Positions 1 to 64,000 of a stretch of 64,000 nt of DNA are shown here, one piece after another. The notes below the pieces were generated by a model. It made no database searches, was not told where the DNA came from, and saw nothing but the letters and a program-made list of their open reading frames with translations. Location of the stretch: positions 2,542,001 through 2,606,000 of the forward strand of contig NZ_JARRAH010000001.1 in NCBI RefSeq assembly GCF_030553305.1, read 5' to 3'. Every line of letters starts with the position of its first letter. Positions within the stretch are counted from its first letter, which is position 1. Position numbers and translations under genes: made by a program. Origin of the DNA: Halomarina ordinaria (GTDB taxonomy: Archaea; Halobacteriota; Halobacteria; Halobacteriales; Haloarculaceae).

Positions 1-54
1 TATTCTCTAACGATTTTCTAAATTGCTCACCACGTGTGGTCATTTGAAGCTGTC

Positions 55-702
55 TCACCGGAACTGGTTTCGGCGAAGTGCATCACCGACTTCCTGCGCT
101 GCTTTACCCAGTAACAAAATCCCGCCAATAACCAGTCCACTCTCCACCAGCTGCTCTCCAAGCCCCTTTTTATCCGGCTTATGGTCTAGCGTATCCCGTT
201 TGCCGGCTGGAATCTCCGAGATACTCTCGATAGCCTCCTCAACCCACTCGGACATGTTCTGCTTCCCATTGTCCTCCTTCCACTGATACGTCGGGAAGAT
301 TCTCGATAGAGCGACCTCACCAGACCTGGTATCGATGTAGTAGTGGTCCAACGGATTTTCGCCCCAAGACCCACGCTTACCTTGTCTGTTCTTTAGAGAA
401 TCGATACGGATACCGAGAAGCGCGTTCCCACGCTCGATGCTCTTCTCTATCTCGTACTGGACGAACTCCCGTTCGGCGGTCTTTTCACCGATGAGGATGG
501 CTGTGACGGATGTATGCTGGAGTTGTCGGTCAATCCATCTCCGAATCGCCTTCTTCGTCTTCAGCTTCACCTCTTCCTGTTCGGCTGCGTCGAAGAACCC
601 GGCGGCTTCACGGTCCGGGTGAGTGACCCAACTATTCCGGACCTGGTTTGCCCTCCAGACGTCGCGCTGGAAGTGGTAACTGAAGAAAACTCGTCTAGCC
701 AA
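55..702 (-). CDS. TIR-like (DUF1863/ThsB-type) protein with C-terminal tail
   Basis: About 215 residues. The N-terminal 150 residues match the MTH538 TIR-like fold used by Thoeris ThsB proteins: a VFFSYHFQRD opening strand, a W-R-x-x-Q-V-R-N-S-W segment, and a TSVTAILIGE strand followed by W/Y-E-I-E-x-S. It is a close paralogue of the TIR protein two genes upstream (1131-1616), but carries a further 55 residues ending in a hydrophobic stretch (VIGGILLLG) that may bind membrane. Family knowledge: such TIR proteins make cyclic-ADP-ribose-type signals from NAD on infection; that activity is inferred here. I place the start at TTG 702 because a GGAGGT lies upstream and this aligns the N-terminus with the paralogue; GTG 711 is the alternative. 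It overlaps the preceding membrane gene by 8 bases, so the three genes form one operon. Confidence 0.8.
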   Translation of the reverse strand: MARRVFFSYHFQRDVWRANQVRNSWVTHPDREAAGFFDAAEQEEVKLKTKKAIRRWIDRQLQHTSVTAILIGEKTAEREFVQYEIEKSIERGNALLGIRIDSLKNRQGKRGSWGENPLDHYYIDTRSGEVALSRIFPTYQWKEDNGKQNMSEWVEEAIESISEIPAGKRDTLDHKPDKKGLGEQLVESGLVIGGILLLGKAAQEVGDALRRNQFR

Positions 703-1144
703 GAGCAGCACCTCCGTTCGTATAGATCGTCACGACACTGAATCCGATGAGGAGCAATGCAATCACACCGTAGAAGAGAACAAGTGTCGTTGAAAACATC
801 ATCGGGATAAACCCGTCTATGTCGTTTTCGAACCGGGATGCATCGAGGTCGAACAGGTGTTCGTCCGACTCTGGTCGTGCCTGACGGACCCAGTTGTAGA
901 GTTCTCGGTATTTGCACTCCTGCCGGAGGTAGTACGCGTCGAGACCCCAGAATCCGATAAGTGGGAGCACGGCTCCGAATAGTTGGAAGTTGCTGGTTCG
1001 GAAGAGCAGCGCCACGACGACCAACGTGACGGTCCATCCCTTGATTTTGAAGGAGTTCGATGCCTGCCGGTCGATGATGTTCTGAATCATCTCGAACTCC
1101 TGGTACATGTGCTCGCGGGGGATCGGTTCGTCATCGTCCGGCAA
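695..1144 (-). CDS. Small membrane protein between two TIR genes, putative effector
   Basis: 149 residues, start TTG. An amphipathic N-terminal helix (MYQEFEMIQNIIDRQ) leads into a hydrophobic hairpin (residues about 36-72, WTVTLVVVALLF and LFGAVLPLIGFWG). A soluble loop follows, then a long C-terminal hydrophobic helix (about 117-143, MFSTTLVLFYGVIALLLIGF), giving about three membrane segments. It overlaps both neighbouring TIR genes (14 and 8 bases), so the three are translationally coupled. No enzymatic motif is visible. The position where a Thoeris operon would have thsA suggests a membrane-disrupting effector responding to a TIR product; this is inference. I do not recognise a named family with certainty. 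Confidence 0.75.
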   Translation of the reverse strand: MPDDDEPIPREHMYQEFEMIQNIIDRQASNSFKIKGWTVTLVVVALLFRTSNFQLFGAVLPLIGFWGLDAYYLRQECKYRELYNWVRQARPESDEHLFDLDASRFENDIDGFIPMMFSTTLVLFYGVIALLLIGFSVVTIYTNGGAALG

Positions 1145-1616
1145 TGTTAGCAGCCTCCTCTACCCAGTCGCCGAAGTTGTCGTAGCCTCTGTCCAGCACC
1201 CAGTCGTAGGTGTAGTAGGCGTCCGAGTACCGCCGTCCTGTGTCGGAAAACTGGTGCTGAGTTAGTGGATTAATTCCTCGCGTGTCTCGGAGTCCATTCT
1301 TGCCCTTGATGTTGTCGATGTAGATACCGACGATTCCGTTCCCTTTCTTGACGCTCTCTACAATTTCGTAGTTCACCCACCGTCGTTCCGATGTCTCTTT
1401 CCCGATGAGTACTGCCGTTACTGACGTCCCTTTCAGTTGGTTGTCTATCCACCGTCGGATTGCAGCGTTACCTTGCCGCTCAATCTCCTCCCAATCGCTC
1501 CCCTCAATGAATCCCGCAGACTTGCGGTCTGGCTGGGTAAGCCAGCTATTTCGTACCTGTCCTGCTCGCCACGCGTCTCGTTTGAAATGAAAGCTGAAAA
1601 AGACTGTCCTGACCAT
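1131..1616 (-). CDS. TIR-like (DUF1863/ThsB-type) protein
   Basis: 161 residues, a stand-alone MTH538/DUF1863 TIR-like domain. Visible landmarks: N-terminal strand TVFFSFHFKRD, the W-R-A-G-Q-V-R-N-S-W segment, TSVTAVLIGKET, and RRWVNYEIVESVKKGN, which includes the glutamate region typical of ThsB proteins. It is roughly half identical to the protein at 55-702 but lacks that protein's C-terminal tail. The ATG start is preceded by an AGGAGG ribosome-binding site eight bases upstream. It is the first gene of the TIR-membrane-TIR operon. Likely role: sensing and nucleotide-signal synthesis in anti-phage defence (family inference). Confidence 0.82.
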   Translation of the reverse strand: MVRTVFFSFHFKRDAWRAGQVRNSWLTQPDRKSAGFIEGSDWEEIERQGNAAIRRWIDNQLKGTSVTAVLIGKETSERRWVNYEIVESVKKGNGIVGIYIDNIKGKNGLRDTRGINPLTQHQFSDTGRRYSDAYYTYDWVLDRGYDNFGDWVEEAANIAGR

Positions 1617-2018
1617 CTATTCCCCTCCTAGGCGTTTGTTCATGGGGCCACATTTCTCCACGGAAACAAGAATATTAGCAATCAGGAGTGAAAGTAGAAA
1701 TGAGTCTTGGTAGGCGACCTCCACAGTCTACTGTCCGCGGTTCTCGCTGTTCGCTATTGGTCACGGTCGCCTCAACACATCCATTCTCTGCCACGCTAGA
1801 AAGTACGAGGATTTACGCTAATTTGGCTCTGTTGAAATCCTTCAGAACTGACAGTGGGGAGAGCGACTCTCCCGACCGGTTTTCGCGTATCCGATGCGAA
1901 ACGAACTTCTCAGCAAACCGCAAGACGGCAAGAGGGTTTCAACAAAGCCGGATTATCATTAATCTCCTGCCCAACAAACTGGGTTAATAAGCACCGACAA
2001 GTAGTACTACGTACGCAG

Positions 2019-2894
2019 ATGGGCCACGTCTACTACCACCATCCCGGTGACAAGCAGTTCTCTCTTGACTTCGTGCATCCGGACCCTGCCGAAGTCGTCT
2101 CGCAGATCGTCGGCTACGACAACGACGTCGCGGTGAAGGTCCAGTCCTACGATATCGATGAAACGTTCTACGTCGTCTACATGTCTCGCGTCGGTGGTGG
2201 CCCCGTTCGTGAGATCGACTTCGATCTCAAAGCGTCACTCGCAAAGATGAGCGACGACAACAGCACCATCGTCGTCCGGCTGCTCGAGATCTACCGCGCC
2301 CTCATCGCTCAGAACGAAGAAGAAGAAGGCGTCCCTGTCGAGGCATACAAGAAGATTGACGTCGACGCGCTACCGGACGTGCTTGATCGGACGTCCTGGG
2401 AGGGCTCAGCAACAGCCGTTGCAGGTCGGCTTGCCTCGAACCTGATTCTGAAACACGCACTTCCGAACGCCAACCACCGGACTGCTGTCGCACTGGTCCA
2501 GTTCTACCTCCGACGTCTGAACCCGGACTTCTCGATGCCGGAAACGTCCGTCGAAATCGATCCAGAATCGTACGACTGGCGGGAGTGGGTGAACGAGTAC
2601 ATCAACGAGTCGAAGCGGCTGCTGACCGTTCGACGGAAGAACGTCCTCTTCAAGCATCTGTACCGCTTCGGCGCGAGAACGCTTGAGCGGAAACACGCAG
2701 TCGAAATCGACCTGACTGCATACGAGCTGGATATGTACCCGAGTGAGGCGAAGATCGTCTACGCGGAGCAGCACGAAGACCTCTGGATCGAGTTCGTCGA
2801 GGAGGCCGTCGAACGCGCAGGCTATCCGGAGCTGAAGGAAACGCCGGGGCTATCGAAAGCAGAGTTCGCTGAAAAGATTCGGAACCTCGACTAA
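2019..2894 (+). CDS. Fic/Doc-like protein
   Basis: 291 residues from the ATG at 2019; an in-frame extension to 1854 exists but has no supporting signal. The central motif H-A-L-P-N-A-N-H-R-T (residues about 145-154) corresponds to the Fic/Doc catalytic loop HxFx(D/E)(G/A)N(G/K)R. The acidic residue is replaced by Asn and the Phe by Leu, so AMPylation or phosphorylation activity is uncertain. The N-terminal 90 residues form an extra beta-rich domain. The protein is highly acidic, as expected in a halophile. No adjacent gene is a classical Phd antitoxin; only a 34-residue open frame lies convergent downstream. It may be a toxin-type or regulatory Fic protein. Confidence 0.55.
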   Translation: MGHVYYHHPGDKQFSLDFVHPDPAEVVSQIVGYDNDVAVKVQSYDIDETFYVVYMSRVGGGPVREIDFDLKASLAKMSDDNSTIVVRLLEIYRALIAQNEEEEGVPVEAYKKIDVDALPDVLDRTSWEGSATAVAGRLASNLILKHALPNANHRTAVALVQFYLRRLNPDFSMPETSVEIDPESYDWREWVNEYINESKRLLTVRRKNVLFKHLYRFGARTLERKHAVEIDLTAYELDMYPSEAKIVYAEQHEDLWIEFVEEAVERAGYPELKETPGLSKAEFAEKIRNLD

Positions 2895-2903
2895 GCGGCT
2901 CTG

Positions 2904-3008
2904 TTAGTCTTGGAGCGTGGCGACTGTTCGGCCCGTTTCCTCGGCCTCTTCGCTGCGCGACATATTGTACGTCGCGAGCGCTTCGTCAACCGCCTCATCA
3001 AGACTCAT
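2904..3008 (-). CDS. Very small acidic protein
   Basis: A 34-residue open frame with ATG start, beginning MSLDEAVDEALATY and rich in Asp, Glu and Ala, convergent with the Fic-like gene and ending 10 bases from its stop. It could be a small antitoxin or the relic of a longer ribbon-helix-helix protein. No domain is recognisable and its coding nature rests only on composition and placement. Confidence 0.3.
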   Translation of the reverse strand: MSLDEAVDEALATYNMSRSEEAEETGRTVATLQD

Positions 3009-3311
3009 TGGTCAACCTAGTTTTGACTCTTCCAGCGTATAAACGCTTGGATGGCCAAGAAGAGACGCTAAGAAATCGAAATCAAGCTTCACGGTCTCTG
3101 AAGTGCAAATTTCACCCACTATTTGCTTCGAGAGTTACTTCGTGAGATGGGAGTCTGCATGATGCAATCGGAAGGACTTGGCGTGGAACCGTTGATATAG
3201 AGAAATATCACACCGTATCAGCATGATTTGGTAGCATGAGCGCCAGACGCTTGCTTATTCCAGGTTTTCATTAGCGCTGGTCATCCAGAATTCTGGATCC
3301 GGAAGAGACAC

Positions 3312-3427
3312 ACCTCAATCGATTTGTTGTGAGAGACCACCAAACCCTAGAGACGCACCCCTATCGACTTGTTATCGGTGCCGAGAGAGCTAGACCGCTG
3401 CAGCACCCTCGCCCCTATCGATTTGTT
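3312..3427 (+). repeat. Three iteron-like direct repeats
   Basis: Seventeen-base units start at 3312, 3357 and 3411. Their shared core is CC(T/C)C(A/T)ATCGA(T/C)TTGTT, with spacings of 45 and 54 bases. A fourth partial match (GTATCGATTCGGTCCCT) follows the third unit. They are close to, but not part of, the palindrome at 3457. They could be binding sites for a replication or partition protein, or for a repressor. Confidence 0.55.
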
Positions 3428-3456
3428 CCGTATCGATTCGGTCCCTCTCTACCCAG

Positions 3457-3497
3457 TTAACCAACAAAAGCTGTTGTTCAACAGTCCCGTTGGTTAA
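3457..3497. repeat. Long spaced palindrome, copy 1
   Basis: Arms TTAACCAAC (3457-3465) and GTTGGTTAA (3489-3497) with a 23-base spacer. The same arms recur at 9611-9651 and 54022-54061 with 23- and 22-base spacers, while spacer and flanking sequences differ. That pattern suggests a protein-binding or recombination site rather than a duplicated element. Confidence 0.75.
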
Positions 3498-3579
3498 GGA
3501 AGATCGTACTAATATCGACCTCTATAGTGCGATGTTCAGAATGATCCACTATTGGTCCCCCCACAGCGGTTTGCCTGAG

Positions 3580-3789
3580 TTACTCTTCGATTCCGCGAAC
3601 ATCGATATTCCGCCATTCGAGGTTGCGATCCTCGAATGCGTCTTTCACCTTCTCAGGGTCAACGTCGTCGCTAAACTCGTGCTCATTCCACTGCCCACCG
3701 CCAACGCCCTTGTTGTGGTCGATGGTGTGCACAAAGCCGCTAATTTCTATAGAGATGTCACAGTCCGATCGATTCGAGACCAGGGACAT
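3580..3789 (-). CDS. Small acidic hypothetical protein
   Basis: 69 residues, ending about 90 bases after palindrome copy 1. It has the acidic composition of haloarchaeal proteins and a plausible alpha/beta pattern (CDISIEISGFVHTID, then a charged helix VDPEKVKDAFEDRNLEW). It overlaps the 3' end of the next gene upstream by 32 bases, consistent with coupling to it and to the TROVE gene on the same strand. No family recognised. Confidence 0.45.
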   Translation of the reverse strand: MSLVSNRSDCDISIEISGFVHTIDHNKGVGGGQWNEHEFSDDVDPEKVKDAFEDRNLEWRNIDVRGIEE

Positions 3790-4045
3790 CGGCCAGCCGT
3801 GCCCTCACCTCGGTATCGGTTATCCTTGTAGTCCAGTGAAGGGTGACACCGACCGTGATGATCGTTGCCGAAAGCTGCGGCTCGATACCCTGCAACTCGT
3901 CAACCGTGACGTCAGCGACACCTTCGGCCCGCAAGAGGCGCTCCGTGGCATCGGTAACCAGGTCGCTGTTCGTTCCACATGGTATGCGGATTGTGACGAC
4001 AGCGGTCGTAATCGATTCGGGGTCGTTGTCACTGGTGGTTGCCAT
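3758..4045 (-). CDS. Small hypothetical protein downstream of the TROVE gene
   Basis: 95 residues from the ATG at 4045; a longer in-frame version to 4090 is possible. A predicted beta-alpha-beta pattern (TAVVTIRIPCG, VTDATERLLRAEGVADVTVDEL, SATIITVGVTLHW) looks like a small ferredoxin-like fold. It lies on the same strand as, and downstream of, tRNA-Gly(GCC) and the TROVE gene, so it may belong to that unit. Function unknown. Confidence 0.5.
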   Translation of the reverse strand: MATTSDNDPESITTAVVTIRIPCGTNSDLVTDATERLLRAEGVADVTVDELQGIEPQLSATIITVGVTLHWTTRITDTEVRARLADVPGLESIGL

Positions 4046-4107
4046 GATGTCACCTCTCTCAAGGAGCGTCGCACGGGCTGTCTGATCCACGAGCTGCGCT
4101 CCGAGTG

Positions 4108-4178
4108 TGCGAGGGACGATTCGAACGCCCGTTTCGGTCGTGGCACGACCGCGTGATACCGAGCTACACTACTCGCAC
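4108..4178 (-). tRNA. tRNA-Gly(GCC)
   Basis: Acceptor stem GTGCGAG/CTCGCAC, D stem GTG/CAC, anticodon stem CGGTC/GACCG closing loop GTGCCAC (anticodon GCC), and T arm with TTCGAAT loop. It is separated from the main array by the TROVE gene and lies only 27 bases after that gene's stop codon, so the protein gene is embedded within the tRNA array. Confidence 0.88.
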
Positions 4179-4205
4179 TCGACGAAGAAAGATGAGAGGG
4201 CAACG

Positions 4206-5735
4206 CTATGCAGGCTCGAATGCGCCAATCTCATCGATGACCTGCATCGGGTTCTCGGCGTATTCGATGAACGAGAGCACGTTCTCCGACCAGCCGGAGA
4301 TGTTGTAGACGTTCTCGTACCCCTCCGGGGTTACGAGATCGCCGTAGGCCGCGAGGTCGACCAGGTACAGCGCGGTGTCCGGCGTGACCTCGTCCCGATA
4401 GGCGTCGAATGCCGCCTTGACCGTCTGGGTATCGCGCGCCATGAACAGCGTGCTGTCCCAGATCTGCATGTCAGTGAAGACCACGATTCGCTCGACGGGG
4501 TCGCCTCGGTCGCGAAGGTACTCTAATGCCTTCCAGCCGTTCGTCGAATTCCCGACGTCCTCGTCGATACCCAGGACCGCTTCTTGGCGTTGCAGTACTG
4601 GCGTGTCCACGTGCATCGGAACGGTCTGGAAGTCGTCACCGAACCCACCGACCCGCGCACCCTGCTCGGCCAGGATCGCACCGAACAACGCACCGATTTC
4701 CTTCAGGCGGAGCGTGCTGCTCCGAGACAGCGCCATGTCCATCGACCCTGAGAGGTCCACGGCGACGAACGTGTCTCCAAGTCCGTCAGGCACCGTCTCG
4801 ACAGCGAAGTCGATTGCGTTCTCCAGCCACCGCTCAACTGCTGGTGCCTGGACGTCAGCAGTCTGGAGCGCGGTGTACGCCTGGTAGTACCGGAATGGAT
4901 ACAGCGGCGCGTGTCGGACTGCCTCCAAGTCGAGGTGATTCACGACAGTGTCCTCCGGAACGCCGGCTTCGAGCATGTTCCGGAGGTTCCGGATCGACGC
5001 GAAGATGGGCAGCGTGTACTCGTCGTCCTCGATGAGCAGTTCCCAGGCGTCTTGGGTGTTGCCGCGCTCGGAGATAACCGTCTCCCACGTGTTCGGCGAC
5101 GGCAGTGGTTCGACGTCGGGATAGTCGTCAAGGTCGCCGCGCATGAACCGCTCGAACAGCACCTCCTGATCGGCGTCGACCGGCTTCGGGTGGACGCGAT
5201 TGAACACGTCGTGCAGCGTCACCTCGCGCCGCGACAGCTCGTACTTGCCCAGGGTGTAGGCGTCCGCCATCGAGACGAGCGCGTCTTCGATGCCGCGTCG
5301 AAGCGGCCACGGGGCAGTCCCGCCGAACAGCTGGTCGTGGATCGCGAGCACGGTCGCCGTCTCGTCCATCCGCTGGATGATCGCCGGTGCCCACTCGCGG
5401 ATGAGTGACTCGGGGGAATCGTCCTTGAACCGGTCGTCGTTGGCTGCCAGCACGAGCAGGACCTGTGGGATGTCCCGCAGGTAGAGTTCCTGGCGCGCGT
5501 ACGCGGCGAGCTTCAGGACGAACTCCGGGTCCTCATCTGCCGCCGCGTCGAACTGTCGAACGACAGCAGCGAGTTGCTCGTCATCGGTCTCGTAGAACGA
5601 GCCCTCTAGCAGCTGGTTGATCGTGCGCTTGTACAGTGCGAGTCGAGGGTCGGCAGGCTCGAACGCCTCCCCACCTTCGTAGTTGGTGGTTCGCGTCGCC
5701 TCCGCGACCGTTTGCTTTGGCTTGTTGAATTCCAT
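4206..5735 (-). CDS. TROVE-domain protein, Ro60/Rsr homologue
   Basis: 509 residues. Residues about 1-300 form the helical TROVE repeat ring that in Ro60 and bacterial Rsr binds Y RNAs and misfolded RNA ends. From about residue 315 a von Willebrand A domain follows, with an intact MIDAS motif DLSGSM (about 325-331) and a downstream TDMQIW strand. Length and order match Ro60 (about 520-540 residues). It is co-directional with, and sandwiched between, tRNA genes: tRNA-Arg ends 69 bases upstream and tRNA-Gly begins 27 bases downstream. In bacteria and some mycobacteriophages, Rsr genes sit beside Y RNAs that mimic tRNAs, so RNA scaffolding or tRNA quality control on this locus is a reasonable inference. 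Confidence 0.92.
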   Translation of the reverse strand: MEFNKPKQTVAEATRTTNYEGGEAFEPADPRLALYKRTINQLLEGSFYETDDEQLAAVVRQFDAAADEDPEFVLKLAAYARQELYLRDIPQVLLVLAANDDRFKDDSPESLIREWAPAIIQRMDETATVLAIHDQLFGGTAPWPLRRGIEDALVSMADAYTLGKYELSRREVTLHDVFNRVHPKPVDADQEVLFERFMRGDLDDYPDVEPLPSPNTWETVISERGNTQDAWELLIEDDEYTLPIFASIRNLRNMLEAGVPEDTVVNHLDLEAVRHAPLYPFRYYQAYTALQTADVQAPAVERWLENAIDFAVETVPDGLGDTFVAVDLSGSMDMALSRSSTLRLKEIGALFGAILAEQGARVGGFGDDFQTVPMHVDTPVLQRQEAVLGIDEDVGNSTNGWKALEYLRDRGDPVERIVVFTDMQIWDSTLFMARDTQTVKAAFDAYRDEVTPDTALYLVDLAAYGDLVTPEGYENVYNISGWSENVLSFIEYAENPMQVIDEIGAFEPA

Positions 5736-5803
5736 ACTATCACTCGGAGCCGCAACAGGCGACTCCGATACCGGTGCTGCTCACCCGTGGTGCGAGCAGC
5801 GAA

Positions 5804-5878
5804 CGTCCCCGGCACGATTCGAACGTGCGACACCCGGCTTCGGAGGCCGGTGCTCTGTCCTGGCTGAGCTACGGGGAC
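5804..5878 (-). tRNA. tRNA-Arg(CCG)
   Basis: Acceptor GTCCCCG/CGGGGAC, anticodon stem CCGGC/GCCGG with loop CTCCGAA (anticodon CCG), and T arm GCACG-TTCGAAT-CGTGC. CCA is not encoded. It is the tRNA closest upstream of the TROVE gene. Confidence 0.9.
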
Positions 5879-5948
5879 ACAGACGTGGCCGGAAAACTGC
5901 TGGAGCCTGGACAGCGTGCAGCCAGATTACACTACGGTGGACGAACGG

Positions 5949-6024
5949 ATTCCACCGCCGGGATTCGAACCCGGACTTCCGGCTCCTGAGGCGAAGTATG
6001 GCTCCACCTCGACGGCCACGGAAT
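5949..6024 (-). tRNA. tRNA-like element A (possible Leu CAG, divergent)
   Basis: A normal T arm (CCGGG-TTCGAAT-CCCGG) is present. The acceptor stem ATTCCGT/GTGGAAT needs two wobble pairs, and two unpaired bases separate it from the T stem. A seven-base loop CTCAGGA would give anticodon CAG, but its stem carries a two-base bulge. An alternative 6-bp stem GAGGTG/CGCCTC competes with it. It may be a decayed tRNA or a tRNA-mimicking RNA. Confidence 0.45.
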
Positions 6025-6067
6025 GAGTGACGGCGACCGGAACACTGTCGGAGCGGGATCCGGTGTC

Positions 6068-6087
6068 GAGAGCACCCACGTGCTCTC
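6068..6087. other. Perfect 8-bp hairpin between tRNA-like elements A and B
   Basis: GAGAGCAC and GTGCTCTC pair perfectly around the loop CCAC. It lies in a 90-base gap of the array. No tRNA features are present, and it could be part of a longer structured RNA or a processing or termination signal. Confidence 0.5.
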
Positions 6088-6114
6088 TTTGTCCGGGATG
6101 TTCTCGATGGTCTG

Positions 6115-6182
6115 GTGGCCACCGACAGGATTTGAACCTGCGAGTTCCTGGCGAAGCAACGCTCCGAATCGACGGTCGCCAC
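6115..6182 (-). tRNA. tRNA-like element B, short and non-canonical
   Basis: 68 bases. The T arm (GCAGG-TTCAAAT-CCTGT) is intact. The ends pair over 10 positions with a single G-G mismatch, extending past a normal acceptor stem. D and anticodon arms do not fold canonically; a loop TTCGCCA exists but its stem has a mismatch. It resembles an acceptor/T-arm minihelix more than a working tRNA. Confidence 0.4.
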
Positions 6183-6363
6183 GGGTGGTCGAGAAACTGA
6201 CGGCGCGACGGGCTATGACTCCCGGTGTGGGCCTTGCGGGCGAAGAAACGCACCGTCTCGCCGACCACCCACTGTTGGGAACTGACAGTAGATGCGTCAC
6301 CGATCTGCGTCGCTACCTTGACAGTACAACGCAGAATCGCCGCTGTCCACTGCCAGTCCCGAG
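6183..6363. other. 181-base gap in the tRNA array
   Basis: No T-arm sequence and no convincing coding frame. Some short self-complementary segments are present on the minus strand, but I cannot assign a defined RNA. It is long enough to contain a Y-type RNA transcribed with the array. Confidence 0.35.
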
Positions 6364-6440
6364 TGCTCCCGAGGGGAATCGAACCCCCGACCTCCAGCTT
6401 GAAAGGCTGGCGTCCCTCGCCAACGGGGACTCCAGGAGCA
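6364..6440 (-). tRNA. tRNA-Glu(TTC)
   Basis: Acceptor TGCTCCT/GGGAGCA (one G-T pair), anticodon stem CCAGC/GCTGG with loop CTTTCAA (anticodon TTC), and T arm GGGGG-TTCGATT-CCCCT. Confidence 0.88.
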
Positions 6441-6464
6441 TGACTGCATGGAACAGTGGGTCCG

Positions 6465-6542
6465 AGCGCCTGGGGAAGGACTCGAACCTCCCGCAACCGG
6501 GGTAACAGCCCGGCACCCCCACCTAGGGGGTCTCCCAGGCAC
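6465..6542 (-). tRNA. tRNA-Asn(GTT)
   Basis: Acceptor GTGCCTG/CAGGCGC, a strong D stem (ACCCC/GGGGT), anticodon stem CCGGG/CCCGG with loop CTGTTAC (anticodon GTT), and T loop TTCGAGT. Base 8 is G rather than U, which is unusual. Confidence 0.82.
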
Positions 6543-6546
6543 CGAG

Positions 6547-6619
6547 AGGGCCCGACGGGATTCGAACCCGCTATCCTGCGGTTAAAAGCCGCTCGCCTGT
6601 CCTCATAGGCTCCGGGCCC
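6547..6619 (-). tRNA. tRNA-Lys(TTT)
   Basis: Acceptor GGGCCCG/CGGGCCC, anticodon stem GCGG/CCGC with an A-A closing mismatch and loop CTTTTAA (anticodon TTT), and T arm GCGGG-TTCGAAT-CCCGT. It lies five bases from tRNA-Asn. Confidence 0.88.
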
Positions 6620-6622
6620 ACA

Positions 6623-6696
6623 TGCTCCAGCCCGGATTCGAACCGGGGGCTCGGCCGTGAGAGGGCCGTGAGTTTGGCCGCTACTCCACTGGAGCA
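6623..6696 (-). tRNA. tRNA-Glu(CTC)
   Basis: Acceptor TGCTCCA/TGGAGCA, D stem GAGT/ACTC, anticodon stem CGGCC/GGCCG with loop CTCTCAC (anticodon CTC), and T loop TTCGAAT. It is only four bases from tRNA-Lys, and is the second Glu isoacceptor of the array. Confidence 0.88.
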
Positions 6697-6730
6697 GGGG
6701 TGGCCTCGCCCGCGAAGGGTCATCGGCCAG

Positions 6731-6855
6731 TGGGACGGGCAGGATTCGAACCTGCGTGTTCTCTTTAAAGGTGAGACGAAGGAACTCTCACCGTCGCACC
6801 GGGTCTCCGGTGAAAACTCGGCAAGAGTGTGAATGCCTGGCTCTTCCACCGTCCC
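6731..6855 (-). tRNA. tRNA-like element C with long central insertion
   Basis: The ends pair as a perfect acceptor (GGGACGG/CCGTCCC), with D-like stem AAGAG/CTCTT and a normal T arm GCAGG-TTCGAAT-CCTGC. The 125-base length is about 50 more than a tRNA. The centre can form two competing strong stems: TTTTCACCG with CGGTGAGAG, or GGTGAGA with TCTCACC. I cannot place an anticodon with confidence. It is either an intron-bearing tRNA (archaeal introns sit in the anticodon arm) or a tRNA-mimic RNA with an inserted domain. Confidence 0.5.
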
Positions 6856-6859
6856 GCAG

Positions 6860-6931
6860 TCTCCCCGGCACGACTCGAACGTGCGTCTCCTCTTCTACAG
6901 AGAGGTGTCGTCGCCGCTAGACCACGGGGAG
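6860..6931 (-). tRNA. tRNA-Tyr(GTA)
   Basis: Acceptor CTCCCCG/CGGGGAG, anticodon stem CCTCT/AGAGG with loop CTGTAGA (anticodon GTA), T arm GCACG-TTCGAGT-CGTGC, and discriminator A. Confidence 0.9.
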
Positions 6932-6934
6932 GAG

Positions 6935-7017
6935 TGTCGCCGCGAGGATTCGAACCTCGGAAGGACCTACGCCAGCGGGTCTGAGCCGCTTCCCGTTGAC
7001 CACTTGGGTACGGCGAC
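6935..7017 (-). tRNA. tRNA-Leu(CAG)
   Basis: Class II tRNA with a long variable arm. Acceptor GTCGCCG/CGGCGAC, D stem CCC/GGG, anticodon stem AGCGG/CCGCT with loop CTCAGAC (anticodon CAG), T arm CGAGG-TTCGAAT-CCTCG, and discriminator A. Confidence 0.9.
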
Positions 7018-7057
7018 ACAGAATGCAGAGCATCGTCTGCCGGTACAGTAACCGGCA

Positions 7058-7139
7058 TGCCACCACCAGAATTCGAACCTGGGAAGGACTAACCACACGG
7101 CCCTCGACCGTGTCCGTTTGACCACTCTGGCATGGCGGC
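7058..7139 (-). tRNA. tRNA-Leu(GAG)
   Basis: Class II tRNA. Acceptor GCCGCCA/TGGTGGC, anticodon stem CACGG/CCGTG with loop TCGAGGG (anticodon GAG). Position 33 is C instead of the near-universal U, which is odd for a decoding tRNA. The variable arm resembles that of the neighbouring Leu(CAG). Discriminator A. Confidence 0.78.
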
Positions 7140-7148
7140 ACAGTCAAT

Positions 7149-7222
7149 TCCGCGAGCGGGATTCAGTCTCGTGAATCCCTACGGCGCGGGGTCGTACGCC
7201 CGCCGCCGTTGGCTACCGCGGA
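7149..7222 (-). tRNA. tRNA-like element D with abnormal T arm
   Basis: 74 bases, tRNA-sized. Acceptor TCCGCGG/TCGCGGA pairs over seven positions, followed by TA and a GCC/GGC D stem, then a GCGGG/CCCGC stem with an eight-base loop. The T arm is replaced by an 8-bp hairpin GGGATTCA/TGAATCCC with loop CGAGAC, which lacks the TTCRANY sequence. It is unlikely to decode; it looks like a tRNA mimic. Confidence 0.5.
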
Positions 7223-7223
7223 G

Positions 7224-7294
7224 TGGGGACGGACTGATTCGAACAGCCATCTCCTGCTCTGGAGGCAGGCGTCGTACCATTGGACCACATCCCC
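7224..7294 (-). tRNA. tRNA-Trp(CCA), intronless
   Basis: Acceptor GGGGATG/CGTCCCC, anticodon stem CCTGC/GCAGG with loop CTCCAGA (anticodon CCA), T loop TTCGAAT, and discriminator A. Chromosomal haloarchaeal tRNA-Trp genes normally carry a long intron; this copy has none, a sign of a foreign origin. It starts two bases from element D. Confidence 0.9.
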
Positions 7295-7299
7295 TGTCA

Positions 7300-7384
7300 C
7301 GGCGGGAGAGTGATTTGAACACTCGTGCCTCGCGGACGCCGCGCTTCCAACGCGGTCCCTTGGCCAAGCTAGGGAAACCCCGCC
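7300..7384 (-). tRNA. tRNA-Ser(GGA)
   Basis: Class II tRNA. Acceptor GGCGGGG/TCCCGCC, anticodon stem CCGCG/CGCGG with loop TTGGAAG (anticodon GGA), long variable arm, T arm GAGTG-TTCAAAT-CACTC, and discriminator G. Confidence 0.9.
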
Positions 7385-7388
7385 ACGC

Positions 7389-7468
7389 GGTGAGACGGAG
7401 AGTCGAACTCCGAAGCCTCTCGGCTCTCGGTTTCAAACCGAGCGCGGTCGCCTATCCGCGTGTCTCAC
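7389..7468 (-). tRNA. tRNA-Ser(TGA)
   Basis: Class II tRNA. Acceptor GTGAGAC/GTCTCAC, D stem GCGG/CCGC, anticodon stem CTCGG/CCGAG with loop TTTGAAA (anticodon TGA), variable arm AGCCGAGAGGCTTC, and T loop TTCGACT. Confidence 0.88.
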
Positions 7469-7471
7469 CAC

Positions 7472-7552
7472 GCCGTGTCCCGGAGTCGAACCGGGAACCC
7501 GTTGCCGGGGCTGGCGTAGCAGGCCAGTGGGGTCACCGTTCCCCAGACACGG
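7472..7552 (-). tRNA. tRNA-Ser(GCT)
   Basis: Class II tRNA. Acceptor CCGTGTC/GACACGG, anticodon stem CTGGC/GCCAG with loop CTGCTAC (anticodon GCT), long variable arm, and T arm CCCGG-TTCGACT-CCGGG. It is the third Ser isoacceptor of the array. Confidence 0.9.
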
Positions 7553-7557
7553 CACAC

Positions 7558-7630
7558 TGAGCCGACGAGGATTCGAACCTCGGTCCTGTACACCCAAGGC
7601 ACAGATCGTCGTCCGCTGGACTATCGGCTC
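7558..7630 (-). tRNA. tRNA-Pro(TGG)
   Basis: Acceptor GAGCCGA/TCGGCTC, anticodon loop CTTGGGT (anticodon TGG) on a stem with one G-T pair, T arm CGAGG-TTCGAAT-CCTCG, and discriminator A. Confidence 0.86.
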
Positions 7631-7636
7631 ACATGG

Positions 7637-7717
7637 ACTGCCGAGCGTTCGGCAGTTGATTATCTATCTGTACAACTGATTCCGACTGCGCAACCGCGAC
7701 CAAGCAGTCGCGATTGC
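7637..7717. other. Two tandem hairpins in a gap of the tRNA array
   Basis: Hairpin 1 (7637-7656) is ACTGCCGA/TCGGCAGT with loop GCGT. Hairpin 2 (7690-7717) pairs GCAA+CGCGA with TCGCG+TTGC across a C-A mismatch. Both lie in the 253-base gap between tRNA-Pro and tRNA-Asp (7631-7883), which has no other recognisable gene. It is a candidate non-tRNA RNA of the Ro60 locus, or processing signals. Confidence 0.5.
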
Positions 7718-7883
7718 ACGTCTCATCACGGGGGCGTACTTCGGGGAATCCCGGGAATACCACACCGGACCATGTAGGTTGCAGACCCTGCTGGACCCGT
7801 CACCGCCGGAACGACCTGATGATCGCGCCGGCGGCGTGTGCCTACCTCGATGAGTATCCCCACGTGGCCACGCCACGCGTCCA

Positions 7884-7957
7884 CGCCGACGCCGGGATTC
7901 GAACCCGGATCACGGCCGTGACAGGACCGTATGATCGCCGAATTACAACACGTCGGC
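7884..7957 (-). tRNA. tRNA-Asp(GTC)
   Basis: Acceptor GCCGACG/CGTCGGC, anticodon stem CGGTC/GGCCG with loop CTGTCAC (anticodon GTC), T arm CCGGG-TTCGAAT-CCCGG, and discriminator G. Confidence 0.9.
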
Positions 7958-7964
7958 ATGCAGT

Positions 7965-8038
7965 CGCCCCGGCCGGAATCGAACCGGTGACCTCCGGATT
8001 CAAAGTCCGGCGTCCCTCGCCAGCGGAGACTCCGGGGC
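7965..8038 (-). tRNA. tRNA-Gln(TTG)
   Basis: Acceptor GCCCCGG/CCGGGGC, anticodon stem CCGGA/TCCGG with loop CTTTGAA (anticodon TTG), and T loop TTCGATT. It is the first tRNA of the array in the direction of transcription. Confidence 0.9.
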
Positions 8039-8703
8039 TCGACGTAGCCGCAGCTAACGCTGCGGGAATGCGTACTAGCGACTCGTAGTGCGGTCAGCGC
8101 GCACAGAGCCGCCCGTCCGTCCTATTGTCAGGGACGAACGCAGACCAAACTGCCGCGAGCCTCATCCAGTCCACTCGCTTGGCGCTGGGAAGCAGAGGGG
8201 CTCCTGGATGAAGGCAGGCGACAATCCCGTGTTCCCCAGCCCCGGACGGGTAGTCCGCGTGGGAGCCGAGTTATGCGGGTGAGAGTGTCCGGAGATCGCC
8301 GGAGCGCGTCGCACTCTTGTGTTCGACGGCGACGCACGTCCAGCGATTCTTGTCCGGGCTCTCCGCACGCTGATCTTGTAGATAGTCGCTGAACACGCGA
8401 GCCGCGGCTAAGCGAGAACGAGCAAGCCGCGGTTTGAGGTGCGTGTTCATCATCGTGCGGAATTCTCCAACTTCGGATTTCGTGTCGGACGTCACTTACA
8501 GGTCAGCGTGGCAGCTGTATTAACTGTAGCTAGGGTATGATACCCACAGTCACGATTTGATGGCTCAATCCCGTTTTCACAGTACTCTGTCGTAACCACC
8601 GTGCTGGACGCATCCCCGTAGTAATCCCCTATCAGCAGCCGCGTAGACCGTGTGCTAAACCAGCGACCCAGAGTATTTCTACTTGCGTACGAAACGGCGG
8701 AAT
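8039..8703. other. 665-base region upstream of the tRNA array
   Basis: It should contain the promoter of the minus-strand array, but I see no clear TATA box directly upstream of tRNA-Gln. It contains one doubtful small minus-strand frame (8271-8495) and a short palindrome GGGTAT-G-ATACCC (8533-8545) upstream of that frame. Confidence 0.4.
8271..8495 (-). CDS. Doubtful small basic protein
   Basis: 74 residues from a GTG start; an internal Met at about residue 15 is an alternative start. Composition is basic (MNTHLKPRLARSRLAAARVFS), unlike typical haloarchaeal proteins. The only support is the GGGTAT/ATACCC palindrome 38 bases upstream, which could be an operator. It may be spurious. Confidence 0.22.
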   Translation of the reverse strand: MTSDTKSEVGEFRTMMNTHLKPRLARSRLAAARVFSDYLQDQRAESPDKNRWTCVAVEHKSATRSGDLRTLSPA

Positions 8704-9054
8704 ATGCAACTCACCCGGATCCAAGCCCGCGCAGTATCCATGCTCCGCGATGCAGCCACCGATACTGGACGGTTCCTTCTCTTTCTGGGCATCCTTTCGG
8801 CTGCCCTCCTCTGTAGCCTCGTGCTTGCCGTCTTGGGCTACGGTGTCTTCTTTGTGACCGGTGGCACTGAACCACTCTTCACTGCGTTTTCTGCTGGCAG
8901 CCGCAGCGCCGTCGCTCTACTTAACTCCTTCACTGAAGCCCAGTCCTCGTTCTATCTCATGAGCCTGTACAGCGCGCTCTTCATGGGCGCGTTCGCCTAC
9001 TGGGTCTACCAGAAGACGCTCTCCAGTCTTGGACGTCTTCGCAGGTGGGCGTGA
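8704..9054 (+). CDS. Small membrane protein
   Basis: 116 residues from ATG 8704; an upstream TTG in frame is less likely. Three hydrophobic segments are visible: about 25-48 (LLFLGILSAALLCSLVLAVLG), a weaker one near 55-72, and about 88-108 (LMSLYSALFMGAFAYWVY). The N-terminus and C-terminus are basic (RIQARAVSMLR, LGRLRRWA). No family recognised. It is transcribed away from the tRNA array. Confidence 0.55.
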   Translation: MQLTRIQARAVSMLRDAATDTGRFLLFLGILSAALLCSLVLAVLGYGVFFVTGGTEPLFTAFSAGSRSAVALLNSFTEAQSSFYLMSLYSALFMGAFAYWVYQKTLSSLGRLRRWA

Positions 9055-9199
9055 ACAGCTGTCGGCGGTACAGGGGCGAATCCAGCCTCAAGAGGCGATG
9101 TATTGCAATCCGGCTTTATCGGTGTTTGTAAACCTCGAGCGGAGCAGCTGAAAGTGGGTCGACCGCCAGACGATCGTACTAATCGGCTTGACAGCGGCC

Positions 9200-9496
9200 T
9201 CAGTGGCGAGGTGTGTCCGTGACCGCGACCAGTTCATCGATAAACGCGGCGAGGATCTGTTCAGGATTCTGAGCCGGGTCTTCGGGTGACTCCTTCCAGA
9301 ATTCGACGTCGAACTCTCGTGTAGCCGTTGCCTGCCCCTCTGTGGCGATGACCATGAGAATCGATTGCCGATAGATCACGATAGTTCGATGTTCATCGAC
9401 ATCGAGATGTTCGATCTCAGCGGTCGCAAGCGCTTCGAGAAGATCCACTGACTCGGTCAACGTGCAATGTTGCACCGGCTCGTCCTCGCCCGCCAT
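9200..9496 (-). CDS. Haloarchaeal conserved-type hypothetical protein
   Basis: 98 residues from ATG 9496; a longer in-frame version to 9565 is less acidic and unlikely. The pattern is a small beta-rich domain (HRTIVIYRQSILMVIATE) with an acidic C-terminal helix (PEQILAAFIDELVAV). Palindrome copy 2 lies 115 bases upstream of its start and could be its operator. No function assigned. Confidence 0.5.
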   Translation of the reverse strand: MAGEDEPVQHCTLTESVDLLEALATAEIEHLDVDEHRTIVIYRQSILMVIATEGQATATREFDVEFWKESPEDPAQNPEQILAAFIDELVAVTDTPRH

Positions 9497-9610
9497 AGCA
9501 GTCGATACCACCCCTCTGTACAAGTATACCCGGACACCCAGTGCCGTTCTCTTCTGTGAAAGCACGGGAAACGATGGAGGCGAGCGTGATACGGTCGGCC
9601 GACTGAAATA

Positions 9611-9651
9611 TTAACCAACGTCGCCATTCTCTCCCGGCAATTGTTGGTTAA
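9611..9651. repeat. Long spaced palindrome, copy 2
   Basis: TTAACCAAC (9611-9619) and GTTGGTTAA (9643-9651) with a 23-base spacer identical in length to copy 1. The flanks are unrelated to those of the other copies. Confidence 0.75.
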
Positions 9652-10074
9652 GTCGGTCTCGCCATCCGTACTGGTATTCAAGTCTTCAACCGATACCGCG
9701 ACGCGTACGACCAGCGAAAGCCCTCGGCCGCTCGGCATCCCGCGACCCACGCTGCGCTCCTCGTTTCACTCGGTGCTAGCGGGGTCGGGGGACGGCCGAG
9801 ACGGTCTCGCCCTTTCTGAGTCCACCAGGGCATCTGCTGGGTCACTGAGCGTCGAGCCCGGTTGAACAGGTGGTTCGACACGGCCCGCCCCGCTCGCCGC
9901 TGCTGCCCTCCGCTTCGCTCGCGACCGACCATTCCGGGCTGTCGCGGTCTCGTTCCTCCGTCACTCGACCACGTTCCGGGCTAAAGTGAATCTGGTCTCG
10001 ACGCCAGCATTAAGCGCGTTTTCGGTTGCGCCCCTCGCGGGCTTTCGCGTTCCAGCGCTTTGGGCCGTTCCGCG

Positions 10075-10099
10075 CGGCGAGTCACACCACGACTCGCCG
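10075..10099. other. 9-bp perfect hairpin
   Basis: CGGCGAGTC and GACTCGCCG flank the loop ACACCAC, within the non-coding stretch upstream of the TFB gene. Confidence 0.55.
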
Positions 10100-10221
10100 T
10101 GCTCACGACCGTCGCCCTGGACACGGACCCGCAGTCCGGGCCGGACACGAGAAACGGCTTAAAGCTGGACGCTCGCTCCGGGCGGGTCGGCGCGCGGTGC
10201 TGGTTGGGTGGCCTCCCTATG

Positions 10222-10276
10222 GCGCGCTCTCGCTCGCGCCCACAGGGCGCTCGCGAAGGCGCGAGCGAGAGCGCGC
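10222..10276. repeat. 19-bp perfect inverted repeat
   Basis: Arm 10222-10240 (GCGCGCTCTCGCTCGCGCC) is the exact reverse complement of 10258-10276, with 17 bases between. It could form a very stable stem in RNA about 95 bases before the TFB start codon, so it may be a terminator, attenuator or structured RNA. Confidence 0.7.
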
Positions 10277-10369
10277 AGACGAGTCTGTCGGTCGTGGTCG
10301 CCGAGAAACCCGCGATGGTGGAGCATCGCGGTGTCGGGCGCGTGAGCGCCTTCAGGAGTTGGAACTCCA

Positions 10370-11443
10370 ATGTCAAATACGAGCTTTGTGCGGTATGAAT
10401 CTTCGGTCGAACAGGCATCCGAGAACAGCGAGGCGTCCGAGGAGTCGGTCATCGAGGACGAGCCAGCCCAGGCGTCGACGTGCGTCGAGTGCGATGGCCG
10501 GGTGATCACTGCCGATAATGAGTCGTTCTGTGCGGACTGTGGCCTCATCGTTTCAGCGGAGCACGTCGATCACCGACCGACGCGAGGCGTGCACGGGCCC
10601 TCCGACGGGAGCGGTCCCTCGGAGTGGAGCTGTGAGTCGATCAACCCGTTGCGGGTCGACAAGGGGCTTCATACGACGTTCTTCCTCGGCAGTGACGGAT
10701 ACGGAAACTCACTGTCGAGCGAGCAGATGGACAAATACGAGCGGCTGCGTCAACGGCATAAGCGCTTCCAGGTCGAGGACAAGCGCGCGATTCGGCTCAA
10801 CGAGGGCTTCCGTGACATCGAGTCGATCACCGGGAATCTAGCACTTCCTGGGTTCGTGGCCGAGGACGCGGGGTTGTTCCTGAAGCAAGCGGCCGACGCG
10901 CGCCTTCCCGGTGGGCGGATGTCCTGGGAGGCGCTCGCTGGCGGGGCGGTGCTGCTCGCAGCGAACCAAGCCGGCTTCCCCCGGTCGTGTGACGAGGTCG
11001 TGCAGTACACGAAGTCCCCGTACGAGCGAGTGAGCGCGGCAGCGCGGAAGCTGCGGTGTGAGCTCGGCTTGGACGTTCCCCCAGCACGAGAGGGGGTCAT
11101 CGACGATGTGCTCATTGCGCTCGACGATGCCCTCGACGTTCAGACGTGTCTGGAGTTGCGGGAACTCGGTGATCACCTCCTGGAGATCGCCGACGACGAG
11201 CCGGTTGGGCCGGGGACATCGCGCCTGACGATGGGGGCGGCGGCCGTCTACGCGGCGGATCGGCTCACTGACGGAAAGGTCGTGACTCAGGCGCAGGTGG
11301 CTGAGGCGGCGAGCACCGTCGTCGATACCTCGAAAAGTCGAGTGAGCCGATACTCGCAGACGCTGCACGACGCCTACGAGGACAGGCACGGAAGCGATGA
11401 TCCGAGCGCAGTCCTCGAACGCGGCCGCATCCGACTGCGGTAA
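10370..11443 (+). CDS. tfb: Transcription initiation factor TFB
   Basis: 357 residues. The N-terminal zinc ribbon has CVEC (38-41) and CADC (54-57) pairs. A B-reader-like segment follows, then two cyclin repeats (about 145-245 and 255-345) that bind TBP and the BRE DNA element in archaeal initiation. It is longer than most TFBs because of an acidic 35-residue N-terminal extension. Haloarchaea encode many TFBs; this one sits among mobile DNA and could redirect transcription of the accessory genes. A GGAG-type site precedes the ATG, and a large inverted repeat precedes the leader. Confidence 0.93.
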   Translation: MSNTSFVRYESSVEQASENSEASEESVIEDEPAQASTCVECDGRVITADNESFCADCGLIVSAEHVDHRPTRGVHGPSDGSGPSEWSCESINPLRVDKGLHTTFFLGSDGYGNSLSSEQMDKYERLRQRHKRFQVEDKRAIRLNEGFRDIESITGNLALPGFVAEDAGLFLKQAADARLPGGRMSWEALAGGAVLLAANQAGFPRSCDEVVQYTKSPYERVSAAARKLRCELGLDVPPAREGVIDDVLIALDDALDVQTCLELRELGDHLLEIADDEPVGPGTSRLTMGAAAVYAADRLTDGKVVTQAQVAEAASTVVDTSKSRVSRYSQTLHDAYEDRHGSDDPSAVLERGRIRLR

Positions 11444-11615
11444 CGGGCTCTCGAACCCCTCTTTTTCTCGTGACCACCGCCCGGTAACACCCCACCTCCC
11501 CACCCTCCGCTGCTGGCTTCCCTCCGGTCAGCCGGCAGCCACAACCTCATTGACAACACCTGAATGAACGCTGTATCTCAGCTTAGATTAGACTAAAACG
11601 AGGAGAGTGTCATAG

Positions 11616-13362
11616 CTGTACTTCCGAGGTTTAACGCCACAGTGTACGGTGAGCGCCCAGATTCTACAGGTTGAGCTGATTGAGAGAGAAGGAACTGCGA
11701 AATCAGTGGTGACTGGGAGTGGTATCTGAGAACGGATCAGAGTGTGGTCGCGCCCACGCGTGTACGTGGACATGCTATCGTGGAATTTTGGCGGGAGAGA
11801 GGAACCAAGAGAGCGCTGCCGCTCCAGCGGCAGGCGCTCTCGTCGAGGGGGTAGCTACCACGGGGAGTAGCTCTGAAGCATATACTCCGCTAACTCCTCT
11901 GCTCGGTCTCGATCACACCCCTTGTCTTCCATCAGCCCTTGAATCGCTGATTCTCGAACGATCTGGCCGATCACGTCCTCAAATGACGAGAAGTCCGAGT
12001 GATTTGCACCGGTCTCAAGCCGCCGCCGTACCACGAATGCATGGGCTAACATCACCACCGCGAGGTGGTGATGAACGCCTTTCCAGGTTCGCCCCTGATA
12101 CTCGTCAGCGCCGAGGTTCTGCTTGATGTCTCTGTGGAACTGCTCTACGCACCAGCGGAGTTGTGCCCAGGACACTAATTCCTCCAGAGATGCTTCATCA
12201 ACGCCCCAGCACATCCATGCTCTGAGTTCCTTGTTTTCTCCGTCTTCGTCATTGCTTTGCTCGTTCTTCAGGAGCAACCAGCCTGTTTCATCGCTCACCC
12301 ACCCAGTATCCCGTCGTTTCACCTCTCGAACTCGTGTTCGATAGAACTCACCGGAGAGGAGTTCTTTGGTTCCTTCATTCCACGTGATCTCAGTCCAGGC
12401 GTCGTCGCCGAGTGCCTCGGCGACTTCCGCTGGCGTCTCCGACATCACGTCTTCAGGATGAGCAGCGTGCTTCCGATTGGGATGTGCGTCTGGCTGGATA
12501 AGGTCGGTGTCCTCAGGCACAACCCGGAACTCCGTTGGCGAGACTTCCAAGACGTATGGCTCAGAAATCGCCCGGAGTTTCCGTCTGAAACTCCGGGCTT
12601 CACCGAAGAATCTGTCAGAAACGACACAGCCGTGTTCGATCTCGGTTGAAACTACCTGTTCAATGAGTTCCAGGGCTAGCTCGGGTTTAGACTGGTGTTC
12701 AATGTCAGCAGGGACAGCTGTGTCTTTCCGCAGTTGGGCGTAGCGTTCCCGTTCGTGCTGGTTCTCGTAGTCTGCTTCGTCGTCGTCAGTCCACTTTTCG
12801 GACAGGAACAACCGCATCCCTAGTGGCCAGGTAAGTTGATCAGCATTCTGCCGCTCGCCAGGTCTGGCGAGCGTGCAGTTGACCGTCACTTGGCAGTTAT
12901 CAAGTTTGCCAGTCACCCCACACCACTGACGAGCGACGCCGACACTGTCCTGTCCGGTCTTCGGGATGCCCATGCCATCGACGATCAGCGCAGCTTCGTG
13001 GCCTTGAATCGCTTCGGGAACGCGTTCCCGAAGCTCAGCCTCGACGTGTTCGTGTTCCCATGGACTCTCACGGACAAACCGTTCGAGCCGTTCCTGATCG
13101 GTGTGCATTTTCTTGGCGATGTCGGTGATGGTGTTGGGACTTCCGGGGCGCAGGAGGCCCCGGAAGTACCGGCCTGCGTTCAGCCATGTCCGTTCGTTCT
13201 TCGGCCACGTCGATCCATCTGCCCGAGTTGTGAATGCTGTCCGGTAGTCACTGAGAAACTGTAGTCCTTCGGCTTGGCTACGTGTCGCTTTGTTCGTCAT
13301 ACCTCCACAGAGGCGTTCTCTGACCGAAAATTAACTGCCGAAGCTAAACCTCGGAAGTACAG
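11616..13362. mobile_element. Complete IS701-family insertion sequence
   Basis: 1747 bp bounded by perfect 18-bp terminal inverted repeats (11616-11633 and 13345-13362, CTGTACTTCCGAGGTTTA). The 4-bp direct duplication ATAG lies at 11612-11615 and 13363-13366, which matches the 4-bp target duplications of this family. One transposase gene fills most of it; 239 bases at the left end are non-coding. Intact ends and open reading frame suggest recent insertion. Confidence 0.9.
11855..13300 (-). CDS. IS701-family DDE transposase
   Basis: 481 residues. The signature segment LIVDGMGIPKTGQDSVGVAR (first catalytic Asp, about residue 107) is followed by a SDRFFGE segment (second Asp, about 250) and a LRWCVEQFHRDIKQ segment (Glu of the Y-x2-R-x3-E-x6-K type motif, about 405). 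Length and motif order fit IS4-superfamily IS701 transposases. It is complete and uninterrupted, and lies inside matching inverted repeats. Confidence 0.9.
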   Translation of the reverse strand: MTNKATRSQAEGLQFLSDYRTAFTTRADGSTWPKNERTWLNAGRYFRGLLRPGSPNTITDIAKKMHTDQERLERFVRESPWEHEHVEAELRERVPEAIQGHEAALIVDGMGIPKTGQDSVGVARQWCGVTGKLDNCQVTVNCTLARPGERQNADQLTWPLGMRLFLSEKWTDDDEADYENQHERERYAQLRKDTAVPADIEHQSKPELALELIEQVVSTEIEHGCVVSDRFFGEARSFRRKLRAISEPYVLEVSPTEFRVVPEDTDLIQPDAHPNRKHAAHPEDVMSETPAEVAEALGDDAWTEITWNEGTKELLSGEFYRTRVREVKRRDTGWVSDETGWLLLKNEQSNDEDGENKELRAWMCWGVDEASLEELVSWAQLRWCVEQFHRDIKQNLGADEYQGRTWKGVHHHLAVVMLAHAFVVRRRLETGANHSDFSSFEDVIGQIVRESAIQGLMEDKGCDRDRAEELAEYMLQSYSPW

Positions 13363-13589
13363 ATAGAACAGTTCACACACCCCGACGGGCCGTCCGACGA
13401 GCGGTAAGTACAGGGGACCGACGTAACGAAGGATTCTATTAATTACTTATTAACTGATAATAGAAGTATGCAAAATACAGGACGCATATACAAACGAATC
13501 TACCTACGGCGGGAAAACCATGGACCTAGCAATTGAACTGACGTCCGAAAGGTATGATCGAAGGTAGCTCCACACGCTGGCTTAGAAGA

Positions 13590-14387
13590 TTACTGGAAGA
13601 GTTCCTTGAACTCGTCAGAATCCTTGACGGTTTCTAGCGGCTTTCGCTCTAATCTGTTGAGGACTTGGTTGATGACAGGGTGTTCGTATTTCCATCGGGT
13701 TTCGGTCCAGAGGACGTCACATTCGCAGCTAATAGCTTGTGACCAAATTACCGCGTCCCGGTAATCGCCAGGTTCGGGTTCGTGGTGGGTTTCGGAGATG
13801 TAAATCATCGACATTCCAAATATATATCGCTTGAGAGGTATATCGGCGTCATCAAGTATCGCCATGCCATCTGACTGCTGTTTCGCGTATTCAGCGAAGA
13901 TTCCGATTTTCTTGAGTGCGACACTCTGCGGCACGTCATCCGGGATTTCCATGCGGCCCTCTGGGTCCAGGGTTTCTAACCGGCGCGTTCCATTGATGAA
14001 TTCCGTCATGACAGAAGATGCCGGTTCAGCATCGAAGTGTGCATCCCTGAATAATGCTTGCAGCGTTTCAACGCTGTTCATCCCCTGTGTGGCGTGCAGG
14101 CAGTACTGGTACCACGTTTTATCGATAGTGGCAAGCACAAGCGGTTGGTCCGAACGGCGGTATTCACCAACGAGGTCGTGATTAAAGGGGCCAAGATATT
14201 CATCGGTGAACTCGTCGATGATGGGGGCCAATTCATCTTGGTGATCGCGCCGTACCAGATCTAAAAAGTTGCCGTGACTGAAGACGATTTCCAGATCCTG
14301 GTCATCGTAGAGACGGTGGAAGTCCTCGAAAAACCTCTCGTGCTCTTTGAGATCAATCCAGACCTTGGTATCCAGCAGCACTCGCAT
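13590..14387 (-). CDS. PIN-like domain protein
   Basis: 265 residues. It opens with MRVLLDTKVWIDL, the first strand and catalytic Asp of PIN ribonucleases, and has a late CDVLWTETRWK segment where the final acidic site of a PIN fold would sit. The middle (about 70-200) is longer than in VapC toxins (130 residues), so this is not a simple VapC; a PIN-like domain with an inserted helical region is more likely. It is followed 56 bases later by a large membrane protein on the same strand. Coding sequence is less GC-rich than the chromosome-like region. Target unknown. Confidence 0.6.
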   Translation of the reverse strand: MRVLLDTKVWIDLKEHERFFEDFHRLYDDQDLEIVFSHGNFLDLVRRDHQDELAPIIDEFTDEYLGPFNHDLVGEYRRSDQPLVLATIDKTWYQYCLHATQGMNSVETLQALFRDAHFDAEPASSVMTEFINGTRRLETLDPEGRMEIPDDVPQSVALKKIGIFAEYAKQQSDGMAILDDADIPLKRYIFGMSMIYISETHHEPEPGDYRDAVIWSQAISCECDVLWTETRWKYEHPVINQVLNRLERKPLETVKDSDEFKELFQ

Positions 14388-14443
14388 TTTTGTTGATTAA
14401 TAACAACGGCGTCGCCATCATTCTTCAATATTCGGAGCCTTGA

Positions 14444-16567
14444 CTACCGAGCTTCCTGCGCCTCTTGGAGTCGCTCGTGGAACGCCGCGTAGTTGCTGCT
14501 ATCCTCACCATTCAGCGTGTCTGCGATCTCATCTTGGAACCCGGTGTAGCTCCAAAGAGCATCTGGATAGAGCCACCAGCCGTCGCGGCTTGTGGAGTTT
14601 GCATCGGTGGGGTACCCATATCGTGGCATCAAGGGCCGGGGAATGCGGCTCTGGGTTTCGGGAATCTCGTAGAACTCGTCAACGAGGACATCCCAGAGCC
14701 GGGGTGTGACTGATTCTGGGTCATGGAAGCGGTTGATCCATGCACCCGCTAATTTGAATTGCTTATAGAGATTCTTTAAATTACGTTCTGTGAAGGTATC
14801 TGTATCATCGTAGGTGTCCGCGAGTTCACGGTACACCTCTGCGTAGGGTTCTATGAGTTCCGCAATGTCCCCGGGGTCGTCTCTGTGAAAGTAGATAAGT
14901 AGCGCGGTGACGTCGCTCATCCGTTCGTTCAGATTGTGATCGACGTTTTCCTCGTTCTCAATCGCGGTGCTGTAGTTCTCTGTGACGAGCTGCAGCCATG
15001 TGTCATTAAGCTGTGTGACGAGATCGGTTTTGTCATCTGGTTCCAGTGGTGCTGCTTGCTGAAAGGTGAAGAGGAGCTGTGTGTATCCTTTGTAGAGATC
15101 TGGTTGATTGGCTTCCGTGTTTGTCAAGCTGATTTCGTGGAGGAAGTTGACGAGTGCTTCCAGGTCCTCTTTGAGGTATTGCTGTGTTCGGGGGTCGGGG
15201 TCTTGGTGTTCCAGAAGGGGTGCTGCAACCTTGCCTGCGAACGGTTTCAGTCCAAAGGGGCCAGCAAAGAGGACTTGGTCATTGTAGAAGCCGTAGGTCG
15301 ATTTGCCTTCGTTGAAACTGTCTGCAAATTCTTCCAGTAACTGGGAGCGGTCGTATTCAGAGGTATGGCCCTCTGACAGAAGTGCGTGTAGATAGGCTGC
15401 ATACATCTTCTGATATTGGCCATGCAGCGACTGCATGAGATTCGCAAGATAGGGATGGTTGCCTGCGGCACAGAGCGTCGAGATATCTTCAAACTCGCCC
15501 ATACAGAGACGGACAGTATCAAAGTCACCCTGCTTGATGGCTGACAAGCTCATGTCTCCTAGCTTTTGAATGCTGAGTCCGGCAGCATTCGTCCGGTCGA
15601 ATTCGAGCGAATCCGTGAAGAGATCGCCCAGCAGCGATGCCCACGATCCTGCCTGTGCGCCGAGCTCGCGAGTTTTCGTTATGTTGACGCCGATTTCGCC
15701 GATGGCTTCAACCACGCTTTCTGAGTATTTCTGCCGTGTGTATTCTTCGAAGGCTGCGGAGCCGATGAATTGGAATTGATCGTTGAGCTCTTGGAGGAAG
15801 TCTTCGTTGACGTCTTGTTCTGTTGTTTGGTCCAGGAACTGGTCGGTGATACGGGTGAGAGAATCGAGGCAGGTATCCACGACTGGTTGCTGGTTCTGTT
15901 CAATGGCCTTGATACAGGTACTGACGATGAGCTGGGTGCGGCTGGTGAGGTGCCTGATGTACTCGTCATCCTGTAACGGGACGCCGAATGGATTCGGTCG
16001 ATAGATTTTGTCAGCGCTGATTTCGTTCTCAATCTGCTTCGTGATGTACTCGATAATGTTGGCGATGTTGAGGAAGTACCCGGTGAAAGCGATTAATGCA
16101 CCGACAAGGAGTATTGTCGCAATTGAGAAGGCATAGCCGATAAGCGTGAAGGGTGCTCCGGCGTCGAAGTAGCTTCCCGAGATGCTGTAGATGGAGCCGA
16201 CCAGAATGAAGCCGATTGTCGCTAGAAAGTATCGGTCACGCAGAATCACGCTGGACAATCGGGATGAGTACTCCTGGGTCGCGTTCTGGACAAGGAAGAT
16301 CACGACAAGGAAGACGAGGCTGATAATACTCAAAATGAGGTTGAGTGAGGACCCGAAGAAGTTGCTTGTTGGTGTTCGGGACAGCATCGAAAAGACAGGG
16401 ATCGAATTCCCGGTTCCGATAGCAACAGCAATGATCAGTGAGGCGAGGACTGTTCCAACTGCTGTCCCAAAGAGGAGACGACCATATTGATAGGAAGATA
16501 CATCCGTTGCGTTAGAAATCCGCTGTGAGATACGGGTAATGGAGCGACGAAGCCGATTCAAATCCAT
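14444..16567 (-). CDS. Large membrane protein, DUF2254-like N-terminus
   Basis: 707 residues. Four membrane segments lie in the first 180 residues: about 30-52, 75-93, 112-132 and 142-170. The motif between segments two and three (VQNATQEYSSRLSSVILRD) resembles the DUF2254 signature. The remaining 520 residues are a soluble, helical, acidic domain that probably faces the cytoplasm. The next gene downstream is the PIN-like protein, suggesting a two-gene unit. A role as membrane-bound sensor or defence component is possible but not shown. Confidence 0.6.
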   Translation of the reverse strand: MDLNRLRRSITRISQRISNATDVSSYQYGRLLFGTAVGTVLASLIIAVAIGTGNSIPVFSMLSRTPTSNFFGSSLNLILSIISLVFLVVIFLVQNATQEYSSRLSSVILRDRYFLATIGFILVGSIYSISGSYFDAGAPFTLIGYAFSIATILLVGALIAFTGYFLNIANIIEYITKQIENEISADKIYRPNPFGVPLQDDEYIRHLTSRTQLIVSTCIKAIEQNQQPVVDTCLDSLTRITDQFLDQTTEQDVNEDFLQELNDQFQFIGSAAFEEYTRQKYSESVVEAIGEIGVNITKTRELGAQAGSWASLLGDLFTDSLEFDRTNAAGLSIQKLGDMSLSAIKQGDFDTVRLCMGEFEDISTLCAAGNHPYLANLMQSLHGQYQKMYAAYLHALLSEGHTSEYDRSQLLEEFADSFNEGKSTYGFYNDQVLFAGPFGLKPFAGKVAAPLLEHQDPDPRTQQYLKEDLEALVNFLHEISLTNTEANQPDLYKGYTQLLFTFQQAAPLEPDDKTDLVTQLNDTWLQLVTENYSTAIENEENVDHNLNERMSDVTALLIYFHRDDPGDIAELIEPYAEVYRELADTYDDTDTFTERNLKNLYKQFKLAGAWINRFHDPESVTPRLWDVLVDEFYEIPETQSRIPRPLMPRYGYPTDANSTSRDGWWLYPDALWSYTGFQDEIADTLNGEDSSNYAAFHERLQEAQEAR

Positions 16568-16574
16568 GAGACGA

Positions 16575-16811
16575 TCACAGCCCTGTGATGACCACCTCTG
16601 CGTTCACATTTAAATCCACTGTGGTGATTCTACAATATGCTCTAATGCGATTGTAGAGGACTTGGCACCCTCCTACTGCATTGAATCTCTTCTGTACAAT
16701 GTCCCCTCCGATAACTACGTCTATGACAACATAGGGTTCGTCATCAGCCAAGGCGTTGTATTTGCGCTCTGTATCCTGCACACGGAGCAAATAATCCATC
16801 AATCCAGACAT
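16575..16811 (-). CDS. Small hypothetical protein upstream of the membrane gene
   Basis: 78 residues from ATG 16811; an extension to 16856 is possible. The sequence has a regular strand pattern (YVVIDVVIGGDIVQKRF, ITTVDLNVNAEVVITGL). Its stop codon is seven bases before the start of the large membrane protein, consistent with an operon. No family recognised. Confidence 0.42.
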   Translation of the reverse strand: MSGLMDYLLRVQDTERKYNALADDEPYVVIDVVIGGDIVQKRFNAVGGCQVLYNRIRAYCRITTVDLNVNAEVVITGL

Positions 16812-16968
16812 AGCTGACACACATCGGTACGCACCCCTACTCACCAGCCCATTCATCGAATATCAGTATGGAATGAATTCCTTGTGAATCGTTCTATGAC
16901 CCTCTCTAAACGAGGCCTAGATCTTGGTGGGTTTCTGTTCCCCCAGTTGCGTGGAGGCAGCGTAGCCA

Positions 16969-17625
16969 ATGGCAACAGACCCTTCGTTCAGAGTCGACCT
17001 CAACACCGCAACCGCCCTTCGTGACTGGCTCCTCGATACGAGTCGGTGCGAGACCACTGAAACTGCAGTTGCTGAATCGCTCGCGGAACTCGCGGCTGGC
17101 ATCGACGGTCAGCTCCATGGTCGGTCCGAATACCTCGAGATCGCCGTGACGCCGACGAACTTCCCACCGACGAACTCGTCTGCGTCTCCCGATACACAGA
17201 GCGAAGTGGATGAGAGCGACGACCTCGCCAGCCACGACACCGACGCCGCCGTGGGTCCAGTTGAACGTGATCCAGTCGATGACGGTCACACGGACCCGGC
17301 TCAGGTGTATAACGCACTTCCCAACGATGCATGGCACTCCCCGACTGGAGGAGATAATACTAATCCGGAGGGGTCGTCGACGCCGATGAGCGATTACCCA
17401 CAAGCGCCGACTGGTACATCAAGTCGCAATCGCTCCGATAACGATGAGGACTCCGCCGCGTTCCAGTTCGTCACATCGTACGAATGCAATGTGTGCGGGG
17501 CCATTCAGGAGATGGAAACCTCGCTGCAGGTCTGTGCATTCGTCGACGATTGTGCAGCCTGTGGCGCCGCCGACGTCCGGTTTACCCCGGTTGGAATCCC
17601 GGAGCCAATTCACGACTCCACATGA
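16969..17625 (+). CDS. Acidic protein with C-terminal zinc ribbon
   Basis: 218 residues. The N-terminal 60 residues are helical, the middle (about 60-160) is a low-complexity Asp/Ser/Thr/Pro-rich linker, and the C-terminus holds a CNVC ... CAFVDDCAAC zinc-ribbon-like cluster (about 173-200). The architecture is common in haloarchaeal proteins of unknown role. It ends 29 bases before the convergent PadR gene. Confidence 0.6.
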   Translation: MATDPSFRVDLNTATALRDWLLDTSRCETTETAVAESLAELAAGIDGQLHGRSEYLEIAVTPTNFPPTNSSASPDTQSEVDESDDLASHDTDAAVGPVERDPVDDGHTDPAQVYNALPNDAWHSPTGGDNTNPEGSSTPMSDYPQAPTGTSSRNRSDNDEDSAAFQFVTSYECNVCGAIQEMETSLQVCAFVDDCAACGAADVRFTPVGIPEPIHDST

Positions 17626-17654
17626 TTCCGCATTTACCTCGTCGTTGACCGATT

Positions 17655-18035
17655 TCAGGTATTGTCCAGCCCGACCATTTCATCAATGAAGTCGCAATAC
17701 TCCTCGACAACCCACTCACCCCGGCCCGTAAGCGTGTACTCTTTCCGCCGATTGTCGCTTTCCTTCGTCTGCTTGTTGACCAACATAGAGTCAACCATTC
17801 GATCGAGACTTGGATACAGCCGCCCGTGATTGATGTCTTCCGGGTAGAGTTCCTCGAGTGCGTCTTGGAGGTCCACCCCCTCTGCTGGCCCGAGTCGGTA
17901 GATCAGCCAGAGGAGGTGGACCTGAAAGGCGGTGAGATCTGTCGGGAGATTATACGACGAAAAATCAATCGAACGAGTTTCCTTCGAATCATCGTCAGAG
18001 GACTCCGCCCCATTCGACGAGTCTGACGCGGTCAT
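17655..18035 (-). CDS. PadR-family winged-helix regulator
   Basis: 126 residues. After a charged N-terminal tail of about 30 residues comes a PadR-type winged helix: LTAFQVHLLWLIYRLGPAEGVDLQDALEE, then the recognition region INHGRLYPSLDRMV, and the wing ending RRKEYTLTGRGEWVVEEY. The R-L-Y-P-x-L signature is diagnostic. It probably controls neighbouring genes as a dimer; no operator was identified. Confidence 0.85.
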   Translation of the reverse strand: MTASDSSNGAESSDDDSKETRSIDFSSYNLPTDLTAFQVHLLWLIYRLGPAEGVDLQDALEELYPEDINHGRLYPSLDRMVDSMLVNKQTKESDNRRKEYTLTGRGEWVVEEYCDFIDEMVGLDNT

Positions 18036-18224
18036 ACCTCGATATTCACTACCGATACCTAAAATGCCACCCGAACGCCGACAGCGGATTCGCCCTCATC
18101 ATCGTTACTTCGATCACGCCACCACGTAAGCATCCTCAACGAACGGCACTGGAAAGCTGGCGTGTGATGATACCACGAAAAGATTCCGAGTGAGCGCCTT
18201 CTGGGACGGAAATACACGCTCCTG

Positions 18225-18644
18225 TTAGTCGCTATAGGCGTCGAGGAGGTCCCACTCCTCGCGCATCAGTTCGCGGACGCCGTGTTCGAGAATCCCTTCA
18301 CCGAGCGAGGTGGCCTGGTAGTACGAATAGAGGCCTTCGGTGTCGGGCTGCTTCCGTTTTCGATTCTCGACGAGCCCAACATCGATGAGTGCGTCAAGAT
18401 GGTAGTGGAGCGTGTTCGACGGGAGGTCGAGTCCCTGTTCGAGTTCTTTCGCGCTGTGGGCTCCCTTTTCAGTCAGGAAATGGAGAATCCGAAAGCGGGT
18501 TTCGTTCCCGATCGCTCGCTGCATGTCCAGATACTCGTCGAGAGAGAGGAGACTGTGCTCGGGCAGGAGTCCTTCCAAATCGTCCGCATCGGGGGACGCA
18601 CGTTCGGATTCGGCCATATCCACTAGTTGCGTAAGCAGACCCAT
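18225..18644 (-). CDS. ArsR-type helix-turn-helix regulator
   Basis: 139 residues from ATG 18644; GTG 18665 is a possible earlier start. The winged helix spans about 45-115: AIGNETRFRILHFLTEKGAHSAKELE, the recognition helix SNTLHYHLDALIDVGLV, then a wing with Tyr-Ser-Tyr-Tyr. The H-Y-H-L-D-x-L signature is typical of haloarchaeal ArsR/HTH_20 proteins. It is divergent from the gene at 18712 and both appear to use the same TATA region, so self-regulation and control of the neighbour are likely. Confidence 0.82.
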   Translation of the reverse strand: MGLLTQLVDMAESERASPDADDLEGLLPEHSLLSLDEYLDMQRAIGNETRFRILHFLTEKGAHSAKELEQGLDLPSNTLHYHLDALIDVGLVENRKRKQPDTEGLYSYYQATSLGEGILEHGVRELMREEWDLLDAYSD

Positions 18645-18676
18645 AAGTGCTTGCTGACTCAGCACCCACAGAAAAG

Positions 18677-18690
18677 CAGCTTATTTATAT
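18677..18690. promoter_or_regulatory. Shared bidirectional TATA region
   Basis: CTTATTTATATATG reads as a TATA box on both strands. Its centre is about 27 bases before ATG 18712 on the plus strand, the usual spacing for a leaderless haloarchaeal transcript. On the minus strand it is about 40 bases before ATG 18644 of the ArsR gene. Confidence 0.65.
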
Positions 18691-18711
18691 ATGGGGGCGG
18701 ATGCTGGTGTC

Positions 18712-19362
18712 ATGCGCGACCGGCTAGTCGGCGAACTTGGCGAGCTCGCCCATTCACGCTTTCTCGTCTATCTGATGGGACCATACAAGACGTTCGACGT
18801 GGATGCACTGCTGGACGCGGCAGAGAACAACAACCGCGAGGCTCTGAGCTCAATCCCCGAGACGGTGGATTTCGGTGCGCTTGTCGGGTCGGACGTGGAT
18901 CTCGACCAGCAGGAAGCGGTGCTTGATCTGCTGCTCTACGCCCGCGATCGGCTTCGAACCGATCCGGGCGTCAACGCGTTTCTGGCCATCGATATCGACA
19001 TCCCGTTGGAGGAGATGGACGCGGCAACACAGAGCATCGAATTCGCGCTCGCGAGCAATGCTGTCATCTACATCGTCCCACGGATCGGTGATAACCTCGG
19101 TGTCGGCATCGAGACCGGCTCCGTGCTCGAAGCGATCTTTCGTGAGCGCGACGAGCGAACGCCGACGAACGCGCATCAAGAACGAGTTCTGTTCATCCAC
19201 GAGTCCGGTGTCCGGAGTGCGATGATCGCTGCCGTCCAGGACCGGTGGGATGCGCGCGTCTACTCATATGACGACCGCGATGATCTCGTCCATCAGCTTC
19301 GGTTGTTCGTCCGTGATCTCGCACGACGAGAACAACGTGGTGACCTCCCGCAGCTCGATTGA
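18712..19362 (+). CDS. Conserved haloarchaeal hypothetical protein
   Basis: 216 residues. I choose ATG 18712 over 18691 because the TATA box overlaps 18691 and gives a leaderless start at 18712. The fold looks like a nucleotide- or toll-like alpha/beta domain: RFLVYLMGPYKTF, VNAFLAIDIDIPLEEMD, SNAVIYIVPRIGDNLGVGIETGSVLEAI and RVLFIHESGVRSAMI. The G-x-G-x-E-x-G-S-V-L segment resembles DUF4062/TIR-like or nucleoside-2-deoxyribosyltransferase-like proteins, but I cannot assign an activity. It is regulated together with the ArsR gene. Confidence 0.7.
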   Translation: MRDRLVGELGELAHSRFLVYLMGPYKTFDVDALLDAAENNNREALSSIPETVDFGALVGSDVDLDQQEAVLDLLLYARDRLRTDPGVNAFLAIDIDIPLEEMDAATQSIEFALASNAVIYIVPRIGDNLGVGIETGSVLEAIFRERDERTPTNAHQERVLFIHESGVRSAMIAAVQDRWDARVYSYDDRDDLVHQLRLFVRDLARREQRGDLPQLD

Positions 19363-19419
19363 TATCCTTCCTGTCCTGCTCATTCCCGTCTTGCGGCAGT
19401 CGTTTCGTCCCCCACCGGG

Positions 19420-20292
19420 TTACTTCTCCTGTGCTCGCTCTTCGAGGAAGCTTCGCAGCTTCGACTCGAACGACGGCGGCGTCGCCCCGTACGACGACGC
19501 TGCGAACTCGACTACTTCCTCGACATCGGCTTCCTCTAGCACCGTCCCCAATCCGTAGAGTGCAGAGCGGGCGACCTCACTATAGAAATCGTCCTCGTCG
19601 TAGCAGAACTGGCAGTCCTTCCGCCAGTAGTCGGGGACGAACTGCACGCCCAATGCCTGATGTCTGGGGCAGATACCTTTCCGGACCTTCCCGATGTTTC
19701 GGAAGTCAATCTGCCACGCTCCGTCAGGTGCGATCTCGACAACGAAGTACGCGCCGAGAAGCGCGTCGGCACCATGGTCTGCCGTTCGGTAGAGGAACGC
19801 CGTGTTGAGTGATTTGTTCTTGTATCGGCCTGTGTGTATATGGCCCGAGAAGTACGCTTTCCCCGCGAAGTGGTCCAGTAGCTCGGGATACCAGTAGTGA
19901 TTGACGAGGATCGTGTCGTCTTCGACGAGCTCGAGATCCTGGGTGAACGTTTCTCCAGCGACGGTGATCACGTCATCTTCGGGGATGAACGTCCCTGGAA
20001 GGTCGTAGTCTTGGAACGGCCGTTCCGGGCCGATTGCCCCATCACGGTTCCCCCAGATGTAGAGGAGTTCTCCCCGCTCGTTGAGGGCCTCGAACTGCGG
20101 CGTGATCGCCTCGAGCTGCTCACGACCTTCGTCGACGCCGTCGAACCATGCGTTCGTGATATCGCCGACGTGAATGACGAAGTCGAATTCCTCGCCGTCC
20201 GTCCCATCTAGGACCCGCTCTAATGAGGTCACGTCGCCGTGATTATCGCCCATACAGAGGAAGCGCAGTGTCTCGTCATCGTCAGCCGTCAT
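19420..20292 (-). CDS. Calcineurin-like metallophosphoesterase
   Basis: 290 residues. All dimetal-site motifs are present: GDNHGD (about 15-20), GDITNA (about 42), GNRDG (about 82), NHYW (about 130) and GHIHTG (about 150). The last 100 residues carry a possible zinc-binding CPRH ... CQFC pair and an acidic helical tail, which are unusual additions. Substrate unknown; related proteins hydrolyse phosphodiesters or cyclic nucleotides. It is 32 bases upstream of an integrase gene on the same strand. Confidence 0.82.
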   Translation of the reverse strand: MTADDDETLRFLCMGDNHGDVTSLERVLDGTDGEEFDFVIHVGDITNAWFDGVDEGREQLEAITPQFEALNERGELLYIWGNRDGAIGPERPFQDYDLPGTFIPEDDVITVAGETFTQDLELVEDDTILVNHYWYPELLDHFAGKAYFSGHIHTGRYKNKSLNTAFLYRTADHGADALLGAYFVVEIAPDGAWQIDFRNIGKVRKGICPRHQALGVQFVPDYWRKDCQFCYDEDDFYSEVARSALYGLGTVLEEADVEEVVEFAASSYGATPPSFESKLRSFLEERAQEK

Positions 20293-20323
20293 GGGGAATC
20301 GCTCTCGCGTGGAGTGAGGCGGT

Positions 20324-20929
20324 TCATATCAGCCCTGCCTCTTCGAAGGCTTCGTTGACGACGTCGGGCGTCGGCGCGTTCAGATACGGTTCGATCGCTT
20401 GGAAGGAGTCCCAGCCGCCAACGGCCATCACGATACGGGGATTCATCTGGCGGTCGACGAGAAGGCGTTGGGCAAACCGTCGACGGAGATCGTGGGAACT
20501 CACGTAGCGGAAGTCGTCGTCGCCGGTCTCGTCGGCAGCACGGTCGGCGGTCCGCTTGACGACGTCTCTAACGCCGCGCTCTGTGAGGTCCACGAGCGGG
20601 TCGGAGGGTGCGATATCCTCGTGGGTCTGGTAGCGATGGATATCGCTCTCGACGTCTGGTGGGAGGTAGGCGTCGCGAGGCTTTCCGCCACTCCCGGTCG
20701 TGTCCTTCCCCTCTGGAACGCGGAGGCGGTAGTGATCACCGTCGGCTGTTCGCTTGACGTGTTCCGGGTGGATCTGTGGAATCTCGAAGGCACGGAGTCC
20801 GACGTATCCACCGAGTTGGATGACGAGATCATCGCGTGGATTCATCGTCGAGCGACGCAGTTCCTCGAGTTCGTCGTCAGTCATCCAGACTTTGTACTCG
20901 TCTGGCTTGGCGGTCGCCTCCAGTCGCAT
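20324..20929 (-). CDS. Short tyrosine recombinase (integrase catalytic domain)
   Basis: 201 residues, lacking the usual N-terminal core-binding domain. Catalytic residues are visible: Arg46 in GLRAFEI, Lys75, His147 and Arg150 in HDLRR, Trp173 in GGW, and Tyr182. Haloarchaeal plasmids and integrated elements often encode such short recombinases. It lies next to a decayed orc1/cdc6, supporting a plasmid origin for this segment. Confidence 0.85.
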   Translation of the reverse strand: MRLEATAKPDEYKVWMTDDELEELRRSTMNPRDDLVIQLGGYVGLRAFEIPQIHPEHVKRTADGDHYRLRVPEGKDTTGSGGKPRDAYLPPDVESDIHRYQTHEDIAPSDPLVDLTERGVRDVVKRTADRAADETGDDDFRYVSSHDLRRRFAQRLLVDRQMNPRIVMAVGGWDSFQAIEPYLNAPTPDVVNEAFEEAGLI

Positions 20930-21060
20930 AGTCACTTCTAAAACAAGCTTGCACCATATATCTGTCGAGCATCAGAAATAGTGGTGTGTTGCCCGTCGAT
21001 AAGGTTGGCTCAGAGGCGAGGAGTAGGTTTTCAGTGACGACTTCTTTGACAAGTCGGAAG

Positions 21061-21278
21061 TTAGTAGGATTTCACGTTGATTTGGGCGATCCTGTGATCA
21101 TCGAAGAGCGCCGTCACGTGTGCCTCGATGAACGCCTCAACCGTAGGCACGACCGCGTCAATCGGTCTCGGGCCGTTGTCTTGGACCGCGACCCTGAATT
21201 TGAGCTTGCTGAGGAACCGGATCGTGCCGTGGAGAGTGCCGATCCTTGACTTTGGAAGCGCCGCGTCTCGTGCTCCCG
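21061..21278 (-). pseudogene. C-terminal fragment of an unidentified protein
   Basis: A frame without a start reads into a regular sequence (RFLSKLKFRVAVQDNGPRP, VPTVEAFIEAHVTALF) ending at TAA 21061. It abuts the truncated end of the orc1/cdc6 relic but is in another frame and does not look like the Orc1 winged-helix end. I do not recognise the family; it marks a deletion or recombination joint. Confidence 0.4.
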
Positions 21279-21726
21279 TCAGCGCGCGAGCTGCTGGAGG
21301 CTATGGAGATCGTATACGACGCAGGGGTCTTCGAGCTGGTCGACCTTGTCGAGGATGACGACTGTTCACGGACCGTCGTGCTGCTGGAGGCGGTCGACGA
21401 ATTCATCGTGGGGTGTCGACTGTCGGTGGATGTCGATGGTCGCACCGAGGTCGTCGAGGATATGGTAGAGCGTCCGGAACCGATGTAGTTGCGCCAGCAG
21501 TCGTAGATGGTCTCGACGTCGAGAACCTCTTCACGGAGCCGTTCGGTGACGAACTGCGAGATGCAGGTCTTGCCGGCGCCGCTGGGTCCGGTGACAATGG
21601 CCGTGTCGGTGAGTTCACCGTTCGTAATAGGTTCGAGAACGCTGGAGAGGAGTTAACTTCGGCGTCGCGATGCTCAACGTCCCGAGGGACGAACCCGGCG
21701 CGGAGGACGCGAGCATCGCGGATCAT
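21279..21726 (-). pseudogene. orc1/cdc6: Decayed Orc1/Cdc6 replication initiator
   Basis: The N-terminus MIRDARVLRAGFVPRDVEHRD is typical of haloarchaeal Orc1/Cdc6. After a one-base frameshift near 21655 the AAA+ core continues with Walker A GPSGAGKT and QFVTERLREEVLDVETIYDCW. A second frameshift near 21485 restores LYHILDDLGATIDIHRQSTP. An in-frame TGA then interrupts DGP(R)TVVILDKVDQL, and the gene stops after the Walker B region, lacking the sensor and winged-helix parts. It is clearly non-functional. Confidence 0.82.
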
Positions 21727-21915
21727 CTATATCTGGTAGACTGATTTTCAGGCTAGTACTAAAAATGTGGCCGGTGTTCCCGGAAAACAACTTCAACGCG
21801 GATAGAACTGGGTTATCTACTCGCTGCGTTGCGATTTATTTGTGGAAATTCACCGTTCCCGAATTTTCTGAGATACGGAAGTTAATCTTGTCGCATAAGA
21901 ACGTATATCGGATAA
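21727..21915. other. AT-rich region upstream of the orc1/cdc6 relic
   Basis: 189 bases with markedly lower GC than surroundings. Position next to orc1/cdc6 suggests a former origin region, but I find no clear repeated origin recognition boxes. Confidence 0.35.
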
Positions 21916-22162
21916 TCAGGACGTAGGGTCGTTATCTTCGTCGATAGGGGGGCGGAGATCGCGCCATCGAAAATCTGCGGTTTCTCCAGAGCTGAGAGAC
22001 TCGATAGAGGCGGTCGTCCCGTTCATCACCAGTTACCGCTTCAGCATCGTCAGTCAGTACTGTAACAACGTGACCGTGTACTCCATGATACTGCTCGTGA
22101 TCAGGATCTGTCTCATCTGGAATATCAACCCGAACACGGTCATCTTTCGAGAAGCGCTGCAT
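21916..22162 (-). pseudogene. Frameshifted small haloarchaeal protein
   Basis: The first 50 residues (MQRFSKDDRVRVDIPDETDPDHE ...) look like a small KOW/SH3-like haloarchaeal protein. After LYRVS the original frame becomes basic and non-haloarchaeal, while the shifted frame reads SSGETADFRWRDLRPPIDED and stops at 21916. A single-base indel near 22005 therefore separates the two halves. Confidence 0.65.
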
Positions 22163-22251
22163 TGAGATTCAGTACGGTATCGACCACAATTAGTCCATAT
22201 GATTCAGATCAGGGTCTATCGGGGATCGGATTGGGCGATCATCAGCGGCAT

Positions 22252-22259
22252 ACCTTTAT
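22252..22259 (+). promoter_or_regulatory. TATA-like box of the mcrBC operon
   Basis: ACCTTTAT lies about 30 bases upstream of ATG 22287, the spacing expected for a nearly leaderless archaeal transcript. It favours 22287 over the GTG at 22269 as the mcrB start. Confidence 0.45.
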
Positions 22260-22286
22260 GACCCTCGTGTGTTGGATTTCGACAAT

Positions 22287-25200
22287 ATGGTGGCTACTTC
22301 GTCTGAAGATATTGAAGACTTAATTGACCGATACCGTGACGAACACGATTGGGAGCAAGACAAATCTCACGTTCAGAACACATCCACGGTAATCCGTCAG
22401 TTGGTACAGGCCATCGTCGAGACAGGGTCTGTCGACGAGTACGCGATGCGCACAGTGTACAACCTGTGCCAGAACGATGACGCTCTCCAACCAGAGAATA
22501 AGAAGGAACGAATTGACAATCTGGATATCGACTCCACCGCGAAGTCTGAGATTAAGGAACGGATTGACGAAGGGACAGGTATCGTTGGGAAAGGAACATA
22601 CTCGGTGCCAATTGAAGGCCACGAGGAAGAAGCGTTCAACCTCCTATCAACCGCGATCAGGTCCGATAATCGTGATGAGATTGACCCCGCTATAGAAGAA
22701 TTCGCCAACCTTGAAATTGAAGGGATACAAAACGGAATCATCTCCCCGATTCTCTACTTTCTCCACCCAACAAAATACCCGATCAGTAACCACCGCTCAC
22801 GAACAGGGATGCAGAAATTCTTTGGTTATGAGATGTCTGGCCGACTCACGTCTTACCTAACTGAAGTCGAGAAATTCAACGAAGTCCGTGCCGAGTACCC
22901 GTTCAAAAACGACTTTCGACATCTGGACAGCTTCTTCAATTGGGTTGAGGAACGGGAATCAGTCTTAGTTGAGCAATCTTCGGAGCCAGTCGCAGAGATA
23001 TCTGATGATGCTGACCTCTATTGGGTGAATCAACATAACCAACCAGAAATCGAGGAAGAGTATCTCAGAGCCAAGACTGACGGACTCTGGCATCACAATT
23101 TAGATAAGTTATCCATCGGGGACATAGTCTTCCACAACTTCGATAACGAGTTGATTGGCATTTCGACCGTAATCGAGAATGCCGAGACGTACACATCTCG
23201 AGGTGAAGAATACTATCGAGTTGAGGTCGAACTACGCTCATTCGGAGAACCAGTGCCCGTTGACGACGATTTGAAAGAGAGACTCGGACAGGACAGATAT
23301 CGGACAGAAAAATACTACCCCATCGATAAGAACGGCAACCTCAATGAAGCCTATCTGGCGAATCTATCCCAATCTGCAACGGAGTTTCTCTTGAGTCAGG
23401 TAGACTCAGTTGAGGAGCCCGAAACCACTGAGGAAACTTCACGAACTCCAAGAAGGATCTGGCAAATCACGCCCGAGAGAGGCGGCGAATACTGGGGTGC
23501 GTGGATGCAGCATGGAATTGCGTCTATCGGATACGGACTCGACCATAAGGTGACGGACGATGTAGCAGACATCGACGATGTCGATGAGCTATCTGATGGA
23601 GAACTCGTCGAGATCGCTGCGGATGCCGGCAACAACCATGGTCGCGGTATGGCATACCGGTTCCAGTATGAAATCGACGAGGGCGATGTGATAATCGCAA
23701 AACAGGGGCGTACCTCAGAGCCCGACATAATCTATGGGGTCGGTATCGTTACTGCTGCCCACCACGAGAAGAACTATCCTGAAATTAATCACACGGATGT
23801 CGTTGGCGTAGACTGGAAGGTGACTTTCGGGGAAGGAGGTGTAGATATTGCTGTTGACAGTGGTGCCGATTCGATCAAGACATACACACTAGATACTCTT
23901 GATCCAGAGTACTACCGCGAGCTCACGTCCGAACTCGCCGGTAAAGCAGACGTAGACCGCGATGAACTCCTTGCTTTCGTCTTTGATGAGTCGTCTACTG
24001 ATGCTGAGGGAGAAACAAAAGACGAAGACACGAACTATTTCTGGATTTCCGCTAACCCCTCGATCTGGAAAGTCGAGAGCATCGAAGACGGTGGAGAGGT
24101 TTTCTATACTGCGTACAATCGAAAGGGGAACAAACGCCGAATCTTTGGTGCATTCGAGGAGGCCTCTCCCGGCGACAAGGTGCTGTTCTATGAATCTCAG
24201 CCCGTCCAGGCCATCGTCGCAGAAGGGACAATTCGGGAAGGGCTCCACGAAGATGAACACGAAGAGTACGATCAACCGATCGACGGAATCACGATCGAGT
24301 ACAGCCGAGCCATGGAAGAAATTTCGTGGGAACAGCTCACCGCGGTCCCGGATCTTGAAGATGCCTCTCCAATCAGAAACCGCGCACAAGGAAGCCTCTT
24401 CCCCCTTACCGAAGACGAGTTCGAAACTATCCTCGCACTAGAGGATCCGATTGAAGACGGTGTCTCACAGGACGCCATTAATCAACTCAAAACAAAACTC
24501 ACCTCTCCGGAGGTCAACGTCTCGATTCCTAACAGTCTCTACTTCGATGACGCTGACCGACTTCGACGCGAGATCGAAGCCTCGCTCCAGTCTGGAAAGC
24601 ACCTCATCTTCACCGGACCACCGGGCACCGGGAAGACAAAACTAGCTAAGGCGATCTGTGAATCCGCGACGACCCACGAGCAGGTCGACGATTACAGGTT
24701 CACAACCGCGACCTCCGAATGGACTGCGTTTGACACGATTGGCGGATATGTTCCATCTACGGGTGACGGTGGACAGGAACTCCTGTTCGAACCTCGGCTC
24801 TTCCTGAAGTGCTTCCGGCAAGACCGTGTCGTCAACGAGTGGCTCATCATCGACGAAATCAACCGATCAGACATCGACAAAGCCTTTGGACAACTCTTCT
24901 CCGTCCTGTCCGGCGATTCAACCGAACTACCATACGAACGCGACCGAACTGTCGAACTCCGCTCACTTTCTAATTCAACAACTGACGAAGAGCTCGCCGA
25001 CATTATTGGGAACCCAGACGCCTTCCCAGTCACCCCCTCGTGGCGGCTAATTGCCACAATGAACACGTACGACAAAACCTCGCTGTACGAAATGTCGTAC
25101 GCATTTATGCGCCGTTTCAACTTCGTCCACGTCGGCGTTCCGCCACTCACCAGCGATGACGAAGTCCGAACCTCACTCCTCGATCCAGACGGAACTGACA

Positions 25201-25583
25201 ATTACGCGACTGCGTGGCTCGCCGACGATGAGTCACTCCGATCGGTTCTCGAAGACGTGTACCCTGTCGTTGCAGTTCTGTGGCAACGCATCAATGAACA
25301 CCGCGTCATCGGTCCCTCCATCGTGTACGATATCGTCCGGTATCTCGCCTCGTACGATGACGCCGGCGGATCACGGACAGACGCGCTCACATCTGCTGTC
25401 GTCTCCCTCGTCTACCCGCAATTGGAGGGAATGAGACCAGAACAGCAGAAACAATTGATTCGGTCACTCACCGATCAGAACGTCGCTACGGAAAACGGAT
25501 CTGTAACACTTGATCTCGACAAGTCGTTACTCCAGCACAAAGCGGCTGACTTCTTCGGTATCACATTCGACGATGACGCGTAG
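22287..25583 (+). CDS. mcrB: McrB-type AAA+ GTPase with EVE-like modules
   Basis: 1098 residues. The C-terminal AAA+ domain (about 740-1090) has Walker A GPPGTGKT (about 776), Walker B LIIDEINR (about 852) and the McrB-specific MNTYDKTS (about 922). Upstream there appear to be three EVE/PUA-like modules, which in other McrB proteins read modified bases. They lie near 238-330 (LYWVNQHNQPEI), 390-520 (RRIWQITPERGGEYWGAWMQ) and 585-720 (NYFWISANPSIWKV). The first 230 residues are helical. It is co-transcribed with mcrC, overlapping it by 11 bases. Expected role: GTP-driven recognition and translocation on modified invading DNA. Confidence 0.88.
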   Translation: MVATSSEDIEDLIDRYRDEHDWEQDKSHVQNTSTVIRQLVQAIVETGSVDEYAMRTVYNLCQNDDALQPENKKERIDNLDIDSTAKSEIKERIDEGTGIVGKGTYSVPIEGHEEEAFNLLSTAIRSDNRDEIDPAIEEFANLEIEGIQNGIISPILYFLHPTKYPISNHRSRTGMQKFFGYEMSGRLTSYLTEVEKFNEVRAEYPFKNDFRHLDSFFNWVEERESVLVEQSSEPVAEISDDADLYWVNQHNQPEIEEEYLRAKTDGLWHHNLDKLSIGDIVFHNFDNELIGISTVIENAETYTSRGEEYYRVEVELRSFGEPVPVDDDLKERLGQDRYRTEKYYPIDKNGNLNEAYLANLSQSATEFLLSQVDSVEEPETTEETSRTPRRIWQITPERGGEYWGAWMQHGIASIGYGLDHKVTDDVADIDDVDELSDGELVEIAADAGNNHGRGMAYRFQYEIDEGDVIIAKQGRTSEPDIIYGVGIVTAAHHEKNYPEINHTDVVGVDWKVTFGEGGVDIAVDSGADSIKTYTLDTLDPEYYRELTSELAGKADVDRDELLAFVFDESSTDAEGETKDEDTNYFWISANPSIWKVESIEDGGEVFYTAYNRKGNKRRIFGAFEEASPGDKVLFYESQPVQAIVAEGTIREGLHEDEHEEYDQPIDGITIEYSRAMEEISWEQLTAVPDLEDASPIRNRAQGSLFPLTEDEFETILALEDPIEDGVSQDAINQLKTKLTSPEVNVSIPNSLYFDDADRLRREIEASLQSGKHLIFTGPPGTGKTKLAKAICESATTHEQVDDYRFTTATSEWTAFDTIGGYVPSTGDGGQELLFEPRLFLKCFRQDRVVNEWLIIDEINRSDIDKAFGQLFSVLSGDSTELPYERDRTVELRSLSNSTTDEELADIIGNPDAFPVTPSWRLIATMNTYDKTSLYEMSYAFMRRFNFVHVGVPPLTSDDEVRTSLLDPDGTDNYATAWLADDESLRSVLEDVYPVVAVLWQRINEHRVIGPSIVYDIVRYLASYDDAGGSRTDALTSAVVSLVYPQLEGMRPEQQKQLIRSLTDQNVATENGSVTLDLDKSLLQHKAADFFGITFDDDA

Positions 25584-26931
25584 TCTAGCAGTAGAGGAAC
25601 TCGTTAACGCCACCAGCGAAGAGCTGGGTACGTACTTACGGAGCGGCGCGCTGAACACGAACGCACTCACGCGCTCACTCGATTACGAAGGTCTCGATAT
25701 TGAGGACTGGGAGCGTATCAAACGCATCCATTTCTGTCTCGCAGACGACGTCCACGATTTCATCAGCGCTCTTCCTGACCGGGTTCGTCGGATCAAGACC
25801 GAACATCAACGTGAAAACATCCACACGCAAGGCGAAGTCCGCGGGTCGATTAACTGGAGTGGCACACTTCGTACCCGCTCCGAAACCGGCTACGCAGACC
25901 GTAGCCGCTTTGTCTGCAACACCCCCTATACTGAATACGATATTGCAGAGAACCGCGTTTTGAAGCGCCTCCTGTGGCAAATCCACCACACAGTTGCAGA
26001 CGAACTCCAGAGCGTCGAGTACGATTGGCGGCACGACTTCTGGACCGATAACCAGCTCGCCAGCTTCGACCGGCTCTACAAGCAGAACGTCCACCTGAAC
26101 CGCATCAAAGACGGGCCAACCATCTCCATTTCCGGACAGGATATGACCACCGCTCGCCAGTCACGCCTCCCCCTCTATACCGAAGCCTACGACCTCTACG
26201 ACACGTTTCAACGCCTCCAAGCCGATACGCTCGACCCGGACATCACGGAACTCCTCGCAGACACACTCGTCGTCCCGAGCGACACACCAACTCTCTTCGA
26301 ACTCTTCTGCTGCTTCCGCCTCATCCGTATTCTCAACCGTTATTCTCCCGGCTTCTCTCTCAAACCAATCGACGGTGAAAGCAGTGCGCTCGCCCACCTC
26401 GAATCAGACGATACCCGCATCGAAATCCACCACAACAGTACCGGCAATCTCAGCTTTCACGAACCGCTTGACGCGACACGTCGTCCAGCACACTCGCAGT
26501 ACGCACGTTACCACGATGTTCTCATCGACTACAGCAACACCCTAGAATCACTCACCGGCAACCCACACGATTCTGTCTTATATAGTGGTCGTCCCGACAT
26601 CATCATCGAGAGCTACGACACCACATCCGACGAACAACTCGTCTCCGTACTCCTCGGCGAAGTCAAACATTCCGACGCGACACAGACCTTCAAACAAGGC
26701 CTCGAGGAGCTCCTCACTTACCGGCGATTCGCCAACAATAATGGCTACCTCATCGACGATCCAGAGGTCTCTCTCACTAGCCTTCTCATCACGAATGGTC
26801 TTACCACACCAGGTACGAGCGACGATGTTATCCATCTCAACGGAACCGATCTACTCGACACCGCAAAACAGCAACATTCGGACTGGATTCTTCCTTCCCT
26901 TAGACCTCCCATTATCCCAGAGCAAGCCTGA
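25573..26931 (+). CDS. mcrC: McrC-type DUF2357/PD-(D/E)XK nuclease
   Basis: 452 residues, ATG at 25573 overlapping the mcrB stop. The N-terminal half has the DUF2357 pattern (NTPYTEYDIAENRVLKRLLW at about 117-136). The C-terminal nuclease has GRPDIIIE (about 339) and LGEVKHS (about 362), the D and E-x-K of a PD-(D/E)XK site. The long N-terminal beta domain of E. coli McrC is replaced by a helical region. Expected to cut DNA when assembled with McrB. Confidence 0.82.
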   Translation: MTRSLAVEELVNATSEELGTYLRSGALNTNALTRSLDYEGLDIEDWERIKRIHFCLADDVHDFISALPDRVRRIKTEHQRENIHTQGEVRGSINWSGTLRTRSETGYADRSRFVCNTPYTEYDIAENRVLKRLLWQIHHTVADELQSVEYDWRHDFWTDNQLASFDRLYKQNVHLNRIKDGPTISISGQDMTTARQSRLPLYTEAYDLYDTFQRLQADTLDPDITELLADTLVVPSDTPTLFELFCCFRLIRILNRYSPGFSLKPIDGESSALAHLESDDTRIEIHHNSTGNLSFHEPLDATRRPAHSQYARYHDVLIDYSNTLESLTGNPHDSVLYSGRPDIIIESYDTTSDEQLVSVLLGEVKHSDATQTFKQGLEELLTYRRFANNNGYLIDDPEVSLTSLLITNGLTTPGTSDDVIHLNGTDLLDTAKQQHSDWILPSLRPPIIPEQA

Positions 26932-26941
26932 GCCTATACGA

Positions 26942-28264
26942 TCATAACTCGTGCCGTCTGGTCTCGACGGTGTCTACAGATACCGTCAGTTCCGTCACAA
27001 ACGCGCCGTGATTCCGGTACGGCTCGCTAATCCGCATCGCTGGCCCTGTATAGAACACTGGTGTCCCGTCATCCGCCTCGAACGTATACCCATTCTCGAA
27101 ATCTCGTTTCTTTGGACGGTGCTCATCACCGATCAGCACGCAATCAAACGATACGTGTGACTGCGCGAGTAATCGATCCAAATCAACATCAGCGTCGTAC
27201 CGACGGTACGGCGTCAACCCGTCGTGAAGACACAGTACGTTCGGACCGGAAGACGCTGCACCGAACGCGATATCAGACGGGTCCCATTCTCGCGAGTGGA
27301 ACTTCCCGACGTCGTCGATTCCCACGTTCCCCGCGGAGATACCGTACGCATCGAGTGGTCCGCTAGCGACCGATGTTGGGCTGGTCGATAACTCCGTAAG
27401 ATGTCCTTTCGTCACCTGAGTTTTGAGCCACGAGATCCCGTCAACTGAATCCGGATGCTGCGGGTTCGCCGAGTCATGATCGTGCGACCCGATAATACAG
27501 TAAACTGGAATGTCACGTGATGACAATCCTGATAAAATCCCACTGGCGAACTCAAGAGTTTCTTTGTCCACCTCGTGATCCAAAATGTCTCCTGTGTGAA
27601 TAATCGCGTCAACACTCCGCTCAATCGCAAGCCGCGTCACTCGCCCGATTGTCTCCTCACTCGAAATGTCCTGAACCCACGACACGGTACTCCCCCGCCC
27701 AGTTTTCTCTCGATTCTCGTATCCTATGTGCGTATCACTCACAAACAGCACCGTCGTCTCAGACCCCGTCATTCCACGTCCAACATTCTCTCGTGCTCGG
27801 TGGACCCGCTCAGGGTCAAGCAGGAGATCGACTCCGTCACCTGGCCGATCAGCCGCGGGTTCAGCTGGGAATTCAGCCAGCAGCGAGATTGCCCAATCAA
27901 CCTCTTCCGACGAGACTTTTACAGGAAGCACTTCTCTCGATTCAGGTGCAACCGGTAATTTCGCACCTGCCGGCACATACCGGCGATCTGATTCACGTGG
28001 GTCCGCCACCGCGATCGCCGAAAACTCCGTCACCCGATCCCCGTTTCCGTGTCGCCGCGCGTAGTCCTTCCGCTTCCCCAAATTCCGCTCCTTCTGTTGT
28101 GCTCCATAGCACGATGCCCTATCAGCTAACAACTCATCATCGTACAGTACAGACCGCAATGCCACCTTCCATTCCGAATCCGTCCCAGTAGGCAGCGACC
28201 CATAAAGAACAGAGAGACAATCGTACAGCTCAGTCAGCTCGTTCCCAGAACCCATCGTATTCAC
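26942..28264 (-). CDS. Mre11/SbcD-like metallophosphoesterase
   Basis: 440 residues. The first 165 residues are an unassigned N-terminal domain. Then come the nuclease motifs: SDTHIGYENR (about 178), GDILDH (about 223), GSHDHD (about 259), LHDGLT (about 345) and GDEHRP (about 380). This order matches Mre11/SbcD and DNA double-strand-break nucleases, though no SbcC/Rad50 partner is nearby. It lies convergent with mcrC (10 bases apart) and divergent from the BREX operon. It may act as an accessory nuclease of the island. ATG 28255 is an alternative start. Confidence 0.75.
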   Translation of the reverse strand: MNTMGSGNELTELYDCLSVLYGSLPTGTDSEWKVALRSVLYDDELLADRASCYGAQQKERNLGKRKDYARRHGNGDRVTEFSAIAVADPRESDRRYVPAGAKLPVAPESREVLPVKVSSEEVDWAISLLAEFPAEPAADRPGDGVDLLLDPERVHRARENVGRGMTGSETTVLFVSDTHIGYENREKTGRGSTVSWVQDISSEETIGRVTRLAIERSVDAIIHTGDILDHEVDKETLEFASGILSGLSSRDIPVYCIIGSHDHDSANPQHPDSVDGISWLKTQVTKGHLTELSTSPTSVASGPLDAYGISAGNVGIDDVGKFHSREWDPSDIAFGAASSGPNVLCLHDGLTPYRRYDADVDLDRLLAQSHVSFDCVLIGDEHRPKKRDFENGYTFEADDGTPVFYTGPAMRISEPYRNHGAFVTELTVSVDTVETRRHEL

Positions 28265-28375
28265 TATCTCTCCCCTGTCGGGCGATATTAAACCCCCGAG
28301 GTACGGAACGTACGGTTTGGTCTTCAGAAAACGGGAGGCGTTGGTTCTAAGCCACCACCTCTTCTGGATGTATAT

Positions 28376-29026
28376 ATGACTTCAACTGATCTCGCCGATG
28401 CGTTCGTCTCGACTAAAGAGGCCCTCAGCGATGCAGGTATTGAGGATGAGTTCTTTCTTGACCTGCTCGCCTCACGCTTGTTGGTAGAGCGCGTGGGCGA
28501 GTCGAATAACCAAGGCTGGTGGGACTCACGGGTTCTCTCTGAGACTGGGCGGACCCGACTCGAAGAAGTAACGCCGAAAACGCAACTCCAATCTCGAATC
28601 TCCCTCGCATCGAAAGTCGGGAGGAAAGCAGAATCAGACCGACTTCCAGCAGATGCCATCTCCCTGTTCTCGTTCGGCCCTCAAGTGGAATCCCGCCTCT
28701 CTGCTGCCATTGAAGACATCGAACCTGCCGATACTCAATCTCTGGAGGCGCTTGAGAACATCTCTGTTCAATCTCTGAGTGAAGGCTGGACGGACCGAAT
28801 CATCGAGCAAACTGGATCAAACATCACAGCAGCATCTACCACGCTCACCGACCCAGGGACTGGTGATTCATTCCGTATCGAGGAGGAGGGGTACACACAG
28901 TCCGAGGTCGAACCAGAGAAATGGCGGCTGCTGGTCACCCTTCTGCAAGGGTACGGGCATAGCACCGACCGTCTCTGTGTGCCGTACTACCCCCTCAAGT
29001 CAGAACTTAAATCCGAAAGCGCGTGA
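28376..29026 (+). CDS. brxE: BrxE-like BREX protein
   Basis: 216 residues. The segment LASRLLVERVGESNNQGWWDSRVL (about 30-53) matches the L-V-A-R-L-G-E ... G-W-W-D signature of BrxE, a small protein that precedes brxA in some BREX loci (described for type 6). The rest is helical and acidic. It lies 9 bases upstream of brxA, so it is the first gene of the BREX operon. Function of BrxE is not established. The family call rests on this motif and position. Confidence 0.65.
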   Translation: MTSTDLADAFVSTKEALSDAGIEDEFFLDLLASRLLVERVGESNNQGWWDSRVLSETGRTRLEEVTPKTQLQSRISLASKVGRKAESDRLPADAISLFSFGPQVESRLSAAIEDIEPADTQSLEALENISVQSLSEGWTDRIIEQTGSNITAASTTLTDPGTGDSFRIEEEGYTQSEVEPEKWRLLVTLLQGYGHSTDRLCVPYYPLKSELKSESA

Positions 29027-29035
29027 GATATCCAT

Positions 29036-29848
29036 ATGAGTAACGAGCATATTGAGCCGAGAGATGGCGAGGAAATAGAAGCAGCGGCGAGTCTCGACCC
29101 GAAAATCGCCCATCACAGTACGTATATCGACGAGACGAAACGCATCCTTCGTACGTACGTCGATTGTGAGTCCTACGAAGAACTGGAGCGGCGGGTCGTT
29201 GAAGAGAACATCCTGAACAAGGACACAGACGAGTATCGAACGAACATTCTCCGCGAAGTCACACGTCGTCACATCCCCGATAAAGAGGAGTACACAGAGA
29301 CGCCACTAATGAAGATTATGTCGGCTGACGTCCGGAGCGACGTAACCGACTGGTGTCTCTACTACGAATTCGCGCAAGATCCGTTCATTCGCCTCGTCAC
29401 CCTCGATTTCCTGTACCCTGAATTCGAACGGGGAACTCTCTCCGTGCAAGCTACGGACATCGTCACGTTCATCGAATCGATTCAAGAGGACTACGCCGAC
29501 CTGCGTGACCGATCCGAATCGACGATCAACGAAGCCGCCACGAAGTACCTCACCGCACTCCGAAACTACGGGCTCTTAGAAGGCACCCAACGTAAGGAAT
29601 TCGCTGTCATCTACGTCCCCGACGAGACAGTCGCTTACGTCGTCTACCGGCTCTTCCAGAAGGGGGCGAAGTCCGCATCAGATGTCATCGAACACGACGA
29701 CTGGAAGTTATTCCTGATGAACGAATCCGAAGTTCAGCGCCGTATCCGAGATATCTCACCTCAGTATGTGAGCTACGAGAAGCGCGGATCGACAGAACGA
29801 CTAATTACAAAGCATGACAGCATAGAGGACCTAATAGATGCTTTCTGA
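29036..29848 (+). CDS. brxA: BREX protein BrxA (DUF1819)
   Basis: 270 residues, somewhat longer than the usual 200 because of an acidic N-terminus. The DUF1819 core is visible as LYYEFAQDPFIRLVTLDFLYPEFERG (about 115-140), followed by a helical bundle and LTALRNYGLLEG. BrxA is a small winged-helix DNA-binding component required in many BREX systems. It overlaps brxB by 11 bases. Confidence 0.9.
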   Translation: MSNEHIEPRDGEEIEAAASLDPKIAHHSTYIDETKRILRTYVDCESYEELERRVVEENILNKDTDEYRTNILREVTRRHIPDKEEYTETPLMKIMSADVRSDVTDWCLYYEFAQDPFIRLVTLDFLYPEFERGTLSVQATDIVTFIESIQEDYADLRDRSESTINEAATKYLTALRNYGLLEGTQRKEFAVIYVPDETVAYVVYRLFQKGAKSASDVIEHDDWKLFLMNESEVQRRIRDISPQYVSYEKRGSTERLITKHDSIEDLIDAF

Positions 29849-30407
29849 CTTTCAAGCACGGCTCGAAGAAGTAGAACGACTCGTCAGAGACGATAGAGAC
29901 GAAGTCGGAAAGCGCGCTGGAGTTCCCTTCATCGTCTTCACCTACGACCCTGGTGACGAACTCGAAGTCGACGAAGAGGTTCGAAACCTCATCGAGAAAC
30001 TGGAGTATCACGACCAAACCGTCGCAGGAGTCGATATGCGCGAACTGGTCTTCAGCATCCTCGAAGACCGCGGCATCCTAGAGAACGTGATCGATCTCGA
30101 ACGCCGGGATCGAGACCAGTTACTCGACGGACTGAAATCGTCGCTTCTGGACGACGGCGAGATGGGGCAGTTAGCGTCGGCCATCGCAACGGCGGCTGAA
30201 GACGCTGACACTGTGATTGTCTACCGGATGGGTATTCTGTATCCGTTCGCCAGTGCCTCCACACTCATGGGGCAATTAGAAATGAATACACCGGACGACA
30301 CGCCCATCGTATTCTGCTACCCGGCGAAAGTCGATGACAAGAGTTTAAGATTCCTCGATGAATCGGAGGGGACATATTACCGTGCAAGGGTGATCGGACA
30401 TGAGTGA
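29838..30407 (+). CDS. brxB: BREX protein BrxB (DUF1788)
   Basis: 189 residues. The DUF1788 pattern is clear: VPFIVFTYDPGDELEVDEEVRNLIEKL (about 28-54), DMRELVFSILEDRGIL, and VIVYRMGILYPFASASTLMGQL with a final pyrimidine-kinase-like strand PIVFCYPAK. The length matches the family. It overlaps both brxA (11 bases) and brxC (8 bases), indicating tight coupling. Its biochemical role is not known, although it is required for BREX defence. Confidence 0.9.
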   Translation: MLSDFQARLEEVERLVRDDRDEVGKRAGVPFIVFTYDPGDELEVDEEVRNLIEKLEYHDQTVAGVDMRELVFSILEDRGILENVIDLERRDRDQLLDGLKSSLLDDGEMGQLASAIATAAEDADTVIVYRMGILYPFASASTLMGQLEMNTPDDTPIVFCYPAKVDDKSLRFLDESEGTYYRARVIGHE

Positions 30408-33400
30408 TACTACCTCCTCCCACCAGATTCACGAGATCTTCTACCGGCCAATCAATCGGAAGATCGACCGGGTCGTCAAAGTAGATAACGACGACCCGAG
30501 CGTCGTCAAGAAAGAACTCGAAGAGTACATCCTCACGCCACAGCTCGAACGTCACTTCTCGGACGCGTTAGAGGCCGTCATCGATACGGAACACGCACAG
30601 ACGGAAGACGTCGGGATGTGGGTTTCCGGCTTCTTCGGCTCGGGGAAGAGCCACTACATGAAAATCCTCGGGCACATCCTCGAAAACCGCGAGTTCGAGG
30701 ATACACACGCGGCCGAGATGTTCCGGGATCGAATCGAGGGCAACGAGATGCTCGACGGAGCGGTCTCGTCTGTCACCCAGAAGTTCGATTCCGAGGTGCT
30801 GATGTTCCAGATCGGCGCGAAAGCCGACGCATCCGGGAGCGAGTCCATCACGGAGATCATCCACCGTGAGTTCAACATCTCCCGTGGTTACGCCTCGATG
30901 CCCTGGGTCGCCCAAATGGAGCAGGAACTCGAATCACGAGGCGTGTACGACGAGTTCGTCGACGCCATCGAAGCGAACACCGGGAAAGACTGGACGGAAG
31001 CCCGCAAGGACGCCATGTTCGTCCGGTCCGACATGGAGACCGCATTAGTCGAGGCTACCGATGAGTTCGACGACGAAGACGATGCAGCCCGCGCAATCGA
31101 CGACGTTCAGGACAACGTTCTGATCAACGCGTCCACGCTCGCCGAAGACATCGTGGACTACGTCGAACAGCGGGAAGCCGAGACTGGCGACAACTGTCGG
31201 TACTTCGTGTTCATCGACGAGATCTCGCAGTTCATCGGCGACGATGGGCAACTCCTCTTGGAACTCCAGAGCATCGTCGAGGAATTCGGGCAGAAAGGCA
31301 AAGGCAAGGTCTTCCTCGGAGTCACCTCCCAGGAACAACTCCAGCAACTTATTCCCGGCGTCTTGGAGAAGGAAGCCGAGGAGTCGAAAGTCATCGACCG
31401 CTTCCCACACCGGTTCGACCTCACCTCCGAGAACCTCGACAAGGTCGTCCGCGACCGTGTCCTCAGCAAGAAAGGCGAATTCAGAGGCATCCTCGGCAAC
31501 CTGTATGACCAGCACGAAGGTATCCTTTCGGCTAGATACAAACTGGACTCCAGTCAGAGCCTGAAGCCAATTAACGAGGATAACTTCATCGACTGCTATC
31601 CGTTCCTTCCCTACCAACTCGATATCCTTCCGGAGATGTTCAAGGCTCTCGGGAAAGGCTCAGACGACCAGCTGGCAGGGAGTGAACGCACACTGATCGA
31701 CGTCACCCAGAGCGTCCTCAAAGACGAGGCCCATCTCTACAACGACGAACTCGGGGCGCTCGTCACGCTGGACATGATCTTCGACGAGATCAGCAACGAC
31801 ATCCCCAGTAGTGACGTCAAGTCGATCCGCGAGGCGCGACCGAAAGACGCCGATCCGGAAATCGCACGACGCGTCCTCAAGTCCCTGTACCTCCTCCAGC
31901 AGCTCCCGTGGATTCCGAACACGGCCGACAACATTGCAACGTCACTCCAGACGGAACTCGGCCCCACGCAGCAACTGGAGGGTGACGTCGAAAAGACGCT
32001 CGATGCCCTTGTCAACGCCGGCTACGTCGGTCGGAGTGAAGAAGGCTACCGGTTCCTCCGTGAGACCGAGCGGGAACTCGAAAACGAGATCAAAGGCATC
32101 GAAGTCGGCCCAGGTGACATCCGGCGCTCGTCCAAACGCTTCCTGAACGACATCCTCGACGAAACGTCCCGTGTCAACTACCAAGGGAAGACGTTCCAGG
32201 TGAACCTGAGCATTGACGGCGAGGAAATCACGTCGAAGGGCCACATTGACCTCAAAACGTACTCGCCGATATACCAGCGATACGAGGATCTCGATCCGGA
32301 CGGCCTGAAAACGCAGAGCTTCAGCGAGGACGGCACACTGTACTGGATCGCCGACAACGAGAAACAGCACGCCATCTACGAGAAGCTGAAATCGATCTAC
32401 CAGATCAACACCGTTGTCAAAGAAAAGCGCGGCAACGAACTCAGCCAGGAGGAACAGGAAGCCCTCGGACAGAAGCAAGAAGACCTCCAGCGCCTCCGCA
32501 ACGAAGTTGAACGCGAGTTCAAACGCAGCTTCCAGCGCGGAGTCCTCATTTACAACGGCGACACCGAGGAGTTCGACACCACGAGCACCTCGCTTACTTC
32601 GCTCGTTGCCCGGAAGACGGACAATGCCATCCCGAAGGTCTTCACGAGCTTCAAACACGGCTCCGCGACGGTCAAAGACCGACACATCGAGCAGATCTTC
32701 GGCGACCTCGACGGCTCGTCGAACCCGTCGGTCTTCTCCGACCTGGGTGTCGTCCAGGACGGCGATCTCATCGCCGAAGCCCGAATCGCCTCGGAAGTCG
32801 AAGACGAGATCCAACGCCGTGAGAAAGCAGGCGAGTCCCGCACCGGAAGCGACCTGATCGACCACTTCGCCGAACCGCCGTACGGCTGGAGCCGAGAAGT
32901 CGTCAGGCTCGCCGCAGCCGTGCTCTTCCGTAACGGCTCGATCATCCCGACGTACAAGGAACGGACCTACGGGACGTACACGGAAGACGGCGCACAGGAA
33001 GTGTTTACCCAGGTCACGAAGTTCAAGTCCACCTCCTTCGACGAGCGCGAGACCGTAGACATCGACACGCGAACGGACGCCAAACAGCTCCTTGACCGCC
33101 TGTTCGACCGCAAGGTCAAATCCACGGACCAGGCTGTTGATGAAGGCGTTCGAGAGGAAGCCAACACTTGGGTCTCGACCACCAGCACACTCCTCTCGCA
33201 GCTCCGGCGGGTAGACTTCCCGCTCACGGACGACGTCGAGCAGTTCCAAACCCGACTGAAGAACCTGCTTCAACAACCCACGTCGGCCAAGCGCATCAAG
33301 CAGTTCGTCGAATTCGAGGACGAACTCGAAGGCCTCACCAAAACCGCGAAAGACGTCGCCCAGTTCTGCGGTGAGAACGGCGGCGAAAACCGACTGAAAG

Positions 33401-34044
33401 AATACGAGACGATACAGCGATTCATCACGACCGAGTGGGAATCGCTCGTCGACGAGGCAGATGACCACTCGGCACTCGTGGACATCAGCGACGACGCGCG
33501 TGACGCCGCCGACCGCGTCAAGAACACGCTGGACACCGAGGGCGTCATCAGCCAGTGGAACAACGTCAAGACGGACTATCGAGCCGCAGCAGAAGCCTTC
33601 ACCGCGACCTACGAAGCGCTGTACGAGAAACGGCACGAAACGTACACAAACTCCATCGACTCGGTGAAAGCATACGCTGGCTCCGACATCGACGAGGACG
33701 ATCTCGACTCGGCATTGTCGGACCTAACGGAACGGCAGGGCGACGGGTCGGTGGATCTGGATATCTCGAACAAGGACCACATCAGTCCGGACCCCTCGCT
33801 CACCCGCCTCATAGAACACATCCAGACCGTCGACGCGTACGAGAGCGGGGCGAAAACCAAAATCGACGACTTGGACGATGACGACGACGATGGAACGGTC
33901 CGCGAGAGTGTAGACATCGACGATATCTTCGGGAGCGTCGTCGTGACTGAACCCGGAGACATCGACGCACCAATCAGTGAACTACGGGGGGAGATCGAGA
34001 CCCTCCTCGACCAGGACGGTGACGTAGAGATTCGGTTCCGGTAA
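30400..34044 (+). CDS. brxC: BREX ATPase BrxC
   Basis: 1214 residues. Walker A GFFGSGKSH is near residue 75, as in all BrxC/PglY proteins, followed by YFVFIDEISQFIGDD (Walker B, about 267-281) and LGVTSQEQL. Long helical regions follow; an acidic low-complexity run near 1160 is a halophile feature. BrxC is the P-loop ATPase that assembles with the methyltransferase and PglZ. Codon use is GC-rich and matches pglZ but not the central part of pglX. It is followed by 190 bases without a same-frame gene before pglX. Confidence 0.93.
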   Translation: MSDTTSSHQIHEIFYRPINRKIDRVVKVDNDDPSVVKKELEEYILTPQLERHFSDALEAVIDTEHAQTEDVGMWVSGFFGSGKSHYMKILGHILENREFEDTHAAEMFRDRIEGNEMLDGAVSSVTQKFDSEVLMFQIGAKADASGSESITEIIHREFNISRGYASMPWVAQMEQELESRGVYDEFVDAIEANTGKDWTEARKDAMFVRSDMETALVEATDEFDDEDDAARAIDDVQDNVLINASTLAEDIVDYVEQREAETGDNCRYFVFIDEISQFIGDDGQLLLELQSIVEEFGQKGKGKVFLGVTSQEQLQQLIPGVLEKEAEESKVIDRFPHRFDLTSENLDKVVRDRVLSKKGEFRGILGNLYDQHEGILSARYKLDSSQSLKPINEDNFIDCYPFLPYQLDILPEMFKALGKGSDDQLAGSERTLIDVTQSVLKDEAHLYNDELGALVTLDMIFDEISNDIPSSDVKSIREARPKDADPEIARRVLKSLYLLQQLPWIPNTADNIATSLQTELGPTQQLEGDVEKTLDALVNAGYVGRSEEGYRFLRETERELENEIKGIEVGPGDIRRSSKRFLNDILDETSRVNYQGKTFQVNLSIDGEEITSKGHIDLKTYSPIYQRYEDLDPDGLKTQSFSEDGTLYWIADNEKQHAIYEKLKSIYQINTVVKEKRGNELSQEEQEALGQKQEDLQRLRNEVEREFKRSFQRGVLIYNGDTEEFDTTSTSLTSLVARKTDNAIPKVFTSFKHGSATVKDRHIEQIFGDLDGSSNPSVFSDLGVVQDGDLIAEARIASEVEDEIQRREKAGESRTGSDLIDHFAEPPYGWSREVVRLAAAVLFRNGSIIPTYKERTYGTYTEDGAQEVFTQVTKFKSTSFDERETVDIDTRTDAKQLLDRLFDRKVKSTDQAVDEGVREEANTWVSTTSTLLSQLRRVDFPLTDDVEQFQTRLKNLLQQPTSAKRIKQFVEFEDELEGLTKTAKDVAQFCGENGGENRLKEYETIQRFITTEWESLVDEADDHSALVDISDDARDAADRVKNTLDTEGVISQWNNVKTDYRAAAEAFTATYEALYEKRHETYTNSIDSVKAYAGSDIDEDDLDSALSDLTERQGDGSVDLDISNKDHISPDPSLTRLIEHIQTVDAYESGAKTKIDDLDDDDDDGTVRESVDIDDIFGSVVVTEPGDIDAPISELRGEIETLLDQDGDVEIRFR

Positions 34045-34122
34045 CGCATCTGTTCGGGCTCCGACTTTTCACGAGAGGGCACTGCGAGATTCGGCAGACG
34101 CCGGGACAGCCCGTTCTCCCAC

Positions 34123-34131
34123 AATTATAAG
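34123..34131 (+). promoter_or_regulatory. TATA-like box upstream of pglX
   Basis: AATTATAAG lies in the brxC-pglX gap. The predicted transcript start (about 34153) coincides with the 24-codon upstream open frame at 34156, so pglX may have its own promoter. Confidence 0.45.
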
Positions 34132-34155
34132 ACACGCCGAATACTTGCTGGTTGT

Positions 34156-34230
34156 ATGTCATCGCGGGCGGGAATCCCGACACAGCGTACTGCCGTCCCG
34201 CCCGTTTCGTGGCAGTGCGCGACCCTCTGA
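34156..34230 (+). CDS. Possible 24-residue leader peptide before pglX
   Basis: ATG-started frame (MSSRAGIPTQ ... CATL) ending TGA five bases before the pglX ATG. It begins about where a leaderless transcript from the TATA box at 34123 would start. It could couple or attenuate pglX translation. No sequence conservation can be judged from one genome. Confidence 0.3.
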   Translation: MSSRAGIPTQRTAVPPVSWQCATL

Positions 34231-34235
34231 TATCC

Positions 34236-37200
34236 ATGTCCACGACACACGGTCAACCCGGTCTCTCGTCGGAACAGCGCTCAACTATCCGAAGCACCAT
34301 CCTCAGCACGCGCCACACGCTCGAAGATGAACTTAGACGCCAGCTCGAAAGATACGGTATCTACGAGAACAAGCGACTCCCACTCGAAGACCTGTCCCAT
34401 CTCTCAGCAGAAGACCGCCACACTCGACGAACGCTGGACGCCGCTATCGAGCGAGAACTCGAATCCACGGAAGGCGATCTGGAGCGGTCGATCACCAACT
34501 ACGTCCGCGAAGCAACGAAGACTTACCTCAACCGGTTCGTCGCGCTGAAAACCATCGAGGTTCGTGGCCTCGTCGAGGAAACCATTACAGAGCGTCCAGA
34601 GTACGGCAACCGGTCGTACATACACCACACCGTGGCGGAGATCGCCGGCGAGCTAACCAACGCTCCAGACGACGGCTTCGGTGCCGCACTAGACCTAGCG
34701 TATCAGGAAATCGGCGCAGAGATTCGAATGATCTTCGAGGAATCCGAACACACCGCTATCGACCTCGATGCACAGGTTCGAGAGGAAGTTCTTGACGAAC
34801 TGGATGCAATCGATGACGAAGCGTGGGAGAGTGACGAAGCGCTCGGCTGGGTGTACCAGTATTTCGGTGAGGAAGAACGCGAAGAGATCGACGACCGCGT
34901 CGACGAAGAGAACTACAAGATTGCTGGGACGGACATCGCCACGAAGACACAACTGTTCACTCCGCGGTACATCGTCGAGTGGATGGTCGACAACTCGTTG
35001 GGTCGGACGTGGCTCGAAATGCAGGGCGAACGGACGAATATCGACGATAAAGAGAATTGCTTCTACCTTGCCCCGCTGGCAGAATCCTTAATTGATCGAG
35101 AGACGAAAGCGGTTGAGAACATAACGGTTCTTGATCCTGCTTGTGGCAGTGGTCATATGCTGTTCTATGCTTTTGATGTACTCTACCAGATGTATCTGGA
35201 GGAAGGAGAGATCCCCGAGAAATATATCTCGCGTGAAATTCTTCGGAACAATCTCTACGGAATTGATATTGACTCTGGTGCAGCACAAATTGCAGCACTG
35301 TCACTATATCTCAAAGCGAAAACACGGGCTCCAAATGTAGAAGTCGACCAGATCAATGTCGCCTCGGCAGATGCAGTCCTAATAAATGGTGAGAAAAAGG
35401 AGGAAGTTCTCAGCCGAACACAATCGGAACTCGAAAAAGAAATTCTTGATCAGATATGGACTAGCTTCGAACACATCCGAGAATGGGGAAGTCTTGTCCG
35501 AGTTGAAGAGCGTATCGAGGAGATTATTGACGATTACCGAGATGAGCTCCAAGCCGCGGGCCAATCCAAGTTCACACAAAGTGGAGGGCTTGAGAAGCAA
35601 GCTTCTGTCGTCTCGTTCTCGGATGATGAATCTGAATCATGGGGGGCTGTGAAAGAGCGGCTACTTGAGAACGCCCGTGAAATAGCTCGAATAGCGCTTA
35701 ACGAGGATAACCCAGTTGATGAAATGTTTGCTGCAGAGGTGTCAAAGACGGTTGAACTTCTGGATATCCTTATTCATGATTACGACGTGGTTGTCGCTAA
35801 TCCACCTTACTTAGGTAGCGCAAAAATGGGAGATAATCTTAAGCAATACGTTAAAGACGGGTATGTTGGTACCCGTGACCTGTATGCTGCCTTCATTCAG
35901 CGATCCTGGGAGTTCGCCAAAGAAAACGGGTATGCATCGCTAGTCACACCCGAGAACTACATGTTCTCATATAGCTATCGAAAACTACGTCGAATTCTAC
36001 TTCAAAACCATCAATTTGTCGAGGGTGTCCACCTCTCCCGATATGGATTTGACCAACAAAAAGACGCTTACACAATTCCGTTCCTTCTTCGCAATAGTGA
36101 GCCCGAGGAGCTCGATAAAACACGCTTCTATCGCATGACTCACGAACAGGATCTGTACGATAACTATGAGAAGAAAATAAAGGGCCTGAACAGCTTAGTC
36201 GGACAAATAAGAAATGAAGAATATTCTGATGATATCTACGTCGTGAATCCAAACGACTTCCTATCAATCGGCCGACAGCCGTTCCTGTACTGGTTTGGTG
36301 ATTCCATTCTCAACCTATTCTCCCAATATCCTGCAATAGAGGAATCGGTTGAAGTAAAACAGGGGCTAGCTACGGGAGACGATGATCGATTTGTGAGAAA
36401 ACATTGGGAGGTGCCACCGGCGGAGTTGGAAAGTGATTATGCCCCATATCAAAAAAGTGGTTCTTCTTCTCCCTACTATGACACGCAACGTGACTATCTC
36501 TATTGGAAAGACGACGGTAAAGAAGTCAAGGAATATGATGGGAGCTATCCTCGTAATCCCGACTACTATTTCCGAGAGGGAATATCATTCCGAGGTTTCG
36601 GAAATTATGCAGTTGCTCGTGAAAAGCCAGATGATACTATCTTCTATCACAAATCGCACTTTGTCTACTCACCGGAGATAAACGATCAATATTTACTCGG
36701 TTATGGTAATTCTACTCTGGTTCGTTTCCTCTTGAATGGAATCAATCCGTCGTTGAATTTCGAAGTCGGTGACGTGAAGCGACTACCTATTGAACCGGAA
36801 CCAGAGCAACAACAAGAGGTAGAGAACCTCGTCAACCGTGCACGCGACCGTAGAAAGCAGTTAGTCGCATTAGATGAGACCGGTGATGAATTTAGCCCAG
36901 AAGTTTTCGCTAATCACGTTCAGGGAGGAGTAAGAGAACTTCTGCATTATGAAGATCAGCTCAATGCAGAAGTAGGTCTAATCCACGGACTTATCGACCC
37001 AATAATCTATGACGAGTACTCAATACCAACGGAAGAGCGAAACCGGCTCTACAATAATTTGCCTAAGAATTTGTCAACATATCCTGTTGTGGAAAACTTG
37101 GAGGCCGATTATGCAATTCTCAATAATGATGTGCCCAAAGAGAATCTGTCACCGGACGAGTATGAGTCTTTACTCTCTAATATTGTCGAAAGCCCGGTAG

Positions 37201-37961
37201 AAATCCGTGATGCAGCGGAAGAATTGGAAATCTCTCCCCTAACCATCGCAGATGCACGATATATGGAGGATCTCTATGAGGCGGAGAGACTCGAACAAGC
37301 TGCTGGCCGAGTTCTATCGTTCTGTCTTGGATTGATTTTCGGACGTTGGAACGCCGACCAAGACACAGAACCTGTAAGTGATGGGATGGTTGTATTTGAC
37401 GGGAGTGCTGGTCAAAGTGTAAGGAAGCAAATCTTGAGTTGCATAGAGACGTTTTCCGATGATGATTCGGCTATGCTGTCGTCTCTCGAAGGTTCACTGG
37501 GAACTTCTCTAGACGATTGGTTACGTGGGTCATTCTTCCGATATCATCATTGTAAGGAATATCGCCGTCGAGGCCAGCGTATTCCGATTTACTGGCAACT
37601 CGAAAGTCCGGACGGTGCGTTTAGTTGCTTCATTTATTACCACGAGATCGACGCAAACACCCTTCCAAAACTACGGGGTCAGTATCTTGACCGGCGTATT
37701 GACGAACTAGAAAACGAACTGGAAACTCTGAGAGCCCAAACTAGCGGCGATAATCCTGAGAAGGAACTTCTGAACAGAAAGGAGAAAGTCCAGAACGACC
37801 TCAACGATATCAAAGAGTTCCGTGCGACCGTGGACGAAATGATCGACGATGGCGTTACAGTAAACCCGGAAAAAGGAATCTGGGAGAACATCAAGGAATG
37901 GGATCAATACGAAGTTCTTCAAACTGGGCTCCCAAAACTAAAATCAAGCTACTTGCGTTAA
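34236..37961 (+). CDS. pglX: BREX DNA adenine methyltransferase PglX (BrxX)
   Basis: 1241 residues from ATG 34236; an in-frame TTG at 34152 would add 28. The AdoMet motif I DPACGSGHMLFYAF is near residue 299 and the catalytic NPPY (ANPPYLGSAKM) near 521, typical of N6-adenine methyltransferases. The C-terminal half carries the target-recognition region and ends in a coiled coil (about 1150-1190). PglX marks host DNA so that BREX discriminates invaders. The first 270 codons are GC-rich like brxC. From about 35050 to 37650 the gene is clearly AT-richer with different codon choice, which suggests replacement of the catalytic and specificity part by recombination. Confidence 0.93.
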   Translation: MSTTHGQPGLSSEQRSTIRSTILSTRHTLEDELRRQLERYGIYENKRLPLEDLSHLSAEDRHTRRTLDAAIERELESTEGDLERSITNYVREATKTYLNRFVALKTIEVRGLVEETITERPEYGNRSYIHHTVAEIAGELTNAPDDGFGAALDLAYQEIGAEIRMIFEESEHTAIDLDAQVREEVLDELDAIDDEAWESDEALGWVYQYFGEEEREEIDDRVDEENYKIAGTDIATKTQLFTPRYIVEWMVDNSLGRTWLEMQGERTNIDDKENCFYLAPLAESLIDRETKAVENITVLDPACGSGHMLFYAFDVLYQMYLEEGEIPEKYISREILRNNLYGIDIDSGAAQIAALSLYLKAKTRAPNVEVDQINVASADAVLINGEKKEEVLSRTQSELEKEILDQIWTSFEHIREWGSLVRVEERIEEIIDDYRDELQAAGQSKFTQSGGLEKQASVVSFSDDESESWGAVKERLLENAREIARIALNEDNPVDEMFAAEVSKTVELLDILIHDYDVVVANPPYLGSAKMGDNLKQYVKDGYVGTRDLYAAFIQRSWEFAKENGYASLVTPENYMFSYSYRKLRRILLQNHQFVEGVHLSRYGFDQQKDAYTIPFLLRNSEPEELDKTRFYRMTHEQDLYDNYEKKIKGLNSLVGQIRNEEYSDDIYVVNPNDFLSIGRQPFLYWFGDSILNLFSQYPAIEESVEVKQGLATGDDDRFVRKHWEVPPAELESDYAPYQKSGSSSPYYDTQRDYLYWKDDGKEVKEYDGSYPRNPDYYFREGISFRGFGNYAVAREKPDDTIFYHKSHFVYSPEINDQYLLGYGNSTLVRFLLNGINPSLNFEVGDVKRLPIEPEPEQQQEVENLVNRARDRRKQLVALDETGDEFSPEVFANHVQGGVRELLHYEDQLNAEVGLIHGLIDPIIYDEYSIPTEERNRLYNNLPKNLSTYPVVENLEADYAILNNDVPKENLSPDEYESLLSNIVESPVEIRDAAEELEISPLTIADARYMEDLYEAERLEQAAGRVLSFCLGLIFGRWNADQDTEPVSDGMVVFDGSAGQSVRKQILSCIETFSDDDSAMLSSLEGSLGTSLDDWLRGSFFRYHHCKEYRRRGQRIPIYWQLESPDGAFSCFIYYHEIDANTLPKLRGQYLDRRIDELENELETLRAQTSGDNPEKELLNRKEKVQNDLNDIKEFRATVDEMIDDGVTVNPEKGIWENIKEWDQYEVLQTGLPKLKSSYLR

Positions 37962-38003
37962 AAACAGTGTATTATAAAAAATAGACATACATCGAGGGAT
38001 GCG

Positions 38004-38684
38004 TCAAGGTACTGTGGTTTTTAGGAATGTTTGAATACGATTGATTGCTGGTTCAATATCTTCAGTTCTCCGAAGCCCCTGTATCACGAACCGTCCTGTT
38101 GAATATAGCATAAAAGTGGCCGAAAAATCATCCAGTCGGACAATAGCAGCGGGAAATTGTTCTGGCTCGTATTCCACCGTCAGCCCAGGATCATTGTCAC
38201 CGAGTGGAATCTCTTCCAGTTGGAGTGGAGTTCCCAGATCACCGCTCACAGCGATGTTCATTATCTCTGGGCGTTCTAACAAGGTGGCCTCGTGACCAAT
38301 TTCACAAACACGATTGATTATTTTTTCAATATATTCTGCAGCCTCTTCTGAAGACAGGCACCCATAAACAAATAGTCTCTTATTTGACCAGTCACGACCG
38401 CTTATAATAACCCGAACATTAGAATCTGGAGGTGCGTATTTGTGGCCGTTATCCGTACGCTCAAAGCCATTAAGCATCTCCAATTTGGTTGGATCCATCC
38501 GAACGATAGCCTTGTGCATCATCGAATGTGGTGAGTATTCCACACCAGACCCCGTCTCAAACCTTTGTTTTCTGCGGTCTCCCTTGGTCATGTTACTGTA
38601 AAGTTTCCCAAGGTAGAGACCTGAGTCTTTTGCATATCTATCATCAGAGTCTACCTCGGATGAGGTAGATTCCCGAAACAACAA
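38004..38684 (-). CDS. Divergent TATA-binding-protein-like protein inside the BREX locus
   Basis: 226 residues. The C-terminal repeat is recognisable as TBP: MNIAVSGDLGTPLQLEEI ... YEPEQFPAAIVRLDDFSATFMLYSTGRFVIQGLRRTEDIEPAINRI (about 140-222). The first repeat is more diverged but alignable (YSPHSMMHKAIVRMDPTKLEM ... RLFVYGCLSSEEAAEYIEKIINRV), with an inserted loop and a 45-residue N-terminal tail. Standard archaeal TBPs are about 185 residues. The DNA-contacting Phe pairs and the second-repeat GSGK loop are altered (YSTGR). It is transcribed against the BREX genes, convergent with pglX and divergent from pglZ, and shares the AT-richer base composition of the pglX centre. A BREX-specific transcription regulator or DNA-distortion sensor is possible. 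Confidence 0.8.
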   Translation of the reverse strand: MLFRESTSSEVDSDDRYAKDSGLYLGKLYSNMTKGDRRKQRFETGSGVEYSPHSMMHKAIVRMDPTKLEMLNGFERTDNGHKYAPPDSNVRVIISGRDWSNKRLFVYGCLSSEEAAEYIEKIINRVCEIGHEATLLERPEIMNIAVSGDLGTPLQLEEIPLGDNDPGLTVEYEPEQFPAAIVRLDDFSATFMLYSTGRFVIQGLRRTEDIEPAINRIQTFLKTTVP

Positions 38685-38711
38685 TCAGCCCCCGCTTGAA
38701 ATGAGAACATA

Positions 38712-41138
38712 ATGGGAGATCTCGCGGATAGTATTATCACGGAACTCCGGCAGAAGTTCGACCGACACCCGGTATGGGTGTGGTACGACGCCCAGGAGAA
38801 GTACAAGGGCGTCCTCGACGAGGTCGAATCAGAACTTGACAACGTCACGCTCGCACGCTACAAAGGCAGCTACTTCGAACTGAAGCGCCGTCTCCACGAG
38901 GAGGATCCGAACTACGAGCAGAACTGGCTGTTCTACATCCCCGAGTCACGAAACGACGCCGAGTGGTTCCGTGATGTCCACGCCCTCGGGCGACAGTATC
39001 GCGTCGGTCAAGACATCGACGACACGCCCGTGACGCAGTTCCTCGTCGAACACGACGAAGAAATCCCCGACGCATACGAGGACTGGGGACAGAACCGCGA
39101 AGTTCAGCGCCTGGCGTTCTTTTGCGTTCTCTTCGACACTGCTGGCCCGGCGACCAACGACTGGGTTCGAACCTACCTCTCGAACCCGGAAGAGTACCGT
39201 GAGACAATTGAAGACAACGCGATGGCCGACGCCTGGGACGCCCAGCTCCGCGAGGAGTACGGTGTCACCGCGGGACTCGATCCGAAGGAGCTGGCGACTC
39301 AGCTCCTCTTCGGCGAGGTGGCCAGCCGAGCACCGACGTCCCGATACGACGAACTCGCTGCTGACGACACTCGCGCTGCTGCGGCGTTCTGTGACGAGTG
39401 GCAACAATATGCCCCCGCCGAGTTCACGCGATACGCACAGAAAATCGCGGAAGACTACGACCTTGCGAAGGCCATCATCGACTCCGACCGGATTCACTGG
39501 GATGCGACGGCGTTCAAGGGTATCGACATGGGTCTCATCCGGCTCGTGATGAAACGACTCGCCGACGAGACCTATGCAGATCTCCCCGATATCGCGGCAG
39601 ACCTCCAGCAGACAGTCACTGAGCGCCAAGACAGCTTCTGGAGCAACGAGGACCTCGTCGATTGGTCAGTCCCAGTCCTGGCGGTCGAAACCCTCCAGCG
39701 TGTCGGAACTATCGACGCCGACGAAGCCAAGACGCTCTCCTCGTCGGAACTCGCCCAGAAGTATACGAGCGACGACGGGTGGTGGCAAGTCGATGCGGCC
39801 TATCGGCAGTACATCAACGCCACCCGAAAGGCCACGTTTCCCTATCCGAACGAAACCACGGTCAAACAGCGGGTTACGCAACACTACATGTCCTTCCTTC
39901 AGGGGGTGAACCGGCCGCTTGCGGACATCCTGAGTGACGATCCGACCCTCGGGACACCGCAGACCTCCTTCTACGATGAATTCGCGGATCTTGAGAACGG
40001 GACCGCGATCATCATCTGTGACGGGCTTCGCTACGAACTCGCCGAAGCAATTAAACAGAACTTGGGCCGACGGACTGACTTCGAGCAAGACCTGAGCGCA
40101 GTCAGCGCAGCCCTCCCCTCGATCACCGAAGTAGGGATGGCTGCACACTTACCCGGGGAACTCGGCCTCGCACTCGAAGACGATGACCTCGTCGTGACTA
40201 GCGGCGGTGAGGAAATGACCGGGAAATCAGACCGCGTCGAACGACTCAGCGCCGCAGGCTTCGAAGTGGTGGATATGGACGAGGTGAGCAGCATCTCGTT
40301 GGAGGACTTGACGGAGTCTGACCCGGTTCCCCGAGTCGTCTACTCCGGAACGATAGACAAACTCGGTGAGAGTCTCGACGACGATGCGGCGTTCAGCCAG
40401 GTTGCCTCCCACGTCGATGACGTCGAACGGACAGTCCAACGATTGAAGCAGGCCGGATACACTCGGTTCGTCATAACGAGCGACCACGGGTTCCTCTATA
40501 CGGACCGGTTGTCCGACGACCTCAAAGTCGAATCACCCGATCTCGCTCCAGTTGTCAAACGACGGTTCGCAGCCGCCGACAGCGATGCTCCACTCGTCGA
40601 TACGGACGAATTCATCGAAGTCGATTCCGATGCGCTGTCTGACCTCGGCATCAACGCCCCAGAACTCAAGCTGCTCTTCCCCCGGAGTGTCGCCTGCTTC
40701 AAGGCCCAAGGCGGGAATATGCAGTACTTCCATGGCGGGATTTCACTCCAAGAACTACTCGTTCCGTGTCTTTCTGTGACTACTGGCGAGATCGAAGAAA
40801 GCGCGTCGATCAGTTACGACGTCTCGATCCCAGACCCAATCACGAACTCGATAATCTCTGTCGAGATCGAAGCCAAGAGCGGACAAGTGGCCTTCGACCC
40901 AGCGCCGATTCTGGAGATCCGTGCGAACATCGACGATGAACCGGTTGCAGACCCCGTAACGATGGAGGTCTCGCCTGGAACCAATAGTGAACGTGTCCGG
41001 CTCAAACAGGGAGCAATCTCCGGCGAGAACTCCGTCCAGTTCGAAGTCATCGACACCGACACCCGAGAAACGATCACGCGGAAAACGGTAGAACTCGATC
41101 TGCTCTTCGGAGACGACGATATGGGATTCGACGTCTAA
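38712..41138 (+). CDS. pglZ: BREX phosphatase-fold protein PglZ
   Basis: 808 residues. The alkaline-phosphatase-superfamily PglZ domain has IIICDGLRYELAEAIKQ (metal-ligand Asp, about 435) and TSDHGFLYTDRL (about 588). The N-terminal 380 residues are the helical region typical of BREX-type PglZ (KFDRHPVWVWYD at the start), and the C-terminus is a beta domain. In BREX it forms a complex with PglX. It starts 28 bases from the divergent TBP-like gene, so its promoter must overlap that gene's 5' end. Base composition returns here to the high GC of brxC. Confidence 0.93.
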   Translation: MGDLADSIITELRQKFDRHPVWVWYDAQEKYKGVLDEVESELDNVTLARYKGSYFELKRRLHEEDPNYEQNWLFYIPESRNDAEWFRDVHALGRQYRVGQDIDDTPVTQFLVEHDEEIPDAYEDWGQNREVQRLAFFCVLFDTAGPATNDWVRTYLSNPEEYRETIEDNAMADAWDAQLREEYGVTAGLDPKELATQLLFGEVASRAPTSRYDELAADDTRAAAAFCDEWQQYAPAEFTRYAQKIAEDYDLAKAIIDSDRIHWDATAFKGIDMGLIRLVMKRLADETYADLPDIAADLQQTVTERQDSFWSNEDLVDWSVPVLAVETLQRVGTIDADEAKTLSSSELAQKYTSDDGWWQVDAAYRQYINATRKATFPYPNETTVKQRVTQHYMSFLQGVNRPLADILSDDPTLGTPQTSFYDEFADLENGTAIIICDGLRYELAEAIKQNLGRRTDFEQDLSAVSAALPSITEVGMAAHLPGELGLALEDDDLVVTSGGEEMTGKSDRVERLSAAGFEVVDMDEVSSISLEDLTESDPVPRVVYSGTIDKLGESLDDDAAFSQVASHVDDVERTVQRLKQAGYTRFVITSDHGFLYTDRLSDDLKVESPDLAPVVKRRFAAADSDAPLVDTDEFIEVDSDALSDLGINAPELKLLFPRSVACFKAQGGNMQYFHGGISLQELLVPCLSVTTGEIEESASISYDVSIPDPITNSIISVEIEAKSGQVAFDPAPILEIRANIDDEPVADPVTMEVSPGTNSERVRLKQGAISGENSVQFEVIDTDTRETITRKTVELDLLFGDDDMGFDV

Positions 41139-41263
41139 GCAGCAATGAATCCCAGCAATTGTGCGTGGGTAAACGGTCCAGAAGCGGATCTCGGTTATTC
41201 GTCTCGGTGTTCCACTTAGCATGACCGACACCAATATGCCCCCGGCTACACTTCCGGTATATA

Positions 41264-43291
41264 ATGAGTACTGAGGACGTCGATCAGAAAGCTCTCGACG
41301 TCTTTCCCGGACGCGTCGTCCGGAAGGATCTCGTTCAAGATATCAAGTCGGGAGTGAACGTCCCCACCTATGTCCTGGAATATCTCATCGGACAATACTG
41401 CGCCACTGACGATGAGGAATCACTTGAGGAGGGGCTGGAAAAAGTCAAACAAATTCTGTCGAAGCACTACGTTCGCCCCGACGAGGCCGAGTACGTCAAA
41501 AGCGAAGTACGCGAGCGAGGGCGATACCGTGTCATCGATAAAGTAACCGTCAGACTCGACGAGCAGCAGGACGCCTACATCGGCTCGTTCGTCAATCTCG
41601 GACTCAACGACGTCGAGGTCAACGAACATCTCGTCAGTAAGCACCCGAAGCTGTTGGGCGGCGGTGTCTGGGCCATCATTGACTTGGAATACCTCCCAGA
41701 CAACGCAAAAAGTCCCAAGAGCTTGTTCGGTATCGAATCGTTCAAACCGATACAGGTGTCGAACCTCGACCTCGACCAACTGAAAGACCGTCGACGAGAA
41801 TTCACGCGCGACGAGTGGATGGATCTTCTCCTCCAGAGCGTCGGGTACGACCCTTCCGCGTTCAGCGACCGCGAGAAGCTACTCTTTCTAACTCGGTGTC
41901 TCCCTCTCGTCGAGTCCAACTACAACTACGTCGAATTAGGGCCCCGCGGAACGGGAAAGAGCTATCTGTACCGTGAAATCAGCCCTCACTCGATCCTCAT
42001 CTCCGGTGGAAAAACCACCGTTGCGAAGCTCTTCCTGAACCTCAATACTGGACGAATCGGTCTCGTTGGCCGTTGGGACGTCGTGGCATTCGACGAGGTC
42101 GGAGGCCTCCAGTTCAGCGACTCTGAAGCGGTCCAGATGCTCAAAGACTACATGGAGTCTGGGAGCTTCTCCCGCGGAACTGAGGAACTCACGGCTCAGG
42201 CTTCGATGGTCTATGTTGGAAACATTGACTTGGATGTCGAAGGCGTTCTCAAGAGCTCCCACCTCTTCGAGCCGTTCCCAGAAGATATGCAGGACCTCGC
42301 CCTCATCGACCGTTTCCACTACTACCTCCCCGGCTGGGAAGTCCCAAAGATGCGGTCCGAGTTCTTCGGTGATCAGTTCGGGTTCATCGTCGATTACTTC
42401 GCCGAGTTTGTCCGCGAACTCCGCAAGGAATCCTATGGCGATGCGATCAACGAGGAGTTCGCATTCGGAGACCACCTGAACCAACGAGACGAAAGGGCCG
42501 TCCGGAAGACGGTATCTGGCCTGCTCAAATTACTCCACCCGCATGGAGAATACACAAAAGAAGAGCTTCGTGAATATCTCGAATTCGCTATGGAGGGACG
42601 TCGTCGCGTCAAAGAACAGTTGAAGCGGATGGGTGGTATGGAGTATCGTGCAGTCGAGTTCTCGTATCTGGACTTAGAAACGAAGGAAGAACTCTACGTT
42701 CCGGTTCCCGAGGAGGCCGATGAGGCTCTCATTCCGCCTGGTACACAGCAAGCAGGGACTGTCTACACTATCGGCGAAAGCGAAGGTCGTCACGCTCCGT
42801 TCCGCATCGAAACACAGACACTCCCTGGCTCTGGCAAAACGAACATCTCGGGGACGCCAGGCAAAAAAATGAAAGAATCGTTCGAGACTGCGTGTGACTA
42901 TCTTCAAGCGAATATGCGGGAACTCCGCCGCGATGAGACGCTGGATGAGTACAATATCAATGTTCAAGTACTCAATCCCTCCGACGCGAATGAAGGAGGC
43001 GAGACGAGTGTCGGCTTGCTTGTAGGAATCGCCTCAGGAATTCTCGATCGACCTGTTCGGTCCCAGACTGTAATTCTGGGTGCTATGAGTCTGATGGGAG
43101 AATTGGTTGCAGTAAGCTCATTGATCGACAAGCTACAATTAGCAGCAGATGCAGGGGCCAAAACCGTGTTACTGCCGGCTAAAAACAAAGAGGATATGGC
43201 GAAGATACCGGACGAGCTTCTTGATCAGCTTCAGCTTGTTTTCTACACAGATCCACTTGACGCCGCTAGCAAAGCAATTCAGATAGACTGA
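41264..43291 (+). CDS. brxL: BREX Lon-like AAA+ protein BrxL
   Basis: 675 residues. The AAA+ core has Walker A GPRGTGKSY (about 226) followed by the BrxL hallmark HSILISGGKTTVAKLFLN and GLVGRWDVVAFDEVGG (about 275). The C-terminal Lon-like protease domain (about 560-675) has a candidate Ser in GGETSVG (about 580) and Lys in LIDKLQLA (about 623), so the Ser-Lys dyad appears intact. BrxL marks type 1 BREX and is a DNA-binding hexamer-forming AAA+ effector. A TATATA sequence immediately precedes the ATG. Confidence 0.93.
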   Translation: MSTEDVDQKALDVFPGRVVRKDLVQDIKSGVNVPTYVLEYLIGQYCATDDEESLEEGLEKVKQILSKHYVRPDEAEYVKSEVRERGRYRVIDKVTVRLDEQQDAYIGSFVNLGLNDVEVNEHLVSKHPKLLGGGVWAIIDLEYLPDNAKSPKSLFGIESFKPIQVSNLDLDQLKDRRREFTRDEWMDLLLQSVGYDPSAFSDREKLLFLTRCLPLVESNYNYVELGPRGTGKSYLYREISPHSILISGGKTTVAKLFLNLNTGRIGLVGRWDVVAFDEVGGLQFSDSEAVQMLKDYMESGSFSRGTEELTAQASMVYVGNIDLDVEGVLKSSHLFEPFPEDMQDLALIDRFHYYLPGWEVPKMRSEFFGDQFGFIVDYFAEFVRELRKESYGDAINEEFAFGDHLNQRDERAVRKTVSGLLKLLHPHGEYTKEELREYLEFAMEGRRRVKEQLKRMGGMEYRAVEFSYLDLETKEELYVPVPEEADEALIPPGTQQAGTVYTIGESEGRHAPFRIETQTLPGSGKTNISGTPGKKMKESFETACDYLQANMRELRRDETLDEYNINVQVLNPSDANEGGETSVGLLVGIASGILDRPVRSQTVILGAMSLMGELVAVSSLIDKLQLAADAGAKTVLLPAKNKEDMAKIPDELLDQLQLVFYTDPLDAASKAIQID

Positions 43292-43449
43292 ACGCGGCAA
43301 GAGACTCTCTGATGCGGTGATCCAGGGATAGCGATGGTCGATTGAGTCCTTGAACTCTCTTTACATTGCCGAGAACTAATTGTGGTCCTCCCAAGCTGTC
43401 AGTCTCGCCAAGAGTGAAGTGTGGCCGATATCTTGGTAGGGAGTGTTCG

Positions 43450-46400
43450 ATGGATTCAACACTTCTTACCGGTCCGAAACACGCCCGATTGGAACAGCGG
43501 GCATTTCAGCGGGCTAATGACATTGCAACTGATTCCCTGGGCAGTATTCTCTACATAACTCGGAACGACGCTCGCCGCAGTGCGGTTGAGGATAGCTGGG
43601 CCGCGTCGCACGACCCGCTTCGTCTTCGTGCCGAGACACTTGATGCGGTCATTCGCGAGTGGTACGAGGACCTCAACGGTCTGGTCCAACCACTCTCAGG
43701 GCAGCTGAACCGCCGGCTCACGGAGTACGGACTCGACAGAACTACGGCCGAAACGACAGGGGCTCTCGCCGGCGAACCCGCCTCGGCTGCCCTCGCGGAT
43801 TCGTTCAGTAGTCGCTTTTCACTCTTCGACGACGCCGGCGTCGGGACTGCCGACGCGCTGGCAGCGGAGTTCGAGGGCTCAGCGCTTGATGACCGTATTG
43901 CGACAGCCACCGTCGACGCCTATCGTCACTACCGGGATCTCCACGCCGACTACGTCGATGAGTGGGTCTGTACCCGGGGAGAGATGTTCCACGCCGTCGC
44001 TTCGACAGAGCGGTCGCTCTCGGCACTCTCACCGGAACTGGATGTCGTCGTCCTCTCTGGGTATCACGAGTTCCGCCCCGTCGAACGTCGCGTCATCGAA
44101 CGAATCGTCGATGAACTCCCGATGATCGCACTGCTACCACTCCATCAGGATGACCGGACTGGTGTCGACGCCGTGGCGGAAGACGCCCTAGAAATTTACG
44201 AATCGCTGGACTTCGAGACGGTAGAACTCGATCACACCGATGATGCCGGGCGGGCCTTCGGAACGATCACCCAAGCTCTCTATCGCCCGAACCCCGACAC
44301 TATTCCGACTCCTGATGCTCTGCGATGGCGGGAACTCCCCACGCCCGAGCGTGAAATTCGCTTCGTAGCCCGCGAACTCCGAACTGAGCTGGCCATTGGA
44401 CGGGATCCCGACGACCTCGCCGTCGTCGTTCCGGGTACCGAGGCCTATTCGGGCTACGTTGAGGACACGTTCGATACATTCGACATTCCGCACGTCACGA
44501 CCGCCGCCTCACAGTTGGATCGGACTTTCACCGGAAGTGTCGTACACGATCTCCTGAACCTTGCCGAACCCGACTCCCGTGCCGAGGACCTCACGTCCCT
44601 GCTGGCGAATCCACTGGTCGATGTTGTCGAGGCCAACCAGGCCAACGCCGTCACGGCAGCTGCTCGCCGGCGTGACACGGTTTCGGTGTCGCCCCTGCTC
44701 GATGACGTCGACGACGAGGCCGCGGCGGTGATCGAGGATCTGCTGGCCACACTGGAGACGCTCCGAACGGGCGACGTCGAGGATGCAACCGAGACGCTCC
44801 GACGGCTGTTGGACGACCAGTTCGACCTGGAGGCGGCAACGGAGGACTACGCCAGCGGTGCCGAGCAAGCTGTCGAACTGCGGGCCCACGACCTCGTGGA
44901 CGAGGTCCTCTCCTCGTTCGAGTCGCTGGCGGCCGTCAGTAGCGACCTCTCTCCATTGGCACTGCTCACTCGCGCCTTCGACGGCGTGCCGATTCGGGTC
45001 CCGCAACGTGCTGCCGGCGGCCACATCGAAGTGATGGGGTTGCTCGACGCCCGGATGCGGTCCTTCGAGAAGGTATTCCTCGTGGGGCTGACGAGTGACC
45101 ATTTCCCGGTGACGCCAGAACGGCCGGCCTTCTTTGAGGAGATGACGGACATCCACCCGCGATTCGACACCGGAGACGAGCGACTCCGTGGCCGCTATCT
45201 CTTCGCGACGCTGCTCGCGAACGTCGACGAACTCACGATCACCACGCCCGAAACGGGCGACGACGAATCTGCCGTCGTCCGGTCACCGATCCTCGACGAA
45301 CTTCAGCGCGTGACTGGAATCGAACCCGAAGACGGCGTCGACAACCGGGTGGGCTCCCGCGAAGACCTCCAGCGACACGTCGCTGAGACCACCGACCGAC
45401 GTGCGGCAGTCAGCCGCGCCGGCGACCGAGGCGACCTCTCACCCGAGCAGACCAAGCGCACAGACCGGGGGCTTCGTTGTGCGGACAACAGGGGAACGAC
45501 TGGCCTCTCCGAACACGACGGCGTGGTGGAACCCGAGACCGTCGCAGAGGTGTATCCCCCGTCGGAGCGGGAACCCTACAGCGCTAGTCGGATCGAGAGA
45601 TACGTCGAGTGTGGCTTCAAATTCTACGCTGACAAGGTTCTCGGAATCGAAGATCCCGACGACGTTGAGGTCGTCCCTACACCCCTCGAAACCGGGTCGT
45701 ACGTTCACGACGTCCTCGAACGGTTTTTCGCGGATTTACAGGACGAGACCGAGGATGGTGTCGATCTCACAGACTTCGACCGGGACGACCTGGCGACGCA
45801 CCTTCGCGAGATCGCCGTCGAGGAACTCCGGGATGCTGACTTCGGGTACGAGGGCCTGTTCCACGAGCGGTGGAAGGCGGAGCTGTTCGCGGGTCTCGGT
45901 GACGATGGGAGCGCTCCGTACGAGGCCGGGAGCAAACCCCACAACGCGCCGGAACAGGGGTTGTTCACTACCTTCCTCGACAATGAACTCTCGCGAGATA
46001 GCGTCGCCCGCCCACACCTGTTAGAGGCACCGTTCGGCGAGGGGCTCCCCGACTCGGATGCGGGTCCGTTCACAGTTGAGCGACCGGACGGTTCGACCGT
46101 CTCGATTCGTGGATACATCGACCGCGTCGACGTGAGCCGGGATGGCGAGCAACCGATACTCACGCTGTACGACTACAAGACTGGTCGAGCACCGTATATG
46201 ACCAAGACGACTGGCGGCACGAAGTTCCAGCTCCCCATCTATCTGCTCGCTGCGGCCAACGTCGTCGACGGTGATCTGTTCGAGCAGGGATCGCTTTCAG
46301 CGACGTACTATCAGGTGCGACCCCCCAACGACCTCAAGGTTCCACGCGGAGTCGAGTCGAAGTTCGATTCAGAGGTCGAACTCCGTCGTTTCCTGAACGA

Positions 46401-46638
46401 TGTCGTTCCGGAGTGGTTGGGCCAGATCGACGAGGCGATCGGGAACGGACGGTTCCATACAACGCTCCTCTCTGCTCGGGGTGCGAACTGCCGATACTGT
46501 GACTACCGGCGGGCGTGCGATGTCCGCCATCACCGCAAGCGGGAGTTCGTCGGCGAGGTTCACGAGGACGATGCTGCGTACGTTCCGCTCCGTGTTCGCG
46601 ACGACGAGGACATCGAGGCGGTGATGAGCGATGACTGA
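43450..46638 (+). CDS. addB: AddB-like PD-(D/E)XK nuclease / inactivated helicase
   Basis: 1062 residues from ATG 43450. The N-terminal and central regions resemble the non-catalytic helicase fold of AddB/RexB. The C-terminal RecB-type nuclease has SASRIERYVECGFKFYADKVL (about 707-727), ETGSYVHDVLERFF, GYIDRVDV and LYDYKTG (about 907). An iron-sulfur cluster is implied by the Cys at about 717 together with C-x2-C-x5-C (CRYCDYRRAC, about 1013-1022), as in AddB. It overlaps addA by 8 bases. Expected role: processing of DNA ends, either repair or degradation of linear invader DNA. Confidence 0.85.
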   Translation: MDSTLLTGPKHARLEQRAFQRANDIATDSLGSILYITRNDARRSAVEDSWAASHDPLRLRAETLDAVIREWYEDLNGLVQPLSGQLNRRLTEYGLDRTTAETTGALAGEPASAALADSFSSRFSLFDDAGVGTADALAAEFEGSALDDRIATATVDAYRHYRDLHADYVDEWVCTRGEMFHAVASTERSLSALSPELDVVVLSGYHEFRPVERRVIERIVDELPMIALLPLHQDDRTGVDAVAEDALEIYESLDFETVELDHTDDAGRAFGTITQALYRPNPDTIPTPDALRWRELPTPEREIRFVARELRTELAIGRDPDDLAVVVPGTEAYSGYVEDTFDTFDIPHVTTAASQLDRTFTGSVVHDLLNLAEPDSRAEDLTSLLANPLVDVVEANQANAVTAAARRRDTVSVSPLLDDVDDEAAAVIEDLLATLETLRTGDVEDATETLRRLLDDQFDLEAATEDYASGAEQAVELRAHDLVDEVLSSFESLAAVSSDLSPLALLTRAFDGVPIRVPQRAAGGHIEVMGLLDARMRSFEKVFLVGLTSDHFPVTPERPAFFEEMTDIHPRFDTGDERLRGRYLFATLLANVDELTITTPETGDDESAVVRSPILDELQRVTGIEPEDGVDNRVGSREDLQRHVAETTDRRAAVSRAGDRGDLSPEQTKRTDRGLRCADNRGTTGLSEHDGVVEPETVAEVYPPSEREPYSASRIERYVECGFKFYADKVLGIEDPDDVEVVPTPLETGSYVHDVLERFFADLQDETEDGVDLTDFDRDDLATHLREIAVEELRDADFGYEGLFHERWKAELFAGLGDDGSAPYEAGSKPHNAPEQGLFTTFLDNELSRDSVARPHLLEAPFGEGLPDSDAGPFTVERPDGSTVSIRGYIDRVDVSRDGEQPILTLYDYKTGRAPYMTKTTGGTKFQLPIYLLAAANVVDGDLFEQGSLSATYYQVRPPNDLKVPRGVESKFDSEVELRRFLNDVVPEWLGQIDEAIGNGRFHTTLLSARGANCRYCDYRRACDVRHHRKREFVGEVHEDDAAYVPLRVRDDEDIEAVMSDD

Positions 46639-49600
46639 GGAACCCAAGGAGATTCAGCTCACAGGGGAACAGAAGGATGCGCTCGTCCAGGGCCGGAACG
46701 TCGCGATCACTGCCGGCGCCGGGACCGGGAAGACGACGACGCTGACCGAGCGGTACGTGACGATACTGGCCGAAAACCCGTCGCTCACCCCGGAGAATAT
46801 CGTCACGATCACCTTCACACGAAAGGCCGCTACCGAACTGACCGAGCGCGTCCGGGAACAGGTGTACGACCGACTCGAAGCCGTCGATTCACCAGAGGCC
46901 TACCACCGCTGGCGAAACGTCCTCGACGATTTGGAGGATGGCTACGTTCACACCATTCACGCGTTCTGTACCCGGCTCTTGCGAGAACGGGCCGTCGAGG
47001 CCCCGGTCCCGCTCGGGTTTGACGTGCTCGATGAAGACGGCGCCGCGACACTCCAACGCGAGGTCGTGACCGAGTTCCTCGAACGAAACCAGGATGATGA
47101 CGATGTCGCGCTCCTCGCTCAGATCTGGGGTCGCGACCAGTTGGTCGCCGTACTCGCAGGACTACTTGACGAACGCCCACAGAGCGAGGCCGTTCTCGAT
47201 GAGTGGGGTGACGCCCAGGTTGACGACTACGTCGACGTCCTCTGGGAGGTCGTCTGTGACCTCGACGTTGCCGATGCTCGAAAGACGCTGTATGCGGACG
47301 GACTCATCGAGCTGCTACGCACGGTCGCGGGTCGCGTCGACCGCGAGGCCGCGATCTCCGATGAGGATGGCCTTCGAGCCTACCGGACCTTCACTGAGGT
47401 CGCGACCACACTCCCTGACGAGCCTAAAGAGAGCGATCCTCGCGACTGTCAGCGGGCAATCCTCGAGCTTTACGAGGCCTGTGAGAAGGAGAACGGCGGC
47501 CTGTACAGCAGTTCCGGGTACGTCGTCGGTGATCGGAACGATTGGGGTGAGTACGGTGACGTCTACGATGACTTGAAGGACGCCATCGACGCGGTCATCT
47601 CGGCCGTTGAGTCACATGTGGATGCGGTCGAGACGACGCCCGGCGAACTGGAATCGAATAGTGCTCACTACGCGCTCGCTCTGATGCGGGTCTTCGACGA
47701 CCTACTTGCAGCCTACACAGCTGAGAAGGAGCGCCGCGATACGCTCGACTTCCCTGACGTGATCGAGACGACCCTCGAATTCTTGCGAGCCACCGATGCG
47801 GTTACGAAGCGGCTTCGAGAGCAGTTTGCGGCCGTGATGGTCGACGAGTTCCAGGACACGGATCCGCGCCAGTGGGAGCTGGTCAAGCTCCTCACGGGCG
47901 TCGAGGAAGGGACAGCGTCGAACGTCTTCCTGGTTGGCGACGAGAAACAGAGCATCTACGGATTCCGTGGGGCCGACGTGACGACGTTTGGGGAGGCAAG
48001 AGCGGAACTTCAGGCCGTCAATGAAGCGCGTGGCGTCGACGACGTTCCCGACAACGACGCCGAGAGTCCGACGACGCTCGAACTCTCCGGGAACTTCCGG
48101 ACGCTGGACGAGCCGCTGTCGTTTCTAAACGAGCTCTTCGAGTACCTGTTCCAGCCGGAGGGTGACCACCACGCACCCTTCGAAGCGCCACCACAGGAGC
48201 TGACCACGGAGCGCGACCGGGTCGAAAACATCGAGGGACTGACCGGCAGCGTCGAGTATCTCGCTGTCCCCGACGACGCCGATACGGCGGCGGAGCTCTT
48301 TGGCGACGACCATCCGGTCGCCGAAGGAGCGCTTGACCACACCATCGAGGCCGAGGCGCAAGCGCTCGCTGCTCGACTGACTCATCTGTTCGACGATCCG
48401 CCGACAATCCAAGACCCCGACACAGGTGTTCATCGCGACGCCACACCCGACGACGTTGCGATCCTCCTCCGCCGGCGAACACATCTGGATCGGTATCAGC
48501 GGGCGCTCGAGGAGTACGACATTCCCTACACTGTCGTCGGTGGCGTCGGGTTCTACGATACGCCCGAGGTCCAGGCGCTCACGAACCTGCTTCGGGTGCT
48601 TGGTGACCCACGGGACGACGTTTCCCTCTACGGGGTGCTTCGGTCACCGTTGTTCGGGTTCACCGATGATCGCCTCGCACCGGCGGTCGCGGAGGCCGAG
48701 TCAGTGTGGGACGCGCTCGGCGAGACGGACGACCCGCAACTGGCGGAGGCCTTCGACCTCCTGTCGAGGTGGCGGACCCTCAGTGGCTGCGCGACGCCGT
48801 CCGAGGATGGCGTCCTCCCGTGGAACCGCCTGCTGTCGCGCGTGATTGACGATACTGGCTATTTAGCGAGCGTAAGCGCTGACGAACGCGGTCGACAGGC
48901 CGTCGCGAACGTCGAGAAGTTCCGCGATCAGGTCCGCACCTGGAGCGAGAACGGGGTTCACACCACTGCCGGATTGCTCCACCGTATCGACCGACAAGTC
49001 GAAATCGACCCCCGTGAGGGGGAGGCCGATATTCCCGGAGACGTCGAGGGCGTTCGGATAATGACGATCCATTCTGCGAAAGGACTCGAGTTTCCGATCG
49101 TCACCGTCCCCGATCTCGGGAGTGACCTCAACTTCGGTCGCTCCGTCGACGACCATGGGTACGTTCAACTCGTGGACGGAACTGATGACGCGCCGCCGGT
49201 GCCGGCGGTTGGTGGGCCGAATCCGAGCGATGCGTTTTCGATCGAGAAGACGGCCGTCCACGAATACGCCGATCGGCAGTCGCGTCCTCAGGAACGGGCG
49301 GAGTCGAAACGGCTCCTCTACGTTGCGTGTACACGAACGCGGGATCACCTCTTCCTCTGCGGCACGCACGATATCGACGTCGACGAGTCCGGGACAATCG
49401 AACTCGGCGAGCCTGCAGCCTTCGACGACGCAGACCGGTGGCGCGACTGGTTACAGCCAGCCCTCCTCGACGGAGCACTCGTCGCCGAGGCGGTTCGAGA
49501 TGGACAGGCCCGTGGCGAGATGGATAGGGCCAGCTATACCGTTCGTAGGCCGCCGCACCCAGTAGACTGGGATACTGATGCCAACGCTGTGGATTCTCCG

Positions 49601-50272
49601 CCCGAGATTTCGATACCCTCGCCACCGACGCTGGCGCCGGCGAAGCGGATTGCGGCTACGGCACTCGTGAATGCGGTGGCGGATGCGTCTACGGACGGTC
49701 ACAGTTACTCTCAGCGTGAGGGGTCGGCCGGACTGAGCCCCACGACGTTTGGGACGGTCGTCCACCGGATTAACGAACTCCGCCCACCGAGAGACGACTG
49801 GCCAACCCTGATTCGACGTCTGAGTCGGATGGCCGGTGAGGAGCCGACGGAAACAGACCTCAAGGACGCTGTCGATCACGCTACTGATGCGGTCGAATTT
49901 GTGGACCAAGTTGAGACCAATTCCCAGCTCCAAGCGGTCTACGACGAATACTCTGTTGTCGCTCGAATTGGTGAGTCGCGGATCGTTGGTGATATCGACC
50001 GACTGCTTGTCACTCCAGACGCATACCACATTATCGACTACAAGACCAACGACCTCTCATCTACGACGTCGGATGATCTAGCAGAACACTATCGACCTCA
50101 GATGCTCGCGTACGCGCTGGCTCTCCTACAGCATAATCCCGATCGCAGTATTCGTGCCTCACTTCGATTCACCGATGCCGGCATCGAAGAACGGTTTGAA
50201 TGGGGCCCGAGCGAGCACTCTGTAATCGAATCTGACCTTCGTTCTATGGCGGAATTGATTTCTGAATATTGA
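46631..50272 (+). CDS. addA: AddA-like UvrD-family helicase-nuclease
   Basis: 1213 residues. SF1A helicase motifs: Walker A AGAGTGKTTTL (about 28-38), TFTRKAATEL (about 63), DEFQDTDPRQW (about 403), VRIMTIHSAKGLEFPIV (about 805) and LLYVACTRTRDHL (about 895). The C-terminal PD-(D/E)XK nuclease has GDIDRLL and IIDYKTND (about 1122-1138). The domain order and size match AddA. Together with AddB it forms a complete dual-nuclease complex directly downstream of BREX; linkage to defence is inferred from position. Confidence 0.88.
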   Translation: MTEEPKEIQLTGEQKDALVQGRNVAITAGAGTGKTTTLTERYVTILAENPSLTPENIVTITFTRKAATELTERVREQVYDRLEAVDSPEAYHRWRNVLDDLEDGYVHTIHAFCTRLLRERAVEAPVPLGFDVLDEDGAATLQREVVTEFLERNQDDDDVALLAQIWGRDQLVAVLAGLLDERPQSEAVLDEWGDAQVDDYVDVLWEVVCDLDVADARKTLYADGLIELLRTVAGRVDREAAISDEDGLRAYRTFTEVATTLPDEPKESDPRDCQRAILELYEACEKENGGLYSSSGYVVGDRNDWGEYGDVYDDLKDAIDAVISAVESHVDAVETTPGELESNSAHYALALMRVFDDLLAAYTAEKERRDTLDFPDVIETTLEFLRATDAVTKRLREQFAAVMVDEFQDTDPRQWELVKLLTGVEEGTASNVFLVGDEKQSIYGFRGADVTTFGEARAELQAVNEARGVDDVPDNDAESPTTLELSGNFRTLDEPLSFLNELFEYLFQPEGDHHAPFEAPPQELTTERDRVENIEGLTGSVEYLAVPDDADTAAELFGDDHPVAEGALDHTIEAEAQALAARLTHLFDDPPTIQDPDTGVHRDATPDDVAILLRRRTHLDRYQRALEEYDIPYTVVGGVGFYDTPEVQALTNLLRVLGDPRDDVSLYGVLRSPLFGFTDDRLAPAVAEAESVWDALGETDDPQLAEAFDLLSRWRTLSGCATPSEDGVLPWNRLLSRVIDDTGYLASVSADERGRQAVANVEKFRDQVRTWSENGVHTTAGLLHRIDRQVEIDPREGEADIPGDVEGVRIMTIHSAKGLEFPIVTVPDLGSDLNFGRSVDDHGYVQLVDGTDDAPPVPAVGGPNPSDAFSIEKTAVHEYADRQSRPQERAESKRLLYVACTRTRDHLFLCGTHDIDVDESGTIELGEPAAFDDADRWRDWLQPALLDGALVAEAVRDGQARGEMDRASYTVRRPPHPVDWDTDANAVDSPPEISIPSPPTLAPAKRIAATALVNAVADASTDGHSYSQREGSAGLSPTTFGTVVHRINELRPPRDDWPTLIRRLSRMAGEEPTETDLKDAVDHATDAVEFVDQVETNSQLQAVYDEYSVVARIGESRIVGDIDRLLVTPDAYHIIDYKTNDLSSTTSDDLAEHYRPQMLAYALALLQHNPDRSIRASLRFTDAGIEERFEWGPSEHSVIESDLRSMAELISEY

Positions 50273-50613
50273 TACTCGGTCAGAATAGAAGTCCTCACCT
50301 GACGAGACTCCCCATCGATTCAAACGGTCTCAATGCGGATGACCGATTTCACTCATTCTAGTGGGGTAGTCTAGCCAGCCTCCGTAATGGCTCAGGCAAT
50401 TCAGACACCACTCTACTATGATAGACCAAGCTCAGCAGTGAATGGACGAACACCAGATGACGAGGTGCTGAACTAGATACATCGTTATCATATACCCCAA
50501 ATTCGGGGTTAGAAGGTCTTTATACGCCGGATTTTCATTTTCGCGACGAAGGGGGAACTAATATACGGTCTGGTGTGCGACAATCAATCAACAACGCTGC
50601 CGGAGGTATCCTA
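50273..50613. other. 341-base intergenic region with promoter-like sequence
   Basis: It contains an ACCCC-AAATTC-GGGGT palindrome (50494-50509) and a TATA-like CTTTATAC (50518-50525). It ends in GGAGGT seven bases before ATG 50614. The base composition is AT-richer than the addAB genes. It is probably the promoter of the next operon. Confidence 0.5.
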
Positions 50614-51711
50614 ATGCACATCCCAGAAGGACAATACAATCTCAAGGAGTTCTGTCGAGTGATCTTCGACTCGCCAGAGCGTGTCCTCGAAGGGTACCAC
50701 GGCCAGCGCATCAAATCCTTCCTCTACCTCTCTGACGATGGCTGGCGTGACTACCTTGACGAACATTACGAGACTGAGGACCTCGGCGGCATCACGAAGT
50801 TCGTCGGCAAGTATAGGAACCGAAAGGGTGCGGAGCAGCCGGCAAAATTCTACGCTGGACAGTATAAAGACGATCTTCAGATGGTGTTGACTGCCGAAAC
50901 GGAGGAAGCGATTAGGCAGTCGCTCCGTCCAGTTTCGGAGCACAGCGATTGCTTGTCGCCGATGCCGATTATGACTGAGGATTTCCAGACGATGAACGAA
51001 ATTGTCCTCAGTACCTACGACGATATGCGGATTTCCGAGTTTAAATCAAAGCGTGTGCCAAGCCTTGCTGACGCTCGAACGCGACCGGATGTTGACCGGG
51101 AAATCGAATACAAAGGCGCTGATGGTCGGGATCGACTCGATGAATTCCGTGATGAGTATGGGGTTGTCCCGACTCGGATTCAGTACGAACACGAGAACGT
51201 CTCGATCCGAATCGACACGTCCGGCAAGTTCACGCTCGAAACCGTCAACAAAGAGAGCTTCAACATCCTGTTTGACCTGCTGAGCGAGGTCGTGGTAAAT
51301 GTGCTCGAATTGCTGGATGTGGCGAATCAGATTAAGTTCGAGAAGCGAGAGGTGGTGCCGGGAAACTTGAAAGTGCAAGTGCCGGAGGTGAGTTCTGGTG
51401 AGATAGATTTTGATCAGCAAGTGTCGTTGATGCAGGCAGAGAATTTTATCAAGGGTACAAAGAACAGTGATGACCTGAATTTCAGCTTCACGGACGTCAC
51501 CAAGCAGGCTGGATCGCTCGACTTCTCTGCGCAAGTTACTGACGAAAACCGAGGCTCCTTATTCAATGTGAGTGCGACCGAGGAGTCGATGCGTATCGTG
51601 CCGAAACACGACTGCTCGTTCCCGTCTCTTGTTGAGTTCTATCTAGCCGTGATACAGCTGTTAGATGGTGGCGCCGAAATGCGACTGTACGAATCTCAGT
51701 CAGCAGCCTAA
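50614..51711 (+). CDS. Hypothetical protein paired with a PD-(D/E)XK nuclease
   Basis: 365 residues. The ATG at 50614 has a strong GGAGGT upstream, which decides the start. The N-terminal part is helical with aromatic clusters (SFLYLSDDGWRDYLDEHY). The C-terminal part is beta-rich with a long helix (ESFNILFDLLSEVVVNVLELL), possibly a dimerisation element. No known domain recognised. The nuclease gene starts three bases after its stop, so the two are one operon; it may be the recognition or regulatory subunit. Confidence 0.65.
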   Translation: MHIPEGQYNLKEFCRVIFDSPERVLEGYHGQRIKSFLYLSDDGWRDYLDEHYETEDLGGITKFVGKYRNRKGAEQPAKFYAGQYKDDLQMVLTAETEEAIRQSLRPVSEHSDCLSPMPIMTEDFQTMNEIVLSTYDDMRISEFKSKRVPSLADARTRPDVDREIEYKGADGRDRLDEFRDEYGVVPTRIQYEHENVSIRIDTSGKFTLETVNKESFNILFDLLSEVVVNVLELLDVANQIKFEKREVVPGNLKVQVPEVSSGEIDFDQQVSLMQAENFIKGTKNSDDLNFSFTDVTKQAGSLDFSAQVTDENRGSLFNVSATEESMRIVPKHDCSFPSLVEFYLAVIQLLDGGAEMRLYESQSAA

Positions 51712-51714
51712 CGC

Positions 51715-52839
51715 ATGACGAATGTTGACCCTCCTGAATCGGTGCCTGAGGGTCAAGAAACGAAGTATCGTGGATTGTACGGCAAGTGTGTCGAGCATAA
51801 GCTCGCAGGGTTCCCTGAGCAGTCCAAGAGTGAAAATCTGCGTGAGGAAATCAGTGTTCAACGCCAACACCGAAAACTAATCAGCTACTCTATCTTCCCG
51901 TTCGTACAGGGACGACCGGCTGGCTACAAGTTCTTCACCGCCGAACCGCTGGAGGAACTCGGCGTTCCGAACTTCGATTTCCTGTTGTGGAACCTGGATG
52001 GGAATGTGATATTCGGCGAGGCCAAGTCCTCGGTCCCGGCGAGCGCCGACACTGTGGTGAATCAGCTCGAGGAGCGCAAGGAGACTGCCGAAAACCACAA
52101 GGAGCACATCGAAGAGGAGTACCTGGGAAGCGAGATCGACCATATGGAATTCGTGGTTTCGACGTACGTCAATCACGGCGACAAAATCGCGAAGGCCATC
52201 ATCGAGGAGGGGGCCGAGTTCATTACCTGGGTCGTGGACGCCCACCACGACGAGCTGTGGATTCGTCAAGCCCGCCCGACGTCGTTCCCGGACAACTTGG
52301 AGGCTGACGAGCCGGATGCGATGCTTCAGGAACTAGACCGCCGACACACGCACGATATGTCAGCGTTGAACGGGGAGCTAGACCGAGTTACCACGAGCTT
52401 TGGCCAGGCAGATGTTTTACCAACCGCAATCATTGTCGATCAGCTACGAGTCGTGGTGCAGGCACGTCGAGTCGAAGGGCGACATCCTTGTGTTGATCGT
52501 GTAGATATCGAATCGTACGTCTCGAGCAGTTCACTGAACTACTCTGAGGAGCGCGTGACGGGCATCGTGGATGACCTGATTGAGGCGGGTAAACGCATTA
52601 ATTTCCTCTCTGAGTGGGACGACGACCGTGCTGACTTGAAGGTGGTGTCGAACTATACGGCCAAGGACGACCTGGAGCAGGTCCTCGAGGATAAGTGGGT
52701 TAATTGGCGAATCGAGGACATGAAGGATGGCCTCCGGAAAGAATGTGAAGAGCGAATTACTGCTGAGCTGGGCAGACAGAAGCAGCTCAACGAATTCGGT
52801 GTGGGTCTTCAAGAGGCGGAAGTTGAAGAAGAGTCGTAG
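51715..52839 (+). CDS. PD-(D/E)XK nuclease-like protein
   Basis: 374 residues. The motif FDFLLWNLDGNVIFGEAKSS (about 92-111) fits a restriction-endonuclease-like site: D in the first strand and E-x-K (GEAK) in the second. Upstream lies a conserved-looking basic segment (RREISVQRQHRK-type, about 42-60). The C-terminal part has a winged-helix-like region (DRVDIESYVSSSSLNYSEERVTGIVDDLIEAG) and a charged coiled-coil tail. It is preceded by the unknown 365-residue protein. A two-component DNA-targeting defence system is the most likely role. Confidence 0.68.
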   Translation: MTNVDPPESVPEGQETKYRGLYGKCVEHKLAGFPEQSKSENLREEISVQRQHRKLISYSIFPFVQGRPAGYKFFTAEPLEELGVPNFDFLLWNLDGNVIFGEAKSSVPASADTVVNQLEERKETAENHKEHIEEEYLGSEIDHMEFVVSTYVNHGDKIAKAIIEEGAEFITWVVDAHHDELWIRQARPTSFPDNLEADEPDAMLQELDRRHTHDMSALNGELDRVTTSFGQADVLPTAIIVDQLRVVVQARRVEGRHPCVDRVDIESYVSSSSLNYSEERVTGIVDDLIEAGKRINFLSEWDDDRADLKVVSNYTAKDDLEQVLEDKWVNWRIEDMKDGLRKECEERITAELGRQKQLNEFGVGLQEAEVEEES

Positions 52840-52864
52840 TAACTACCCGAGGTCCGTGGAGAAT

Positions 52865-52978
52865 GCGTGCGTTGAACGCTGAGACAGCGTTGCACCCGAC
52901 ATGAAGGTACTCGTGTCTCTCTTGAGTGAGTTCCTCGAGCAGTTCGATGAGCGCGTCACTCCGGTTGTGGAAACTCAT
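52865..52978 (-). pseudogene. Truncated AbiEii-type nucleotidyltransferase
   Basis: 38 recognisable residues beginning MSFHNRSDALIELLEELTQE and running into VGCNAVSAFNAR, a degraded form of the VGGYAVSAFNAR strand-turn of MNT/AbiEii nucleotidyltransferases. The catalytic D-x-D and everything after are missing; the frame runs into the end of the neighbouring nuclease gene. Its ATG overlaps the stop of the regulator gene (ATGA), so the two once formed a toxin-antitoxin operon. Confidence 0.7.
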
Positions 52979-53649
52979 GTCTGCGACCATTCCCTCTCTC
53001 GATATGTGATGCCGAGATCGAGATCCTCGTACATCCGGTCCAGCATCGCTAGCGCCGACTTGAAGGTCGCGTAGTGGTCACACATGTATTCAATCGTGTT
53101 CTCGCGGGGGATGACCGGGTAGCCTTCCACATCCTCGATTTCGAGTGACGGCTGTGGATCGAGAACTATCTGCAGCGGCCCATCGATCTCGTCGCTGGGC
53201 TGGCGCTCGGAGGCGGTTGGCAGCCCGAATGATGCGAAGAACGTCTCCCAGGCGTCGATGTCCTGCTCGCGAACAGCGATGAACAGCGGGTAATCGTCGG
53301 GATCGCGGCTGACCTGGTAGCCGCCCTGGGTCCAGACGTAGACGGCGTCGATCCGCGTGAAGGCGAACGGCCACTCCCCGAACTGCGGGATGACGTACGC
53401 CTCCTCGATCGATGGCGGACTGACGCCGGCGCTCGCAGCGACCAGCTCGCGCGCTGCATTGCGCACGCGGTCGTCGACAACTGAGAGGCCATCATCATAG
53501 TGGACGTAGCCTGCCTCCTCGAGCCGGTTGGCTGCCTGTCTAACCGTCTCGTAGGGTGTGTGGAGGTGCTGGGCGACGCGGCGGATGGAGTCGCCACTCT
53601 CGATGGCGAGGAGGACCTGGGCCGCCGTGTCGTCGAGCACTTCGTACAT
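52975..53649 (-). CDS. AbiEi-like winged-helix antitoxin/regulator
   Basis: 224 residues. The N-terminal 60 residues form a helix-turn-helix (VLLAIESGDSIRRVAQHLHTPYETVRQAANRLEEAGYVHYDDG). The remainder is the larger C-terminal domain seen in haloarchaeal regulators coupled to AbiEii-type nucleotidyltransferases. The partner toxin gene downstream is truncated, so this is an orphan antitoxin. Directly upstream of its ATG is a TTAACC/GTTGG-type palindrome (53655-53681) overlapping the promoter, which suggests autoregulation. Confidence 0.72.
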   Translation of the reverse strand: MYEVLDDTAAQVLLAIESGDSIRRVAQHLHTPYETVRQAANRLEEAGYVHYDDGLSVVDDRVRNAARELVAASAGVSPPSIEEAYVIPQFGEWPFAFTRIDAVYVWTQGGYQVSRDPDDYPLFIAVREQDIDAWETFFASFGLPTASERQPSDEIDGPLQIVLDPQPSLEIEDVEGYPVIPRENTIEYMCDHYATFKSALAMLDRMYEDLDLGITYREREWSQT

Positions 53650-53654
53650 CTGAT

Positions 53655-53681
53655 GGTTACCAACAATTCGGTAACGGTTAA
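53655..53681 (-). promoter_or_regulatory. Putative operator of the AbiEi-like gene
   Basis: On the minus strand TTAACCGTT and GTTGGTAA arms are separated by eight bases, 6 bases before the start codon and next to an AT-rich TATA-like stretch (53681-53690). The arms resemble those of the three long palindromes elsewhere in the window, but with closer spacing. Confidence 0.5.
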
Positions 53682-53730
53682 AATAATTACTATAATCAAA
53701 CTCCAGCTAACTCTTCTCGACGGACACATT

Positions 53731-53930
53731 TTAGTTTACCACCTCTTCAGCTGGCGTTCTTCCGCTGAATGATTGTGCGGTCTCTGGTGATTGTAGAGAT
53801 GTGCAATCTGCTCCAATTACTCGCGTACGCTTTCCTCTCTGTAGCAGGACGAGGATAGCAGCTGTATCCAGGTGATCCGCTTCTTCGCTGTCTCTGAACC
53901 ATGCCACAGGACAAATGTATAAAGTCACAC
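53731..53930 (-). pseudogene. Remnant of an IS3/IS481-type integrase
   Basis: The frame ending near 53731 gives SFSGRTPAEEVVN, and a shifted frame just before it gives LYNHQRPHN. Together they form the Y-N-x2-R-P-H-x-S-L-x-G-x-T-P-A-E-E C-terminus of rve-type transposases. Only about 60 residues survive and a frameshift divides them. Confidence 0.55.
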
Positions 53931-54021
53931 GGATTAGCCTCCATTAGGACCTCTTCTCCGAAATTCCTGGAATCAACAGCGTCAATTTTCCCTGTCTGAG
54001 CTGATGGTTTCAGAGGCCATA

Positions 54022-54061
54022 TTAACCAACAGGATCATCGCAAAGGCCATTTGTTGGTTAA
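54022..54061. repeat. Long spaced palindrome, copy 3
   Basis: TTAACCAAC (54022-54030) and GTTGGTTAA (54053-54061) with a 22-base spacer, one base shorter than copies 1 and 2. It sits in the 500-base gap between the AbiEi-like gene and the nuclease gene at 54159, 370 bases from the related operator. Confidence 0.75.
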
Positions 54062-54158
54062 CACTCGGTGGCATGATCAAAAATGTCAGGACAATCTTGA
54101 GGAAGCGTGCGTGTAACGAGTATTGAAACGGATTCCCTCTGAGCCAAAGCCATTCCGA

Positions 54159-55619
54159 TCAGACCAACGCCACCGGCTTCAATTCGATTGGCCCTTCAGA
54201 GCTTAGGACGTTATGCAGTGACGTCTCCTCGTCCCTCTCTTTGAGTTCAAAATCGGGAACCACAATGAAGGCCCGTACCCGACCCTCGCCCCCATACTGG
54301 TTGATGAGTTCACCGACGCGATTTACCGTCGATTTGGGGCGCTGTTCGATGTTCGCCAAACGTTTGAGTTCGACCAGGACGAGATTCCCGTCCGTATCTT
54401 TTGCCACGAGATCCGGAACGACTGTATCACCCGGCGCATCCGGTTCTGCGTCCACAATCTCTAGCCCTTCCTCTAACTGACCCGGATTTTCGAGAACCGC
54501 TTCTCGAAAATCTCTCGCTGTGAGTTCGCGCTGTCGTTGCATTTTGCTCAACAGGCTTGGTTTGGTCTCGGCGATCGCTCTGAGTTCCGTGCTGGACAGT
54601 CGAGTGTCACCCTCAGTGAGTTTCCTCGAACCTTGTTTGACAGCCTTCGTCCGGTTGTCGGCAGCGATATCTACTGTTGCGTGTCCAATCACGTCATCTG
54701 GGTGCTCTTGCTCAAACGTCCGAACGAGAGCGTCCTCGACCAGCCCTTCTGTCGAGGTACCCAGGACTTCGCTAACGCGAAGATAGAACGCCAGTGCAGA
54801 CACGACGTCGTCGCGTAGGCCCTGTTCAAAGGTTGATTGCCCAAGATCCATCTGAATCTGGTCATCAAGCTCAGAAAGCTCTGACCAAACACCATTTCTT
54901 GATCGTTTGACTGTCTGCACCGAAGCGCTCAGATCATCAACGATCCCCGGCGGGACGGACTCGTTTCGCCGAATTTGATAGTTGATCTCTTCGATAATCT
55001 CTTTCAATTCCTCCTTGCCTGAGGACGTTCGCTGATGTAGCTTTTCAAGCTCATCAACCACTTTCTGGATGCGGTTCTGGTATTCGGAATCATATTGGCC
55101 AGAGCCAACCAGCTGTTCGAGATCATTCTGTGCCTGTTCGATATTCTCCACCCATTCCCCGTACACGTCGATGATCTCCGACGCACTCTGCTGGAGCGAT
55201 TCAAGCCTGTTTTTATGTTGCTCATTCAGCTCCTGCTGAGAGTGGTACCACTCACCGGGTTGATTGTCTTCCTCGGGCTGGTTGATCTGGCGAAAATCAT
55301 CTGAATACTCTTCCGCTAACATCTCCAGCTCATCCACCTGATTTCGGAGACCCCGTTTAGATCCATATCCGCTGAGAAGCGATCGAACATCGTCAACTGC
55401 GTTCTGAAGTTCGTTGAGGTGACTGACGTCTGGGCCGAATACTTGCTTGATGTCTCGGGCTTCCATGTGCTCAAAGAGTATCCCGAGATCGATCGTCCCG
55501 TTCCGGGTGCGCTCGCGGACCCGTTGTCGATACTGTCGGGTATGCTCGGCGTCTTCGCCTCCCTCCCGTATCTTGTCGCGTTGGCTCTTGGTAAGGAGCG
55601 CGTTGGACCGGTCTGTCAT
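54159..55619 (-). CDS. Coiled-coil protein with C-terminal NucS-like nuclease domain
   Basis: 486 residues from ATG 55619; an upstream in-frame start at 55646 is less likely. Residues about 1-60 form a charged domain seen in haloarchaeal unknowns (LLTKSQRDKIREGGED ... DLGILFEHM). Residues about 65-260 are strongly helical and coiled-coil-like. The C-terminal 120 residues contain VVPDLVAKDTDGNLVLVELKR, the D ... E-x-K site of NucS/DUF91-type endonucleases, followed by LINQYGGEGRVRAFIVVP. NucS proteins cut branched or mismatched DNA. The coiled-coil fusion and island location suggest a defence nuclease. Confidence 0.72.
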   Translation of the reverse strand: MTDRSNALLTKSQRDKIREGGEDAEHTRQYRQRVRERTRNGTIDLGILFEHMEARDIKQVFGPDVSHLNELQNAVDDVRSLLSGYGSKRGLRNQVDELEMLAEEYSDDFRQINQPEEDNQPGEWYHSQQELNEQHKNRLESLQQSASEIIDVYGEWVENIEQAQNDLEQLVGSGQYDSEYQNRIQKVVDELEKLHQRTSSGKEELKEIIEEINYQIRRNESVPPGIVDDLSASVQTVKRSRNGVWSELSELDDQIQMDLGQSTFEQGLRDDVVSALAFYLRVSEVLGTSTEGLVEDALVRTFEQEHPDDVIGHATVDIAADNRTKAVKQGSRKLTEGDTRLSSTELRAIAETKPSLLSKMQRQRELTARDFREAVLENPGQLEEGLEIVDAEPDAPGDTVVPDLVAKDTDGNLVLVELKRLANIEQRPKSTVNRVGELINQYGGEGRVRAFIVVPDFELKERDEETSLHNVLSSEGPIELKPVALV

Positions 55620-55828
55620 GCTACAGAGTCTTGCTGCAGGCCACATAACGCTGGTGCATATAAACCCGTAACAGTTCTAGCCGACACCGAGGTTCGTAAC
55701 AGAATTAGTTACGAATCTCGTTGGTTATTTATAGTAGGGGTGTGTATTGGGTCGATGTCGCTGCACAATTCAGCGTCCCGCCGAACGGCCAATCACCCAA
55801 TCGGGCCCCTCCCAGCCACCAGAGCTCC

Positions 55829-56107
55829 ATGGGTACTCGAGAACAGGACCGCCAACGTGAACTCGAAAAGTACGTCCAGAAACGTCTCGGCCAGTACCGC
55901 AGAGTCCTTGAGGCATTCACCGGGCTCGATAACGCGCGCAGCGCCGACGCGGAAGACGTGCTGCAGATTCTTGACAATCCTCACAGCGTTCTGGGGAGCA
56001 GTTGCCTCAGCACCCCGACGTCTACCACGTCGAAGGAATCGGAGGAGAACGAGGAGGTGACCACTGACTCCCAGTCAACCGACTGGGTGGTGTACGAAGG
56101 TTTATAA
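55829..56107 (+). CDS. Small hypothetical protein
   Basis: 92 residues from ATG 55829. The first half is helical (EQDRQRELEKYVQKRLGQYRRVLEAF) and the second half is a Ser/Thr/Glu-rich acidic tail. It is divergent from the coiled-coil nuclease gene. No family recognised. Confidence 0.45.
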   Translation: MGTREQDRQRELEKYVQKRLGQYRRVLEAFTGLDNARSADAEDVLQILDNPHSVLGSSCLSTPTSTTSKESEENEEVTTDSQSTDWVVYEGL

Positions 56108-56390
56108 GCGAAAACGGGGGCTAACACTGTCGAACCCCCGACTGAGGCCCGAATCGTTCGCTAACCATCCACGAAACCCGAGCTATGACCAGATGACGCT
56201 TGAACAAGCACGGACGCGCTGCACAAAGCAATCGCCGGGAGTTTGCTTGGAGGTGTTTGACCGACAGCTACGCGATCAGGGTGCTATCCCTAATCGAGAT
56301 CGCCCACTGACGCTCTGCAGTCCCGTCGATACAGGCCATGGCTCACCACGGGTCTTCACAGAAACCAACCCAGACCCCCATTCTCACCCG

Positions 56391-56588
56391 ATGTTTGACA
56401 ACGACATTGACCCCGAGGAGTACGTCAAGGAGAATCGCAAGCAAGTACTCGCCGTCGTCAGAGGCAGTGACGATCCCTTCGCTCGCGCCTGCGCGTGGGC
56501 GCTCTTAGATCGATACACGCCAGACAACGAACTGGACGAGTTACACGACGAACTCGATGCAGTCGTGGAACGGAGGGGGAAGCCGTGA
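56391..56588 (+). CDS. Small acidic hypothetical protein next to the integrase
   Basis: 65 residues (MFDNDIDPEEYVKENRKQVL ... ELHDELDAVVERRGKP), acidic and helical. ATG 56391 is preferred because the in-frame extension to 56193 is rich in Cys, Pro and His and looks non-coding. It ends five bases before the convergent integrase stop. Such small proteins are common beside haloarchaeal integrases. Confidence 0.6.
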   Translation: MFDNDIDPEEYVKENRKQVLAVVRGSDDPFARACAWALLDRYTPDNELDELHDELDAVVERRGKP

Positions 56589-56593
56589 GCCGA

Positions 56594-57901
56594 TCACTCG
56601 ACGGCGGTCGGCAGGTCGATGTCGAGATTCTCAGCGACGTCGAGCGCCTCCTCGAAGAAGTCGTCGTCGTTCAGCATCATCTGGGTGACGGCCTTTCGGG
56701 TGACGACGTCCTCGACGAATTCGCCGTCCTCCTGGAACAGCTGGAGTGCCATGTCTCTGACCGTCGTCTTCGTCTCTTCGAGGTCCTCGAAAGTGTCGTG
56801 GTCGAGCGCCTGATTGCACCACATACAGACGTCCTTGTCACGGGGCGTCTGTCGACGGCATCGGGGGCAGGTAATCGGCGTGTAGTCCTCCGGATCCTCA
56901 GTTTCGACGTCCTGCCCGTGCATCGACGCGTACTCGCGAGCTCGGTCTTCCCCATACATCGCGACGTAGTGGGAGATGGCATCGCTCCCACGCTGGCGTC
57001 CCTGTCGGTCCTCGATGAACGACTCGTTCTTGCCGAGCTTGGCGAGCCACGTCGCATTCGACTTCCGGAAGTTCTTCGGCGTGACGGGCTTTTCGAGGTC
57101 GATGCGGTCGGCAGCTCGCTTGAAGTAGCGTTGGAAGGTCGTGTAGCTCATGCGCTCGCCGTTCGACTTCACCCAGAGGTAGGCGTCGTCGTCACCCGGA
57201 CATGGATGATGGTCGCCGAGCCAGCGGTTCAGGTACGGCAGAGCGAGAATCATCGTCACCGAGCGCTGGCCGGTCTTCCCGTCGACCTCGATTTCGACAC
57301 CGTAGCTAGTGTCCTTCACGTCACCGACCTTCATCTCATAGAGTTCGCAGTGCGGTCGGAACCCGCCCTCGAACTGGACGGCGAACAGAGCCTTGTTGCG
57401 GGCCGGGTTTGTCCCGTCGTTGATGAGCGGGAGGACGTCCTCTTCCCACTCGAGCATGTCGGCACGCGACGGTTTCGGATTGTAGTTTCGCGGCGTGTTC
57501 GCGGACATCCAGTCGATGGATTCCGGCGGATCGCCCTTCGTTCCACGGCGGAGCGCGTGCTTGCCCATGGCGCGGATCGCCAGCCGGTAATCGCACTTCG
57601 TCCGGGGGTTGTCGTACTCCCGATTGACCCAGCGGACGAGTTCCTCAGCAGCTTCGCGGTCCTCGAGTGCGTCGGTCAAGCCGCCGACCTTCTCGGCTAC
57701 GCGGACGAGGTGCCTGAGGAGTTTCTCGTGACGATTGTCGCTGTAGTCGTGGAGGTCGAACTGATCGGAGACGGTGAGCAGCGTTCCAGCGTCGTCGTCG
57801 CTGATCGTGTCGTCTGCATATCGCTCATCGTCGTAGAAGTTGGCCCCGCCGCCGGCTCGAATGCGCTCTTTCAAAACGCGGATGCGTTCGCGCTTCGTCA
57901 T
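56594..57901 (-). CDS. Tyrosine recombinase with C-terminal zinc finger
   Basis: 435 residues. The N-terminal SAM-like core-binding domain spans about 40-125. The catalytic domain has Arg182 in EGGFRPHCEL, TPKNFRKS (about 274-281, with Arg279 in a motif where His is replaced by Lys-Asn), and Tyr312 in SHYVAMYG. A zinc finger follows (CPRC at about 348 and CMWC at about 361), then an acidic helical tail. This architecture is typical of haloarchaeal integrated elements. It lies at the border between accessory DNA and chromosome-like DNA, so it may have inserted the island or part of it. Confidence 0.87.
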   Translation of the reverse strand: MTKRERIRVLKERIRAGGGANFYDDERYADDTISDDDAGTLLTVSDQFDLHDYSDNRHEKLLRHLVRVAEKVGGLTDALEDREAAEELVRWVNREYDNPRTKCDYRLAIRAMGKHALRRGTKGDPPESIDWMSANTPRNYNPKPSRADMLEWEEDVLPLINDGTNPARNKALFAVQFEGGFRPHCELYEMKVGDVKDTSYGVEIEVDGKTGQRSVTMILALPYLNRWLGDHHPCPGDDDAYLWVKSNGERMSYTTFQRYFKRAADRIDLEKPVTPKNFRKSNATWLAKLGKNESFIEDRQGRQRGSDAISHYVAMYGEDRAREYASMHGQDVETEDPEDYTPITCPRCRRQTPRDKDVCMWCNQALDHDTFEDLEETKTTVRDMALQLFQEDGEFVEDVVTRKAVTQMMLNDDDFFEEALDVAENLDIDLPTAVE

Positions 57902-58004
57902 ACGGTTCGGAATGGTTCGTTACAGGATTTAACCATTCGGCTAAAATCCCGGCCTAGGCTTACTCGCACTCGTCTCCCACGACGGGTCGTCCCTCACCCA
58001 ACCT

Positions 58005-58517
58005 CTAGAACGCCGTCCCCTGCTCCGCGTCGTACCGTCCGACGAGTTGCGTCTGAGCGAGAATGGTCGCCTCCATCGCGATGGCCGACCCCAGCCGTGC
58101 CTTCCTGATGCCGGCCGGGTAGTCGAGCGTCGTGTCCAGCGCGAGCAGTTTGAAGTAGTAGTCGTGTTCGCCCTCCGGCGGTGCCGGGCCGCCCCAGTCC
58201 TGCTCGACGAAGTCGTTGTACGAGGTGATTGCGCCTTCGGGCGTCTCCCCCGCCGGAATCGCCTCCGTGTCGGGGTCGACGTTGTACACCAGCCAGTGGT
58301 CCCAGACGTGTCCGGCGACCGCCTCCGCGTCGGGGTCGTCCATGACGAGCACGAGCGATTCCGCGTCCTCGGGGACGCCGCTGACGTGGAGCGGCGGGTG
58401 TTCGTTCTCGTTGGCGTAGCCCACCGAATCGGGCATCCGGTCGCCGTCGTCGAACGCCGGACTCGTCAGTTTCAGGTCTCCCTCCTGTTCGATTTCCCCG
58501 TCGAGTGGTGTCGTCAT
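58005..58517 (-). CDS. YbhB/YbcL-type PEBP-family protein
   Basis: 170 residues from ATG 58517. The PEBP pattern is present: LTSPAFDDGDRMPDSVGY, NEHPPLHVSGVPEDAESLVLVMDDPDA (about 38-64), GHVWDHWLVYNVDP, and GGPAPPEGEHDYYFKLLALD (about 111-130). These cytoplasmic proteins resemble phosphatidylethanolamine-binding/Raf kinase inhibitor proteins and have no firm function in archaea. GC content is much higher than in the island. Confidence 0.88.
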   Translation of the reverse strand: MTTPLDGEIEQEGDLKLTSPAFDDGDRMPDSVGYANENEHPPLHVSGVPEDAESLVLVMDDPDAEAVAGHVWDHWLVYNVDPDTEAIPAGETPEGAITSYNDFVEQDWGGPAPPEGEHDYYFKLLALDTTLDYPAGIRKARLGSAIAMEATILAQTQLVGRYDAEQGTAF

Positions 58518-58627
58518 GCACTCGGCGTGTAGCGACCGGACCGGCATATATCTGTGTCGTCCGTGAGCCGCCCGGAGCCGAGACGCGGGCGAACCGTTAT
58601 CGTCCTCTCCACTAACGACGCTACCGT

Positions 58628-59404
58628 ATGGCATTCGCTAGCGATATCGCGGAACAGACCGTCGTCATCACCGGCGCCGGGAGTGGCATCGGACGAGCGA
58701 CCGCTCGACGGTTCGCGCGCGAGGGCGCGACCGTCGCCGTCACGGACATCGACGTCGAGGGGGGCGAGGAGACGGTCCGCCTCGTCGAGGACGAGGAGGG
58801 CGGGACCGCGGCGTTCTACGAACTGGACGTCCGGGACTACGACGCCGTCGAGTCGGTGCTTCAGAGCGTCGCCGCCGACCACGGGGGCATCGACGTCCTG
58901 TTCAACAACGCGGGCATCAACCAGTTCTCGCTCCTCGAGGAGACGAGCCTCGAAGAGCGGGACGCGATGCTCGACGTCAACGTCAACGGGGTCTGGAACG
59001 GCAGTCGCGCCGTCCTCCCGCTGATGCGCGAGAACGGCGGCGGGTCGATAATCAACATCTCGTCGGTGTACGGCTACCTCGGCTACCCCACCGAGACGAC
59101 CTACTGTCTGACGAAGGGTGCCGTCCTCAACTTCACGCGGGCGCTGGCGACGGAGGTCGGTCCGGAGGGCATCCGCGTGAACGCCGTCGCCCCCGGGTTC
59201 ATCGACACGGACATGCCGATGCAGTTCGTCGAGCAGCAGGACGACCCCGAGGCGGTCATCGCGGAGACCGAGGAGATGCACGCCCTGCGACGGTGGGGCC
59301 AGCCCGAGGAGGTCGCGAACGCGGTCCTGTTCCTCGCGAGCGAGGAGTCGTCGTTCATCACCGGCGAGTACATCGCCGTCGCGGGCGGCTACGACGTGAT
59401 GTAA
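58628..59404 (+). CDS. SDR-family oxidoreductase
   Basis: 258 residues. Rossmann motif TGAGSGIG (about 15-22), NAD-preferring Asp at the end of strand 2 (VTDID), NNAG (about 92), and the catalytic Ser/Tyr/Lys in SSVYGYLGYPTETTYCLTK (about 142-160). The C-terminus ITGEYIAVAGGYDVM is the classical SDR end. Substrate cannot be told; 3-oxoacyl or sugar alcohol dehydrogenases are closest in style. Confidence 0.9.
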   Translation: MAFASDIAEQTVVITGAGSGIGRATARRFAREGATVAVTDIDVEGGEETVRLVEDEEGGTAAFYELDVRDYDAVESVLQSVAADHGGIDVLFNNAGINQFSLLEETSLEERDAMLDVNVNGVWNGSRAVLPLMRENGGGSIINISSVYGYLGYPTETTYCLTKGAVLNFTRALATEVGPEGIRVNAVAPGFIDTDMPMQFVEQQDDPEAVIAETEEMHALRRWGQPEEVANAVLFLASEESSFITGEYIAVAGGYDVM

Positions 59405-59529
59405 CCCCGCCTGCCCCGTCGGCTCCCTCACCCCGACCCGAACGCTCCGAGTGTTACCTCCCGACTGGCCGTGTAGAACCGTGTAGGTTAGTGTCGTACT
59501 AGGCCGACCAAGGCCATTATAGACTATTA

Positions 59530-59546
59530 TCATTATAAATCATAAC
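59530..59546 (+). promoter_or_regulatory. AT-rich promoter region of aceA
   Basis: A CATTATAAATCATAAC stretch stands out in the otherwise GC-rich gap and lies about 100 bases before the aceA ATG. It is the likely TATA region, with a leader of about 75 bases. Confidence 0.4.
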
Positions 59547-59643
59547 AGTTTTTGTCCGATATGTCGCAGGGTGGGGTGCGAAGCAGTCGGGGGCGCGTCC
59601 CCGTCGGCCCCCTGTGGGCCGAAAACACAGGAGACACGATACG

Positions 59644-60702
59644 ATGACAGCCAACAACGGCACGGACAAGGTCGCGAGTCGAGTTCGGAGCACCGAGACG
59701 GGTGTTCGAGAGATAGACAACCCGATGGGTCGGAAGTTCCGCGAGCTGCTGGAGGGTGACTACGCCTTCGCCCCGGGGCTCTACCACGCCCTGGACGCCC
59801 GACTGGCGGAGATGGCCGGCCACGACGCCGTCTACATGAGCGGCTACTCGACGGTGCTCGGTCAGTTCGGCTTCCCGGACCTGGAGATGGTCACGATGAC
59901 CGAGATGGTCGAGAACGCGAAGCGCATCGCCGAGGCGACGAACCTCCCGGTCGTCGCCGACTGCGACACGGGCTACGGCGGCATCCACAACGTCCGCCGG
60001 GCGGTCCGCGAGTACGAGAAGGCCGGCGTCGCCGCCATCCACATCGAGGACCAGACCTCCCCGAAGCGCTGTGGGCACATCGCGGGCAAGCAGATCGTCT
60101 CCCGCGAGGAGGCGCGCGCGCGCTTCGAGGCGGCCGTCGACGCCAAGCAGAGCGAGGACACGGTCATCATCGCGCGCACGGACGCCTACGGGAGCGCCAA
60201 CGGCGACTGGGAGGAGCACCTGGAACGCGGGCGTATCTACGCCGACGCGGGCGTCGACCTCGTCTGGCCGGAGATGCCCAACCCCTCCCGGGAGGACGCC
60301 ACGCGCTACGCCGAGACCATCCACGAGACGCACCCGGACCTGAAGCTCGCGTTCAACTACTCCTCGAGCTTCGCGTGGTCCGAGGAGGAAGACCCCCTCA
60401 CGTTCGCCGAACTGGGTGACCTCGGGTACAAGTACGTCTTCATCACGCTGTTCGCGCTGCACTCGGGCGCGCACGCGGCCTACGAGGACATGAAGAACCT
60501 CGCCGAGAACGCCGAACAGGGGCAGTTCGACCTGGAGTCGCGCTACCTCGACCACGAGACCGAGAGCCACCACCAGCTCTCGTTCGTCCCGCGCTACCAG
60601 GACATCGAGGCGAAGTTCGACCCCGACGCCGCCGAGCGCATCCAGCGGTCGGCCGGGTTCAAGGAGGAGGAACCGGACCCCATCTCCTCGAGCGACGACT
60701 GA
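59644..60702 (+). CDS. aceA: Isocitrate lyase
   Basis: 352 residues from ATG 59644. The active-site loop KRCGH (about 143-147) corresponds to the K-K-C-G-H signature, preceded by HIEDQTSP and by the metal-binding DCDTGYGG (about 109). It cleaves isocitrate to glyoxylate and succinate, the first step of the glyoxylate bypass used for growth on acetate or fatty acids. The protein is shorter than bacterial AceA (about 430), as usual in haloarchaea. The next gene is malate synthase. Confidence 0.93.
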
Positions 60703-60733
60703 ACGGCCGCCTCAGAACTGCCTCTAATTCAAT

Positions 60734-60740
60734 GTTTAAC
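60734..60740 (+). promoter_or_regulatory. TATA-like box of aceB
   Basis: GTTTAAC lies about 28 bases before the aceB ATG. That is the spacing of a leaderless transcript and suggests aceB has its own promoter despite following aceA. Confidence 0.45.
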
Positions 60741-60765
60741 TGTCGCCCCTCCATAGCCGACTGAC

Positions 60766-62067
60766 ATGGTCGAGCGCAAGCACGACAGGGAGTTCGTCAG
60801 GACGTTCTTCACCTCACCGACGGCGGTGCAGGGCGAGGACGACTCGGCGAAGATGATTCGAAGCGCGAGCCAACTCAGCGGGATGCAGGCGCCCGACGTC
60901 TGGGTGCCGGACAACGAGGACGCGACGGCCCCCTCCATGCGCGAGGAGGGTGCCGAGAACATCGTCGAGGTCGTCGCCGAGAACGGCGCCGACTTCCCCG
61001 GCGAGATACACCCGCGCGTCGTCTGGCACCGCGACAGCCCGCAGACTCGCTACCAGGGGTTCCAGCAGATGATGACGATAATGGACCCCGAGGGCGGCGC
61101 CGCGGAGCACATCGACGGGTTCGTCATCCCCGAAGTCGGTGGCATCGACGACTGGAAGAAGGCCGACGAGTTCATCACCATCATCGAGAACGAGTACGGC
61201 TACGAGGAGGGCAGCATCAAGATGTCCGTCATCATCGAGAGCGGCCTCTCCGAACTCGCGATGGGGGACCTCCCCGACGAGATGGTCAAGCGGACGAACA
61301 ACATGGAACGCATGTTCCTGCTCGTCGACGGCGAGGTCGACTACACGAAGGACATGCGCGCCATCACGCCGTCGGGCAATCTGCCGCCGTGGCCGGAACT
61401 GCGCCACAACACCTCCCGCGGCGCGAGCGCCGCCGGCCTCATCGCCGTCGACGGCCCGTACGACGACATCCGCGACGTCGAGGGCTACCGCGAGCGCATG
61501 AAGGAGAACCAGGCCAAGGGGATGCTCGGCATCTGGTCGCTGACGCCCGGGCAGGTCGTCGAGGCGAACAAGTCGCCGCTGCCGCCCCAGTCCGGTAGCT
61601 GGCTCCTGAACGTCGGCGACCAGCAGGTCGAACTCGATGAGGAGGACGGCCGCCAGGTCTACCGGGGCGACGCGCTCTCGCTCGCCGAGTCCGGCGACGG
61701 CTACGTCCTCACCGTCGGGAACGACGAGCGGGAACTCGACGAGGAGGAACTCAGCAAGGAGCTGCTCGACATGGCGGAGTACATCCCGAGCATGAACGAC
61801 ATCGTCGACTCGATGGAGGAGTTCGAGGCCGCGAAGGAAGGCGGCAAGGGCGCCATCGCCATGGAGCGCTCCGCGACCATCGTCATCGACGGCGTCGAGG
61901 TCGACATCAGCAACGACCGCATGTGGGACGAGGCGACCTACCAGGCCGCGATGACCCCCATCAGCCTGTTCCAGGACGTCTACGAGAACCGCCCCGACCA
62001 GCACGAGGACCTCGCCGACCTGTACAGCGAGGACATCCTCGAGCGGGCGATGAACGTCGGCGCCTAA
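60766..62067 (+). CDS. aceB: Malate synthase, haloarchaeal type
   Basis: 433 residues, matching the short haloarchaeal malate synthase class rather than AceB/GlcB of bacteria (530-720). Visible landmarks are VWVPDNEDATAPSMREEG, the strand HPRVVWHRDSP, DGFVIPEVGG (about 125), MSVIIESGLSELAMG (about 153-167) and a CitE-like TIM-barrel layout. It condenses glyoxylate with acetyl-CoA to malate, the second step of the glyoxylate bypass. Confidence 0.93.
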   Translation: MVERKHDREFVRTFFTSPTAVQGEDDSAKMIRSASQLSGMQAPDVWVPDNEDATAPSMREEGAENIVEVVAENGADFPGEIHPRVVWHRDSPQTRYQGFQQMMTIMDPEGGAAEHIDGFVIPEVGGIDDWKKADEFITIIENEYGYEEGSIKMSVIIESGLSELAMGDLPDEMVKRTNNMERMFLLVDGEVDYTKDMRAITPSGNLPPWPELRHNTSRGASAAGLIAVDGPYDDIRDVEGYRERMKENQAKGMLGIWSLTPGQVVEANKSPLPPQSGSWLLNVGDQQVELDEEDGRQVYRGDALSLAESGDGYVLTVGNDERELDEEELSKELLDMAEYIPSMNDIVDSMEEFEAAKEGGKGAIAMERSATIVIDGVEVDISNDRMWDEATYQAAMTPISLFQDVYENRPDQHEDLADLYSEDILERAMNVGA

Positions 62068-62405
62068 CATCACCGCACTCGTTCTTTCGGTCGCTCGTCG
62101 CCCAGCCGCCGGCTCGCTCGGCGTCGAGTCTCAGGGACCATCCGCGCTCGGACGAGCGTGACCGCTCACACCTCTCGCTCACGACTCACAGTCCGAGAGT
62201 TCACGTACGATACCGCGGCCAGCGTCGCCGTGCGCTGACCAGTCGCCGCGAGGGTCGTCCCGGCGTCGAGTGGCTTCGACCGCCGGACCGCGGACGTGCG
62301 ACGGACGACCTCGCGTCATCGACCGACCGTCGCCTGTTCGCTCCCGTACACGTCCCCCGAGGGACGGAGAGCGGCGGCGCCGTCACCCGGCGCCCTCGCC
62401 TTCGC
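62068..62405. other. 338-base GC-rich intergenic region
   Basis: It lies between the convergent aceB and malic enzyme genes. I see no gene; open frames are Arg/Pro-rich and not haloarchaeal in character. No clear terminator hairpin was identified. Confidence 0.5.

Positions 62406-64000
<1,595 letters not shown>

Follow-up and report, generated by a model that had tools for sequence, protein, structure and literature searches.

A TBP paralogue without the N-terminal intercalating phenylalanines in a haloarchaeal BREX locus, and the association of such TBPs with methyltransferase-based defence systems

The window analyzed here, a stretch of 64,000 nucleotides from Halomarina ordinaria, contains a BREX locus in which a small gene for a TBP-like protein, referred to as TBPL, is encoded antisense between pglX and pglZ. 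The features of the locus, where the BREX genes were identified by Pfam and PADLOC matches, are as follows.

29036-29848, plus strand: brxA
29838-30407, plus strand: brxB
30400-34044, plus strand: brxC
34152-37961, plus strand: pglX, an N6-adenine methyltransferase gene, convergent with TBPL, the two stop codons being 42 bp apart
38004-38591, minus strand: TBPL gene, 195 amino acids from the ATG at 38591; a TBP-fold paralogue with a degenerate N-terminal repeat and an intact C-terminal repeat
38619-38633, minus strand: element GCAAAAGACTCAGGT, extended by nnCTAC, in front of the TBPL gene and as far from its start codon as a BRE/TATA would be
38650-38669, no strand: perfect inverted repeat TCTACCTC-GGAT-GAGGTAGA between TBPL and pglZ, from reading of the sequence
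38670-38711, plus strand: block upstream of pglZ with a BRE-like CCGAAAC; blastn identity between loci resumes at 38669-38673
38712-41138, plus strand: pglZ
41264-43291, plus strand: brxL

All six BREX genes were matched in the order brxA-brxB-brxC-pglX-pglZ-brxL, which corresponds to a type 1-like membership. The minus-strand open reading frame that includes TBPL spans 38004-38684. Translation most likely begins with the ATG at 38591 rather than at the frame end at 38684, because the starts of the orthologues agree and the in-frame codons at 38592-38684 have no conservation between orthologues. The block at 38670-38711 accompanies pglZ in those BREX loci where the slot between pglX and pglZ is occupied, and is likely the pglZ promoter. 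At the spot of the inverted repeat, the locus G360 contains another inverted repeat with a different sequence (CCACTC...GAGTGG).

The GC content of TBPL (45.4%) was close to that of pglX between 35.0 and 37.9 kb (45.6%), in agreement with the similarity in base composition that had been noted, while the other, flanking BREX genes measured had a GC content of 53-58%. Comparisons by blastn revealed that the pglX-pglZ slot and the pglX core vary between loci with flanks that are up to ~90-94% identical, the core (~35.5-37.5 kb) being exchanged between loci. Upstream of BREX, the window also encodes an McrB-like protein (22269-25583) that contains EVE and AAA_5 domains. A 473-aa gene with no Pfam match comes next, in the McrC position; this pair (22269-26931) is likely a type IV restriction neighbour of the BREX locus. 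Directly after brxL, at 43366-50272, a PD-(D/E)XK nuclease (1090 aa) and a UvrD helicase-nuclease (1213 aa) are encoded. The two may represent a recurrent partner, since a similar pair follows a methyltransferase-helicase-TBP operon in a Halorientalis marina plasmid (L264). The host genome encodes two more TBPs, of 196 and 242 amino acids.

Two TBP repeats, the second the clearer, had been proposed for the protein, and structure prediction bore this out. The Pfam profile PF00352 matched TBPL in a single stretch, residues 139-222, with a score of 65.5 bits (curated cut-off 22.9) and an E-value of 3.8e-18, and this match covers the second repeat only. A phmmer search against the PDB returned archaeal TBPs, the best at 2.7e-21. 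The AF2 model, for which canonical TBPs entered the alignment with their C-terminal halves only, had a pLDDT of 90.6 and a pTM of 0.82. A model from a mixed alignment was dropped, as MAFFT had misaligned the N-terminal repeat, resulting in a low pLDDT there. The retained model aligned with the M. jannaschii TBP 2z8u_B with a Z-score of 18.3 over 169 residues at 2.2 A (model residues 17-193), and a Foldseek search with it reached 4.7e-11 against solved TBPs. In these predicted structures, both repeats of TBPL form the TBP saddle. The gene order, the reading frame, and the fold thus confirmed the original prediction of an antisense TBP-like protein between pglX and pglZ.

The loss of contact residues was asymmetric between the two repeats. 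Canonical TBPs have four intercalating phenylalanines, two per repeat, and none was found in the N-terminal repeat of TBPL. Both are absent because the segment KYAPPDSNVRVIISGRDWSNK replaces the canonical stretch that includes LIFRSGK, with a shortening of the stirrup region; the DNA-contact loops are therefore altered, as had been suspected. In the model, the N-terminal repeat has fewer strands than the C-terminal repeat, and its stirrup-bearing region forms no full hairpin. The N-terminal repeat carries a conserved motif of its own, S-M-x-H, of which S23, M24, and H26 are invariant among nine orthologues. In the C-terminal repeat, the stirrup phenylalanine F146 is kept, and the second position is Y163 in the window and phenylalanine in most orthologues. 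The EYEPEQF stirrup was invariant in an alignment of nine TBPL proteins, and the longer EYEPEQFP was invariant or nearly so. In the established structures of other TBPs, this stirrup contacts TFB. Compared with canonical TBPs (M. jannaschii 2z8u, P. woesei 1ais), TBPL shares the saddle fold, the C-terminal repeat, and the stirrup, but lacks the N-terminal stirrup together with both N-terminal phenylalanines, and a canonical threonine near the end of the C-terminal repeat is replaced by glutamine (IQG). TBPL is under purifying selection, with a dN/dS of ~0.07 where it was computable for orthologue pairs from different loci.

A loss of the N-terminal and retention of the C-terminal phenylalanine pair has been described for the TbpC-type TBPs of haloarchaea, whose role was left open as "nonfunctional or very specialised" (Becker et al., 2014, PMC4230888); neither "restriction" nor "methyltransferase" occurs in that paper, and no link to defence was made in it. 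TBPL follows the TbpC-type pattern, with a tyrosine at the second C-terminal position in the window, as does the TBP VNG_RS12735 of pNRC100, which lies beside a methyltransferase-helicase operon. TBPL nevertheless differs in forming a separate clade (support 100/99, in a tree built on ~104 columns of the C-terminal repeat), in a more altered N-terminal repeat, and in a promoter element of its own.

Profile and protein searches of haloarchaeal genomes, with one genome per species, identified 12 TBPL genes, all within one order. In 11 of the 12 loci the gene lay within a DNA-methyltransferase defence system, the systems being recognized by profiles derived from these loci themselves and, for a subset, also by PADLOC and Pfam. 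The loci are distributed as follows.

BREX: two loci (the window and L036)
Type I RM: four loci (L037, L039, L042, L136)
Type IIG: two loci (L038, L041)
ARMADA/DISARM-like: three loci (L040, L043, L137), with a DrmD/BrxHII-like helicase, a DrmMI/PglX-like methyltransferase, and a DruE/YprA-like helicase
No recognized system: one locus (L138)

The association was tight and repeated, and an N6-adenine methyltransferase was present in every identified partner system. Among the 11 linked genes, eight were convergent with the system and three co-directional (L042, L043, L136). The antisense, tail-to-tail arrangement was found in the seven loci that bear the upstream element described below and in L037; in these eight loci TBPL faces a methyltransferase gene or the HsdR-peptidase end. 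At L138 (8732-10678), TBPL lies between an unknown protein with a glycine-rich start and an archaellin gene. At the ARMADA-like locus L137, a second TBP gene is found between TBPL and the system, and three consecutive TBP-family genes (9086-11053) include one TBPL with an eroded N-terminal motif. Searches of viral contigs and plasmids returned no TBPL itself.

BREX loci encoding a related PglZ numbered 21 in a survey of 392 genomes (~49-97% identity, plus the window's own). TBPL was found in one other of these loci (L036) and was missing from 19 of the 21, and was accordingly rejected as a core component of BREX. Four loci (L151, L159, L165, L162) contain another TBP in the same pglX-pglZ slot, in sense orientation. 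The remaining slots were empty or held other genes, such as an EVE-like protein, a 353-aa protein, and an SMC-like ATPase. Of these occupants, the first (L152, 7514-8044) was recognized by eye and had no Pfam match, the second (L154, 4746-5807) is an unknown protein, and the third (L163, 5586-8413) was read by eye as SMC/RecN-like. Additionally, an antisense TBP was observed beside pglX in BREX-5 loci of Halococcus dombrowskii and Halanaeroarchaeum sulfurireducens plasmids.

The association extended to divergent TBPs in general. All TBPs in 59 genomes were located and regions of ~14 kb (within 7 kb of the TBP) were read, with detection profiles built from the system proteins that the TBPL loci encode (methyltransferase, HsdR, HsdS, DrmD, DruE, and BREX). 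A system gene was within reach of 34 of the 39 divergent TBPs versus none of the 45 high-scoring, canonical-type TBPs (Fisher 1.6e-18; rank test 7e-12), where the split in score was chosen after the data had been seen, the ordering was nearly clean, and the rank test is independent of the split. The linked TBPs represent at least two separate lineages and include the 242-aa TBP of the host, which is accompanied by HsdM and HsdS (L174). A residue census found the N-terminal stirrup phenylalanine in 44 of 45 canonical and none of 30 defence-linked TBPs, while the C-terminal stirrup phenylalanine was kept in 45 of 45 and 28 of 31, respectively. Apart from TBPL, the linked TBPs were upstream, downstream, convergent, or divergent in 10, 11, 7, and 6 cases, and many are co-directional and overlap with methyltransferase or helicase genes in a co-operonic arrangement.

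Plasmid and virus records outside the survey agreed with this pattern: all ten RM/BREX-linked TBPs lacked both N-terminal phenylalanines and kept both C-terminal ones, and all three unlinked TBPs kept the N-terminal stirrup phenylalanine. This check is not wholly independent, because the gene from Halobacterium sp. DL1 had already entered the survey as locus L176 and the Haloarcula halophila record (L270) resembles the G345 BREX locus. The linked set includes VNG_RS12735 of pNRC100 from Halobacterium salinarum NRC-1, as well as TBPs of two viruses: in HRTV-9 (L271, 2839-3378) a type IIG enzyme is followed by the TBP, and in HJTV-2 (L262, 2674-3288) the TBP is near an N4-cytosine methyltransferase and an Eco29kI-type nuclease. 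Among 50,697 phage records, the only TBPs found were haloviral, next to viral RM genes, and without the N-terminal phenylalanine pair. In an Archaea-wide control, only two weak methyltransferase/BrxL-like neighbours were found among 79 non-TBPL TBP loci; this set came from a scan of public genomes with the TBPL alignment, in which the EYEPEQF pattern drew mostly canonical TBPs. The link between TBPs lacking the N-terminal phenylalanines and methyltransferase defence systems is firm.

Upstream of TBPL, a conserved element (also GCAAAAGASTCAGGT) with the consensus GCAAAAGASTCAGGTnnCTAC was observed on the same strand in seven of the 12 genes, ~25-30 nt before the start codon and at a spacing that is not frame-keeping. 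A degraded variant was common to L136 and L138. The mean information over the 15 columns of the element was 1.7 bits, compared with 0.37 bits for the flank further upstream and at most 0.70 bits among 1000 shuffles. The synonymous sites of TBPL are near saturation (pS mostly 0.7-0.85), so the conservation of the element goes beyond shared ancestry alone. Many transcripts of haloarchaea have little or no leader (PMC4574771); the element would thus sit where BRE and TATA normally are, yet it is not TATA-like. It is a candidate promoter or autoregulatory site of TBPL. Seven genomes were searched with up to one mismatch allowed, and exact copies occurred only at TBPL promoters; the element was unique in the genome of the window, and a wider regulon of exact copies was ruled out. 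It was absent before pglX, pglZ, brxA, and other BREX or defence genes, so a direct control of defence genes through a shared site is unsupported. The other defence-TBP clade had no common upstream element above shuffles.

Together, we tentatively propose, with a probability of about 0.48, that TBPL is a specialised TBP that regulates itself and acts as a transcription factor dedicated to a methyltransferase-based defence module. With the C-terminal repeat and its TFB-recruiting stirrup kept, TBPL could join the initiation machinery in a putative partnership with TFB. The altered N-terminal repeat would be unable to kink a TATA box in its downstream half and would instead bind the element in its own promoter by preference, such that the level of TBPL would be set by autoregulation and would in turn tune the expression of the adjacent methylation and restriction genes. 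In the window, the sites of action may be the divergent intergenic region between TBPL and pglZ and the 3' end of pglX, towards which transcription of TBPL converges. Arguing from these sequence features, TBPL could act as a defence-dedicated initiation factor or as a repressor. The mixed orientations of the TBPs suit a regulator with its own promoter. The main weakness of the proposal is that an element confined to TBPL's own promoter supports autoregulation and not yet the control of defence genes. Of the earlier idea of a dedicated factor controlling BREX, the tie of a TBP-derived factor to defence is strongly supported and a dedicated transcription factor stays the favoured interpretation, but the restriction to BREX is too narrow, as several unrelated methyltransferase systems are involved and only two of 21 related BREX loci carry the gene.

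The chief rival to a regulatory role, and a rather unlikely one, is that TBPL is a subunit of the defence machinery, a minor-groove binder that would help the methyltransferase, translocase, or nuclease complex to recognize or distort DNA, for example at active viral promoters. The constant presence of an N6-adenine methyltransferase in the partner systems agrees with this role, and the co-operonic overlap of many TBPs with methyltransferase or helicase genes also fits a structural subunit; TBPs have moreover been named as components of bacterial TOTE/TALON systems in an excerpt of PMC12458937. However, the slot lacks a TBP in most related BREX loci, whose PglZ is near-identical (two TBPL and four other TBPs among 21), TBPL is antisense to the system in eight of 11 linked loci, most of these with the promoter element, and the TFB-contact stirrup is strongly constrained.

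Two further alternatives are about equally improbable. TBPL could be a guard or substitute TBP that resists or senses viral interference with basal transcription and triggers or maintains the defence module, as TBPs that likewise lack the N-terminal phenylalanine pair are encoded by HRTV-9 and HJTV-2; these viral TBPs, however, adjoin the RM genes of the viruses themselves, which a regulator linked to RM fits at least equally well. Alternatively, an intact TFB-contact stirrup beside a disabled N-terminal repeat could point to an anti-TBP that sequesters TFB and thereby lowers the transcription of viral genes or of the defence module, but an element at promoter position and a conserved new surface on the N-terminal repeat suggest a positive role in DNA binding, and sequestering TFB throughout the cell would come at a high cost. 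Neither the anti-TBP nor the DNA-shape sensor that had been suggested earlier gained positive support from the analysis. Least probable of all is that spare TBP genes merely accumulate in variable defence-island slots, which also hold unrelated genes or nothing, given the linkage of 11 of 12 and 34 of 39 versus 0 of 45, the separate lineages linked, the purifying selection and conserved upstream element, and the occurrence of such TBPs in virus-borne RM loci.

Returning to the regulatory role of TBPL, its best reading by analogy would be an archaeal functional counterpart of the bacterial C-proteins or BrxR/WYL regulators (PMC9122589, PMC9122601). Like these, TBPL is a small gene that moves with diverse defence systems, and the likeness in autoregulation is a proposed analogy; the folds are not homologous, being a TBP fold in TBPL, wHTH-WYL in BrxR, and XRE-type HTH in C-proteins. 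The bacterial TOTE/TALON systems, which combine a TBP with TPR, OB, and effector parts according to a citation in the excerpt of PMC12458937, resemble the TBPL loci in encoding a TBP inside a defence or conflict operon. They differ in being bacterial and in their TPR-CSD partners and NERD or RNase H parts, whereas the haloarchaeal TBPL loci are methyltransferase systems; no TPR-CSD/OB partner, NERD, or RNase H was found among the BREX genes of the window or the Pfam-scanned neighbours of the other TBPL loci. The loci L040, L043, and L137 share their ARMADA/DISARM-like genes (PADLOC DrmMI, DrmD, DruE) with the systems of PMC12458937, an excerpt of which assigns TBPs to TALON/TOTE and mentions none in ARMADA. 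A link of haloarchaeal TBPs with RM, BREX, DISARM, or ARMADA was found in no paper of the open-licence collection searched, where a missing mention is not proof of absence, and a 2026 survey of BREX mentions neither TBP nor TATA.

The many TBP copies of haloarchaea, and the role of the TbpC-type copies among them, have been a question since the first genomes. The class lacking the N-terminal phenylalanines is now tied, with a sequence signature, to methyltransferase antiviral systems on chromosomes and plasmids as well as in viruses, which provides the spare TBPs with a role that can be tested in laboratory haloarchaea. If the proposed regulatory role is true, a general transcription factor would take the place of a helix-turn-helix repressor in the archaeal control of dangerous restriction systems. 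A broader and more doubtful possibility is that haloarchaea maintain an orthogonal initiation channel for antiviral methylation. These TBPs would then have moved off the TATA box, with a new non-TATA core element adopted by TBPL at the least, and would serve as portable basal-factor regulators exchanged among BREX, type I RM, type IIG, ARMADA, and viral RM loci.

A basal-factor set carried by the element itself, which had been suggested from an accessory TFB gene at 10370, was not supported. This gene (10370-11443) encodes a divergent TFB (PF00382, 1.9e-8) with one TFIIB repeat and a weak zinc ribbon, is 28 kb away from TBPL, and was the only TFB found near any TBPL locus. A full TFB gene was observed elsewhere, beside a divergent TBP at L186 (5508-7514) with no methyltransferase nearby, and the two form a possible TBP-TFB pair.
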